This document shows, one piece after another, positions 1 to 51,147 of a DNA stretch of 51,147 nt. A model generated the notes under the pieces. It was given only the letters and a program-made list of their open reading frames with translations, did not search any database and was not told the origin of the DNA. Both the position numbers and the translations under genes were made by a program. The first letter of the stretch is position 1, and each line of letters opens with the position of its first letter. This DNA comes from Synechococcus sp. AG-679-C18 (GTDB lineage: Bacteria > Cyanobacteriota > Cyanobacteriia > PCC-6307 > Cyanobiaceae): assembly GCA_003210755.1 (NCBI GenBank), contig QCUL01000017.1, positions 1 to 51,147 on the forward strand, read 5' to 3'.

Positions 1-2
1 GT

Positions 3-62
3 GACGGTCTCGCTGGTTTACGTCGTCTTAGCGATCAAGTTGAAGCTTATGTTGCCTGTTGA
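3..62 (+). CDS. Possible 3' end of a gene entering from the left edge
   Basis: An open frame enters from the left edge and encodes DGLAGLRRLSDQVEAYVAC before a TGA at 60-62. The composition looks coding, and the frame would converge on, and slightly overlap, the end of the minus-strand hydrolase. Only 19 residues are visible, so no family can be named. It may be a chance frame. Confidence 0.3.
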   Translation, partial: DGLAGLRRLSDQVEAYVAC

Positions 63-985
63 TTAATGATGCTGATTAAGCGTTGATTTACTTCTTCTGG
101 TGATTCGTCATGTGGGCAATGACCTGCTTTCTCGATCACCAGAAGCGATTGAATACATTCAAATTGTTGATTCCATCGCTGCGCTTCATCAAGGGGTTCC
201 CATGGATCATGTTCGCCCCAAATCAGATGAACTGGCAATGCAAGATTGGCGAGTAATTCGGGTGCAAGGTGATCGTCAAACAGATTAATGAAGCCTCGAA
301 ATGCCTCCGTTGCCCCGTTTCTTTGACTTGGCTTAAATAGGAGAGTGACCAGCTCTTCATCCACGTTATTCCCGCTGGGATAGGCCCTTTTGAGAACGCT
401 CTTAATCAGAGCCGGGCGAGCCGCATTGCGGAATAAGGCACTACTTAGCCATCGCTGACTCACCAAAGTTTTGAGAAGCGGACGTATCCAGGCCATCCAG
501 GCAGGTTGGGTGGCTAATTGTTTGTCATCCATTAGCCGCTGGGCGCAGTCAATAAGCACCACCTGTTTGCAGGATTGGGAACCAAGCAGTTGTGATGCTC
601 TTAGCGCCACAACACCACCGATTGAATTGCCAACAAGCACCACAGGACGATCAATCACCTCATGGCAAAAATCGGCAACTTGTTGAGCCCATAGATCAAA
701 ACCGTAGTGAACGGTTCCGTTCTGAGGGGGTTCATCCTTTAACCGAGCTTGCGGTTGGTCACTCCTGCCAAAGCCCAGCAGATCGATGGCATAGGTGGGA
801 ACTTGCTCAGCGAGCACTGGTTGGTTGAAGCGCCAATGATTCGTATTGGCTCCGAAACCATGGATCAGTAGAACCGCTGTTGGTGCCGTTCGATCCCCTA
901 TCAACGACCATCCAATCTGATGATGAGACTTCCAGGCCCAAAGCGCTTGCATCGGAGTCAGAGGGGCGTTCATCCGATCGTTCAC
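47..985 (-). CDS. Alpha/beta hydrolase
   Basis: The product is about 312 aa with an alpha/beta-hydrolase fold: oxyanion-side motif HGFGANTNHW near residue 42, nucleophile elbow GNSIGG near residue 119, acid in WGEHDP near residue 256 and catalytic His in KAGHCPHDE near residue 290. The substrate cannot be read from sequence; esterase, epoxide-hydrolase-like and pigment-ester-hydrolase-like enzymes all share this layout. The open frame starts at a GTG that overlaps the stop of the upstream RND pump gene. An ATG four codons further in (near 973) is an equally good start. It is the last gene of a three-gene minus-strand operon. Family confidence is high; specific function is unknown. Confidence 0.9.
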   Translation of the reverse strand: MNDRMNAPLTPMQALWAWKSHHQIGWSLIGDRTAPTAVLLIHGFGANTNHWRFNQPVLAEQVPTYAIDLLGFGRSDQPQARLKDEPPQNGTVHYGFDLWAQQVADFCHEVIDRPVVLVGNSIGGVVALRASQLLGSQSCKQVVLIDCAQRLMDDKQLATQPAWMAWIRPLLKTLVSQRWLSSALFRNAARPALIKSVLKRAYPSGNNVDEELVTLLFKPSQRNGATEAFRGFINLFDDHLAPELLANLALPVHLIWGEHDPWEPLDEAQRWNQQFECIQSLLVIEKAGHCPHDESPEEVNQRLISIINQQAT

Positions 986-3900
986 GCCACCGTTGAACTT
1001 TCAGTGCTGCTGTTGCTTGGTGATGAGAGCCTGCTTTCCAGATTTTTAATCAATACATAAACGGGGGGAACAATAATTAGAGAGAGCACAGTGGCCACGA
1101 CCAATCCTCCGAAAATCACGGTTCCAAGAGCCTGTTGTGCAGAAGCTCCGGCACCGTTGGCGACCACCAGCGGTAGAAAGCCAGCTAAGGCTGCAACTGC
1201 GGTCATCAGGATTGGGCGAAGTCGCGATTCGGCTGATTCCATTACGGCGTCCACGGTGCTTTTTCCCTGCTTGAGCTTTTGTTCTGCTACCTCCACGATC
1301 AAGATTCCATTCTTGGCGGCCAGACCAATCAGGGTGACCAAGCCAATTTGTGCATAGATGTTCAGATCGATGGAGCGGAACGCCAGAAAAGCGAGAGCAC
1401 CAAGCATGGCCAGGGGCACGGTTGCCAGGATGATGATTGGGGTGATGTAACTCTCGTATTGGGCTGACAGAACCAGATATACAAACAGCACCCCAAGTCC
1501 AAACACCAAGATGCTTGCATTTCCAGCTGAGAGTTGCAATGCGGCCAGACCTGTGAAAGCTGAACCAATGTTGGTGTAGTTCTGTGCGGTGAACAGTTGC
1601 TGGATTGTGGCCAAGGCCTGACCACTACTCTTGCCGACAGCTTGAGCCCCTTGGATCAGCACGGTACGGCTCAAGTTGTAGTGGGAGATGACAGGTGGCG
1701 CGCTGCTGAGCTCGGCTTCGGCGAATTGTGAAACCTGGACTAGGTCTCCATCGCGAGATTGAACGTAAAAACTAAGAATGTCGTCGATATTTTCACGCTG
1801 ATTTGGCGTTCCCTGCACATAGATGTTGCGCACCTGTCCGTTTTCATAGGTGAGCCCTGAGAAATTGCTGCCCGCCAGTGCGGCAATGGTGTCCATCGCT
1901 ACCTTGTATTCAACGTTCAGAGCACCCATCACATCTCGGTTTACTTTGAGGCCGATCGCTGGAGAACTTGGGTTGAATTGGGTGTAAACGTTGGAAAAGT
2001 CACCACTTGCTTTAGCCGTCTTAATCAGTTGGCCAGCCAAGTCGGAGAGTTCGTTGAAGGTATAGGCACTGTTGCTGAGATCGTTGAACTGAAAGTAAAA
2101 ACCTCCTTGGGGGGAGAAGCCAGGCACCGCTGGTGGGCCTGAAGCTCTAGCGAGGCCGTCGCTTAATTGAATTAACTTTGTGTTGAGACGATTCACGATG
2201 GCTTCTGAACTATGTTCAGCACCTTTTCGTTCTTCCAAAGGCAGGAGGCCGAAGAAAAAGATGCCTTGATCGGGGCTGGAGCCCATGAAGCCAGCTCCGG
2301 CGACAATTGATGCCTCGGCTACATCTTCTTCTTCACTGAGAATCTTGGCAATTTGAGACCCGAGTTTCTTGGTCTCTACCAGGGAAGCCCCATTTTGCAG
2401 TTGGAAGACTCCCATGCCATAGCCTTGATCCTGATCCGGGATGAAGGCTGTAGGAAGGGTGGTGAAGGCAAAGCCAGTCATCACGATGCCTACGACTAAT
2501 CCAGCAAGCACTACGGTGCGTGCTCGGATCACCCGTTTGAGGATCTTTGCGTAAGTGTTTTCAAGACGCTCGAAGTTGCGGTTGAACACCTTGAAGATCA
2601 GGGGCAGGTTAGAACCAGCGAGGGCACCGATCACGATGCCGACGAGGTAAGTCCAGTTACCAAAGGACGCTGCGCTAAAGCGGCCAAAGGCCAAGCCCAC
2701 GATCACTCCCACAACGATCCAACTGCGTCCCTTTGGTTCCGGTGGTTTCGTCTTCGGAAGAATCAAACCGGAGAGCATCGGCGAAAACGTCAGCGCGTTG
2801 AAAGCAGAGATGCCGACCGAAAAAGCGATCGTGAGTGCGAATTGCTTATAAATAATTCCGGTTCCACCGGGATAGAATGCGACGGGCACAAACACCGCCA
2901 TGAGAACCAGGGCTGTGGCAAGCAGTGCACCGAAGAGCTCGCCCATGCAAGCCAGTGCGGCCTCACGGGGATTCATGCCGTTTTCGATGTTGGTTGAGAC
3001 TGCCTCGATCACCACAATGGCGTCATCCACCACAAGGCCTGTTGCCAGCACAAGACCTAGCAACGTGAGTTGATTGATCGAAAAGCCGAAGATATTTAGG
3101 AATGCGAATGTTCCCACCAAAGAGATTGGGATGGCGAGACTGGGCACAACGGTGGCGCGCCAGTTCTGGAGAAAAAGAAACAGGATGATCAGAACCAACA
3201 CGATGGCAAGTCCGAGAGCATCAATCACTCCATCAACGGATGATTTGATGAACTGACCGATGTCATAAATTTGATTAACTGTTACCCCAGGAGGCACAGT
3301 TGTCTTAAATTGGTTGATTTCATCTACGACCGCTTGAGACACATCAAGGGCATTGCTCGAGGGAGTCTGATAAACGGCCACGGTGAGTGATTCTTGTCCT
3401 TTTTTATTAATTGCTTGGACATTGAAAGAATTAGTTCCGTAGCGAACTTCACCTATGTCTTTTAGCTTCAGCAAATTACCCAAAGGCGAGCGACTTACGA
3501 TCAGATTGTTGAAATCATCGATGGAAATAAGGTTGCCGTTGTTCTCCACCACAATGGGATAGGTGTAGGCCTGGTCGCCTGAGGCCGGAGGTCCTCCTAT
3601 AAGGCCACCAACAGAAACACTGTTTTGGGCCTTCACTGCGTTAATAACGCTTTCTGAAGTGAGTTTGTTGGCGGCGAGTTTGTCGGGATCGATAAAGAGC
3701 CAGAAGGCTGGTGTGGCTCCTCCATAGACATTGACCGTGGCAACGCCTTCTACCCGTGAAAGTGGGTAATACAGTTCTTCATAGATGAGTCCGTTCAAAT
3801 AAGCAGCATCAAATTGCCCTTTGCTGGAACTGACCACGTAGGCGAGAAGGATTGACGGGTTGCTTTGCTTAACGGATACGCCTGTTTCAGTAACTTTTTC

Positions 3901-4263
3901 TGGGAGCTGGGGATTGGCCAGAGTTACTCGGTTCTGGACGTTGACCTGATCAATATCGATATCGGTTGTTTGGTCGAAATAGACATTGATCGTGCTGTTG
4001 CCCGTCATGTCGGTGTTGGAAGAGATGTAGCTGACCCCAGGGACCCCGTTGATCTGTTGTTCCAAAGGATTGGTGACCGCTTGTTCGGTCACCTCAGCGT
4101 TTGCGCCTCCATAATTCGCAATCACCTGGATCTCAGGGTTAGCGATGTTGGGCAGGTAGGCAATTGGCAGTATCGGGATTGAGATCACACCGACCAGCAC
4201 AATTAAGATGCTGCAGACCGTTGTCAAAACAGGCCGCTTGATGAAATTGTCAGAGAAAGACAT
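982..4263 (-). CDS. RND (HAE1-type) multidrug efflux pump
   Basis: This 1093-aa protein is a full-length AcrB/MexB-type resistance-nodulation-division transporter of the inner membrane. It uses the proton gradient to export hydrophobic compounds through a periplasmic adaptor and an outer-membrane channel. The N-terminus FIKRPVLTTV is typical, two large periplasmic porter loops follow the first and seventh membrane segments, and the proton-relay Asp pair is visible in GLVVDDAIVVIE around residue 413. A cytosolic/TM connector region near residues 500-580 is followed by a second TM bundle ending near 1070. The gene begins 4 bases after the adaptor stop and its own stop overlaps the hydrolase start, so the three genes are probably co-transcribed. 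No TolC-like outer-membrane gene is adjacent. Confidence 0.96.
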   Translation of the reverse strand: MSFSDNFIKRPVLTTVCSILIVLVGVISIPILPIAYLPNIANPEIQVIANYGGANAEVTEQAVTNPLEQQINGVPGVSYISSNTDMTGNSTINVYFDQTTDIDIDQVNVQNRVTLANPQLPEKVTETGVSVKQSNPSILLAYVVSSSKGQFDAAYLNGLIYEELYYPLSRVEGVATVNVYGGATPAFWLFIDPDKLAANKLTSESVINAVKAQNSVSVGGLIGGPPASGDQAYTYPIVVENNGNLISIDDFNNLIVSRSPLGNLLKLKDIGEVRYGTNSFNVQAINKKGQESLTVAVYQTPSSNALDVSQAVVDEINQFKTTVPPGVTVNQIYDIGQFIKSSVDGVIDALGLAIVLVLIILFLFLQNWRATVVPSLAIPISLVGTFAFLNIFGFSINQLTLLGLVLATGLVVDDAIVVIEAVSTNIENGMNPREAALACMGELFGALLATALVLMAVFVPVAFYPGGTGIIYKQFALTIAFSVGISAFNALTFSPMLSGLILPKTKPPEPKGRSWIVVGVIVGLAFGRFSAASFGNWTYLVGIVIGALAGSNLPLIFKVFNRNFERLENTYAKILKRVIRARTVVLAGLVVGIVMTGFAFTTLPTAFIPDQDQGYGMGVFQLQNGASLVETKKLGSQIAKILSEEEDVAEASIVAGAGFMGSSPDQGIFFFGLLPLEERKGAEHSSEAIVNRLNTKLIQLSDGLARASGPPAVPGFSPQGGFYFQFNDLSNSAYTFNELSDLAGQLIKTAKASGDFSNVYTQFNPSSPAIGLKVNRDVMGALNVEYKVAMDTIAALAGSNFSGLTYENGQVRNIYVQGTPNQRENIDDILSFYVQSRDGDLVQVSQFAEAELSSAPPVISHYNLSRTVLIQGAQAVGKSSGQALATIQQLFTAQNYTNIGSAFTGLAALQLSAGNASILVFGLGVLFVYLVLSAQYESYITPIIILATVPLAMLGALAFLAFRSIDLNIYAQIGLVTLIGLAAKNGILIVEVAEQKLKQGKSTVDAVMESAESRLRPILMTAVAALAGFLPLVVANGAGASAQQALGTVIFGGLVVATVLSLIIVPPVYVLIKNLESRLSSPSNSSTESSTVA

Positions 4264-4267
4264 TGGC

Positions 4268-5395
4268 TCAGTTGGCTCCCACTGAAACCTTCACAGGCAT
4301 GCCACTGCGAAGGCGGCTTGTATTACTCACTGCCACCTTGTCCCCTGCTTTGAGTCCAGAGATCACGGGGTAAAGATTGTTCTGTAATTGCCCAAGCTTG
4401 ACTGGGGTTTGAAACACCATCGGAGTGTTCCCAGGAAGCTTTTCCAGCTTTTTCAGCTCTTGAGCCGTCGTATTGGGTGAACTTTTGATTTTCGGCAGCG
4501 CCTTGCTGATCGGTACCACCCTGTAGACGAAAGGCTGTTGAGCTTGCATCATCACGGCCTGCACTGGCACAGCCAGGTTTTGACTCGTTCCCGTGATGAT
4601 CGTCGAAGCCACGTACTGGCCAGTTTTTAATTGTCCGGTGAGATTGGGGAATTCAGCTTTCACCGTCATCGTGTTCGGTGGGTTTCCGTTTTGGTTGTAT
4701 GCGAAGTAAGGAGAAATAAAGGTGATTTTTCCCTCACCTGTGATCTGTGGGGTGGATTGGGATACAACTTCCACAGTTTGCCCCAATTTGACTTGAGAGG
4801 CTTGGGATGACGGAATATCCATCAACGTCCAGAGCGTGGAGTTGTCCACGATTCCAGTGATGTCTTGTCCAGTTGTAACGTAATCTCCGAGCTTCACTGT
4901 ATCCAGGTCCCCGACAACACCATCAATTGGAGCGCGCACAAATTTGTAATTAAGGGTTGCTTTGTCCTTGATAGCCCGATCTCTTGACACGATCGCCTTT
5001 GTGGCATAGGAATCACGATCTTTCGCTGATGCGGCTCCTTGTTCGTAAAGGTATTGGTATCGCTCAGCATTAATGATGTCGAAGCGTGCTTTTGATTTAG
5101 CTGCATCGAGCTGAGCACTATCCTGCGTATTGTCAAGGACAAGAATCACTTGTCCTGCTTGAACTCGATCTCCCTCCCTAACAAGTTTTTTGATGACCCG
5201 TCCATCGGCTTCAGGACTTAACATCACATTTGTAGTGGACTCGAGCGGGCTGATTACCTTGATACCTGGCGAGAAGTTGCTTTCTGAAATTGTGGCGGTC
5301 TTAATCGATAAGAATGTGACGCCGGACTTTTTACCTTGACTGCATGCTGCAAGAGCAGTTGAGACAATCAGCACGACCGCAAGGGAACCTCGCAC
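4268..5395 (-). CDS. RND efflux periplasmic adaptor (HlyD/MFP) lipoprotein
   Basis: This is the membrane-fusion protein of the efflux pump encoded immediately downstream. It shows the lipoyl/hairpin/lipoyl arrangement (EADGRVIKKLVREGDRV, then a helical hairpin, then FVRAPIDGVVGDL), followed by beta-barrel and membrane-proximal domains. I chose a GTG at 5395 because it gives a textbook lipoprotein signal, MRGSLAVVLIVSTALAAC, with lipobox LAAC and an AAGG ribosome-binding sequence about 7 bases upstream. The same frame stays open upstream to 5626. That longer start would put 77 extra, compositionally odd residues before the signal peptide. It is the first gene of the operon adaptor-pump-hydrolase. 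Confidence 0.9.
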   Translation of the reverse strand: MRGSLAVVLIVSTALAACSQGKKSGVTFLSIKTATISESNFSPGIKVISPLESTTNVMLSPEADGRVIKKLVREGDRVQAGQVILVLDNTQDSAQLDAAKSKARFDIINAERYQYLYEQGAASAKDRDSYATKAIVSRDRAIKDKATLNYKFVRAPIDGVVGDLDTVKLGDYVTTGQDITGIVDNSTLWTLMDIPSSQASQVKLGQTVEVVSQSTPQITGEGKITFISPYFAYNQNGNPPNTMTVKAEFPNLTGQLKTGQYVASTIITGTSQNLAVPVQAVMMQAQQPFVYRVVPISKALPKIKSSPNTTAQELKKLEKLPGNTPMVFQTPVKLGQLQNNLYPVISGLKAGDKVAVSNTSRLRSGMPVKVSVGAN

Positions 5396-6170
5396 AATCC
5401 AACCTTTAACTTGGCGGAGGTTACTTGTTCCTCGAGCTTGATGGCGGTATCTCAGCCAAGTCCTGATCTGCCTCTGAGAAGCGAAGCGAGTGGCATCGTT
5501 GTGCTGTGGTTTTGAAAGCAGCGCTGTCCGTGCCGTTCCCTCCCCGTCTTGGTCAGTATCAGACTCAAGTTTTGAAGAAATGGCGCGCGATCGGAACGCT
5601 GGATGGGCGTCTCCCATGGTCAACACTTAAAGCTTGAAAAGGGGGCGGCTCACTGCAACAGATTGCTATCAATACGAATGCGAGCTTTCTTTTGTTTTTT
5701 AGGTGATCCAGTGTTGCTTCGTTTTATGGCTTGAGACTGCTAATAGCGACTTGCTTGTTATTAAGTTGATCTTCTATTTGCAAGAAGTTGGACTATATCG
5801 AGCTTATTAGGTGATTTGAATTTTTAGTTTAAGCGTGAATGGCTGGCTTTGCGAAGAATTAGTGACGTTAAAGGCTCAGCCCCTGGAGAAGAGATTGCTT
5901 GCTTCATTTGTTTTTAACCACCAACGTTCTAGACCCTCACACCCACCGAGCTTGCACTCTGAACGAAGAAGGATCCCGTTTGTCTGCGCCGAGTGAAGCC
6001 CATGGAGAGGGGGCATGACGCCTGCAGAGGTGGTGCCGTTGCTGATCTCAATGGCTGGATCGTTGCCTTTTCGAAAGCCAATGCTTTGCGTTAATTCATT
6101 GGCAGCAAAGGTTCTATGAGCCTGGCTAAAGGTGCCAGCAGAGCGATTCATTCTCACGTCGTTTTATCCA
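5396..6170. other. Intergenic region between divergent operons
   Basis: This stretch separates the minus-strand efflux operon from the plus-strand urea transporter, so promoters for both should lie here. Bases 5396-5626 are open in frame with the adaptor but are probably leader. Bases 5640-5875 are visibly AT-rich. A 93-codon minus-strand frame at 5876-6157 overlaps the region upstream of the transporter. Its protein shows no motif I recognise, and I do not call it a gene. No clear sigma-70 pair or NtcA palindrome could be assigned by eye. Confidence 0.4.
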
Positions 6171-7775
6171 ATGCAGATTGATAATCATTCTGTTTTTGAG
6201 CTGTTGAAGGCTTTATTGCCGCCGACTCCCCCGGCTCGGCGAGCTGCAGGGTTTGCTGGGTTTGGCAAACGCTTCGCTTCAAGCCCTTGGCTCAGCAGCT
6301 TGCGTAGCTTTTCGCAGGTGATTTTCATCAACCATCCGCTCAGCGGTGCCCTGCTGCTAATGGCCTTTCTGCTGGTTTCGCCCTGGATGGCTCTTTTGGC
6401 TGGAGTTGGGATGGCTGCAGCCAACCTCACTTCAAGGTTGCTTGGGTTGGCCAGCACGTTGCGGGACCAGGGCATTCATGGTTTCAACGGCGTTTTGGTG
6501 GGTTGTGCGGGCGCATCTTTGCTACTTACCAGCGCACTGAGCCGTGTTGGGCTCGTGGTGAGTTTGGTAGCGCTCGGGGGCAGCCTCACCACGCTGATGC
6601 TCGAACTCTGGAGCGGCTGTTTTCATCGGCGCGGAGATCCTCCGGTGCTCACGTTGCCGTTTTGTCTGGTGACCTGGTGCTTTTTGATCCTGGTTAGTCC
6701 TCCATCGCCGGATCCGATTGAGTCCGTCCAGATCTCGGCAGCAGGAGGCACGCTGCGGGCATTGCTGCTTGGCCTGCCACACAGCTTCGGTCAGGTGTTT
6801 CTCTGCTCTGGTTTGGCGAGTGGCGTGCTGGTGCTCTTGGCTGTGGTCATCGCCAGTCCGATGGCTGCGGCTCTTGGCGCGTCTGGAGCGATGGTGGGGA
6901 TGGTCACGGCTTTTACTCTGTCTCAAGGCGCTGATCAAGCGGCCGTGGCCCAGGGGCTCTGGGGCTACAACGGCCTTCTGGTGGCGATCGCCCTAGGCGG
7001 GATTTTCCATGCTCCCGGAGTGAAAAGCTTGCTGATGGCGCTGGCTGGGGCAGGCCTAGCCACTTTGCTACAGGCAGTGCAGCTTTCGCTGATCAGCAAT
7101 CTGCCCCCTTTGACCCTCAGCTTCGTGCTGACAACCTGGCTGCTTCAGCGCCTTGCCAGGGAGGGGGTACCGGCTCTGATTCCCGTCTCCTTGCATGCGG
7201 TGGTCACTCCTGAGGAACATCGCAAGCGGTTTCTTGTTGCCAGAGAGCTGCTCGGTCGTTTCCGTTGCAACCTGCGCCAGCGGATTGCTGGCACGGCGCA
7301 AGCCGTCGGTCTGGTGCCGTTGTCGCCGTCGCTTCAAAAGCGGGCGCAACATTTGTTCCAGCTGCTCGACCGTAATTGCGATGGCAGCCTCAGCCTGGAT
7401 GAGTTGCGTGAGGCGTTGCTGCCGTCTCGATCCAGTGATGTGGCCTCAGATCAAAGCCAATCCTCTCTGGATTCTCAGCTCAAAGCAACGATGGCTGCCA
7501 TGGATTTCGATGGAGATGGACGGATTGATTCCGCCGAATTCAGCCAGCTGATCCAGCGATTGCAGCGGCTGCGTGAGGGAGAGGAACGGCTCCTTCTGTA
7601 CCTCTTGCCCGTGGATGCCAATGGTGACGATCGCCTTGATCGGGATGAAATGGCTCGACTGCTGAAGAGCCTCGGTCAACCGCCGCTTACAGCGACGGAG
7701 CAGTCATTGGTGTTTGTCGATCAGGAGCAGGGTCTGCGCTGGTGCGATTTTGTGGATCGCTTGCTGTTGATTTGA
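6171..7775 (+). CDS. Urea transporter (UT family) fused to C-terminal EF-hands
   Basis: The N-terminal ~340 residues form a polytopic membrane domain resembling the urea transporter family, with FINHPLSGALLLMAFL early and GIHGFNGVLVGCAGASLL near residue 110. A second repeat half contains GLWGYNGLLVAIALGG near residue 268. The remaining ~190 residues are soluble and contain three canonical 12-residue calcium loops: DRNCDGSLSLDE (~residue 400), DFDGDGRIDSAE (~445) and DANGDDRLDRDE (~482). A degenerate fourth hand is near the C-terminus. The ATG at 6171 is preferred; a GTG 13 codons upstream is also in frame. The protein likely moves urea passively across the inner membrane, with calcium possibly gating transport (inference). 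No urease or urtABCDE genes are nearby. Confidence 0.88.
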   Translation: MQIDNHSVFELLKALLPPTPPARRAAGFAGFGKRFASSPWLSSLRSFSQVIFINHPLSGALLLMAFLLVSPWMALLAGVGMAAANLTSRLLGLASTLRDQGIHGFNGVLVGCAGASLLLTSALSRVGLVVSLVALGGSLTTLMLELWSGCFHRRGDPPVLTLPFCLVTWCFLILVSPPSPDPIESVQISAAGGTLRALLLGLPHSFGQVFLCSGLASGVLVLLAVVIASPMAAALGASGAMVGMVTAFTLSQGADQAAVAQGLWGYNGLLVAIALGGIFHAPGVKSLLMALAGAGLATLLQAVQLSLISNLPPLTLSFVLTTWLLQRLAREGVPALIPVSLHAVVTPEEHRKRFLVARELLGRFRCNLRQRIAGTAQAVGLVPLSPSLQKRAQHLFQLLDRNCDGSLSLDELREALLPSRSSDVASDQSQSSLDSQLKATMAAMDFDGDGRIDSAEFSQLIQRLQRLREGEERLLLYLLPVDANGDDRLDRDEMARLLKSLGQPPLTATEQSLVFVDQEQGLRWCDFVDRLLLI

Positions 7776-7814
7776 ACGCGTAAGGCACTGCCCCCCTGAG
7801 CCTTAGAGAGATCA

Positions 7815-7832
7815 CCGCCAACCGGTTGGCGG
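7815..7832. repeat. Perfect 18-bp palindrome after the urea transporter
   Basis: The sequence ccgccaaccggttggcgg is exactly self-complementary. It sits 40 bases after the transporter stop and about 40 bases before the truncated mutY start. There is no T-tract, so it is not a classic terminator. It could be a protein-binding palindrome or a weak transcript-end hairpin. Confidence 0.5.
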
Positions 7833-7870
7833 GAATGATTCTTTGTGCCGCCTAGATTGATTCTCAGCCA

Positions 7871-8071
7871 ATGAAAGACCAGGCAGGAGAGGTGCCTAGA
7901 GATCTGAAAGAGTTGGCTTCAAGGATGAGCTTGTCCCTGCTGGCGTGGTGGGAGGTTCATGGCCGTAGGGATCCTTTGCAAAAGCCCTGGATGTTTATGC
8001 CTAAACGCCGCTGGCCGCAGCCTGATCAGTGGCTTTCTCCTTATGGCGTTTGGATTGCCGAGGTGATGCTG
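7871..8071 (+). pseudogene. Truncated 5' end of mutY, cut by element insertion
   Basis: The 67 codons from the ATG at 7871 encode a MutY N-terminus that parallels the intact gene at 15296: SLLAWWEVHGRRDP, KPWMF, RWPQP and WIAEVML recur in the same order and spacing. After the shared codons for E-V-M-L the similarity stops abruptly. The frame then runs through unrelated element DNA to 8173 (33 further codons). The two N-termini differ at many positions, so this is not a recent duplication. The simplest reading is that this is the original host 5' end, orphaned when a mobile element entered mutY and supplied a replacement. It lacks the rest of the glycosylase and the iron-sulfur cluster, so it cannot be functional. 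Confidence 0.85.
8060..8071 (+). repeat. Left attachment core (attL) within mutY
   Basis: The 12 bases gaggtgatgctg are identical to those at 15485-15496 and encode E-V-M-L of the MutY active site in both copies. Upstream the two copies align as diverged mutY; downstream only the right copy continues as mutY. This marks the left junction of the inserted element. Serine integrases exchange at a 2-base core inside a short identity, so the exact crossover lies somewhere in this 12-mer. Confidence 0.75.
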
Positions 8072-8108
8072 TACTCCGCGACATACATGGTCAGCTTGGT
8101 GTTCTCGG

Positions 8109-9980
8109 GTGGCCAACTCCATGGCGTTGGTTTATTCCTATCGGCGGGTTTTCACTGGAGGTCAGGCCAATAGCGATAAGTCAGGTCTGCAGCGCCAGGA
8201 GCAGGCTCTGAAGGATTGGATGCGAAGACATCCAGACTTTCGTCTTGCCGAGGAACTTCTCGATCCAGGCGTCAGCGCCTATACCGGCCGGAACCGGACT
8301 CAAGGGGCGTTGGGGCGCTTCCTGGCGGCAGCTCGTTCAGGTTCTATCCCTAAGGGGTCAGTGCTGGTCGTCGAGGATCACAGACGCTTCTCGAGGCAAG
8401 AGCCTTTGGATGCACTGGAGTCTCTGATCCGGGATGTGTGGGGGCAGGGTCTTGGGTTTGCGGTCTGTAGCTACCAGGCGGGCTCCCCTTTGTTCAAGGA
8501 GACGACTGGAGCTCAGGATCTGGCGATGTTGGCGTTCCTATTCGCGCAGGCCCATGCCGAAAGCGACAAGAAGTCGAAATGGTCTCGAGGAGGATGGCGC
8601 AAGATCTACGAAGCTCAGGACCGAGGTGAGAGGCCGCGGCATCGCAATCCCTGCTGGATTGACCGGGATGAGTCGTTGCCTAAGAACCCATTTTTCTTGA
8701 ACAATCACGCCAAGTCGATCGAGGCGATGTTCAAGATGTGTCTGGCGGGGATGGGTCAGACGCAGATCGCCGATGAATTGAATGCTGAGGGCTACGACTC
8801 CCCTACTGCATCCAAGGACGGACGTTGGAACCGTGGCCAGGTGAGTCAACGGTTATTGGATCCAGCAGTCACGGGCTTGTTGCAGCGCAAGAACAGCCAT
8901 GACATCCCCGGCTATTACCCCTCCGTTATTGATCAAGAGACCTTCACAAGAGCGCAACGGGCGAAGTCAACGCGCGATCGGAAGCGTTCAACCACCAAGG
9001 CCCGGAAAGTCCATTTCCTGTTCAGTGGTTTGGTCCGTTGTGCGGGATGTGGGTCTCTGTTGACCTACAGGGCTGCAGGTCGTTACGCCAGACCACAGCA
9101 CCCTGGCTATGTCACCTGCACCGATAGCTCTGGCGCGGTTGCAAAAAAGGGTGCGACGCGTTGTCGTGAGCAGCTTGGCGCCTGGCGGAAGACGCCGACC
9201 ATCAATCTTCCTCTGGATGAGGCCGAGGCGATGCTGATGGCGACCTTGTCTTTGGCTAATTGGCAGAACCTCTTCCCGATACAAGCTGGGCCTGAAGTGG
9301 AGGTCTTGATCAAGCAGATCCGTACTGCAAACGATCAGCTTCAAGAGCTCAGTGGAAGGATTCAGCGCGGTGAAAATCGTCTTGCTGAGGAGCTGACGAA
9401 GGAGCAGCCCAACGAGATTCAGGTCTCTGTTCTGACCGATGCCATCTCTCAGGCTCGTGAGCAAGTTCCAGAGCTCGAGCGAGAGGTCTCTGAATTGAAC
9501 TACAGGCTGAGTGAGTTACGTCCTCAGTACCCTGTTCTGAAGGCGCAGGACACAGTCGAGATCGTGTCCCAGTTTCTTCAGCATGGGCTTCAAGAGATTC
9601 CCAAACGGATGCAGTTCAACTCTTGGCTTCAGCAGCTCGGTATTTCTTGGGTCATGGGTGGAGACGCGATTCAGCTCCACTACAACCAGCTTGGACCCAA
9701 TGGGTACCTGACAGATTCTTGGGGGACTGCTGGTGGAGAGCTGCATGCCCTGAGAGCGATGGGTTACGAGCGCGGCTTTGCCTTCTTGTTTGCTGGCAAA
9801 AATTGGTTCAATCAACTGGTGACAGGACAAGGAGGAGTGATTAAGGAACCTGGCAAGTTTCCGCGGCCTGTCTTCCCCCCAGAGGTCGCTGCTGGTCTCC
9901 AAGAGATCGCTCGTTTCCGTGCATCAGAGCTGGGACTGAATCTTGATCAAGAGATTCAGATGGTCAACGATCTGACCTGA
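8109..9980 (+). CDS. Large serine recombinase (integrase) with Ser-to-Phe active site
   Basis: This 623-aa protein has the architecture of a large serine integrase. An N-terminal resolvase domain (residues ~5-150) is followed by a recombinase domain (~165-270), a zinc ribbon with RCAGCG near residue 310, and a coiled coil near 395-465. It starts at a GTG 37 bases inside the left attachment core, the usual position for an integrase. The active-site stretch reads YSYRRVFTGGQ. Family members have Ser where Phe15 stands, and the second recombinase in this element reads YYRVSTDRQ at the same place. The codon is TTC (8151-8153); TCC would restore Ser. The protein is otherwise full-length, but as read it should be unable to form the phosphoserine DNA link. 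Confidence 0.9.
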   Translation: MANSMALVYSYRRVFTGGQANSDKSGLQRQEQALKDWMRRHPDFRLAEELLDPGVSAYTGRNRTQGALGRFLAAARSGSIPKGSVLVVEDHRRFSRQEPLDALESLIRDVWGQGLGFAVCSYQAGSPLFKETTGAQDLAMLAFLFAQAHAESDKKSKWSRGGWRKIYEAQDRGERPRHRNPCWIDRDESLPKNPFFLNNHAKSIEAMFKMCLAGMGQTQIADELNAEGYDSPTASKDGRWNRGQVSQRLLDPAVTGLLQRKNSHDIPGYYPSVIDQETFTRAQRAKSTRDRKRSTTKARKVHFLFSGLVRCAGCGSLLTYRAAGRYARPQHPGYVTCTDSSGAVAKKGATRCREQLGAWRKTPTINLPLDEAEAMLMATLSLANWQNLFPIQAGPEVEVLIKQIRTANDQLQELSGRIQRGENRLAEELTKEQPNEIQVSVLTDAISQAREQVPELEREVSELNYRLSELRPQYPVLKAQDTVEIVSQFLQHGLQEIPKRMQFNSWLQQLGISWVMGGDAIQLHYNQLGPNGYLTDSWGTAGGELHALRAMGYERGFAFLFAGKNWFNQLVTGQGGVIKEPGKFPRPVFPPEVAAGLQEIARFRASELGLNLDQEIQMVNDLT

Positions 9981-10021
9981 CGGGGGTATAGAACGCCATG
10001 TCAGATCGATGACGGTGATCG

Positions 10022-12758
10022 CTAACTGAGGTCGATTGGTTCAATCGTCCAGATGTTGCCGTCGCGTCTTGTTTGACCTGTTCTTCGCTCTCTGAACCCC
10101 AGTCTTTTGATCAAGGACCAGATCCTGCGTACGTCGATGCTGTCCATGGGGCCTGGAAGTCGGTCGGCTCTACATGCCAGTGCTCGTCCAACTCGCTTTG
10201 CTTCTGAGCGATTCAACGTTTGAAGTTGGTTCCAGACCGCGCTGATCTCTGGGCTATTTCTCGAGACGGTTTTCGCCTTGATGAGTCAGTCGAGCTTTAA
10301 CTCCTGGGTGACTGCCCAGGTCTCGCTCACATCGACTTCCGCTAGATCAAGAAACGACCCTCCCGCAATCAATCGTCTGGCCTCACGTTGCTCGCTGGCA
10401 AGATCCGTGGTCCCCAGTGTTAGACGCTCCCGAGCTTCCATGCGAAGAGCATCTGCTGCTTCCAGCGATCGTTCCCCTTGCGCCCTTTGTTTTGCCTGGG
10501 GTGATTCATTCACTTCACCTTGCTGACTTTCAAGCCCCTTGATGTCGCGAATGCGATAGCCCTCTTCCTTAAGCAGGCCATGCAGGCACCAACTGTTGTT
10601 GAAGCACTCGAAGTTGTTGCGGGCTTCGAGTTCGGCAACGGCTCTTTTGGTTGCTGGATGCCGATCTTCGAGTAGAGCCGCGTAGTCATCAAGAGCCCCG
10701 GCCCTCATTCGCTCTCCCAGGGCCTTAGTGGCATCTTTCGCAGTGGTTTCTTTGGTAATTCCGGCGGCCTCTGGCACGACCTTCGGTGCAAGCAGGATCC
10801 GTTGGCTGCTGTTTCGTGCTCGGTTCAGAGCCTGGATCACATCCTCTGCCTTCCAGCAGTACGCCTGAACGATTGCTGTCAGCGCCACGGGGGTTGCTGC
10901 CATGGAGATGCCGCATGACACCGCGGGGCTGAAGCCAATGCGTTGGTATTGCGGGCCCTCTATCTCTGCATCGGCCATCAGGCGGGACACCCTTGGGTCA
11001 TCGCGACTGTCGTCTTCTCCGGTGATCCTCAGCTCCTCTGATGGTTGCGCGTCTGGAAGCGCATCAAGGCATCGGTGCAAGCCAGCGACTGTTCCATGCC
11101 CTAGCCAGAACCGTTGTTGGGTATGAACAACATCCTTTAAGCGCAAGTTCAGGGTCCGTTCGTTGGCGGAGTTCGGAAGCCCAATGAACAGGTCGCGTTC
11201 ACGGGTGAATGTGCTGTGGATCAGTAGCGGATCAAGGCCTGTGATGCCTTTCAGCCAATTCAGTTCAATGTCGCCAACCAGAGCATCGGCCGCCCAGACA
11301 TGAACGCAGTCCAGAGCGAGTAAACCCTCCAAGGCATCCAGAGCCTTTGAGCGGATGCTGCGAAGTGCGGGGGTGCCTCCCATGGTCCAGTTCGCGAGGA
11401 CTTGGCTGATTTCATCGAGCACCAGCAGCGTCGGTCGTGGGTTGTCACGCAGCTCCCAGAGCCAGTTCCAGAGAGTTCGCTCGCCCGAATCCTTGAAGGC
11501 ACTTTCACCGCAGCAGAATAAGCCATCCCGCATGGTTCGCCCTTCATGGAGGCCAGCCCTTTCTGCAGATTTGGGGGGGCGCGCTGAGGTGCTTGACTCC
11601 GAACTCATGGGCTCCTTTGTAAACCAATGGAGAACGGTGGTAGGCACCAAGGACGGTGAACTTGGCCTTGGTTTTGGCTTCCAAGGTCTCAAGGGCCTCC
11701 AACATTGCCTTGGACTTCCCTGTTCCGGTCGCACCTTTCAAGACGATCACGCGATGCGTCTCGGCGACCTTCAACAGGTCGTCAGCGTTGAACTCATCTT
11801 TGGTCTGATGGGTGGTCCAAGTGCCCTTGATGCGTCGGTAGTTGCTGTTGGTGTCGGATGTGGTGACGTAGGCATCCAGCCAATCCCGCAGCTCGCGCTT
11901 CGTTTCAGCGTCTGCCTTGATCAGTGCGGCGACGAAGTCATCGGTCTTGCCAGGTTTGTCCGGCAGCCAACACCACCATCCGCCGTTGCGGGCTCCTTCA
12001 GATTCCATGCGCCGTGCCAACTTCCTGGCTTGGTTTTTGGATTGGCTTTTGCTGGAGCCAGGGCTGTCGAAGCGAACAACGATCTTGCGGCCCTTCTTGG
12101 CAAGAAGCTTCAGAGCAGGCATGAGTCGGTCGCTGCGACCTTTCTGATGCCAGCCATTGATCCCATTCACTCCCACTGCGATCTGGCCGATCGAGCAAGC
12201 CGCCATCGCCTTCAGTGCTGATTCCTCAATCCAGACGGGAACTTCTGGTGTCTGGAAGACAAATAGCCAGGATTGTTCGGGTGTGTAGGTCTCCGGTGTT
12301 GATGTGAATCCGTGCTCCCCAAGGAGATCAAGTGCGCCGTCAAGGCTCAAGGGCGGGAGCGTGAGACCACGGTTGATTTCATCCCATCCGGTGGCATCAA
12401 GCCTCAAGCCACCCGGTCCCGGTGTGCGCCGTGATGGATGAATTCGGTGGCCAACAAAGGCTTGCCTGTGCGAAGGCCAGCCATGGCGATTCACTCCGAC
12501 AGAAAACAGTGACCAGCCGCCTTCTGCTTGGTGAGTCCTTCTTCTGACTGATGCGCAGTTCTTAGCGCGCGTTTGGCACTGCCCATGCGTTGTCTCCGCG
12601 TTCTTTTCATCCAGCCAGTGATAGAGCCCAGTGAGGTAAGCGCCTGAGGGCCCTAGCTCGATTGCGTTCGTATGGAAAAGGGTTGGATCAATTCCGTGAC
12701 AACTCAGGAGTTCTCCCACTGTTTGAGGGGGCAGTGCATCTCTGAGGTCGTTGTTCAC
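10022..12758 (-). pseudogene. Broken DUF3854-type primase/helicase
   Basis: Two long minus-strand frames and a short third piece together make one replication protein of about 900 aa. The N-terminal part (12758 to ~11575) holds a DUF3854/Toprim-like region (AVGVNGINGW, then KIVVRFDSPGSSKS) and a Walker A P-loop KGATGTGKSK. The second part (~11575 to 10286) holds a Walker B-like TLLVLDEISQ and the helicase body. The frames join if one C is removed from a run of seven (forward-strand Gs at about 11573-11579). A TGA at 10286-10288 then interrupts the frame. Reading past it gives about 88 further coding-like residues, ending at 10022 with NIWTIEPIDLS. So there is one frameshift plus one nonsense codon. 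The protein probably replicated the element. Confidence 0.8.
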
Positions 12759-12885
12759 GCATGCTGGGGCGACCCTTCAAGCTACCGGGCATTGCAGAGG
12801 TGATTCGCTGGATTGCTCAGGAGGTCTGCAACGGATTGGAGCTTGTTGAAGCCCGTTGGAAGCCTGTTGTAAAGCGTACGTATGG

Positions 12886-13376
12886 ATGAATGCTTTCCTC
12901 CAGCTCCCTGGTGAGCCCGCAGATGCGTTCGAGCAGCTCCTTCTGCACCGAGACTTCGGGCCTAGTCGCCAGTTCAGTCAGACAGCGGATGTCGTGGGCT
13001 GTTCTGAATCGACCCTCCGCCGACGAGCGCAACAGTGGAACTGGATCGAGCGTCTGGCTGACTACGACGCGGGAATGCTCCAGCAGGCATCAGAGGCTCG
13101 AACGAAGGAGCACCTTGAGCGCTACAAACACCAGCTTGAGACGTTCCGCCAAGAGCAGCTCGCACGAGCTCGAACCGTTGGAGCACGAGCCGAAGAGTTG
13201 CTGGTGATGGTCAGTGCAGCGTGAGGCATCACCTGGAAGCCGGCACGATCCTCCAAGGGCGAGAGCTTCCTTCTGTGATGGCCTCGGCCTGCAAGGCATT
13301 GGAGGGTGCGATGAACATCGAAGCGAAGGCTCTAGGTGTGGCGGGGCTACTTGAAGATTTCTCGATTTTGATCTAG
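12886..13376 (+). pseudogene. Frameshifted terminase-small-subunit-like protein
   Basis: The first 112 codons encode FLQLPGEPADAFEQL followed by a helix-turn-helix (ADVVGCSESTLRRRAQQWNW) and a basic helical region. This pattern is common in small phage proteins with terminase-small-subunit-like DNA binding. The frame stops at 13222-13224. In the next frame coding-like sequence resumes at once (HHLEAGTILQGRELPS, then ACKALEGAMNIEAKALG) and ends at 13374-13376, fitting the expected C-terminal helix. A single-base shift near 13215-13222 would unite them. The track-length start would be a TTG at 12856; the ATG at 12886 is preferred. It diverges from the primase gene. The family call is moderate. 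Confidence 0.6.
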
Positions 13377-13536
13377 ATGCAAAAGTCTTTTTTGGAAGCG
13401 GGAAGATATTCTGTATTGCTTTTATGGAATGGATTTAAGGAGCTGTAACTTGATATAGTATGGTCTTTAAAATTGCATGAGCCTAGTTCCGTTTGTGCGT
13501 TAAAGTATTACAAAATGGGTTCCATTGAAATCAATT

Positions 13537-14199
13537 ATGACAAAAGAAAAACTCGAAGAAAAGTTTAAAAATTCATCTCTTGTGGTATCAGCGGGGATGC
13601 CGAGGTCGGGCTCCACCCTTCTCTTCAACATTCTTCGCGAAATTCTTTCGAGTAAGTGGGCTGGTCAAGTTTCTGCTGGATGGGTGGACGACATTTCTGA
13701 ATTACCAAAGAATAGCGCTTATTTAATAAAAGTTCACGATTTCAATTCTTATTTCCAGGCTCATGCTGATCATTCCTTTTATACCTACAGGGATGTTCGC
13801 GTTGCCGCCGTTAGCGCAGCGAAAAAATTTGGTCGAACTCCTACAGTTGAGTCAATCAGAGAGAATTTGAATCAATATTTGCTCGCAAAGAGGACCTGCG
13901 ACTTAGTTATTAAATACGATGATTTGATATCGAGCCCTGTTTTTTTTGTTCGGCAAATTGCAAAGATTCTTGGCGCCTCTATTGACGTGGATGATATTAT
14001 CAAAGAAGCTTTTTATTTGCAACCTCCAGAAAAAGACGAGGTGAATGGCGCCTATTCGAAGAAAACTCTTCTCCATGAGAAACATTTTACTCATACAGGA
14101 GATGATGAATGGAGAGACTTCTTGTCAGATCGGCTTCAGAGAGATATCAGTGGGGAGTTTTCTTGGTGGTTTGAAGAGTGTGGTTATCCGGCAAAGTAA
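13537..14199 (+). CDS. Sulfotransferase-like protein (AT-rich cargo)
   Basis: The product is 220 aa from an ATG at 13537; an in-frame TTG lies 4 codons upstream. The N-terminal VVSAGMPRSGSTLLFNIL is the 5'-phosphosulfate (PAPS) binding loop of the sulfotransferase fold. DHSFYTYRDVRVAAVSAAKKF matches the second conserved region, where an arginine and a serine contact the 3'-phosphate. It would transfer sulfate from PAPS to a glycan or other acceptor; the acceptor is unknown. The gene and its 150-base leader are much more AT-rich than the rest of the element, which suggests separate acquisition. It is the only undamaged non-mutY gene in the element apart from the integrase frame. Confidence 0.75.
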   Translation: MTKEKLEEKFKNSSLVVSAGMPRSGSTLLFNILREILSSKWAGQVSAGWVDDISELPKNSAYLIKVHDFNSYFQAHADHSFYTYRDVRVAAVSAAKKFGRTPTVESIRENLNQYLLAKRTCDLVIKYDDLISSPVFFVRQIAKILGASIDVDDIIKEAFYLQPPEKDEVNGAYSKKTLLHEKHFTHTGDDEWRDFLSDRLQRDISGEFSWWFEECGYPAK

Positions 14200-14543
14200 T
14201 TTCTGATTGATGTTCTCCGGTTAGTACTCATAAACTGCATCACAGAATCACTGTGGGCGTGACTTAACACTCTTGTGAGTGCTTGCGTTTAAGAGGTGAT
14301 GGCTTGTTTGCGTGTTTTGCGCGGCGTCCACCTGTAACAGTCTTGGAAATTCAGGTCGAAGCCACTCTTGGTAGCGATTTGTGGGCTATTCATCTTGCTC
14401 TCCATCTCGGCTGCGTTGAACGTAGGCAACCCGGGTCTTTGCTGAGCCTGGCGGTGGCCTTCATGGTCTGCAAATGCATTGCCCATAGAGCATTTTGTTA
14501 CAGGTTCAACTGCCGTAGACTTGTGGAACAAGCGGTTGGATGC
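14200..14543. other. Gap between sulfotransferase and resolvase
   Basis: An open frame extends upstream of the resolvase from 14283, but its first 87 codons show no resolvase similarity, and the ATG at 14544 is a better start. I see no RNA gene or clear terminator here. It presumably holds the resolvase promoter. Confidence 0.4.
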
Positions 14544-15296
14544 ATGTTGTCTTTGCCTGATCGCCCTCTGAGTCCTGTTCGTTGGCTCGCCTACTACCGG
14601 GTCAGTACAGATCGCCAGGGAAGCTCTGGGCTGGGTCTCGATGCTCAGCGGGCCAAGGTTGAAGCCATGGCCTCCGAGAGGGGGGCTGTGATCGCGGCTG
14701 AATTTGTTGAGGTCGAAAGCGGTCGCAAGAACGATCGACCTCAATTGGCCGCAGCCTTGGCTCAGGCCCGTGCGGAGAAGGCCGTCATTGCTGTTGCCAA
14801 GATCGATCGTTTGGCTCGTGATGCTGGCTTCGTCTTGAAGCTCGCCAATGAGGCTGAGAAGAACGGGATGGGTGGCTTTGTCTTTTGCGACCTGCCAGAC
14901 ATTGATGCCACCACCAGTGCTGGTCGGATGGTGCTCACGATGATGGCCAGCGTTGCTGAGTTCGAAGCACGTCGGATCAGCGAGCGCACTAAAGAAGCGT
15001 TGGCCGCGGCCAAGGCCAGAGGTGTTCGCCTGGGGGATACCGTCAAGGTGCGGCCGAGAAGGCTTCCGAACACAAGCAGAAGGCCATTGCTGAGGCTGAG
15101 GCTTTGCGAGGAGTCCTTGAGCCAATGGTTCGCGAAGGCCTGAGTTAGAGGGGCCATGGCTGATGCGCTTGCAGGTGTTGGCAAGCTCAGTAGGTCAGGG
15201 CGTCCTCTCGCACCGACGCAGATCGGTCTGATCCTTCAGCGCTTGGGTTTGTCGGGAAAGCTGCTGGGCAGTGACCAGGCCGGGGTTGCTGCCTGA
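14544..15296 (+). pseudogene. Small serine resolvase with three lesions
   Basis: The catalytic domain is intact: YYRVSTDRQGSSGLGLDAQ with the active Ser, then KIDRLARDAGFVLKLAN and VAEFEARRISERTKEALAAA. Downstream, the frame breaks at a run of five Gs (15032-15036). Adding one G restores LGGYRQGAAEKASEHKQ and onward. That frame meets a TAG at 15146-15148. A further one-base shift reaches ADALAGVGKLSRSGRPLAP and QIGLILQRLGL (15156-15293), the helix-turn-helix DNA-binding tail normal for this family. The inferred original protein was about 250 aa. Its final TGA overlaps the mutY ATG, so this gene sat directly upstream of, and coupled to, mutY. The encoded product as read lacks its DNA-binding end. 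Confidence 0.8.
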
Positions 15297-16510
15297 TGGG
15301 TCAACGAAGCAGCGCTGAGCATCGCGACTTCAGTCCGCTAGCGGCTGAGCTCAGTCAATCCCTGTTGGCCTGGTGGGAAGTTCATGGTCGGAAGGACCCT
15401 GCGCTCAAGCCGTGGATGTTCACCAAGGACGGCAGGTGGCCTGAACCCCACGAACATCTTGATGTCCTGGACTGCTGGATCGCTGAGGTGATGCTGCAGC
15501 AAACACAGCTGCAGGTGGTGCTGCCTTACTGGCTGCGCTGGATGGAGATCTTCCCAGCTCTTGAGGTGCTGGCTGAAGCGGAGGAGCAGACAGTGTTGCT
15601 GTGTTGGCAGGGTCTCGGCTATTACTCCCGGGCTCGTCGTTTGCATGGCTCGGCCCGGCAGTTGCTGAAGCACATCGGCGCCAACGCTTCTGATGATCCG
15701 CAATGCTGGCCACGGGAATTGGAGGCATGGCTGGCGTTGCCCGGGATCGGCCTCAGTACGGCTGGCGGCATTCTCTCCTCAGCTTTCAATAGCCCAGTGG
15801 CGATCCTGGATGGCAACGTGCGCCGGGTGCTGGCGCGGTTGCAGGCCCATCCGCGACCGCCGATGCGCGCGCAATCTCTGTTTTGGAGCTGGAGTGAGGC
15901 GTTGATCGCTGCTGCTCCTTTGCGGGCCAGAGATCTCAATCAGGCCCTGATGGATCTTGGCGCTACGGTCTGCACGCCCCATTCCCCACGTTGCGGGTGC
16001 TGTCCTTGGCAAAAACAATGCGCTGCTTACGCTGCTGGCGATGTTGAGCGCTATCCCGTGAAAGACGCCCCTCGAGCTGTGCCTTTTCAGGTGATTGGTG
16101 TGGGCGTTGTGCTGAATAAGGACGGCGAGGTGCTGATCGATCAACGTCTTAATGAGGGGCTGCTCGGTGGTCTCTGGGAATTTCCTGGCGGGAAGCAGGA
16201 GCCTGGGGAGGCAATTGTTGACACCATTGCCCGCGAATTGCGGGAGGAGCTAGCGATTGAGGTGATCGTTGGTGAGGAGTTGATCAGTCTTGATCACGCC
16301 TATTCCCATAAGAAGCTGCGCTTCGTGGTGCACCTCTGTTCTTGGCTGTCTGGAGACCCCCAACCTCTGGAGAGCCAGCAGCTGCGCTGGGTACGCCTCA
16401 ATGAGCTGTCGAGCTACCCCTTTCCAGCAGCCAACGCACGGATCATCGAGGCGTTGGTTGGCAGGTTGGATCCGCCTCGTCAGGCTGAAGGAAGTTGCAA
16501 TGAGGCCTGA
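15296..16510 (+). CDS. mutY: A/G-specific adenine glycosylase MutY
   Basis: MutY removes adenine mispaired with 8-oxoguanine. The 404-aa protein has the HhH-GPD glycosylase core: catalytic Glu in WIAEVMLQQTQL near residue 65, and the helix-hairpin-helix/Asp region LPGIGLSTAGGI near 148 with VAILDGNVRRVL following. It also has a C-X6-C-X2-C-X5-C iron-sulfur loop (CTPHSPRCGCCPWQKQC, ~222-238), and a C-terminal NUDIX-like domain with FPGGKQEPGE and RELREEL that recognises the oxidised base. The first ~67 codons belong to the inserted element and differ from the orphaned host 5' end at 7871. The ATG overlaps the resolvase stop (TGATG), and the stop overlaps the next gene's ATG. Confidence 0.96.
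   Translation: MGQRSSAEHRDFSPLAAELSQSLLAWWEVHGRKDPALKPWMFTKDGRWPEPHEHLDVLDCWIAEVMLQQTQLQVVLPYWLRWMEIFPALEVLAEAEEQTVLLCWQGLGYYSRARRLHGSARQLLKHIGANASDDPQCWPRELEAWLALPGIGLSTAGGILSSAFNSPVAILDGNVRRVLARLQAHPRPPMRAQSLFWSWSEALIAAAPLRARDLNQALMDLGATVCTPHSPRCGCCPWQKQCAAYAAGDVERYPVKDAPRAVPFQVIGVGVVLNKDGEVLIDQRLNEGLLGGLWEFPGGKQEPGEAIVDTIARELREELAIEVIVGEELISLDHAYSHKKLRFVVHLCSWLSGDPQPLESQQLRWVRLNELSSYPFPAANARIIEALVGRLDPPRQAEGSCNEA
15485..15496 (+). repeat. Right attachment core (attR) within mutY
   Basis: This second copy of gaggtgatgctg matches 8060-8071. Here it is followed by the normal continuation of the gene (Q-Q-T-Q), so the recombined mutY is intact. The 12-mer includes the codon for the catalytic Glu. 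Confidence 0.75.
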
Positions 16511-17472
16511 TGGCGGAAAACTCTTCTCGTCCGCAGGTGCTCTGCCTTGGTGAAGCTTTGGTTGATCGCCTTGGTCCTCCTGGGGGAAATCCAGCGACGG
16601 ATCAGCCTGTGGATGATCGCTTGGGAGGGGCTCCAGCGAATGTGGCCTGCGCCCTTGCCCGGCTAGGAACTCCAGTGGCCTTTCTGGGGCGCTTGGGTGA
16701 TGACTCGATCGGTCAATCCTTCCGTGCGTTGTTCGCTGAGCGCGGTATTGATCAGGGCATGGTGCAATGCGATCGCCAACGTCCTAGCCGCACCGTCTTA
16801 GTAAGGCGGTCCCGAGTAGGTGAGCGTCAATTCCAGGGTTTTGCTGGTGATCAGGGGCTGGGTTTTGCTGATCAGGCGTTGGAACTGCAGCAACTGCCCA
16901 CCCCAGCAAGCTGGCTGCTGATTGGCACGATTCCTCTGGCTACTGCGGCGTCGGCTAAGGCTTTAAAAGCAGCTGTGTCAGATGCGGGCTCGAAAGGCAT
17001 CGCATTGGCCTTGGATGTGAACTGGCGTCCCACGTTTTGGGATCCCCTGGCAGATCCAGCGGCAGGGCCAACGACCGAAGCCGCAACGATGATCAGGCCC
17101 CTGTTGGAGCAGGCTGCCCTGATCAAGCTGGCCCGCGAGGAGGCGTTGTGGTTTTTTGACAGTGATGATCCTGCTGCGATTGCCGCAGGTCTTCCACAGC
17201 GCCCCGATGTGGTGGTGACCGATGGAGCCGAACCCGTTCGCTGGTTGATCGAAAAGGAGATGGGGAGCATGCCGGTGTTTCAACCGCCTCAGGTGATCGA
17301 CACCACGGGCGCAGGAGATGCCTTCACCGCTGGTTTGTTGCATCGTTGGGATCGCCCTGTACAGGAACGGTTGCGCTTTGCTTCAGCCTGTGGGGCACTG
17401 GTGTGTGGCGGCGCCGGTGCGATCGATCCACAGCCACGGAAGCAAGACGTTCTCGCTTTCCTGAACCGATGA
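16510..17472 (+). CDS. PfkB-family carbohydrate kinase (fructokinase-like)
   Basis: The 320-aa product is a ribokinase/PfkB-family sugar kinase that phosphorylates a sugar with ATP. The N-terminal signature RLGGAPANVACALARLG (residues ~36-52) with FLGRLGDDSIG, and the C-terminal signature DTTGAGDAFTAG (~262) carrying the catalytic Asp and anion hole, are both intact. The closest layout is fructokinase (EC 2.7.1.4), but substrate is not proven by sequence. The start ATG overlaps the mutY stop (TGATG) and its stop overlaps the deformylase ATG. The three genes are therefore likely translated from one mRNA, which after insertion would start inside the mobile element or its resolvase. Confidence 0.9.
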   Translation: MAENSSRPQVLCLGEALVDRLGPPGGNPATDQPVDDRLGGAPANVACALARLGTPVAFLGRLGDDSIGQSFRALFAERGIDQGMVQCDRQRPSRTVLVRRSRVGERQFQGFAGDQGLGFADQALELQQLPTPASWLLIGTIPLATAASAKALKAAVSDAGSKGIALALDVNWRPTFWDPLADPAAGPTTEAATMIRPLLEQAALIKLAREEALWFFDSDDPAAIAAGLPQRPDVVVTDGAEPVRWLIEKEMGSMPVFQPPQVIDTTGAGDAFTAGLLHRWDRPVQERLRFASACGALVCGGAGAIDPQPRKQDVLAFLNR

Positions 17473-18011
17473 CCGTACGCGCCGTGCTCCGCCTTGGGGA
17501 TTCCAGGCTGCGTGAGATGGCACAGCCGGTGAAGGATTTTGGAACCCCGCAGTTGCTGGAGTTGTGCTCGGATTTAAAGGACACGATGGAGGCTCTTTCT
17601 GGTGCGGGGCTGGCTGCACCGCAAATCGGCGTGTCCTCTCGTGTGGTGATTTTTGGCGGGGGAGGCCCTAATCCCCGCTATCCGGATGCTCTGCCGGTGC
17701 CGCTTACGCTGCTAATCAATCCGGAACTAAAGCCCATCGGTGAGGGGCGTTCCCTGGGCTGGGAAGGCTGCCTCAGTGTTCCGGGCCTGCGCGGCCAGGT
17801 GGAACGCTGCAACCGACTGCGTTATTGCGGCTGGACGCCCGAGGGGGAATGGTTTGAGCGCAGCGTTGAGGGTTTCCATGCCCGGGTGGTGCAGCACGAG
17901 TGTGATCACCTCGATGGAGTGCTTTTCCCAGATCGACTGCACACTCCTCAGGCCTTTGGTTTCATCCCCGAACTCGAGCAGTCGGGAATGATCCCGATGG
18001 TGCCCTCATGA
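17469..18011 (+). CDS. def: Peptide deformylase
   Basis: The enzyme removes the formyl group from the initiator methionine of new proteins. All three family motifs are present in this 180-aa protein: GAGLAAPQIG, WEGCLSVPG with the metal-binding Cys, and QHECDHLDG with the two metal-binding His and the catalytic Glu. The ATG at 17469 overlaps the kinase stop (ATGA) and gives the normal start MTVRAVLRLGD; the upstream open frame from 17346 is a shadow inside the kinase. It ends about 90 bases before the convergent glutamine-synthetase-like gene. Confidence 0.96.
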   Translation: MTVRAVLRLGDSRLREMAQPVKDFGTPQLLELCSDLKDTMEALSGAGLAAPQIGVSSRVVIFGGGGPNPRYPDALPVPLTLLINPELKPIGEGRSLGWEGCLSVPGLRGQVERCNRLRYCGWTPEGEWFERSVEGFHARVVQHECDHLDGVLFPDRLHTPQAFGFIPELEQSGMIPMVPS

Positions 18012-18099
18012 AGCCAGCGTTGAATAAGCGGAACTCACGCTTCATCACTCCACCGGCATGCACAGGGTCGTAGAGCAGATCAGTGCAGAAGCCCCTTTA

Positions 18100-19452
18100 T
18101 TACACGATCCCTCCAACGATCGGCCACCAGCAACGCTCGCCAACTTGCTGCTCAGCTGAAAAGTGCTCCATCCGGTGGATTTCAGCCGCAAGGCTGTCCA
18201 GGAAAGATCCGTGCATCAGCGGTCCCATCGCTTCATGCAGAACAACGTCCTGTTCGAGTGCCATCCGTGCTTCGTCCAGGCTTGCAGGAAGCCTGGCAAT
18301 GTTGTGGTCGCTCACTAGCGCGGGATCACCGGTTTGCTCCGCTGGCAAGCTGCGTTGATGACTCAGAGCGTCGAGCACCTGGGCCTGAAGTGCACCAAGG
18401 AGTAAGTAAGGATTTGCAGTGGGATCCACTGCTTTGATTTCCAGGTGAGCCGCACTCTGATCCACTGCGGTGGGAATTAAGCGAATGGCTGCCTCACGAT
18501 TCTCCATACCCCAGACCTGGAAAGGGGCGGACCAGCTGCTGGGCACTAGCCGTAGGTAAGACACAGGAGAAGGGCTGGCCAGCGCCACTAGTGCGGGGAG
18601 TTGCTCGAGCATCCCGGCGATCAGAGCTTCTCCTTCAGGACGAAGACCGTAGGCACCGGGACCGTCCTGAAGCAGAGGCCCTTGAGCATCCCAAACGCTG
18701 AAGTGCAGGTGCCCGCCATTGCCGACCCAGTCCAGCCTGGGTTTGGCACTAAAGCTGCTGTACCAGCCGAACCGGCGTGTCACGCGCTGGATCACCAAAC
18801 GGGCCCGAATCAGCTGATCCGCCACGTGGAGGGGGGCTTCGGCCGCGAAGGACAGTTCGAACTGGGAGGGGCCATATTCAGGATGGAACTGGATCCAGTC
18901 CACGTCTGCCGCATCGAGCGCCTCGAGAAGTGCCGAGGCGTAATCGAGGCCTTCGATCAAACGGTCGGCGCCGTAAGGGCCACCAGAGATCACCGCCTTT
19001 GGGGAGCCGTCGCTGTCAGGGCTTACGACAACCCATTCCAGTTCAAATCCGGCGGTGAGGGAAAGCCCAGCTGCATCGAGTTTCTCCCCCATGCGGCGAC
19101 AGAAATGGCGCTGATCCGCGCCATAGGGTTCACCGCTGCGATTCCAGCGTTCACCGGCTGCCCAGGCCCAGCCCTTGTCGGGCTCAAGCACCGCCAACGA
19201 CTTCGGGTCTGCCTTGAGGCGCAGATCTCCATCCGGCCGTGTGAGGCGATGAGCAGGGTCGATGATTCCATCGGAACGGAAGGCGTCGGAGATCGGGGAG
19301 AAGCCAACGCCAACGTCGATCGCGAGTTGCAGGCGGCGCAGTGGTACAACCTTCACGAGTGATTCGCCAGCGTTGTTGTCCCAGGTGATGGCGATCTGAC
19401 GCACACCCTTCGCGCTCAGCGCGTCTAGAGACAGGTCATGCTCTGTAGACAT
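18100..19452 (-). CDS. Glutamine-synthetase-like ligase (probable gamma-glutamyl amine ligase)
   Basis: This 450-aa protein has the catalytic barrel of the glutamine synthetase superfamily. It has metal-binding Glu in AGFELEW and HPEYGPSQFELSF, the ATP/metal loop GNGGHLHFSVW with two His, and a substrate-Arg region ENREAAIRLIP. The N-terminal beta-grasp part is short and the usual DGSS ammonium-site loop of true GlnA is not seen. The enzyme therefore more likely joins glutamate to an amine (polyamine, ethanolamine or similar) than to ammonia; this is an inference. It is divergent from a small membrane protein and a sodium:solute symporter, which could supply a substrate. It converges on peptide deformylase. 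Family is certain, reaction is not. Confidence 0.88.
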   Translation of the reverse strand: MSTEHDLSLDALSAKGVRQIAITWDNNAGESLVKVVPLRRLQLAIDVGVGFSPISDAFRSDGIIDPAHRLTRPDGDLRLKADPKSLAVLEPDKGWAWAAGERWNRSGEPYGADQRHFCRRMGEKLDAAGLSLTAGFELEWVVVSPDSDGSPKAVISGGPYGADRLIEGLDYASALLEALDAADVDWIQFHPEYGPSQFELSFAAEAPLHVADQLIRARLVIQRVTRRFGWYSSFSAKPRLDWVGNGGHLHFSVWDAQGPLLQDGPGAYGLRPEGEALIAGMLEQLPALVALASPSPVSYLRLVPSSWSAPFQVWGMENREAAIRLIPTAVDQSAAHLEIKAVDPTANPYLLLGALQAQVLDALSHQRSLPAEQTGDPALVSDHNIARLPASLDEARMALEQDVVLHEAMGPLMHGSFLDSLAAEIHRMEHFSAEQQVGERCWWPIVGGIV

Positions 19453-19630
19453 TGCTCGGCCGGCAGTCAGTTAAGAATGCTGCAGGTTTTGGCCTAGAGC
19501 TCGGAACAGATCAGAGATCGCTCTCTTGAGAGGGCTGGGTCTGCTGCCGCTCCAGTTGGGTTGCGTTGTGGCGGAGCTTTGGATTGGAGCAGCGATTGAT
19601 CAGAATCGAAGCAGCGTTGGAGTGGATTTG

Positions 19631-19816
19631 ATGTCTGTCCTGCCAAACCGCTTGCCTTGGTTTGTTGTGCTCGCTTGGGTTGTTTCTGCTCTGGTGGTGC
19701 ATGGCCGAGCTGAATCGGGCTTGCCGTTTGTGGCTGGATTGCCTGCTTGGGTGTTGATCTTCATCGGCCTGCAGGGGGCACTCGCTTTTACCGCTGCCTG
19801 GATTGCGCGCCCATGA
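19631..19816 (+). CDS. Small two-helix membrane protein upstream of symporter
   Basis: The 61-aa product starts at the ATG at 19631 (MSVLPNRLPWFVVLAWVV) and has two hydrophobic segments, residues ~8-23 and ~37-58. The frame is open further upstream to 19526, but that part looks non-coding. The stop overlaps the ATG of the following sodium:solute symporter (ATGA). Small membrane partners are known for several symporters of this superfamily, so an accessory role is likely, but no family is recognised with certainty. Confidence 0.7.
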   Translation: MSVLPNRLPWFVVLAWVVSALVVHGRAESGLPFVAGLPAWVLIFIGLQGALAFTAAWIARP

Positions 19817-21258
19817 GCATCACCTTGATATCGGCGCTGATTGCGCTGGTGGTCTATTTGCTTGCTTTGCTCTGGCTTGGTGCGCAAAGTCTTGGGGGCC
19901 AAACAGGTAGTGCCGACTCTTACTTTCTGGCGGATCGCCGCCTGCGTGCCGGCGTGTTGTTCTTCACGTTGATTGCGACCAATTTCAGTGCGTTTTTCTT
20001 CCTCGGCTTCGCTGGGGCGGGCTATCGAATCGGGATCGCTTACTACCCAATGATGGCGCTTGGGACAGGATTGGCTGCTCTCAGCTTCGGCAGCCTGGGC
20101 TGCAGAGTGCGGAGCCTCAGCGCGAAGCATGGGCTGATTACCCCTTCAGAACTGATTGGACATCTCCTGCCAGCGGAGGGATTGCGCCTGTTGGTGCTTT
20201 CGGTGATGGTGCTGTTCACCCTTCCGTATTTGGCCTTGCAGCCCCTGGGTGCCGGTTACTTGCTGGAGAGTCTCACTGGAGGTGCTGTGCCTTTTGGTGT
20301 AGGCGCAGCGCTGCTCACCGTTGTGATCGTGATCTATGTCGTGGGCGGCGGCATGAGAGCGGTAGCTCGTACCGATGTGCTTCAGGGGGTGCTGATGTTT
20401 CTGCTGATGCTGATGGCTTTTGTGGCGGTCGCCAAAGGCGTGGGTGGCATAGAAAAGGCCAATCTCACCCTGTTGCAACAGCTTCCTGACCTCTTCAGCG
20501 GGGCTGGACTCGGCGGTTTCTTCACGCCTCGAGTGATGGCGAGCTATTTGCTGCTCTGGCCGTTGTGCCTGCCGATGTTTCCGCAGATGCTGATGCGCTT
20601 CTTCGCCGCTGGTGATGACCGCTCTCTGAAGCAATCGATGGTGCTTTATCCAGTGGTGGCGGGAGTGCTGTTCATCTGTCCAGTTCTGATCGGGATGTGG
20701 GGGCATCTGGCCTTTCCCGATCTTGTGGGTCGCGCCTCCGACCAGGTCATGCCGTTGATGTTGGGTCGTTACAGCCCGGAGTGGTTGACGGGGATCGTGA
20801 TGGTTGGGGCCTTAGCCGCTTTCATGTCCACCTTGGACTCGCAGTTGTTGGCCCTCTCTTCAATGCTCACCCGCGATTTGTACAAACGCTATTGGCGGCC
20901 TCAGGCTTCCTTAGCGGAGCAGGTGCGTGTTGGGCGGCTTGCTGTGATTGCTCTTGCCGTCGCTGGCCTTGTGATCGCCCTTCGTCCGCCTGAGGCGATC
21001 CTTTCGCTAGCGACCCATGCCTTCTCAGGTCTAGCGGTGTTGTTCCCGATGCTGGTTGGGGCGGTCTATGGCCTGCGCTGGACTGTCGCTGGGGCCATGG
21101 TCTCGGTGCTCGGCGGTGAAGCGGTGTTGCTCGGTCTTGCTCTAGGGGGGATTCCGGAGTCGTTTCAGATGGGCTATCTGCCTCTGATCCCAGCATTAGT
21201 TGTGGCCTGCATTGTTCTGGGAGTGGATCAACTCGTCGCCCAGTGGCGCCGTGCTTAG
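19813..21258 (+). CDS. Sodium:solute symporter family transporter
   Basis: The 481-aa polytopic inner-membrane protein belongs to the SSS family, which uses the sodium gradient to import solutes such as amino acids, sugars, pantothenate or organic acids. It shows SADSYFLADRRLR near residue 32, TNFSAFFFLGFAG near residue 58, a periodic set of about 12-13 hydrophobic segments, and ALAAFMSTLDSQLLALSSML near 335, which carries the conserved sodium-site serines. The ATG at 19813 overlaps the stop of the small membrane protein. The last 63 bases overlap, tail to tail, the end of tsaE. The substrate cannot be deduced. Confidence 0.92.
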   Translation: MSITLISALIALVVYLLALLWLGAQSLGGQTGSADSYFLADRRLRAGVLFFTLIATNFSAFFFLGFAGAGYRIGIAYYPMMALGTGLAALSFGSLGCRVRSLSAKHGLITPSELIGHLLPAEGLRLLVLSVMVLFTLPYLALQPLGAGYLLESLTGGAVPFGVGAALLTVVIVIYVVGGGMRAVARTDVLQGVLMFLLMLMAFVAVAKGVGGIEKANLTLLQQLPDLFSGAGLGGFFTPRVMASYLLLWPLCLPMFPQMLMRFFAAGDDRSLKQSMVLYPVVAGVLFICPVLIGMWGHLAFPDLVGRASDQVMPLMLGRYSPEWLTGIVMVGALAAFMSTLDSQLLALSSMLTRDLYKRYWRPQASLAEQVRVGRLAVIALAVAGLVIALRPPEAILSLATHAFSGLAVLFPMLVGAVYGLRWTVAGAMVSVLGGEAVLLGLALGGIPESFQMGYLPLIPALVVACIVLGVDQLVAQWRRA

Positions 21259-21753
21259 GGTCGTGATCTTTGGTGACTTCAGCGTGACGGTGCGTCCGCT
21301 TGCTTTGTTGTAACTGAGTTTCAACCGCCAGGCATCAGGCAGAGCCAGAGTGAGTCGTTCAGGCCACTCCACGACGAGCAAGGCTCCCATTGCAGTGGCC
21401 TCTTCTTCCTCTTGAAGGAAGAGGCCGTTCGCTGCGTTGGCTTGCTCGAGGCGATAAAGATCGAGGTGGACGAGTGGTGGGGAGCCTTCGGGGTAATGCT
21501 GAGCGAGCGCGAAAGTTGGGCTGGTGATTGGTTCCTTGATACCCAAGGGTTCGGCGAGACCTTGAACCAACGATGTTTTGCCTGCGCCGAGCGGCCCTTG
21601 GAGCAGCAAGATGTCGTGGGGTTTTAGCTGCACCGCCAATATCCTTCCGAGATCTTTAGTGGCCTCGAGATCCTCAAGAGTTCTTATTTCGTCTGTAGAT
21701 TGCCCACCAAGGGAGCCCGAAGCCTCGGCGTCTCCGCAGTACTTATCGTTCAC
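21196..21753 (-). CDS. tsaE: tRNA t6A biosynthesis ATPase TsaE
   Basis: TsaE is the small ATPase that helps TsaB/TsaD attach threonylcarbamoyl to A37 of ANN-decoding tRNAs. The P-loop [16 protein letters not shown], the switch region [11 protein letters not shown], the HLDLYRLE motif and VVEWPER near the C-terminus are all present. The frame starts at a GTG at 21753 with a GGGGAGG ribosome-binding sequence just upstream, only 24 bases from the oppositely oriented ahcY start. The N-terminus before [12 protein letters not shown] is poorly conserved, so an internal start is possible. The 3' end overlaps the symporter gene tail to tail. Confidence 0.93.
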
Positions 21754-21777
21754 ATCCTCCCCTGGGAGCTTTTCAAC

Positions 21778-23208
<1,431 letters not shown>

Positions 23209-23234
23209 TCTAACGCTCTCTTACTTTCCTGGCT

Positions 23235-23272
23235 CCATGGAAGACTTGCGCGATCACTCGCTGTCTTCATGG
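23235..23272 (+). promoter_or_regulatory. Hairpin covering the DedA start codon
   Basis: The arms ccatggaagac (23235-23245) and gtcttcatgg (23263-23272) pair with one bulge. The right arm contains the DedA ATG (23269-23271). No strong ribosome-binding sequence precedes that ATG. The structure could limit DedA translation or weakly end the ahcY transcript. This is read by eye only. Confidence 0.35.
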
Positions 23273-23931
23273 GGCTTTCTGAACTGATCACCCAGCTTCC
23301 AGAGCTGATTGGACAGGCCGTCGAGTCGAATCAATGGTTGGGATATGGCGCGATCTTCGCAGCCATGTTCCTGGAAAATCTGTTTCCCCCTATCCCCTCA
23401 GAGCTGATCATGCCTCTGGGGGGATTTTATGTGCAGCAGGGGCAACTGCAGTTCATCCCTGTTGTGCTGGCTGGTTTGATCGGAACTGTGCTTGGGGCAT
23501 TGCCTTGGTATGGCGTCGGCCGCCTGATCAATGAACAACGCATTGAGCAATGGCTGGAACGTCATGGCCGCTGGATTGGAATCAGCCCAGAAGAACTTGC
23601 GCGTAGTCGCCGCTGGTTCAGTCGCTATGGCACCGCTCTCGTGTTTTGGGGACGATTAGTCCCTGGTATTCGCACTCTGATTTCTGTTCCTGCAGGAATA
23701 GAGCTGATGCCGATGACGCCTTTTTTAATCTGGACTACGGCAGGCAGCTTGATTTGGACGCTGTTGCTCACTGTTGCTGGGATGGTCCTCGGAGAGGGCT
23801 ACAACAACGTTGAGCTGTGGATTGAGCCCGTTTCAAAAGTGATCAAAGTGGGCTTGGTCATCGCTGTCTTGGCCGGCGGGATTTGGCTGGCGCTCAGGAT
23901 TTGGCGTCGCCGTCAGTCGTCCGATTCATGA
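23269..23931 (+). CDS. DedA-family membrane protein
   Basis: The 220-aa protein is a DedA/SNARE-associated (VTT domain) integral membrane protein. It shows FLENLFPPIPSELIMPLGGF near residue 39, the re-entrant region GLIGTVLGALPWYGVGR near residue 66, and FWGRLVPGIRTLISVPAG near residue 125, with the conserved Arg and Gly residues. Members are linked to flipping of polyprenyl or glycerophospholipid carriers and to membrane-potential homeostasis. It lies 60 bases after ahcY on the same strand and converges on ssb. Confidence 0.93.
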   Translation: MGLSELITQLPELIGQAVESNQWLGYGAIFAAMFLENLFPPIPSELIMPLGGFYVQQGQLQFIPVVLAGLIGTVLGALPWYGVGRLINEQRIEQWLERHGRWIGISPEELARSRRWFSRYGTALVFWGRLVPGIRTLISVPAGIELMPMTPFLIWTTAGSLIWTLLLTVAGMVLGEGYNNVELWIEPVSKVIKVGLVIAVLAGGIWLALRIWRRRQSSDS

Positions 23932-23933
23932 GG

Positions 23934-23977
23934 AACAACCGGCTGGATGGCTTGTCAACTAAGCGCAGCCGGTTGTT
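23934..23977. terminator. Bidirectional terminator between dedA and ssb
   Basis: A perfect 12-bp inverted repeat (aacaaccggctg at 23934-23945, cagccggttgtt at 23966-23977) with a 20-base loop lies between two convergent genes. It has no long T-tract on either side, so termination strength is uncertain. Confidence 0.65.
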
Positions 23978-23989
23978 AGTGCCGCCCAA

Positions 23990-24370
23990 TTAGAAGGGGA
24001 CTTCCTCCTCACTCGGGCTGCCACCTCCAAAGCCGCTGGACGCGGCTTCGCTGTCACGCTTGGATCCGAGGAGTTCGAGGCGATCCACCCGAACCACGGG
24101 TTTGCTGCGCTCCTCGCCACTGGTGCGGTCAGTCCAGCGGTCCAGCTTGAAGCTGCCAATGATACCGAGGAGAGACCCTTTTTTCACGTAATCAGCGGCA
24201 ACTTGGGCCTGCTTTCCCCAGATCTCAAGGTTGAACCAATCGGGCTCGTCGTCTCGGCTGCGGCGATTCACGGCGATGGTGAGATTGGCCACCATGCTTC
24301 CTGATTCGAAGTAACGCACTTCGGGATCTCGGCCTGCCCGGCCGACAAGGGTTACGGAATTGACACCCAT
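23990..24370 (-). CDS. ssb: Single-stranded DNA-binding protein
   Basis: SSB coats single-stranded DNA in replication and repair. The 126-aa protein begins MGVNSVTLVGRAGRDPEVRY, has the OB-fold core (WFNLEIWGKQAQVAADYVKK, GSFKLDRWTD) and ends in an acidic, aromatic tip (PSEEEVPF) of the kind that docks partner proteins. I chose the ATG at 24370 because AGGAA precedes it and the homology starts there; the frame is open to 24406. The linker is short compared with E. coli SSB, as is usual in cyanobacteria. It is divergent from mreB. Confidence 0.95.
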   Translation of the reverse strand: MGVNSVTLVGRAGRDPEVRYFESGSMVANLTIAVNRRSRDDEPDWFNLEIWGKQAQVAADYVKKGSLLGIIGSFKLDRWTDRTSGEERSKPVVRVDRLELLGSKRDSEAASSGFGGGSPSEEEVPF

Positions 24371-24506
24371 AAAAATTTCCTGCTGTGTGGATTCATGATG
24401 CGCCACGGTTGTCGTGGCTGCTTTTAAGGAGTTCCACCATCACTGCCGGATGTATCAGTCAGTCCATGGCAATCCTCCTAAGATTCTGCATCTTGTGCCT
24501 CAGCCA

Positions 24507-25559
24507 GTGCTCTTCCGTCGATTTCAGCTTTCCCGCGACATCGGTATCGACCTCGGCACGGCTAACACCCTGATCTATGTCTCAGGCAAAGGGATTGTGT
24601 TGCAAGAACCTTCTGTGGTGGCCATTGATTTGGAGAAGGGAGTGCCTCTGGCCGTAGGCGATGAGGCGAAGTTGATGCTCGGCCGCACCCCTGGGAACAT
24701 TCGTGCAGTCCGCCCACTTCGCGATGGAGTGATTGCTGATTTTGATGCAGCAGAGCAGATGCTCAAAAGCTTCATTCAGAAAGGAAATGAAGGCCGAGGG
24801 ATCATCGCCCCAAGATTGGTTGTGGGGATCCCAAGTGGGGTAACGGGCGTGGAGCGTCGCGCGGTGCGGGAGGCGGGTCTCGCCGGTGCTAGGGAAGTTC
24901 ATCTCATTGATGAGCCCGTTGCCGCAGCCATTGGAGCTGGCTTGCCGGTTACGGAACCTGTTGGAACGATGATTGTTGATATCGGAGGCGGCACGACTGA
25001 GGTGGCGGTGCTGAGCCTTGGCGGAACTGTTTTAAGTGAATCAGTTCGGGTTGCAGGTGATGAGATCAGTGATTCCATCGGAGTCCATCTCAAAAAAGTT
25101 CACAACCTTGTGGTGGGTGAGCGCACAGCTGAGGACATCAAGATTCGAATCGGCTCCGCGTTTCCTGACAATGACTTTGACCAGACCGTGATGGATGTGC
25201 GTGGTCTGCACCTGCTGTCTGGATTGCCTCGCACGATTCAGCTTCAGGCTGGTGACCTTCGTGAGGCCATTGCGGAGCCCCTCAATGTGATTGTTGAAGC
25301 GGTCAAGCGAACGCTTGAACGCACCCCCCCTGAATTAGCGGCGGACATCGTGGATCGCGGCATCATGCTCGCTGGCGGTGGCGCCCTGGTGCGAGGGATT
25401 AGTGACCTCATTAGCCATGAAACCGGGATTTTTACCCACGTTGCGGAAGATCCCTTGCTCTGTGTCGTCAATGGCTGCGGCCAGGTGTTGGAGGACTACA
25501 AGCGCTTGCAGCGTGTGTTGGATACCCCTGAATTTGTTCGCTCAGCGTCGAGCCTCTAA
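24507..25559 (+). CDS. mreB: Rod-shape actin homologue MreB
   Basis: MreB polymerises under the inner membrane and guides side-wall peptidoglycan synthesis. The actin-fold nucleotide motifs are present: DIGIDLGTANTLIY (phosphate 1), IVDIGGGTTEVAVLSLGG (phosphate 2) and IMLAGGGALVRG (adenosine). The start is set at a GTG (24507), giving MLFRRFQLSRDIGIDLG and 350 residues, with a basic/hydrophobic N-terminus suitable for membrane contact. The longer frame from 24414 has an atypical leader. It is the first gene of mreB-mreC-mreD. Confidence 0.96.
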   Translation: MLFRRFQLSRDIGIDLGTANTLIYVSGKGIVLQEPSVVAIDLEKGVPLAVGDEAKLMLGRTPGNIRAVRPLRDGVIADFDAAEQMLKSFIQKGNEGRGIIAPRLVVGIPSGVTGVERRAVREAGLAGAREVHLIDEPVAAAIGAGLPVTEPVGTMIVDIGGGTTEVAVLSLGGTVLSESVRVAGDEISDSIGVHLKKVHNLVVGERTAEDIKIRIGSAFPDNDFDQTVMDVRGLHLLSGLPRTIQLQAGDLREAIAEPLNVIVEAVKRTLERTPPELAADIVDRGIMLAGGGALVRGISDLISHETGIFTHVAEDPLLCVVNGCGQVLEDYKRLQRVLDTPEFVRSASSL

Positions 25560-25564
25560 TCCCG

Positions 25565-26308
25565 ATGGGCTCGTCGCCGTGGCCACAGGGAACGAATACC
25601 CGAAGTCTGAAAAGGATCTGGCCTTGGCTGGTTCTGCTTGGTGTTCTTGGAATGGTGCGTTGGAGTAAGGGCGTTGGTTTTGCGGATGCGTATGCCTTGA
25701 TCAGTCGCCCTTTTTGGCCGGGTCCTGCTCAAAAAGAGTGGATTCAGTCAGCTCAGCAAAGGCAGGATGCATCGCGGCTGCAATTGCTTGAGGCTGACAA
25801 TGCCCGTCTCAGGGGGTTGCTCTCGCTGGATCAACAAGGTCTTGGCGATGGAATCTCAGCTGCTGTGATCTCACGAACCCCTGATGGCTGGTGGCAGCAA
25901 ATTGTGCTCGGCAAGGGTTTGTTAGATGGCATCAGCAAAGGTGATGCGGTCACTGGCCCTGGTGGATTGATAGGCCGCGTTCAAAGTGTGACGCCAGCAA
26001 CAAGTTTGGTGCGTTTGCTGACGGCCCCTGGAAGCCGAGTCGGCGTTTGGGTTCCGCGGACCCGCCAGCATGCATTACTGGTGGGAATGGGAACAGCGCG
26101 TCCCCAATTGGAATTTCTTGATAAAGACGTGAAGGTCCGCCCCGGAGATTTGGTCAGCACCTCGCCCGCTAGCACCCTGCTGCCAGCCAACCTTCCAGTG
26201 GCCATTGTTCAGTCCTTGAATCCAAGAGGCGTGCCTGCTCCCACGGCCCTGGTGCAGTTGATTGCGCAACCCGACGCGATCGACTGGGTTCAGGTCACTG
26301 GACGCTGA
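25565..26308 (+). CDS. mreC: Rod-shape protein MreC
   Basis: MreC is a bitopic periplasmic scaffold that links MreB to the cell-wall elongation machinery. The 247-aa product has one N-terminal membrane anchor (WPWLVLLGVLGMVRW), a short coiled coil (residues ~65-85, RLQLLEADNARLRGLL), then the paired beta-barrel domain (AAVISRTPDGWWQQIVLGKG; PGGLIGRVQSVTP; VRPGDLVSTS). It starts 5 bases after mreB and ends 3 bases before mreD. Confidence 0.93.
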   Translation: MGSSPWPQGTNTRSLKRIWPWLVLLGVLGMVRWSKGVGFADAYALISRPFWPGPAQKEWIQSAQQRQDASRLQLLEADNARLRGLLSLDQQGLGDGISAAVISRTPDGWWQQIVLGKGLLDGISKGDAVTGPGGLIGRVQSVTPATSLVRLLTAPGSRVGVWVPRTRQHALLVGMGTARPQLEFLDKDVKVRPGDLVSTSPASTLLPANLPVAIVQSLNPRGVPAPTALVQLIAQPDAIDWVQVTGR

Positions 26309-26311
26309 TCG

Positions 26312-26815
26312 ATGGGGCGTCTCCATCGTCAACCGATTTGTGTTGCCTCGGGATTGTTGGTGCCTCTGATCAGCTTGGCGGCACCGGCATGGCTGAGCCT
26401 GGGCGGGATGACGCCGAGCTGGGCGGTGTTATGGCTTCTGCCCTGGTCCTTGGTTGATGGGCCGGTATCCGGTGTGCTCGCGGGTGCTGCGCTTGGCCTG
26501 GTACTCGATGGCCTCAGTGTTGGAGATGCAACTCAGGTGCCTGTTTTGATGCTGTTGGGTTGGTGGTGGGGACGGCTTGGGCGACATGGCCGCCCGATTC
26601 AACGCAGCCTCAATCTGGGATTGCTGGCTTGGATCGGCACCATGCTGCTCGGCTTCAGTCTTTGGGCGCAGCTTTTAATCCAGGGCGTGGATGCTCCTCT
26701 TGCCCAAGCCTTCGCTTTGCACACCTGTTTGGCTCAAAGCCTGATCACGGGACTCTTGGCTCCGATGATTGGGTCTTGGCAACTTCTGATCTGGCGACGG
26801 CGCATTCCCGCATGA
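26312..26815 (+). CDS. mreD: Rod-shape protein MreD
   Basis: The 167-aa product is strongly hydrophobic with about five membrane segments (for example LVPLISLAAPAWLSLGG, WAVLWLLPWSLVDG, GVLAGAALGLVLDGL). Size, topology and position right after mreC identify it as MreD, which is poorly conserved in sequence. Its stop overlaps the start of the following solute-binding lipoprotein (ATGA). Confidence 0.88.
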   Translation: MGRLHRQPICVASGLLVPLISLAAPAWLSLGGMTPSWAVLWLLPWSLVDGPVSGVLAGAALGLVLDGLSVGDATQVPVLMLLGWWWGRLGRHGRPIQRSLNLGLLAWIGTMLLGFSLWAQLLIQGVDAPLAQAFALHTCLAQSLITGLLAPMIGSWQLLIWRRRIPA

Positions 26816-28119
26816 TTCAGCTCAATTCCCGTCCGCGTCGTTGGTTTGCTTTGGCGCTTGTCAGCACATCGTTGTTGATCGGGGGATGCAGGCGTGATGC
26901 CTCTTCAGATGGAGAGCTCCAGCTCTGGACACTGCAATTGGCTCCCAAATTCAACTCGTATATGGAGACAGTGATTGATGGTTGGGACCGTGACCATCCC
27001 GATGCTCCGGTGCGTTGGACCGACTTGCCTTGGGGGTCTGTGGAGCGGAAGCTCCTTGCGGCTGTCTTTGCGCGCACGGCTCCAGATGTCGTGAATCTCA
27101 ATCCCCCATTTGCGGCGAATTTGGCAAGTAAGGGTGGCTTGACTGATCTCACACCGCTGCTCCCTCCCGATGCTGCAAACCGTTATTTGCCTTCGGTGTG
27201 GAAGGCCGCCAGTGATCCGAAGGCTGGACAGATTGCTGTGCCCTGGTACCTCACGGTGCGTCTCAGCTTGGTGAACCGAAAGCTGCTTGAACAATCAGGA
27301 TTAACCGCGCCGCCCCGTCGCTGGGAGGACGTCCCTGACTATGCCCGCCGCATTCGCAAGAGAACTGGGCGTTATGGCTTGTTCGTCACAGCAGTTCCTG
27401 ACGATTCCGCTGAATTGTTGGAGTCGATGGTTCAAATGGGTGTCACGTTGCTGGATGAGAATCAGCGCGCTGGATTCAATACACCAGAAGGTCTTGAGGC
27501 CTTTAAATTTTGGACCAATTTGTATCGGGAGGGGCTTCTTCCCAGGGAAGTCGTCAGTCAGGGACAGCGCCGGGCCATCGAGTTGTACCAAAGTGGTGAA
27601 TTGGCGTTGTTGGCCAGCGGCGCCGAATTTTTACGCAGCATCCAGACCAATGCGCCTGGAGTTGCTGCCGTGACCTCTCCGGAGCCGCCTCTTACCGGAC
27701 GCGATGGAACTGCAAATGTGGCGCTGATGACTCTGGCAGTCCCTCGCCAGAGTCAACGACCGGAAGAAGCGTTGTCTTTTGCTCTTGATCTCACCAACGG
27801 AGCGAACCAAGCGCGGTTTGCGCGTGAGGCCAGAGTCTTGCCTTCTTCCCTTGAGGCTCTGAAGACGGTGCGTGCTGAGCTCGAAGCAGAGCGACCTTCA
27901 ACGCCTCAGGAGATTCAAATTCGTGATGCCAGACTTCTCTCTGCTAAGACGCTTGAAGGAGCCAGGGTCCTTGTGCCTGCAACTCCTGGGGTGAAGCGTC
28001 TGCAAAGCATTGTCTACACCCAACTGCAGAGAGCCATGCTGGGCCAAATCAGTAGTGAGGAGGCGGTGAGCAACGCAGCCGAGCAGTGGAATCGGTACTC
28101 AGAAGCGCGATGGCCGTAA
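26812..28119 (+). CDS. Solute-binding lipoprotein (sugar ABC type)
   Basis: The 435-aa protein begins with a lipoprotein signal (RRWFALALVSTSLLIGGC, lipobox Cys near residue 25), then a family-1 extracellular solute-binding fold: LQLWTLQLAPKFNSYMET, APDVVNLNPPFAANLASKG, QIAVPWYLTVRLSLVNRKLL and ELALLASGAEFLRSIQ. Such proteins deliver sugars or glycosides to ABC permeases. The ATG overlaps the mreD stop (ATGA), so it is translationally coupled to the cell-shape genes. No permease or ATPase gene is near. A role in osmolyte or sugar uptake is the usual expectation, but the location also allows a cell-wall-related role. Confidence 0.87.
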   Translation: MIQLNSRPRRWFALALVSTSLLIGGCRRDASSDGELQLWTLQLAPKFNSYMETVIDGWDRDHPDAPVRWTDLPWGSVERKLLAAVFARTAPDVVNLNPPFAANLASKGGLTDLTPLLPPDAANRYLPSVWKAASDPKAGQIAVPWYLTVRLSLVNRKLLEQSGLTAPPRRWEDVPDYARRIRKRTGRYGLFVTAVPDDSAELLESMVQMGVTLLDENQRAGFNTPEGLEAFKFWTNLYREGLLPREVVSQGQRRAIELYQSGELALLASGAEFLRSIQTNAPGVAAVTSPEPPLTGRDGTANVALMTLAVPRQSQRPEEALSFALDLTNGANQARFAREARVLPSSLEALKTVRAELEAERPSTPQEIQIRDARLLSAKTLEGARVLVPATPGVKRLQSIVYTQLQRAMLGQISSEEAVSNAAEQWNRYSEARWP

Positions 28120-28247
28120 TTGAGCGATTTCTGATGCTTTGAATCAAAAAACATGAAAACAATCGAAAGCCTGAGCGCTTCGCGTTGTCCTTTCCGCGAG
28201 TTGTTCACGTCGGACAGTAGGGTTGCGTTACTTCACATTGTGTTGCG

Positions 28248-29021
28248 ATGCCCACAGATGGGCCTTCTACAAAAGGAACCATTCTTGTGGTCGATGACGA
28301 GCCCGCAGTCCGCCGGGTTCTCCTCATGCGTTTGCAATTAGCTGGTTACAACGTCATTTCTGCCGAGGACGGAGAAGAGGCACTGGAGGTGTTTCACAAC
28401 GAAGCGCCCGATCTCGTCGTTCTCGATGTGATGCTTCCGAAGATGGATGGATTTGCTGTTTGCAGACGCTTGCGGGCCGAGTCATGCGTGCCGATTATTT
28501 TCCTTTCCGCTTTGGAATCCATCTCAGAACGCGTGGCAGGTCTGGACCTAGGCGCTGATGATTACCTTCCAAAACCATTTAGCCCGAAGGAGCTTGAAGC
28601 CCGTATTTCCACCATCCTGCGCAGGGTTGGTTCCGGATCCGCAACTGTTGAGCCCCGGGATATTCCTAGCGGCCAAGGTGTGATGAAAGTGGGCGACCTT
28701 GTTGTCGACACCAATCGTCGTCAAGTGACTCGAGGCAGTGAACGGATCGCCTTGACGTACACAGAATTCAGTCTTCTGGAATTGTTATTTCGGGAGCCAG
28801 GTCACGTCGTTCCTCGTGCCGAAATTCTTGAGCAACTTTGGGGATACCCGCCCCGTCGTGCAGCTGATCTCCGTGTTGTTGATGTTTATGTGGCGAGGCT
28901 GCGAGGAAAGCTTGAGCCTGACCCACGCAACCCGGAACTGATCCTCACTGTGAGAGGCATTGGCTACTCGTCACAACGAATGGGCGAACCGACTGGGGCA
29001 GCTACAGCAGCAGCCGTTTAA
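28248..29021 (+). CDS. OmpR/PhoB-type response regulator
   Basis: The 257-aa protein has a receiver domain (TILVVDDEPAVRR, phospho-acceptor Asp60 in VVLDVMLPKMDG, switch Lys in LPKPFSPKELEARI) and a winged-helix DNA-binding domain (LTYTEFSLLELLFREPGHVV; LRVVDVYVARLRGKLE; LTVRGIGYSSQR). It resembles the RpaB/Ycf27 group of cyanobacterial regulators in layout, but differs at enough positions that I do not assign that name. No histidine kinase is adjacent. It lies between the mre cluster and lysS on the same strand, with its own 128-base leader. Confidence 0.9.
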   Translation: MPTDGPSTKGTILVVDDEPAVRRVLLMRLQLAGYNVISAEDGEEALEVFHNEAPDLVVLDVMLPKMDGFAVCRRLRAESCVPIIFLSALESISERVAGLDLGADDYLPKPFSPKELEARISTILRRVGSGSATVEPRDIPSGQGVMKVGDLVVDTNRRQVTRGSERIALTYTEFSLLELLFREPGHVVPRAEILEQLWGYPPRRAADLRVVDVYVARLRGKLEPDPRNPELILTVRGIGYSSQRMGEPTGAATAAAV

Positions 29022-29106
29022 TCAACTCGGTTCGCTGAACTTGGTCTGACCATTTCGCATCGGGTCCCGTCTCGGGGCAGGATGGCGCCCGATTGCTCTT
29101 CTTCTC

Positions 29107-30576
29107 TTGTCTGAACTTCGTGAGACCCGCTTGGAGAAGGCGAATGCTCTCAAAGAACAGGGGCGAGAGCCTTATGCGCTGCGTTTTGAGCTGACAAATC
29201 GGATGGCTCGCTTACAGGCCGATCATGCAGATCTGGCGAACGGAACTGAGCGCGACGTAGCGGTGTCAGTTGCTGGCCGTGTCATGACCCGAAGGGTGAT
29301 GGGAAAGCTTGCCTTCTTCACGCTGGCGGACGAGACCGGCACGATTCAATTATTCCTAGAAAAAGCAACGTTGGGAGACAGCTTTGCTCAGCTCAGCTCA
29401 CTTGTGGATGCAGGTGATCTCATCGGAGTTCATGGCATCCTTCGTCGCACCGATCGGGGTGAGCTCTCTGTGAAGGTGAGCGAATGGCAAATGCTCACCA
29501 AGTCGTTGCAGCCATTGCCTGACAAGTGGCACGGCCTCGCGGATGTGGAGACACGCTATCGCCAGCGCTATCTCGATTTGATCGTCACCCCGCAGTCGCG
29601 CGAGACCTTTCGGCGTCGAGCGATGACCGTGAGTGCGATTCGCCGTTGGTTGGATGAACGTGAATTTTTAGAGATTGAAACACCGGTGCTTCAGTCCGAA
29701 GCAGGAGGCGCTGAGGCGCGACCTTTTGTTACTCACCACAACACCCTTGATCTTCCTCTTTACCTGAGAATTGCGACAGAACTCCACCTCAAGCGTCTGG
29801 TGGTCGGTGGTTTTGAGCGGGTGTACGAGCTAGGGCGGATCTTCCGTAATGAAGGGGTAAGCACGCGCCATAACCCAGAATTCACCTCGGTTGAGGTGTA
29901 TCAGGCGTACGCCGATTACAGCGACATGATGACCCTGACCGAACAGCTGATTGCCTCGGTTTGTCAGCAGGTTTGCGGTACCACTCAAATCAGCTACCAA
30001 GGTGTGGATGTGGATCTGACTCCGCCCTGGAGGCGCGCCACGATGCATGAACTCGTGCAGGAGGCCACTGGCATTGATTTCGCCTCCTTCGAGGCCCGTG
30101 AGGCAGCTGCGGACGCCATGCGTGCGGCAGGCCTCCCAGTGCCGGAAAAGGCTGACACCGTTGGACGGCTCTTGAACGAAGCGTTTGAGCACGCCGTGGA
30201 GCCGAACCTGATCCAGCCAACCTTTGTTCTTGATTACCCCCAAGAGATTTCACCCCTAGCGCGGAAACATCGCAGTAAACCCGGACTAGTGGAACGGTTT
30301 GAATTGTTCATTGTTGGTCGAGAAACGGCCAATGCGTTCAGTGAGCTCACGGATCCTCTGGATCAAAGAGGTCGGCTGGAGCTTCAGCAGGAACGTCGTG
30401 CAGCTGGAGATATGGAAGCCAACGGCGTGGATGAGGATTTCATCCAGGCACTTGAAGTGGGGATGCCTCCCACCGGTGGGCTTGGCATCGGGATTGACCG
30501 ACTGGTCATGCTGCTCACAGACAGCCCCTCCATCCGTGATGTGATCGCCTTTCCGCTCATGCGACCCGAAGGGTGA
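29107..30576 (+). CDS. lysS: Lysyl-tRNA synthetase (class II)
   Basis: The 489-aa enzyme charges tRNA-Lys. An N-terminal OB-fold anticodon-binding domain ([21 protein letters not shown]) precedes the class II core: motif 1 around [20 protein letters not shown], motif 2 [20 protein letters not shown] and motif 3 [14 protein letters not shown]. The start is a TTG (29107) giving [20 protein letters not shown], the expected beginning of bacterial LysRS; no suitable ATG is closer. Confidence 0.97.
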
Positions 30577-30621
30577 CCCGTCACCATGGATAATTAACCT
30601 CAGTGGCAAGATCCAATTCCC

Positions 30622-30885
30622 ATGAGTGGTGAGCGCGTAGGTTTCCGCTTCAAGCACGCCGATGCGGTGGTCAAGCGCAATCCGCAGGGGAGGTCCCGCC
30701 GCGGATGGGTGATGGAGCCGGTGGAGCAGACCACGAGCCGAGGCACAAAGATGCCCGCCTATCGCATCCGCTGGCGCGACAGTGAGCGTCCTGAGATCGT
30801 GTTACAGCACATGCTGATCGCTGATCCAGATCCCACTCCCCCGCCTGACAATGTGAGCCTTGAGCCTCCAGCCCCGAAGGCTTGA
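30622..30885 (+). CDS. Small conserved-type basic protein
   Basis: The 87-aa product starts MSGERVGFRFKHADAVVKRN, has a basic, aromatic-rich body (GTKMPAYRIRWRDSERPEIV) and a proline-rich acidic tail. It looks coding by codon use and lies 45 bases after lysS on the same strand. I recognise no functional domain. It could be a small RNA- or DNA-associated protein, but that is only a guess from charge. Confidence 0.7.
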   Translation: MSGERVGFRFKHADAVVKRNPQGRSRRGWVMEPVEQTTSRGTKMPAYRIRWRDSERPEIVLQHMLIADPDPTPPPDNVSLEPPAPKA

Positions 30886-30901
30886 CTGCGGGCAACCTCG
30901 A

Positions 30902-31387
30902 TTAGCTGAGTCCTTTGTTGCGTCTCAGGTCTTCGAGCTCTTGCTGTGCTTCGAACAAGGCCCAATCTTCATCAAGAGTTCGCCTGGATGAAGATTGTTT
31001 TGCCTGAGTTTGGAGGCTTTTGAGCTGCTCTTCAAGCTCTCCGAATTGAAGACCAAGGGTCTCGAACTCCTCCCAGAGTTCACGACCTTGTTGCATCAGC
31101 GCAGCAACATGCTGATCCGCACGTTTCGCTAGTTCAAGAGCACCAGCAGTTCGTGCCTTATCACTGCGGTTTTGCCAAGCTTGCACCTGCTCGGCCAGCC
31201 TGAGCAATTGCTGCCGCAACTCTCTGGCTTGGAGCTGTTGTTGGCCTCGGCGGTTTTGGAGATCCCTTTGGCGATCCTGGAGATGCTGCTCGTGTAACAG
31301 CTGCTCTTGTTGAGGATTGCTTCTGAGAAAGTGCTCCAGACGTTCTTCCAGACTGCGTTCCAGGTTGTCCAGCCAGGTGGGACTCAT
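30902..31387 (-). CDS. Coiled-coil protein of the egtBD cluster
   Basis: The 161-aa protein is almost entirely helical, rich in Gln, Glu, Arg and Leu with heptad spacing (residues ~20-145), and has no membrane segment. It is the last gene of the minus-strand run egtB-egtD-small protein-this gene, overlapping the previous stop by ATGA. Proteins of this kind next to egtB/egtD in picocyanobacteria are catalogued as hercynine-metabolism-associated on the basis of neighbourhood; the biochemical role is unknown. Confidence 0.75.
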   Translation of the reverse strand: MSPTWLDNLERSLEERLEHFLRSNPQQEQLLHEQHLQDRQRDLQNRRGQQQLQARELRQQLLRLAEQVQAWQNRSDKARTAGALELAKRADQHVAALMQQGRELWEEFETLGLQFGELEEQLKSLQTQAKQSSSRRTLDEDWALFEAQQELEDLRRNKGLS

Positions 31388-31617
31388 GGGATTTGATCCG
31401 GAGCGCGAGTGATCAGTGGGGCCTCGATTTCCTGTTCAAGTGGATTGATGGCCCCTTCACGTGAACAGAGCATCAGCTGGGTGAGACGGGCGACCGTGCC
31501 TTCGCCAAGATCTTGAGCACCAAGGCGATCAAAGGCGTTGCGGTAAACCGCTTGCAGCTCTTCCATCAGTGTTTCTCGTTGCTGACGGATCGTGGCCCGT
31601 TGCTCGTCACGACTCAT
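31384..31617 (-). CDS. Small helical protein of the egtBD cluster
   Basis: The 77-aa product (MSRDEQRATIRQQRETLMEE onward) is predicted helical and charged. It lies 27 bases after egtD and its stop overlaps the start of the coiled-coil gene, so the two are coupled. It matches the pattern of the small protein catalogued as hercynine-metabolism-associated next to egtD in marine cyanobacteria. Function is unknown; a chaperone or scaffold for the pathway is speculative. Confidence 0.72.
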   Translation of the reverse strand: MSRDEQRATIRQQRETLMEELQAVYRNAFDRLGAQDLGEGTVARLTQLMLCSREGAINPLEQEIEAPLITRAPDQIP

Positions 31618-31644
31618 GTCACAGCAGGAATGAAGGGTTGGAGA

Positions 31645-32613
31645 TCAGTCTGTCGCCTCTAGTAGATGCAGCGAGAGATCTTCCTTCGGATCATGCCAGC
31701 GACGCACCCAACCCCATCCTGCCTGCTTTGCAAGCGCAATAGCATGCTCAGGACTGTATTTAAGGCTGTATTCAGTGATCAATCGTTCACCCTGACTGAA
31801 GGTCCAGGCCTCTCCTGCGATCGTGACGGTCTGCTCGCGGCTGCTGATCAATGCCATCTGCACGCGTTGTTGCTCTGCTTGCCAAACGGCCTGGTATTCA
31901 AAACCTCGGGGATCAAAATTCGCTCCTAAATCGGCATTGAGGCGTTTCAGTAAATTGCGAGCGAAGGCTGCTGAGGTTCCAGCAGCATCGTCATAAGCGG
32001 CTTCTAGACGGCTTCGGTCTTTGGGTTGGTCGAGGCCTAGTAGGAGAGGGCCACCGTTCAGCAATGTCCTGAAATGGCGGAGCAGGCTGATGGCATCCTG
32101 CTGTTCAAAATTGCCGAGCGAGCTCCCAGGAAAGAAACCGATGCGACGTTGACCCTGAAGTAAGGGATGCTCTGGTAGAGCAGTGAGTGTGCTGTGATCG
32201 CAGCAAATTCCCAGCATCGGCACTTGAGGATGACGTTGCTGTAATGCTGTTGTTGCTTGGCGAAGGTGGCCCGCACTGATGTCGAGAGCTATATAGGCAG
32301 ACGGGCGAGCGGCTTCCAGAAGAGGCCCCACTTTTTGGGCGCTGCCTGCACCGAATTCAATGATCACGCCTTCACCGATGGCATTCGCAACCTCAGGGGC
32401 TGATGACTGAATGAGGGCAATTTCGGTGCGAGTGAGGCTGTACTCCGGTTGCTGACAGATGCGATCGAACAAGCGTGATCCTTCTGCGTCGTAGAGAAAC
32501 CAGGCAGGGAGTTGGCGAGGGCATCGACTGAGCCCAATCCTGACCAGCTGTTTCATATCCGCCGCTTGCGGATGGAGGTCGATCAGTTCGATCTGCTTGG
32601 AGGTCGTTGTCAT
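31645..32613 (-). CDS. egtD: L-histidine N-alpha-methyltransferase EgtD
   Basis: EgtD uses three SAM molecules to trimethylate histidine to hercynine, the first step of ergothioneine synthesis. The 322-aa protein shows the family N-terminus PRQLPAWFLYDAEGSRLFD, the ICQQPEYSLTRTEIAL helix, the SAM-binding IIEFGAGSAQKVGPLLEA, and FFPGSSLGNFEQQDAISLL. The ATG overlaps the egtB stop by four bases (ATGA), so the two steps are coupled. Confidence 0.95.
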   Translation of the reverse strand: MTTTSKQIELIDLHPQAADMKQLVRIGLSRCPRQLPAWFLYDAEGSRLFDRICQQPEYSLTRTEIALIQSSAPEVANAIGEGVIIEFGAGSAQKVGPLLEAARPSAYIALDISAGHLRQATTALQQRHPQVPMLGICCDHSTLTALPEHPLLQGQRRIGFFPGSSLGNFEQQDAISLLRHFRTLLNGGPLLLGLDQPKDRSRLEAAYDDAAGTSAAFARNLLKRLNADLGANFDPRGFEYQAVWQAEQQRVQMALISSREQTVTIAGEAWTFSQGERLITEYSLKYSPEHAIALAKQAGWGWVRRWHDPKEDLSLHLLEATD

Positions 32614-33854
32614 CGGGCCAGTCGTAAGCCAGCCGCCATCCAGCGGCTGGAGGGAGAGAAAAAATTGCGGTAGGTGTTACTGGCATGTCCATAGGGCGTG
32701 AGCTGGCTGCTGCCTCGCAACACAAACTGGGATGTCATGAATTTGCCGTTGTATTCGCCAACGGCACCTTTGGCCGCCTGAAATCCTGGATAAGGGCGGT
32801 ATGGACTTGCCGTCCATTGCCACAGCTCAGCGTGGCTTTGCTTGAGCTGTATTCCATGCTCTTGTGCCGCCAGTTCCCACTCTGCTTCCGTTGGTAGATG
32901 GGCTCCTGCCCAACGCGCGTAAGCGTCGGCTTCAAACCAGCTGAGATGGCGGACTGGGCGATGGTCATCCAGGGGACAACGGCCGGCCAGGGTGAATTCC
33001 CAGTCCCAGGTTTTTTGATGTGGCTGATTCTGATCTGGCAGCGCTTGCCGCCAGTACCGCGGCGCCTGCCACTGACGCTCTGAGCGGATCACCCAGCCTT
33101 CACTCATCCAGAGTTCGGGTCGTTCATATCCCCCGTCCTCGATGAAAGCTCTGTAGTCGCCATTGCTCACTAAGCGATCTGCCAGGGCATAGGGCTCCAG
33201 CCAGACGCGATGACGCGGCTCCTCATTGTCGAAATGGAAGCCATGATTTTTGTTGGTGTTGTCAACCCCGATTTCGACAAGCCCGCCCGCGCAGTTCAAC
33301 CAGATCGGAGCCGCCCCGTCTTTGGAACAACAATTTGGTTCTTGCCAATTGGCTCTGTAGGCAGGCTCCAGGGGCTGACGACTAAAACCATCCAACAAGT
33401 CCATCAGCATCAACTCTTGATGCTGTTGCTCATGCTGGAGGCCTAGTTCCACCAGATCCATCCAGGGAGCTTGATGGCTGCGTTTGAGCAGATCTTCAAG
33501 GGCCTGGTTGACCTTGTGTCGCCAGGCGATCACCTCTGCCATCGGTGGCCTGCTGAGCAAGCCCCTTTGAGGTCTGGGTTGCCGAGGGCCAACAGCCTCG
33601 TAATAGGAATTGAAGAGATAGTTCCATCGTGGATCTGCCCCCTCGTAACCAGGACAATGGGGAATCAGAACGAAGGTTTCAAAAAACCAGGTGGTGTGGG
33701 CGAGATGCCACTTGGGCGGACTCGCATCAGCCATGCCCTGAAGGCATAAATCTTCGGCCTCAAGTGGCTCAATGAGGGCTTCGCTGGTTCGGCGCACGTC
33801 CATCAGCCGGCTTAGGAGCGTGCCGGAATTCATGGGGGAGTTGAAGCACTGCAC
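32610..33854 (-). CDS. egtB: Ergothioneine-type sulfoxide synthase EgtB
   Basis: EgtB is a non-heme iron enzyme that joins hercynine to a thiol (gamma-glutamylcysteine or cysteine) using oxygen. The 414-aa protein has an N-terminal DinB-like bundle with the iron ligands HLAHTTWFFE and LQHEQQHQELMLMD, then a formylglycine-enzyme-like domain (DNEEPRHRVWLEPYALADRL; HLPTEAEWELAAQ; FVLRGSS). The first start is a GTG at 33854; an ATG at codon 8 is also possible. It heads a four-gene operon. Which thiol is used, and whether egtC/egtE lie elsewhere, cannot be told here. Confidence 0.93.
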   Translation of the reverse strand: MQCFNSPMNSGTLLSRLMDVRRTSEALIEPLEAEDLCLQGMADASPPKWHLAHTTWFFETFVLIPHCPGYEGADPRWNYLFNSYYEAVGPRQPRPQRGLLSRPPMAEVIAWRHKVNQALEDLLKRSHQAPWMDLVELGLQHEQQHQELMLMDLLDGFSRQPLEPAYRANWQEPNCCSKDGAAPIWLNCAGGLVEIGVDNTNKNHGFHFDNEEPRHRVWLEPYALADRLVSNGDYRAFIEDGGYERPELWMSEGWVIRSERQWQAPRYWRQALPDQNQPHQKTWDWEFTLAGRCPLDDHRPVRHLSWFEADAYARWAGAHLPTEAEWELAAQEHGIQLKQSHAELWQWTASPYRPYPGFQAAKGAVGEYNGKFMTSQFVLRGSSQLTPYGHASNTYRNFFSPSSRWMAAGLRLAR

Positions 33855-33930
33855 GTGACCTTAGTGAGATCACGCTGCCGGTGCTTTCATACAAGTCCCA
33901 CTACCATCAGCCCATCTAGGCCATGTCGTT

Positions 33931-35994
33931 GTGATCGGCACGCTGCTGGCTGAGCGCTATCGCTTGGATCAATGTCTGACTTCAGACGAGTCATCCCCTC
34001 AGGGAAAACTTTGGCGCGGAACAGATGTGTTGGCCGCAGATGTGCCAGTGGCATTGCGACAACTTCAAGATCCTGAGGCAAAAGCCCGATTTCGTCAGCT
34101 TTGGCCGGAGATGCAATCGGTTCTCCATCCGCTGATTCCACGATTTGGAGGACTGCTGGAGGAGTTGGATTCTCTTTGGTTGGTCAGAGAATGGCAGGAG
34201 GGATCCTGTTTTGGTCAAATTCAGCAGCAGCGGCGCGAACGTCAGCTTGTGTTTGGTAGTGGCGAAGTGCTGCTGCTGTTGCGTCAGCTTCTTCCGGTTT
34301 TGAGCGTTCTCCATGCCAAGGGACTGGTGCATGGCGATGTCAACCCAAGCAATCTTCTTCGTCGAGATCAGGATGGATTGCCGGTCTTATTGGATTTTGG
34401 TTTTCTTCAACGCCTAGGGGAAAAGCCGCTGTTGGGAGCGACGGCGGTCTATGCCCCTAGAGGGCAAGGCCGCGGAGAGAGGGCTGCCCCGTGGATGGAT
34501 GTGCATGCCTTAGGTGTGACCGCCTTGACCTTGCTGACCGGTCGTCCCCCAGAGGCGATGCTTGTACCGGATGCCAGCGAATTCCAATGTCCCTCTGACC
34601 TTGAGCTTCATGAAGCCTTTCAAGATGTTTTGGAACGCATGCTCAGTGAGGATCCTGGTCACCGTTTCGACCAGGCCGCTGAGGTTCTTCAGGCTCTGAA
34701 AAGGGTTCCAATGCCTGAATCAACAGGGCCCATGCCCAGCTCCGATAGGACCGTGGTGCTCGCACCTGTTGGGCTGGTCTCTCCTGAACGTCCTGCCGTT
34801 GATTCGCAGGTTGTGGCTTCCGCTTCGCCGGAGCTTCGCCGCCGTCAGCGAGCTGAAAAGCGAGAAGAGGCGGCGGAAGGGCGCCTGTGGCCCGTTGTGC
34901 TTGCTCTGTTGTTGTCAGCTGTGGTTGGCACAGTGGTTGGTTGGTTTTTGCTGAGTCGAGGCAATGCTCCGGTCGGAGTGCCCTCCACCGAGCGAGATCT
35001 GGTCGGCCGATCTCCTACAGCCAGTCTTCCTCCGGCAGAGGTGGATCAGCGTCAGCAACTGCTGAGTCGCCTTCGGGCTCTCCAGGTGGATCGCAGCTGG
35101 TTCCTGCAGCTTGTGGATGCCAGCTTGTTAGCCCGCTTCCCTGAACGCAGCGGTCGATTGCCCAGTGACTCCCTCGAGGATGCTCCCCTACGGAAGGTTT
35201 GGAACGAGTTGGCTGACGAGTGGCTAGCAAGGGTTGAGCAGCTGCCTCCAGCTTTGCGCAGCCGATTGGGGCAGCTGGACCCCAAGGATTGGCAGACACA
35301 GCGTCAAGCACTCGTGGCTCAAGGTGTCAATAAAAGGGTGGTTGAGCAGCTTGTTTCTGTGGCTGCGAAAACCTTGTTGCCTGGGGTGGCTATCGGCACG
35401 AAACCACCTGAACCGTTCCGCCAACTCTGGTTCGCTGCTGCCTTGCGCAGCCTTGAAGAGGTTCAGATCGAAAAGGTGAAGGCAGGGGTTGAAATGGCCA
35501 CCGTGCTTTCAAGCCGGGTTCCAGCTGATAGTGCCCGTTTGATTTCTATTCAGGTTCCGCCAGGTCGTCGGCTGGTGCTCGGGATTAACGGCACGCCATT
35601 GATGCAGATGACCGTTTATGCAGCAGACGGTTCAGTAGCCGCCGAACGTGGTCCGTTGAGGGTGGTCACTCTTCAGCCTGAAGTGGGTTCGCCCGTCCAG
35701 GTGCTCGTCACCAATGAAGGCGTGTCCTCCGGGCTCCTGACCCTGTCCTGTAGGGCCGATCGTCCAATGCCGAAGCCCTTGCCGAAAATTGATCCAAATC
35801 CGATTGCAGATCCTGCAACTGGAGCTCGAGGTCCGGTGGAGGCATTGCCGGAGCCTCCAGGCCCGAGGCCAGCGGGCGTTCAGGAGGAAGCTCTTGAGCC
35901 AGAAATTGAGCCACAAGTTGAGCGAGAGGCTGATCGAGGACTAGACGAGAAAATCAATGATTCGATCATTGAAAACAGTCCTGAGGGGCGATAG
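33931..35994 (+). CDS. Membrane-anchored Ser/Thr kinase-like protein, degenerate active site
   Basis: The 687-aa product has an N-terminal kinase-like domain (residues ~1-265), a linker, one membrane segment (~319-343, VVLALLLSAVVGTVVGWFLL) and a ~340-residue C-terminal region probably outside the cytoplasm, ending in an acidic, Pro-rich tail. Catalytic-loop Asp (HGDVNPSNLL) and DFG (LLDFGF) are present. However, the Gly-rich loop is missing and the usual VAIK Lys is Arg in VPVALRQL. It may be a pseudokinase or an atypical kinase acting as an envelope sensor. The GTG start at 33931 gives the normal TLLAERYRL beginning. It is divergent from egtB. Confidence 0.82.
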   Translation: MIGTLLAERYRLDQCLTSDESSPQGKLWRGTDVLAADVPVALRQLQDPEAKARFRQLWPEMQSVLHPLIPRFGGLLEELDSLWLVREWQEGSCFGQIQQQRRERQLVFGSGEVLLLLRQLLPVLSVLHAKGLVHGDVNPSNLLRRDQDGLPVLLDFGFLQRLGEKPLLGATAVYAPRGQGRGERAAPWMDVHALGVTALTLLTGRPPEAMLVPDASEFQCPSDLELHEAFQDVLERMLSEDPGHRFDQAAEVLQALKRVPMPESTGPMPSSDRTVVLAPVGLVSPERPAVDSQVVASASPELRRRQRAEKREEAAEGRLWPVVLALLLSAVVGTVVGWFLLSRGNAPVGVPSTERDLVGRSPTASLPPAEVDQRQQLLSRLRALQVDRSWFLQLVDASLLARFPERSGRLPSDSLEDAPLRKVWNELADEWLARVEQLPPALRSRLGQLDPKDWQTQRQALVAQGVNKRVVEQLVSVAAKTLLPGVAIGTKPPEPFRQLWFAAALRSLEEVQIEKVKAGVEMATVLSSRVPADSARLISIQVPPGRRLVLGINGTPLMQMTVYAADGSVAAERGPLRVVTLQPEVGSPVQVLVTNEGVSSGLLTLSCRADRPMPKPLPKIDPNPIADPATGARGPVEALPEPPGPRPAGVQEEALEPEIEPQVEREADRGLDEKINDSIIENSPEGR

Positions 35995-36003
35995 CTGGTC
36001 CTC

Positions 36004-36498
36004 CTAGTAACGCGCGATGGCGGCTCGTGTTTCTTTTTTGACTTGCTTCTCTTTTGCAGCGGCCCTTTTGTCATGGAGCTTGCGCCCCTTGCCCAAACCA
36101 ATCGTCACCTTGATCCATGACCCCTGCAGATGCAGGTTGAGAGGAATGAGTGCGAGTCCTTTTTGCTCGAGGTGACCTCGAAGCTTGTCAATCTCGCGGC
36201 GATGTGCGAGGAGCCGCCTGACCCGGAGTGGGTCGTGATTGAAGTAGCGGCTGGCATGGGTGTGCGGGGAGATGTGCACGTTGTGGAGGTGGAGTTCGCC
36301 TCGTCTGATCAGGCAGAAGCCATCGCGCAGATTGGCCTGTCCCGCGCGCACGGATTTCACTTCCGTACCCAGAAGTTCGATCCCGGTTTCTAGGGTTTCA
36401 AGGATTTCATATTGATGCCTGGCTAGTCGGTTGTCGGCCAGCAGGCGATTGGCCGCTGCCCTTGCCGCTGCACTCTTTTTGCCGCCTCCCTTTCCCAT
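36004..36498 (-). CDS. smpB: SsrA-binding protein SmpB
   Basis: SmpB binds tmRNA and delivers it to stalled ribosomes. The 164-aa protein has the beta-barrel core ([47 protein letters not shown]) and the basic C-terminal tail ([18 protein letters not shown]), which enters the decoding centre. A longer basic N-terminus ([20 protein letters not shown]) precedes it. It converges on the kinase gene with 9 bases between stops and is divergent from ruvB. Confidence 0.96.
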
Positions 36499-36562
36499 CT
36501 CGCGTCAGTCTTCAAGGCCGATCGGTCTCCCGACCTTATCCAGCTATCGGTACCCTTCGACC

Positions 36563-37642
36563 ATGGCGATCGTTTCTTCCAACGCAGGACCACCGTCGGA
36601 AGGCCCCGGGAGGAAGCCTTCTCGGGTTGTCGATGCATCGCGTCAAGAGGATGATTCGGCTGAGCTGAGCGCAACCAAAGAAGATGGCCTGAGACCCCGT
36701 CGTTTGGACGACTACATCGGTCAGCGCGAGCTCAAGCAAGTGCTGGGAATTGCCATTCAGGCGGCCATAGGGCGTGGGGAGGCTCTCGATCACGTATTGC
36801 TGTATGGCCCTCCAGGGCTGGGTAAAACCACCATGGCGATGGTGCTGGCTGAAGAGCTGGGAGTGACCTGCAGAATCACTAGCGCTCCGGCCTTGGAGCG
36901 CCCGCGCGACATTGTTGGCCTGCTGGTGAATCTTCAGCCTCGTGAGGTGTTGTTTATTGATGAAATCCATCGGCTGACCCGTGTGGCCGAAGAACTTCTT
37001 TACCCGGCGATGGAGGATCGTCGCCTCGACCTCACTGTTGGTAAGGGGAGTACAGCTCGCACGCGCGCCTTGGAGTTGCCGCCGTTCACCCTTGTCGGCG
37101 CTACCACGAGGGCGGGTGCGCTGAGCTCTCCCCTGCGAGATCGCTTTGGGCTCATTCAGCGTCTTGAGTTTTATGGCCTGGACGATTTGCAAGCGATCGT
37201 GCTGAGAGCTGCTGGTCTGCTGAAGCTTCAGCTCTCGCCCGAGGCTTGTGCCGAGATTGCCCGTCGTTGTAGGGGAACCCCCAGAATTGCCAACCGTCTG
37301 TTGCGCAGGGTGCGGGATGTGGCCTGTGTGCGTGAGGTGTTTGGCTGCATCGATGTGCATTTGGTCGATGAAGCCCTCACGCTTCATCGCGTCGATGGAC
37401 GGGGTCTTGATGCCAGTGACCGTCGCTTGTTGGAGCTGTTGCTGCAGTCTCATGGAGGTGGCCCCGTAGGTCTTGACACCCTGGCCGCGGCGCTTGGGGA
37501 GGATCCCACAACCCTTGAAGCGGTTGTGGAGCCTTATCTGCTTCAGCTCGGGTTTCTTCAGAGGACCCCTCGTGGACGGGTGGTGACCGCCGCTGGCCGA
37601 GGCCATTTGGGCTGGCCTGTAGAGGAGGGAGATGCGGCATGA
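36563..37642 (+). CDS. ruvB: Holliday junction helicase motor RuvB
   Basis: RuvB is the hexameric ATPase that drives branch migration with RuvA. The 359-aa protein has [11 protein letters not shown], Walker [15 protein letters not shown], Walker [12 protein letters not shown], the beta-hairpin and arginine-finger region [17 protein letters not shown], and a winged-helix C-terminus. The ATG at 36563 is preferred; it leaves a ~40-residue polar extension before the core. It is divergent from smpB with about 64 bases between starts. Its stop overlaps the start of the TPR gene (ATGA). Confidence 0.96.
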
Positions 37643-38448
37643 GGATTGATCTCAGGCGATGTTTTGTATCCCTGCTGGTTGCGTTTGCAGCAGTGCTGGC
37701 CTTTGTGGCCGATCCAGTTTTTGCTGAATCGTTCCCAAACGATCAGCATCATCAATTGTTTGACAAGGCCTTGCGCTTCAGTCGGCAGGGTGATCCGCAG
37801 CAGGCATTGGAGGGCTGGGATCGGGTGCTGGAGCTGGCTCCAGAGGATGCTGCGGCTTGGAGCAATCGCGGCAATGTTCGTCTGGTCTTAGGCGACACCG
37901 AGGGAGCGATTTCAGATCAAACCAGGGCGATCGAACTCGCTCCAGAGGAAGCTGATCCTCACCTGAATCGAGGCACGGCGGAAGAGGCCTTGCAGAGATG
38001 GTCAGAGGCCGAGCAGGATTACAACTGGATTTTGAAACGGGATCCTGAAGATGCTTCGGCGCTGTACAACCTCGGCAATGTGCGCGGTTCTGAGGGCGAT
38101 TGGGAATCTGCTGAAACTCTCTATGGGCGAGCCGCCGAGGCCCGACCTGGTTTTGCGATGGCACGCTCCAGCAGAGCACTGGCCTTGTATCAACTCGATG
38201 CAGTGGATGAGGCTGAGCGGGAGATGCGCAATTTGATTCGTCGTTATCCAATGTTTGCTGATGCTCGAGCAGGATTGAGTGCTCTGCTTTGGATCCGAGG
38301 ATCCCGCGGTGAAGCAGAAAGCAACTGGGCGGCGGCCTCAGGATTGGATCCCAGCTACCGCGATGCTGATTGGCTGCTTCAGGTCCGTCGCTGGCCGCCT
38401 CGTCCTGTTTCTGATCTGCAGCGTTTTCTGGCTCTTGAAAGTCCATGA
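37639..38448 (+). CDS. Exported TPR-repeat protein
   Basis: The 269-aa product starts with a signal peptide ([22 protein letters not shown], cleavage near residue 29), followed by about five tetratricopeptide repeats. Their hallmarks are [38 protein letters not shown] and [19 protein letters not shown]. It is likely a lumenal or periplasmic scaffold. The ATG overlaps the ruvB stop and its own stop overlaps the M20 peptidase start. Its partners are unknown. Confidence 0.88.
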
Positions 38449-39620
38449 CCACTACCACTCCTTCTCTTCAAGAGCGGCTTGAGGTGATCTTGCCCGAGTT
38501 AATTGAATTGCGACGCCATCTCCATGCCCATCCTGAATTAAGTGCCGAAGAGCATCAGACCGCGGCTCTGATCTCCGGAGAGTTGCGTCAATACGGCTGG
38601 CGTGTTCGTGAAGGAGTGGGCCGTACTGGAGTGTTGGCAGAGATCGGGCCTGAGATCGGTCCGAAGTTGGGGTTGAGGGTTGATATGGATGCTTTGCCAG
38701 TGGAAGAACGCACGGGGTTGCCCTATGCCTCACTTCGGCAAGGTGTCATGCATGCCTGCGGTCATGACCTGCACAGTTGTATTGGTTTGGGGGTTGCCCG
38801 CCTTTTGGCTCAGGAGTCGTCTTTGCCTGTCGGCATGCGTCTTTTGTTTCAGCCCGCTGAGGAGATTGCACAAGGAGCCCGCTGGATGCGCGCTGATGGT
38901 GCCATAACTGGTCTCACTGCTTTGTTTGGAGTGCATGTGTTCCCTGAGCTGCCGGTGGGCTCCATTGGGGTGCGCAGCGGCAGCTTGACGGCTGCCGCTG
39001 GTGAACTCGAAATCGAGGTGATCGGGGAAGGTGGCCATGGTGCCAGACCCCATCAAGCGGTGGATGCCATCTGGATCGCGTCCCGGGTAGTGACAGGTCT
39101 GCAGGAGGCAATCAGTCGTCGGTTGGATGCGTTGCATCCGGTCGTGGTCAGTTTTGGAAAGATTGAAGGCGGTAAGGCCTTCAATGTGATCGCCGATCGG
39201 GTCACACTCCTCGGTACGGTTCGCTGCCTCTGCGCTGATCTTCACGAACGCTTACCCGCCTGGATTGAGGAGACGGTTCAGGCCATCTGTGAAGGCTTTG
39301 GTGCCAAGGTGCGGGTTCGCTATCGATGCATTGCGCCCTCTGTGCGGAATGATCCCTCTCTGACGGCTCTGATTGAACGCTGTGCAATTCAGCAGTTGGG
39401 GGCACAACAGGTGCAACGCCTTGAACAGCCATCACTCGGGGCTGAGGATTTTGCGGAACTCCTTCATGACGTACCAGGCACGATGTTTCGGTTGGGAGTA
39501 GCGGGTCCTGAAGGATGTGCCCCGCTTCATAGCGGGTTTTTCAATCCTGAGGAAAGGGCTCTGGGGGTGGGTGTGCAGGTGTTGACCGCTGCGATGTTGG
39601 CTTGGACGCCGACCCCATGA
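38445..39620 (+). CDS. M20-family amidohydrolase
   Basis: The 391-aa enzyme belongs to the M20D group (hippurate / N-acyl-amino-acid / indoleacetyl-amino-acid hydrolases). Metal-site motifs are visible: ELRRHLHAHPELS, LRVDMDALPVEERTGLPYAS, GVMHACGHDLH, FQPAEEIAQGARWM, and C-terminal SLGAEDFAELLHDVPGTMF. It cleaves an amide bond of an N-acylated amino acid; the substrate is not deducible. It overlaps its neighbours on both sides by ATGA. Confidence 0.92.
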   Translation: MTTTTPSLQERLEVILPELIELRRHLHAHPELSAEEHQTAALISGELRQYGWRVREGVGRTGVLAEIGPEIGPKLGLRVDMDALPVEERTGLPYASLRQGVMHACGHDLHSCIGLGVARLLAQESSLPVGMRLLFQPAEEIAQGARWMRADGAITGLTALFGVHVFPELPVGSIGVRSGSLTAAAGELEIEVIGEGGHGARPHQAVDAIWIASRVVTGLQEAISRRLDALHPVVVSFGKIEGGKAFNVIADRVTLLGTVRCLCADLHERLPAWIEETVQAICEGFGAKVRVRYRCIAPSVRNDPSLTALIERCAIQQLGAQQVQRLEQPSLGAEDFAELLHDVPGTMFRLGVAGPEGCAPLHSGFFNPEERALGVGVQVLTAAMLAWTPTP

Positions 39621-39847
39621 GTCGTCAGACCCAAACCAGGATTCACATTGTTTTGTCGCTCGCTGCACCATTCATGGTTCTGCTTGGAGCGTTGGCGATG
39701 CTGCAGCGGGAGGGCGCCGACAGATGGCAGGCGCTGCCTGCCATCCTGGTGGGGTCAGGTTTGGTCATCCATGCTGTTTTGGGTCGTCGTCGGCGTCGCC
39801 ATCAGTTATTGATCGCCTTGCGCAGCACCCGCTCTCAGGAGGAATGA
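39617..39847 (+). CDS. Small two-helix membrane protein
   Basis: The 76-aa product from the ATG at 39617 has two hydrophobic segments (IHIVLSLAAPFMVLLGALAM and LPAILVGSGLVIHAVLG) and a strongly basic tail (RRRRRH). The start overlaps the M20 stop (ATGA) and the HEAT gene begins one base after its stop. No family is recognised; coding is supported by codon use and tight packing. Confidence 0.7.
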   Translation: MSRQTQTRIHIVLSLAAPFMVLLGALAMLQREGADRWQALPAILVGSGLVIHAVLGRRRRRHQLLIALRSTRSQEE

Positions 39848-39848
39848 G

Positions 39849-40478
39849 ATGGCTAACAGCACCCCTGAGCCGATGGCACCCGATCCTGAGGAGTTGCGTG
39901 CTGCAATTGCCTCGGGAGATCCCGTCAAGTCGATGCCGGCCCTAGCCAAATTAAGAGCTCTACCTGAGTCAGCCAATGATGATGTTGTGATTCCTCTGTT
40001 GATCCTGGGTAGTCAGCAGCAGGCCTTTTTGGTGCGATCCCTGAGTTGCAGTGGGCTGGGCTATCGGCGCAATGAAATGGGTTGGCAAGTGTTAAGTCGT
40101 CTGGTCTCCACCGACGAAGATCCCAATGTGCGTGCTGAAGCTGCCAATTCTTTGGCGAGCTATGGGGTGGAGCGGTCCTGGCCTCTGTTACGCGAGAGCT
40201 TCGCGAAGGATGAAGCCTGGTTGGTGCGTTGCAGCATCCTCTCAGCTCTTGCTGAACAACCGGGAATTAATCCAGCCTGGCTGCTTGATCTCGGGCGTCA
40301 CGCCATTACGGATGCCGACGGCACCGTGCGCGTCAGTGGTGCCGAGATTTTGGCTCGGGTGGTGCGTGAGCAGGCAGGAGATGCCAATGGAGTGGAGGCC
40401 AGGGCTTTGCTTCAGCCGCTTCAGCAGGACGGTGATCACCGTGTGGTGGCAGCTGCATTAAACGGGTTGCAGCCTTGA
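39849..40478 (+). CDS. HEAT-repeat protein
   Basis: The 209-aa soluble product is built of alpha-helical HEAT-like repeats (for example DEDPNVRAEAANSLASYGVE, DEAWLVRCSILSALAEQPG, DGTVRVSGAEILARVV). In cyanobacteria HEAT-like proteins include phycobilin lyase subunits and NblB-type proteins as well as general scaffolds. Nothing here points to one of them. It is the last gene in the ruvB chain, upstream of the thiC riboswitch. Confidence 0.85.
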   Translation: MANSTPEPMAPDPEELRAAIASGDPVKSMPALAKLRALPESANDDVVIPLLILGSQQQAFLVRSLSCSGLGYRRNEMGWQVLSRLVSTDEDPNVRAEAANSLASYGVERSWPLLRESFAKDEAWLVRCSILSALAEQPGINPAWLLDLGRHAITDADGTVRVSGAEILARVVREQAGDANGVEARALLQPLQQDGDHRVVAAALNGLQP

Positions 40479-40526
40479 TGTCAGAAGTTCCCCAGACCGG
40501 GAATTCGTGGCTAGGTTTCAAAGACC

Positions 40527-40616
40527 ACTAGGGGTGCCTTTGCAGTCATTGCGACCGCCGGGGCTGAGATCACACCCTCTGAACCTGATCCGGGTCATGC
40601 CGGCGCAGGGAAGTGA
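40527..40616 (+). promoter_or_regulatory. TPP (THI-box) riboswitch
   Basis: The leader of thiC contains the TPP-aptamer consensus: ggggtgcc at the 5' side, ctgaga near 40564, and the helix/loop segment tgaacctgatccgggtcatg followed by ccggcgcaggga. Bound thiamine pyrophosphate should repress thiC. A downstream hairpin (cctggca at 40647-40653 with tgccaagg at 40664-40671) would cover AAGG just before the thiC ATG, suggesting control of translation initiation; that second part is inference. Confidence 0.95.
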
Positions 40617-40625
40617 CTGAAGTGA

Positions 40626-42095
<1,470 letters not shown>

Positions 42096-42125
42096 AATAA
42101 GTAAAGACAGGCCTTTAGAGAGCCG

Positions 42126-42187
42126 AATCAGAAAGAGTCTGTTCAATAATCCTCGCGGATATTGCTTAATAGACTCTTTTTCTGATT
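42126..42187 (+). terminator. Long hairpin terminator after thiC
   Basis: Arms aatcagaaagagtct (42126-42140) and agactctttttctgatt (42171-42187) pair over almost their full length, with two extra Ts on the right. The loop contains a second pairing, caataatcc with ggatattg. The T-rich right arm fits an intrinsic terminator for thiC. It also marks the boundary of the AT-rich insert. Confidence 0.75.
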
Positions 42188-42222
42188 AATGGACTAAGTT
42201 AAAGCAACTTAGCTCCCTCGGA

Positions 42223-44061
42223 GTGCAAAGTGTGAATACTTTTCTTTTAAACCGAGAAAAGCAAAGTTATTTTTTGTTAAAAATATTTTATTACGCCTTT
42301 GGGGGGTTCTCTCTTCTGCTCGCTGCTTACCGAGCATGGAATATGCCAATCACTGTTGATGAAGGGATCACATATGCTGATCATATTGTTCCTAAATTCG
42401 GCCTTTTCGACTTTAGCGCTGCAAATAATCACTTTTTGAACACATTCTTTGTCAAAATATTTTCTATTTTTGCACCATTTAATGCATTCGCTATAAGGTT
42501 GCCAACATTGTTGATCGGGGCATGGTTGTTTTTGTTTTACGTGCCATCTAAAAAATTAAAAATTCAGCATTCATTGGCTTTTCTGTTTATTTGCTTGAGT
42601 CCATACTTCAGTTCTGAATATTGGTCTCTAGGTCGTGGTTACTTCATGTCTGGATGTTTTGCTGCATCCTTTTCTATGCATGGCGTTTTGCAAAACTTCT
42701 CAGGCAAAAATGGATATTTTTTGCTCCTTTATTGATTATTTCCTTGCCAACCCTGGCTGGACTCATGGATTAACGTTAAGGATATACCTTTTGCAGTTTT
42801 TTACACTATTTCTACTTACTATTTAACATGGCTTTGCATTCATAGGCCTTTTCAGAATAGTTTTAGTGTAGTCACTCCATCGTTTTTAGCCTTGTCTTTG
42901 GCAGGTGCTATGGCTGTTGGTTCAAGGCCTGCGTTTTTGCCAATCGCGCTATTACCAAATCTAATTTTGGCCATTTATTTCTTATTAATATTTTCTGTAG
43001 AGCATAAGAATTTAAATGGACAGAAAATTATCTGAAGAGAGCCTTGCTTTTGGTATTTCTCTCTTCTTGTCTTTTATTCATTATTTCATCATTATTGATT
43101 CCAGCTAGCTGGAGTAATCCACTTAGCTACTTTTCAGATGTTGCGAAGTTTCACTCAAATCATCCATGGGGAGGCTGCAGTCTAATTTTCGGCGAGTGCC
43201 GAAGTATTTCGGGGAATTATTCATTCTTACAGTATGCAATCGATCAGGTGATTGTTAGATTACCACTCCTTCATCTTGCAGTGTTTTCATGTTTGTTTTT
43301 GCTGTTTTTAGTTGCTGAACCGATTCGTTTTTTGCTATTACGCAGTTTTCGTCAAACTAGTTCTCAGCCTCGTCAGAGTATGCACTTTTATTCAGCCTCC
43401 CATTGGGATGGAATCATTCCCTATGTGTTTCTGACTCTTCAAGCAATTCTGTTACCGGCTTTTGCTCTCGTGTTTGGATCGACTACCTTACGATGGGCTG
43501 AGGCACTGGATTTTTGCCTTGGCTGCATTTTGCATTCTCGGTGGTGCATTGCCTTCAGGAATTGAATCACTTCTAGATGTATCACCAATATCTATCCAAG
43601 GCCGAATTGCTAAAGCTTCAAAGGGCTTGGTTGTTTTTGTTGTACTTGTAGTTTCAATCGTTACTACTCTTGATTATGCAGCAATTTCACCATATTCTTA
43701 TGCGTATATGAATGAAATGTCTAGGTTGAGACTTAATCATTCTGACACTGAGCTTGACTATTGGGGTATTGCATCAAAGCCAATCGCCGAAGAAATTAAT
43801 TCTCGACAATGGCCTGTGAGTAATCTTTTGGATGATGGAGCAGCAGATCATATTTACTATCGAAAGCGTTTTTTAGATGATTCGTACCCCTCTAGCTCAA
43901 CTCATAAAGAGGCACTCATTCATCGCCGATTTAAAACACAATCAAAACGCCTGGCAGGATTTAATTGCCAAGATCAATTCTCTATTACAGATCAGCTTTT
44001 TTTGGGAAAGCCTCTTATCCTTGCGCGGGTTGGTTTTGACTGTCGGAGTAAGAATGATTAG
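42223..44061 (+). pseudogene. Decayed GT-C type membrane glycosyltransferase
   Basis: Several overlapping frames make up one AT-rich polytopic protein of roughly 600 aa. The first part (42223-42735) has an early acidic motif VDEGITYADH followed by NNHFLNTFFVKIF and IRLPTLLIGAWLF, the arrangement of PMT/ArnT-like GT-C glycosyltransferases. It breaks near a T6 run at about 42718. Later parts read LALSLAGAMAVGSRPAFLPI (to ~43033), then a shifted frame (43044-43565), then another (~43462-44061) ending CRSKND. At least three shifts are needed, so it cannot make one protein. Possible start GTGs are at 42223 and 42232. Confidence 0.75.
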
Positions 44062-44296
44062 TTCCTAATTTACCTGCTTATTGTCATTGATTGATTTTAT
44101 ATCTCTCGGCAGCTCATTTTCCATCTAATTTTAGCCTGAGACTATCTTTTCTCCGAATCTCTTGATGATGCTTATTGCCATCGAATAAATATGTACAGGG
44201 AAAGAGTTCATTTTTTCTCAGAATGTATCGCATTATTTCTTTGCTTGTAGCGGATTCGCCTTTGATGAGAAAATATTTATTTCCTCTGATCTGTTA

Positions 44297-46282
44297 GTGC
44301 AAATACATAGTCTTTTGTCTGCGTTGGCGTGCTTGTTCATTAGCTTTTTGTTTGCCTGCGGCCTGTATGGATTGAGTACGCTCCCGCTAGTTTTATTGAC
44401 CAAGAGACGGGGAAAGGTTTTTTTGCCTTCTTGCAATGTATTATCTGCTGGTTCTTTTGTTATTGCAATAGCTTTATTTTGTCTTGGTACAAATTTGCTA
44501 CTGCTGATCCCACCATTGATGGAGTTGGTCCCTGGTGTATCCCAGGTTCAAGGTTTACTGATGCATCGGCTGATCATGATATTTCTTCTATGTAGTATTG
44601 GCTCGATAGCAGTCTTTGGTCTGCTTTTGCTGTGGGAGCCACCATGCCGCTTCAAGGTTGCTGGTCTTTCGCTCTTTCGATTTTGTGAGTATCGCAACGT
44701 TGGACGAATCAGGCGACGATGTCTGAGTGGGTTTTATGTTTTGGCGGCTTGTTTTATTGGATATTTATTTGTTGTGACTAAGGGAGATGGTTTGAATGGA
44801 GATACAGGGCTTTATCACTTACCTAATGTTGTCCATCTAGCCAATTTTGGCATTGAATGGGGATTGGCTAATTGGGATTTGAGATATACAACGTATAGCC
44901 TTCAGTTTTTTGGACAAGCCCCGTTTCAGTATTTGCTTCCTGCGAATGGGTATGTGAGCCCTTCTCTCAATATTTATTTCTTAGCTGCTTTGTTGATGTT
45001 AGCAGTAGACTCTCTGCGTAATATTATTTTAACAAGGCGGATAAATCATTTTGGCTCTCGAGCTTTTCCTCCAATATTACTTACTGTGCTCGCATACTTT
45101 TGCATGTCGTTTGTTTTTGGGCTTGAGCCAAGGAGTTCGTTGATTTCATTTAATCCTGACTTTTCCGTTGCATGTGTTTCGATTATTGGCATCTATTACG
45201 CAGCATTTCCGTTTTCATTCGTTTCATTTGTTCTAGCCTGTGTCATTGCTTTATTTCTACCATTGTTTAAAATCACGGGTGTTTTTGCTTCCTTTGCAAT
45301 AGCGGTGGTAATCGCTCTTCGCCTAGTTCTCCATCTTTTCTGCGAGCGTTCTCGTGCTACTTCCAATCAACACTCATTGTTGAGATCTTTATCTCGGAAC
45401 TTTGCTTATTTGCGGAAATCTTTTTTGATTTTTCTAGGAGCAGGAGTACTTTTGGCCCTGATCTTCTGTTTGACCTCATTCATTATGTCTGGTTATTTCT
45501 TAGCAAAAGCAGCGGCTTTGGGACCGTTCGGGCATCACGCTGTTCCTATTGATGACTTGAAGAGTTTCCTCCAATCAGAGCTTTTATTTAATCGAACACA
45601 GTGGTATGGCATTTCTGAAGCGGATGCTCTTCACTTGCGTTTAAATCCAAATGAGTGGTTTAATTTTTGGAGAAATGGCAAGGAAGGAAAAATAATGCTT
45701 GGTTGTCTTGGTTTGGCATTAATTTCAGGCTTTGCATCCTTGGTGTTTCTAATTTTTGATCGTTCTTCTCTGAGAGCTTTTATTGAAGACCCTGAAAGAT
45801 TGATCTGCGATGATGAAATTAGGTTTGACCTGGTTGGGCGTAAACTTAGCAAAAAATATTTTCTGATCTCCAACCTGTCGATATCTGTGGCGATCTCTTT
45901 GGTCTTATTGATTGGTATTTTTCTCGGGCCGCCTCAAGCTCGATTTTATTCTTGGACCATTGGTATTTCATTTTATTTACCCCTTTCTTTGGTCTTTTTG
46001 TATCCTTTGCTCGGCTTTAGTTTTTGGTCCTTCGTGTCAGCGGCCCTAATGATGATTGGCCGCTCTGGAGTCCTCGAGAAATCTCCACTTCCTAGGATGT
46101 CAAAAAGAGCTGAATTCCATTGGAGGAAACCTGGCGCATCTCCTTGGAAGACTCGCTCTTTTTCTGATGATGAACAAACAAGATTTGACTATACTGACAT
46201 TATTGAGCATGCCGATCATGGTCCAGGTTGTTGGAGTGTTGAGCCTCCATGCTCGTTAGCTAAATCCTCTTATTATCACTAA
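44297..46282 (+). CDS. Large polytopic membrane protein, LIC_10190-like
   Basis: The 661-aa product is AT-rich and has around 12 hydrophobic segments. The loop GDTGLYHLPNVVHLANFGIE followed by GLANWDLRY, and the C-terminal GCWSVEPPCS, recall the LIC_10190 family of large membrane proteins linked to glycan loci; this is from memory of the pattern, not a search. It could be a GT-C transferase or a flippase-like protein. It starts at a GTG (44297). Beyond the TAA the same frame stays open for 58 more codons to 46459, so the present stop may be secondary. Its neighbours are a decayed GT-C gene and a GT2/GtrA pair. Confidence 0.7.
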   Translation: MQIHSLLSALACLFISFLFACGLYGLSTLPLVLLTKRRGKVFLPSCNVLSAGSFVIAIALFCLGTNLLLLIPPLMELVPGVSQVQGLLMHRLIMIFLLCSIGSIAVFGLLLLWEPPCRFKVAGLSLFRFCEYRNVGRIRRRCLSGFYVLAACFIGYLFVVTKGDGLNGDTGLYHLPNVVHLANFGIEWGLANWDLRYTTYSLQFFGQAPFQYLLPANGYVSPSLNIYFLAALLMLAVDSLRNIILTRRINHFGSRAFPPILLTVLAYFCMSFVFGLEPRSSLISFNPDFSVACVSIIGIYYAAFPFSFVSFVLACVIALFLPLFKITGVFASFAIAVVIALRLVLHLFCERSRATSNQHSLLRSLSRNFAYLRKSFLIFLGAGVLLALIFCLTSFIMSGYFLAKAAALGPFGHHAVPIDDLKSFLQSELLFNRTQWYGISEADALHLRLNPNEWFNFWRNGKEGKIMLGCLGLALISGFASLVFLIFDRSSLRAFIEDPERLICDDEIRFDLVGRKLSKKYFLISNLSISVAISLVLLIGIFLGPPQARFYSWTIGISFYLPLSLVFLYPLLGFSFWSFVSAALMMIGRSGVLEKSPLPRMSKRAEFHWRKPGASPWKTRSFSDDEQTRFDYTDIIEHADHGPGCWSVEPPCSLAKSSYYH

Positions 46283-46743
46283 GCAAATTATAGCTTTGCG
46301 TATCGATTGTATTCGAAAGATGTTGATGGGTTCCCCATAGTTGCTATTGATCAGTCTGATACTGCTAGTGATGAGATTGTCGATCAAAGAAGAGACCATT
46401 TGTGCTGTATCTTGGAAACGGATATGGCTACATTTCTTAAGGTCAGAACAGCAAAATGAATTGATGAGATTTCGTCTATCATCGCATTAGGGGCGGTTCC
46501 CAAATGTATCTAAGTAGCCCTGTTGCTTTGATGTGAATGGTTGCTCTTGAGTGGCTCCATCTTCAGCTTTCAGTTGCCAGAAGTAGACTCATTCATTGCC
46601 ATTCACTCATGTTTAAGGATACTATAAGTATCAAGAAGGTTTATCCTTAGTGTCTTGACTGAATTGATTTGTATGGAAGTTGTGATGTGTTTCACAGAAT
46701 GAAGAGCCAAAATTTATTAGGCTGAGAGTGAATCGTGAATGAG
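46283..46743. other. Gap after the large membrane protein
   Basis: Bases 46283-46459 remain open in frame with the upstream membrane protein (ending near ATFLKVRTAK). The rest is AT-rich without a recognisable gene. The convergent GT2 gene ends at 46744. I see no tRNA or clear terminator. Confidence 0.4.
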
Positions 46744-47436
46744 TTAATGAGTAGCCCAGAGATTATATTTTAAGATGCAGTAAATCGCTCTAACGCCATC
46801 TTTCCAGCCAATTTTTTTCCCTTCATCGTAAGTGCGTCCGTAATAGGAAATTCCTACCTCGTAGATCCGCAAGTTCATTTTGGAGATTTTGGCGGTGACT
46901 TCTGGTTCGAAGCCGAATCGATTTTCGCGAATCGTGATTGATTGAATGACTTCGCGCCGGAAGGCCTTGTAGCAGGTCTCCATGTCTGAAAGATTCAGAT
47001 CCGTTAACAAGTTACTTAATAGAGTGAGAACGCCATTACCGATCCGGTGCCAGAAGTAAACAACACGGTGAGGTCGCCCGCTTTGAAAGCGACTGCCAAA
47101 CACCACATCTGCTTTCCCGTCGACAATTGGCTGTATGACGATAGGAAATTCCTGGGGGTCATATTCCAAGTCGGCATCTTGCACAATGCAGATATCACCT
47201 GTGGCCTCTTGGAAGCCAGTTCGCAGTGCCGCACCCTTTCCCAGATTGATCTGATGAAACACAACATGCACTTCAGGATCTTTGAGGTTTTTTAGAATTT
47301 TTAGTGTCCCGTCTTGAGATCCGTCGTCAACAATGATGATCTCCCGATCTTTAATGGGAGCACTTTTAACAGCTTCAATTAACGAGAGGATTGTCCCGGC
47401 TTCGTTGTAGCAAGGAATGATGATACTCAATTTCAT
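46744..47436 (-). CDS. GT2 glycosyltransferase (dolichyl/polyprenyl-phosphate sugar type)
   Basis: The 230-aa protein is a GT-A fold family 2 transferase that likely moves a sugar from a nucleotide donor to polyprenyl phosphate. Motifs: KLSIIIPCYNEAGTILSLIE, EIIIVDDGSQDGT, NLGKGAALRTGFQEATGD, the metal site VQDADLEYDPQEFP, and VVFGSRFQ. There is no C-terminal membrane domain. The ATG at 47436 is chosen because homology begins there and it overlaps the upstream gtrA-like stop (ATGA); the frame is open 17 codons further. With the adjacent GtrA protein it forms a typical pair for adding a sugar outside the inner membrane. Confidence 0.93.
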   Translation of the reverse strand: MKLSIIIPCYNEAGTILSLIEAVKSAPIKDREIIIVDDGSQDGTLKILKNLKDPEVHVVFHQINLGKGAALRTGFQEATGDICIVQDADLEYDPQEFPIVIQPIVDGKADVVFGSRFQSGRPHRVVYFWHRIGNGVLTLLSNLLTDLNLSDMETCYKAFRREVIQSITIRENRFGFEPEVTAKISKMNLRIYEVGISYYGRTYDEGKKIGWKDGVRAIYCILKYNLWATH

Positions 47437-47933
47437 TGTCTGAATATCATATATTTTTGAATTGTAAAAGAGACTATTGCCAGGCAAGGAATCAAGGCAG
47501 CTGCTGCAAGATTTCTGTTCATACCTAAGGCTTTGCCTGCTTCGATTCCTCCTGCATTAAGGAGCCACAGTGCCGTCATCAATATCAGATACCGCAACAG
47601 TGGTTGATGATGACGGAGCCCTTTTGCTCGAAACACCAACTTCCCATAAATTGTGTAGCCAAGGCATGCATTAACAACTTGGCTGATCAGCGTGGCAATC
47701 GTGACAGTGACCACGCTGGTGGCCAAGAGGCATTGCAACACCACATTGGTTAACAGCACATTAAGGATGCCGGCAGCTCCGAAGCGGCGTTTCTGGCCAC
47801 TGCTGCTGCGTGGTTGATTCTTGTGATCTACTCGATTAATTGCACTGTGCCCCTTTTGCCTCAGGGCAGAAGGGGCATTTGTCTCGGCAGTTGCCAGTTG
47901 GTCGTTTGGTGGCTGTTGCTGCTGACTGTGCAA
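47433..47933 (-). CDS. GtrA-family membrane protein
   Basis: The 166-aa product has a polar ~48-residue N-terminal extension, then four membrane segments typical of GtrA proteins (FGAAGILNVLLTNVVLQCLL, IATLISQVVNACLGYTIYGK, LLRYLILMTALWLLNAGGIE, LIPCLAIVSFTIQKYMIF). GtrA proteins are thought to flip polyprenyl-linked sugars. The stop overlaps the GT2 start (ATGA). It lies 12 bases after tkt on the same strand. The internal ATG/GTG start is uncertain, given the low-complexity N-terminus. Confidence 0.88.
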   Translation of the reverse strand: MHSQQQQPPNDQLATAETNAPSALRQKGHSAINRVDHKNQPRSSSGQKRRFGAAGILNVLLTNVVLQCLLATSVVTVTIATLISQVVNACLGYTIYGKLVFRAKGLRHHQPLLRYLILMTALWLLNAGGIEAGKALGMNRNLAAAALIPCLAIVSFTIQKYMIFRQ

Positions 47934-47945
47934 TGAGACTTGCCT

Positions 47946-49955
47946 TCAGGCCAGCAGAGCCTTCGATTTAGCTACCACGTTTTCCACGGTGAAGCCAAAC
48001 TTCTCCATGCAGGTGCCGCCGGGGGCCGAAGCACCAAAGCGATTCATGGTGACGCTGTCGCCATCTAGGCCGATAAAACGATGCCAGCCGAAGGATTCTG
48101 CAGCTTCCACCACGATGCGCTTCCGTACGGCATTGGGGAGCACGTCTTCCTTGTAGCTATCGCTCTGCTCATCGAACAGTTCCACGCAGGGCATGGACAC
48201 GACCCGCACTTTTTTACCCTCTGTCGTCAGCTGCTTTGCGGCTTGTACGCAGAGGTCGAGCTCTGTGCCGGTGCCGATCAGGATGAGCTCAGGTGTGCCT
48301 GCGCAATCTTCGAGGATGTAACCGCCATGGGCCACCTTGTCGATTGCGGAATTGGCTTGATTGGCCATTCCCTGGCGGCTGAGGCAAAGAGCACTGGGGC
48401 GATTGCGGTTCTCGATTGCAAGTTTGTAAGCGCCACTGGTCTCGTTCCCATCGCCAGGGCGGAATACCAGCATTCCAGGCATGGCGCGCAGCGATGGGAT
48501 CGTCTCGACCGGCTGGTGAGTGGGTCCGTCTTCTCCGACACCGATCGAATCATGGGTGAGAACGTAGATCACACCAAGCATGCTCAGCGCTGAGAGGCGC
48601 ATGGAGCCGCGCATGTAGTCGGCAAACACCAAGAAGGTGCCGCCATAGGGGATCAAGCCGCTGTTGTGGTATGCGATGCCATTGAGCACCGCAGCCATCG
48701 CATGTTCGCGAACGCCGAAATGGAGATAACGCTTTTCAGGAGTTTCGGGTTGATAAGAGCCAGTTTCTCCAGCGATATCGGTGTAATTGGAGTGGGTAAG
48801 GTCAGCGGATCCGCCGATCAATTCGGGCAGGTTGGCGCCCAGTGCGCCAAGACAGATCTGAGAGTGCTTGCGAGTGGCAAGTCCCTTGTCGTCTGGGGTG
48901 TAGGTGGGAAGCGACTTGTCCCAGCCCTGTGGGAGTTCGCCGCGCAGCATGCGCTCAAACTCTGCAGCTTCGCTGGGGTACTTGCTGCGGTAAGCAGCTA
49001 GAGCTTCATTCCACTCGGCTTCCTGCGTGGCGCCACGGTCAACAGCCTTGCGGTATTGGTCGTACGACTCTTGAGGAATCTCGAAGTGGCCGTATGTCCA
49101 GCCCAGTTGTTTGCGCGTGAGTTCAGCCTCTTCCTCTCCAAGAGCAGAGCCGTGAACGCCAGCGGTATCGCTCTTGTTTGGTGAGCCATACCCAATGGTG
49201 GTAGTCACCTTGATAATTGATGGCCTGTCTGTAACCCCCTTTGCTGTCTCAATCGCATTTGCAATGGCGTCGAGGTCGGTATTGCCGTCAGCTACGTGTT
49301 GCACATGCCAGCCGTAGGCTTCGTAGCGCTTCAGGACGTCTTCGGTGAAGGACACATCGGTGCGGCCATCGATGGTGATGTGATTGTCGTCATAGAGGGC
49401 GATCAATTTGCCCAACTTGAGGTGACCGGCAAGTGAGGCGGCCTCTGATGCCACCCCTTCCTGGTTACAGCCGTCACCCATGATGACGTAGGTGAAGTGA
49501 TCAACAACTTTGGCGTCTGGTTTATTGAATTTGGCGCCAAGGTGGGATTCAGCAATCGCCAGACCAACGGCATTGGAGATTCCTGCTCCCAGAGGGCCTG
49601 CCGTCACCTCGATGCCTGGAGTCTCAAACGTTTCCGGATGCCCTGGTGTTTTCGAGCCCCACTGACGGAATTGTTTGATGTCATCCATGGTCACCGAGTC
49701 GTAGCCGGTGAGGTGGAGCAAGGCGTACACCAACATGCAGCCGTGTCCTGCAGAAAGCACAAACCGATCACGGTTGAACCACTTTGGATTCTTGGGATTG
49801 TGCTTTAGAAATTTATCCCACAAGGTATATCCCATCGGTGCGCAGCCCATGGGTAATCCAGGGTGCCCGCTATTGGATTTATTAACGGCGTCTACGGCCA
49901 GCATGCGGATGCTGTTCACGCAGAGCGTATCGAGGGAAGCGGTTGCGGCGGCCAT
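47946..49955 (-). CDS. tkt: Transketolase
   Basis: The 669-aa enzyme exchanges two-carbon units in the Calvin cycle and pentose phosphate pathway, using thiamine pyrophosphate. It shows [30 protein letters not shown], the TPP motif [36 protein letters not shown] (spanning residues ~154-189), and [16 protein letters not shown]. It fits full length with ATG at 49955. TPP dependence makes its vicinity to riboswitch-controlled thiC noteworthy. Confidence 0.97.
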
Positions 49956-49998
49956 GGATAAGAGAGGGGGAATGAAGGAGAAATGCGCTGAGTCTGGA

Positions 49999-51147
49999 TT
50001 AGCTCATGCGACGGAAGGCAAGGCAGACGTTGTGACCGCCGAAGCCGAAGGAGTTGGACAGCACTGTTCCCAGTGTTAGTTCACGAGCTGTATTCGGAAC
50101 AATATCCAGATCACATTCGGGATCCGGATTGGTGTAGTTGATGGTGGGTGGCACGACACCATGACCTAGTGCAAGCACGCAGGCCACAGCTTCGATGCCG
50201 CCTGAACCACCCAGAAGGTGCCCAGTCATCGACTTGGTTGAACTCACAGGAATGTCTTTGGCATGACTGCCTAAAGCGCTCTTGATCGCTGCGGTTTCGT
50301 TGCTGTCGTTTGCAGGCGTGCTTGTGCCGTGGGCGTTGACATAGTCCACGCTCTCAGCTGCAATTCCACCATCTTCAAGAGCGAGGCGGATGGCAGCGGC
50401 GCCACCGACTCCACCTGGGGTCGGAGAAGTGATGTGGTGCGCATCACAAGTGGTGCCGTAGCCAACAATTTCGGCCAAGACATTGGCACCTCTTGACTCG
50501 GCGTGGCTGAGGGTCTCAAGGACCAAGATCCCCGAGCCCTCTCCGATCACGAATCCATCCCTGTTTTTGTCAAAAGGGCGGCTGGCGCTTGCGGGATCGT
50601 CGTTTCGGAATGAGAGTGCTTTTGCACAGCTACACCGAGTGGGGTGATGGCTGATTCGGCACCGCCGCAAATCATCACGTCGGCTTTGCCTAACTGCAGA
50701 AGCTGAAAGGCATCACCAATCGCATTGGAGCCAGCTGCACAGGCAGTAGCCACAGCGGAACTAGGCCCTTTAGCTCCTAAGGCGATCGCGGCTAACCCTG
50801 TTGCCATGTTTGGAATCATCATCGGCACCGTGAAGGGGCTGACGCGACCTGGGGCTTTGTCCTTCAAAACATGCGCCTGGGTTTCCATCATGAGCAGTCC
50901 GCCCACTCCGGAGCCGATACTGACGCCAATGCGGTGAGCATTGGCATCAGTAATCGTGAGGCCTGCGTTGGCGAGGGCCTGTTTCGCTGCCACCACTCCA
51001 AACTTGCAGAATCGATCCCAGCGCTTGGCCTCTTTGGGTTCAATGAACCCGGTTGGATCAAAGTTCTTGACTTCGGCTGCGAAGCGACAAGCGTGCTGAC
51101 TTGCGTCAAACAAGGTGATCGCCTCGACGCCGTTCTTTCCGGAGGTC
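49999..51147 (-). pseudogene. fabF: fabF (beta-ketoacyl-ACP synthase II), frameshifted and cut by window edge
   Basis: KAS II elongates acyl chains in fatty acid synthesis. The N-terminal part (right edge to ~50630) shows [14 protein letters not shown] with the catalytic Cys and ends at [13 protein letters not shown]. The C-terminal part (~50630 to 49999) shows [20 protein letters not shown], the catalytic His regions [12 protein letters not shown] and [15 protein letters not shown], and NSFGFGGHN. They are in different frames. The family reads GVAGFASAKALSF here, whereas this sequence has only two bases between the GVA and AKALS codons: about 10 bases are missing near 50625-50628. The start lies beyond 51147. 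KAS II is normally essential, so sequence error is a real possibility. Confidence 0.85.

Follow-up and report, generated by a model that had tools for sequence, protein, structure and literature searches.

An integrative element at the catalytic-glutamate codon of mutY supplies a replacement 5' end for the gene in picocyanobacteria

The principle that a mobile element brings a replacement for the 5' end of its target gene is known from SXT in prfC and from the dusA islands, whose integrases are tyrosine recombinases. SXT is a conjugative element of gammaproteobacteria. The dusA islands (IMEVchUSA3 and its relatives) are found in Vibrio and E. coli hosts, and PMC8409611 gives the identity between their borne N-terminus and the native one as 61% across 35 residues. 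SpyCI, an island resembling a phage, sits within the 5' end of mutL, a mutation-avoidance gene (PMC3430984), and in SF370 it blocks mutL transcription and produces a mutator (PMC4689407). The tycheposons of Prochlorococcus are cargo-carrying islands of picocyanobacteria, described in PMC10872708 with tRNA genes at their border and a tyrosine recombinase.

The DNA analyzed here is a stretch of 51,147 nucleotides from Synechococcus sp. AG-679-C18 (contig QCUL01000017.1), hereafter the window, whose genome is labelled G000. Two mutY 5' ends are present at the places given in an earlier note on this sequence: a stump beginning at 7871, and a complete gene of 404 codons at 15296-16510. The stump, read from the sequence, comprises codons 1-63 of the host type, ending in SPYGVWIA (7871-8059, plus strand), whereas codons 1-63 of the complete gene are of another type, ending in LDVLDCWIA (15296-15484, plus strand). 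Both ends have GAGGTGATGCTG in common and diverge immediately after it, and the two N-termini are only 53% identical as proteins, in line with the divergence described earlier. The glutamate codon is codon 64 in both (GAG at 8060-8062 and 15485-15487). It aligns with residue 43 of 6q0c, a chain of a solved bacterial MutY, which we take to be the catalytic Glu43 of Geobacillus MutY. This alignment and the use of the same codon in relatives uphold the note's placement of the insertion at the catalytic-glutamate codon. The attL core GAGGTGATGCTG lies at 8060-8071 (plus strand), as indicated by the junctions, by a secondary site with only GAGG in common and by a dyad centre. The attR core (15485-15496, plus strand) contains the Glu64 codon of the complete gene, as supported by the sequence, the junctions and the alignment to 6q0c. 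From this codon onward, 15485-16510 (plus strand) is host mutY with HhH-GPD and NUDIX domains (PF00730, PF14815). The element proper thus spans 8060-15484; the extent first proposed, 7871-15496, holds for the region and is too wide for the element. The stump represents the original 5' end of the host gene, and the right 5' end arrived with the element. We are highly confident that a 7,425-bp element is integrated at the mutY Glu codon and supplies a replacement 5' end; this confidence covers the identity of the element and its integration, and stops short of the mechanistic steps proposed below. A chance arrangement is excluded because other genomes show the same layout.

The first gene of the element encodes a large serine recombinase (8121-9980, plus strand; 619 aa from ATG, alternative start GTG at 8109), which starts 61 nt past the Glu codon. 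The 623-aa integrase combines PF00239 (9e-12) and PF07508 (2.8e-13) in one long protein, matches the phrog_95 integrase of PHROGs (1.5e-47), and is 91% identical to the integrases of genomes G030, G113, G241 and G017. It is followed by a DUF3854 primase-helicase on the minus strand, split into a C-terminal part (10286-11734) and an N-terminal part (11544-12758; PF12965, 2.7e-15) in different frames. In G113 this is one 924-aa frame, which matches a PHROG replication family (phrog_4913, 5.8e-10). A terminase small subunit-like protein (12856-13224, plus strand) has 122 aa versus 171 aa in the G113 homologue, which matches phrog_6299 (6.7e-12). A GC-poor stretch carries the cargo, a sulfotransferase-like protein (13525-14199, plus strand) with PF00685 and PF13469 matches at 2-3e-5, near the cut-offs. 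The last gene is a small serine resolvase (14283-15143, plus strand; PF00239, 7e-34) that has two frameshifts relative to G113; its undisturbed frame stops at the TGA of 15294-15296, which overlaps the mutY ATG as TGATG. Because the primase is split, the terminase-like protein is shorter than in G113 and the resolvase carries two frameshifts, the window copy may no longer be mobile, or the assembly may contain errors. Among the G113 proteins searched (four against PHROGs and six against Pfam), terminase small subunit-like and replication-like matches were obtained and no virion protein match. This gene content suggests a phage-satellite-like island, and the element is a site-specific integrative element of picocyanobacteria with a probable satellite life style.

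The membrane-fusion protein of an RND efflux pump (4268-5626, minus strand) is the original left neighbour of mutY, judged by gene order in relatives. In four relatives free of the element (G014, G021, G024 and G007), the RND/membrane-fusion-protein pair adjoins mutY just as it lies upstream of the window stump, as expected from the insertion first proposed, and in G113 the pair adjoins the stump. A urea transporter with EF-hands (6132-7775, plus strand; PF03253, 3.9e-61) separates the stump from this old neighbour; in G009 and G029, homologues of the transporter occur amid decayed copies of mutY. The conserved right neighbour in relatives' loci is a gene named sugar kinase-like by eye (16510-17472, plus strand), with a match 3' of mutY in 25 of 29 loci (L003-L031).

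Compared with the described systems, the principle is already known from SXT/prfC and dusA, and the mutY element differs in its site, the Glu codon, and in its serine integrase. The dusA islands replace 35 residues at the very start of a different target gene, in other hosts, whereas the mutY element replaces the 63 codons that precede an active-site residue. Unlike SXT, it showed no conjugation gene among the element proteins searched for families. SpyCI was an apt precedent in the earlier note; it differs in that it silences mutL in SF370, while the replacement 5' end keeps mutY whole. The element is a cargo-carrying picocyanobacterial island like the tycheposons, although it does not fit their description, since its site is the protein gene mutY and its integrase a serine recombinase. 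Features of large serine recombinase elements were found, namely the domain pair, a short core with conservative joining, and a partial dyad in attP. A literature search, to which subscription papers were mostly closed, found no paper that combines mutY with an integration site, a serine integrase and a genomic island, nor one that combines mutY with large serine recombinases.

G030 and G113, which belong to different genera, carry an element of 9,642 bp at the same codon with 98.3% identity. On the left, identity begins at GAGGTGATGCGG, and the stumps outside are about 50% identical; on the right, it stops at GAGGTGATGCTGCA, past which mutY is about 65% identical. Inside both edges, identity is 100% over hundreds of bases. 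The mutY 5' segment falls within this near-identical block, and the counterpart of 15296-15484 is 100% identical between the two elements. This confirms that the element brought its own mutY 5' segment, and the sharing of the element, exact to the base, by two genera shows that it uses several hosts. The search for serine integrases with a split mutY, also suggested earlier, yielded eight genomes of one family, including the window's, in which a stump is followed by an integrase of the same kind, intact or decayed. Besides G000 these are G030, G113, G241, G275, G009, G327 and G177, and the stump ends at this codon in every one; the integrase is decayed in G009 and G327 and diverged in G177. 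All eight stumps are of host type, and the distance from the Glu codon to the integrase ATG is 61-62 nt in all five cases measured. G327 is not counted as an element-free scar, as its stump and decayed integrase lie on a separate contig from mutY. The hosts of the element include both marine and freshwater picocyanobacteria. When 194 genomes from across the class were searched, only G000 and G113 came up, and querying 400 genomes of the family with a 44%-identical homologue (P0010) added no genome to those known. No mutY stump precedes the diverged integrases of G100 and G171, which shows that the wider group does not share this site preference in general. Integrase matches occurred in 26 of 50,697 phage records, all below 60% identity, and none was confirmed in IMG/VR.

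The exchange point can be narrowed by comparing the att sites. The core common to both ends is 12 bp in the window, as first noted, 10 bp at the G030 junctions, and 4 bp in G017, where the element, including its mutY 5' end, is located in a CobW-like gene. The junctions there have GAGG alone in common, and joining the flanks gives an uninterrupted CobW-like frame of 442 codons. Ends with so little in common place strand exchange inside the Glu codon, and the predicted crossover dinucleotide is most likely GA at 8060-8061, the first two bases of that codon. In four of five attP sites (those of G030 and G113 being identical in sequence), GA is the sole best centre of a partial dyad with arms of 20 and 25; in the attP of G275 (BO 8801) another centre competes with it. 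In attB the dyad is weak, and at most sites its centre is not GA.

According to the proposed mechanism, the large serine integrase would join attP to a mutY attB that has the Glu codon at its centre, with GA as the most likely point of exchange. The element's 63-codon mutY 5' segment ends in the sequence that forms the left arm of attP. Integration would cut off the host 5' end, which would be left as a stump ahead of the integrase gene, and would fuse the element 5' end to the host mutY body as a complete hybrid gene; in the window, an element-borne, diverged 5' coding sequence is joined in frame to mutY. The integrase would be expressed from the host mutY start region. As the mutY start overlaps the resolvase stop, a transcript of the element running through the resolvase gene may have mutY as its final gene. 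The element may plausibly control mutY; promoter scans found no sigma-70-like consensus near either mutY start, including 14150-15500. When the element decays by deletion, its 5' end may stay as a lasting replacement. The gene is split at an active-site codon and the landing site is used without destroying mutY, which offers a clean system to ask how this is achieved and how an integrase site doubles as coding sequence.

A wider scheme, possible though doubtful when taken as a whole, would link the att site, immunity and MutY expression. The DNA-binding needs of the integrase would rewrite the peptide by the MutY active site from PYGIW to VLECW. Each insertion followed by decay would leave mutY with an attP-like left arm and hence a poor attB. 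Scars would vaccinate the population against new insertion, and immune cells would divert the element to secondary sites, of which the one in G017 would be an example. With MutY translated at the end of the resolvase operon, oxidative-damage repair would be tied to the element. Element-type mutY occurs in 7 of 28 cases in the genus, so that eight host-type stumps out of eight would arise by chance about 1 time in 10 and give weak support for immunity. Whether scars shield populations from re-insertion is a question for which this system is suited.

Probable traces of past insertions were found upstream of mutY. A resolvase-gene 3' end with TGATG precedes mutY in G008, G312, G082, G029 and at G017's own mutY, and a decayed one without TGATG in G004. 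The earlier note had regarded a 15296-type N-terminus without the element as grounds for dismissing the left copy as an unrelated remnant. Such N-termini do exist in G008, G004, G312 and G017's own mutY, but they are best read as scars because a resolvase 3' end, intact or decayed, lies directly upstream. G013, G025, G162 and G307 have element-type codons with no clear resolvase end and are not counted as scars; G082 and G029 have hybrid N-termini with an element-like start and a host-like end. The element 5' end or resolvase tail kept in element-free genomes indicates that the MutY N-terminus was replaced repeatedly. In picocyanobacteria, then, a core DNA-repair enzyme has its N-terminal portion exchanged when a mobile element inserts, in some cases with lasting effect.

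The two N-types could instead be old native mutY alleles swapped by homologous recombination, with the element inserted nearby. The element-type codons lacking a resolvase end and the hybrid N-termini fit this, and homologous exchange probably occurs too. Some same-type pairs also have lower identity before the Glu codon than after it (after/before: G009/G006 0.87/0.60, G029/G006 0.83/0.60, G019/G022 0.80/0.59); such pairs do not always agree on both sides. The part of mutY before Glu evolves faster in general, so low identity there is by itself no proof of a swap. In different-type pairs, however, identity after/before the Glu codon is 0.92/0.59 for G008/G012, 0.89/0.53 for G004/G022, 0.90/0.54 for G025/G016 and 0.89/0.54 for G275/G035, and 30-base windows show the fall at this codon. 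The element-type 5' end is also physically within the block shared by two genera and accompanies the element in the CobW-like gene of G017. The block and the G017 site contradict allelic diversity as the full explanation, which is highly improbable, and it survives as a contributing process.

An unrelated remnant of a mutY duplication, without site-specific integration, is next to negligible as an account of the left copy. Decayed mutY 5' copies do lie upstream of mutY in G009 and G029, and in G114 a distance of 1.2 kb separates two N-terminal copies. The constant spacing of stump and integrase and the position of the old left neighbour by the stump, with the full gene past the element, do not fit a duplication; it is refuted by the edges of the G030/G113 block and by the gene order of element-free relatives, which is as predicted. 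It is also rather unlikely that the island toggles mutY by excision and re-integration as a regulated mutator state. Such a switch would suit an island located in the 5' portion of a mutation-avoidance gene and has the SpyCI precedent at mutL (PMC3430984), but the integrated state retains a complete, conserved mutY frame, and neither state is therefore expected to lack MutY. Integration with a replacement 5' end is the reading retained.

The phylogenies point both ways. In favour of replacement, a tree built from the sequence that follows Glu rejects a single clade for the element type (p-AU 0.00023). Against it, the tree of the N-part, which is short (117 columns), does not reject one clade for the genus of the window (p-AU 0.142), and on it the element type takes five changes, not one. 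mutY trees of picocyanobacteria are mosaics and should be used with caution; mutY is listed as an MLST gene in PMC4619438. The element-type 5' ends had dN/dS values of 0.02-0.31, below 0.2 in 35 of 36 comparisons, showing that purifying selection acts on them.

The window, which is contig C17 of a 2.63-Mb genome, contains two mutY 5' ends. The left one (7871-8059) is a stump of 63 codons that runs up to the Glu codon GAG at 8060-8062, whereas the right one (15296-15484) has 63 different codons, followed in frame by all the remaining mutY to 16510. The two ends share 53% protein identity and have the sequence GAGGTGATGCTG in common. In alignment, this Glu falls on residue 43 of MutY chain 6q0c, which we take to be the catalytic Glu. 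The left end belongs to the host type, which reads DPYGIW and similar before AEVML, and the right end to the element type, which reads VLECW and similar.

Two element copies from one family and different genera, G030 and G113, are 98.3% identical across 9,642 bp. In a base-by-base alignment of the two, identity at the left edge starts with GAGGTGATGCGG at the stump, and the preceding sequence is approximately 50% identical; at the right edge, it stops with GAGGTGATGCTGCA in mutY, and the sequence beyond is approximately 65% identical. The comparison windows adjoining both edges are 100% identical, as is the borne mutY 5' end, which lies inside the identical block. The placement of these edges provides direct evidence that integration occurs at the Glu codon and that the element carries a mutY 5' end of its own, as the earlier note had proposed from a single sequence.

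In genome G017 the element interrupts a CobW-like gene, with znuABC-like genes alongside (named by eye), and not mutY, and its mutY 5' end is 93% identical to the right 5' end of the window. Its junctions have only GAGG in common, and its flanks, once joined, read through the junction as one 442-codon frame; strand exchange therefore takes place within GAGG. For each attP, the element's own site, dyad symmetry was counted around all centres within a 120-bp stretch. CC-GA-GG or its like is the sole best centre in four of five attP sites, two of which (G030 and G113) do not differ in sequence, with arms of 20 and 25 bases. A rival centre competes in the attP of BO 8801, and the host target sites (attB) have little symmetry at the GA centre. 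The predicted crossover dinucleotide is the GA with which the Glu codon begins. The mutY of G017 itself has an element-type 5' end and an upstream resolvase remnant, and this may be the reason for the element going elsewhere. ICEBs1 is known to use secondary sites when a good primary site is absent (PMC3715440).

In the proposed mechanism, the integrase gene of the circular form would be preceded by the mutY 5' end of the element. In the integrated form, the host's 5' end occupies this place and the element's 5' end serves mutY. Because the two ends would trade places, either start region should be able to serve either gene. The distance from the Glu codon to the integrase ATG is 61-62 nt. Overlap between the stop of the resolvase gene and the start of mutY suggests that the two genes are translationally coupled. 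Promoter scans near both mutY starts revealed no nameable promoter.

Element-type mutY accounts for 7 of 28 genes in the genus, including those of the window's genome and G030, which have the element at mutY; 11 extra family members were mostly chosen for a good match to the element N-terminus, so counts from outside the genus should not be read as frequencies. Close relatives that differ in type are similar after the Glu codon and dissimilar before it, with identities (after/before) of 0.92/0.59 for G008/G012, 0.89/0.53 for G004/G022, 0.90/0.54 for G025/G016, and 0.89/0.54 for G275/G035, and in 30-base windows the identity of such pairs drops at the Glu codon. Both sides agree in the five same-type pairs inspected base by base (G014/G021, G024/G007, G016/G011, G028/G018, and G006/G026). 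In general, sequence ahead of the Glu codon evolves faster than the rest, and some same-type pairs are also unlike there (G009/G006 0.87/0.60, G029/G006 0.83/0.60, and G019/G022 0.80/0.59). On the after-Glu tree of 42 rows, which left out G013 (short) and G173 (no motif), type needs 10 changes, with well supported branches forcing at least nine of them; a single clade for the element type is rejected (p-AU 0.00023). On the short before-Glu tree, built without the seven defining codons, type needs five changes, and none of 500 shuffles was as low; a single clade for the genus was not rejected on this tree (p-AU 0.142). Across 36 comparisons of nine element-type 5' ends, both borne and scar, dN/dS is 0.02-0.31 and below 0.2 in 35. 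Judged from their sequences, these ends are kept as protein. Over 21 bases, mean DNA conservation is 0.93 in the element-type arm (15 sequences) versus 0.78 in the host arm (28). This would be expected of an arm that doubles as an integrase site, although shared recent ancestry and the selection of rows would have the same effect.

Likely scars of past insertions, with no element at mutY, were also found. The resolvase 3' end with the TGATG overlap lies directly before mutY in G008, G312, G082, G029, and G017 (its own mutY), and G004 carries a remnant resembling the resolvase together with a similar leader that lacks TGATG. No integrase match was present in the upstream stretches examined for these six genes. 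G327 has the same leader, but its mutY begins one contig and a second contig holds a stump and a decayed integrase; it is therefore counted as an occupied site. Because G082 and G029 combine an element-like leader with host-like codons adjoining Glu, homologous exchange has probably mixed their mutY ends. Element-type codons without a clear resolvase end occur in G013, G025, G162, and G307, and TGATG is kept in G307 and G013. The element-type mutY of G013, a one-contig genome (L005, G013:C1 ~141766-142893), is broken by one in-frame TAG, possibly a natural loss of mutY or a read error.

In four genomes that yielded no such integrase (G014, G021, G024, and G007), a membrane-fusion protein of an RND pump adjoins mutY and is oriented away from it; for G024 and G007, the compared stretches stop at the start of mutY or close to it. 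The order in the window is membrane-fusion protein (4268-5626), urea transporter, and stump, and in G113 the membrane-fusion protein lies immediately at the stump. Thus, the gene order predicted in the earlier note for an element-free site was found. In G004 (L038/L048), a urea transporter lies just downstream of mutY in the opposite orientation, so the transporter gene, too, seems to change position within the locus. Upstream of mutY in G009 (L033) and G029 (L034), decayed copies of the mutY 5' end and a urea transporter are stacked, with integrase fragments also in the G009 stack. The locus in these two genomes looks like a site of repeated landing and accretion, and we read G009 as two successive layers of decayed insertions. 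G114 has two mutY N-terminal copies of equal score 1.2 kb apart (G114:C1:2711088-2711246 and 2712285-2712443).

An integrase match at E <= 1e-20 was found in 4 of 31 genomes of the genus. Three of them (the window's genome, G030, and G017) have the window's integrase itself, and the G013 match is only 28% identical. At the same threshold, 26 of the 400 genomes drawn from the family gave a match of some kind. The full-length integrase (68-100% identity) is present in six family genomes, namely those three, G113, G241, and G275 (BO 8801), and fragments (79-92% identity) in G345 and G327. A stump followed by the integrase or its remnant occurs in eight genomes (the window's genome, G030, G113, G241, G275, G009, G327, and G177), and all eight stumps are of host type (YGIW, YGVW, YGVL; GIW behind a stop in G177). 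The G177 integrase is only 42% alike, and its stump ends at GAGG. No stump was found in G100 and G171, which carry similar diverged integrases. A pattern scan of genome contigs from 84,980 species, which detects close relatives only, returned three loci, all Synechococcus. The nearest cluster in the protein database is 92% identical to the window's integrase and stands for 161 member sequences.

Between its two mutY 5' ends, the window's element encodes this integrase, which is a large serine recombinase with the domains PF00239 and PF07508; a primase-helicase of the DUF3854 kind, split over two frames; a protein resembling the terminase small subunit; a small serine resolvase; and, as cargo, a sulfotransferase-like gene. 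From Glu codon to Glu codon, the element measures 7,425 bp in the window (8060-15484), 9,543 bp in G030, 9,545 bp in G113, 9,558 bp in G241, and 11,127 bp in BO 8801. Cargo is not constant among copies. G113 carries MerR, DUF305, and DUF411 proteins, the latter two being linked to copper. BO 8801 carries a type ISP restriction-modification enzyme of 1643 aa (L089 8433-13361), likely a defence gene, and G017 carries a porin and HupE/UreJ-like and ZnuA-like proteins, named by eye from translations. In the window (10286-15143), the primase is in two frames, the terminase-like protein is shortened, and the resolvase has two frameshifts, and the integrase and mutY are intact; these defects are either decay or assembly errors.

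Literature searches found no description of this mutY element. The integrase class of the precedents differs from that of the present element. SpyCI in mutL (PMC3430984) is the precedent for an element in a mutation-avoidance gene. Unlike the precedents, the present element replaces a part that reaches as deep as the active-site codon, its attP arm is coding, and cases of lasting exchange occur across a family. Elsewhere in the window, GC falls to 0.37-0.48 at 42000-47500, between thiC-like and transketolase-like genes. This stretch contains a membrane protein and a glycosyltransferase-like gene (all named by eye) and is probably a separate island.
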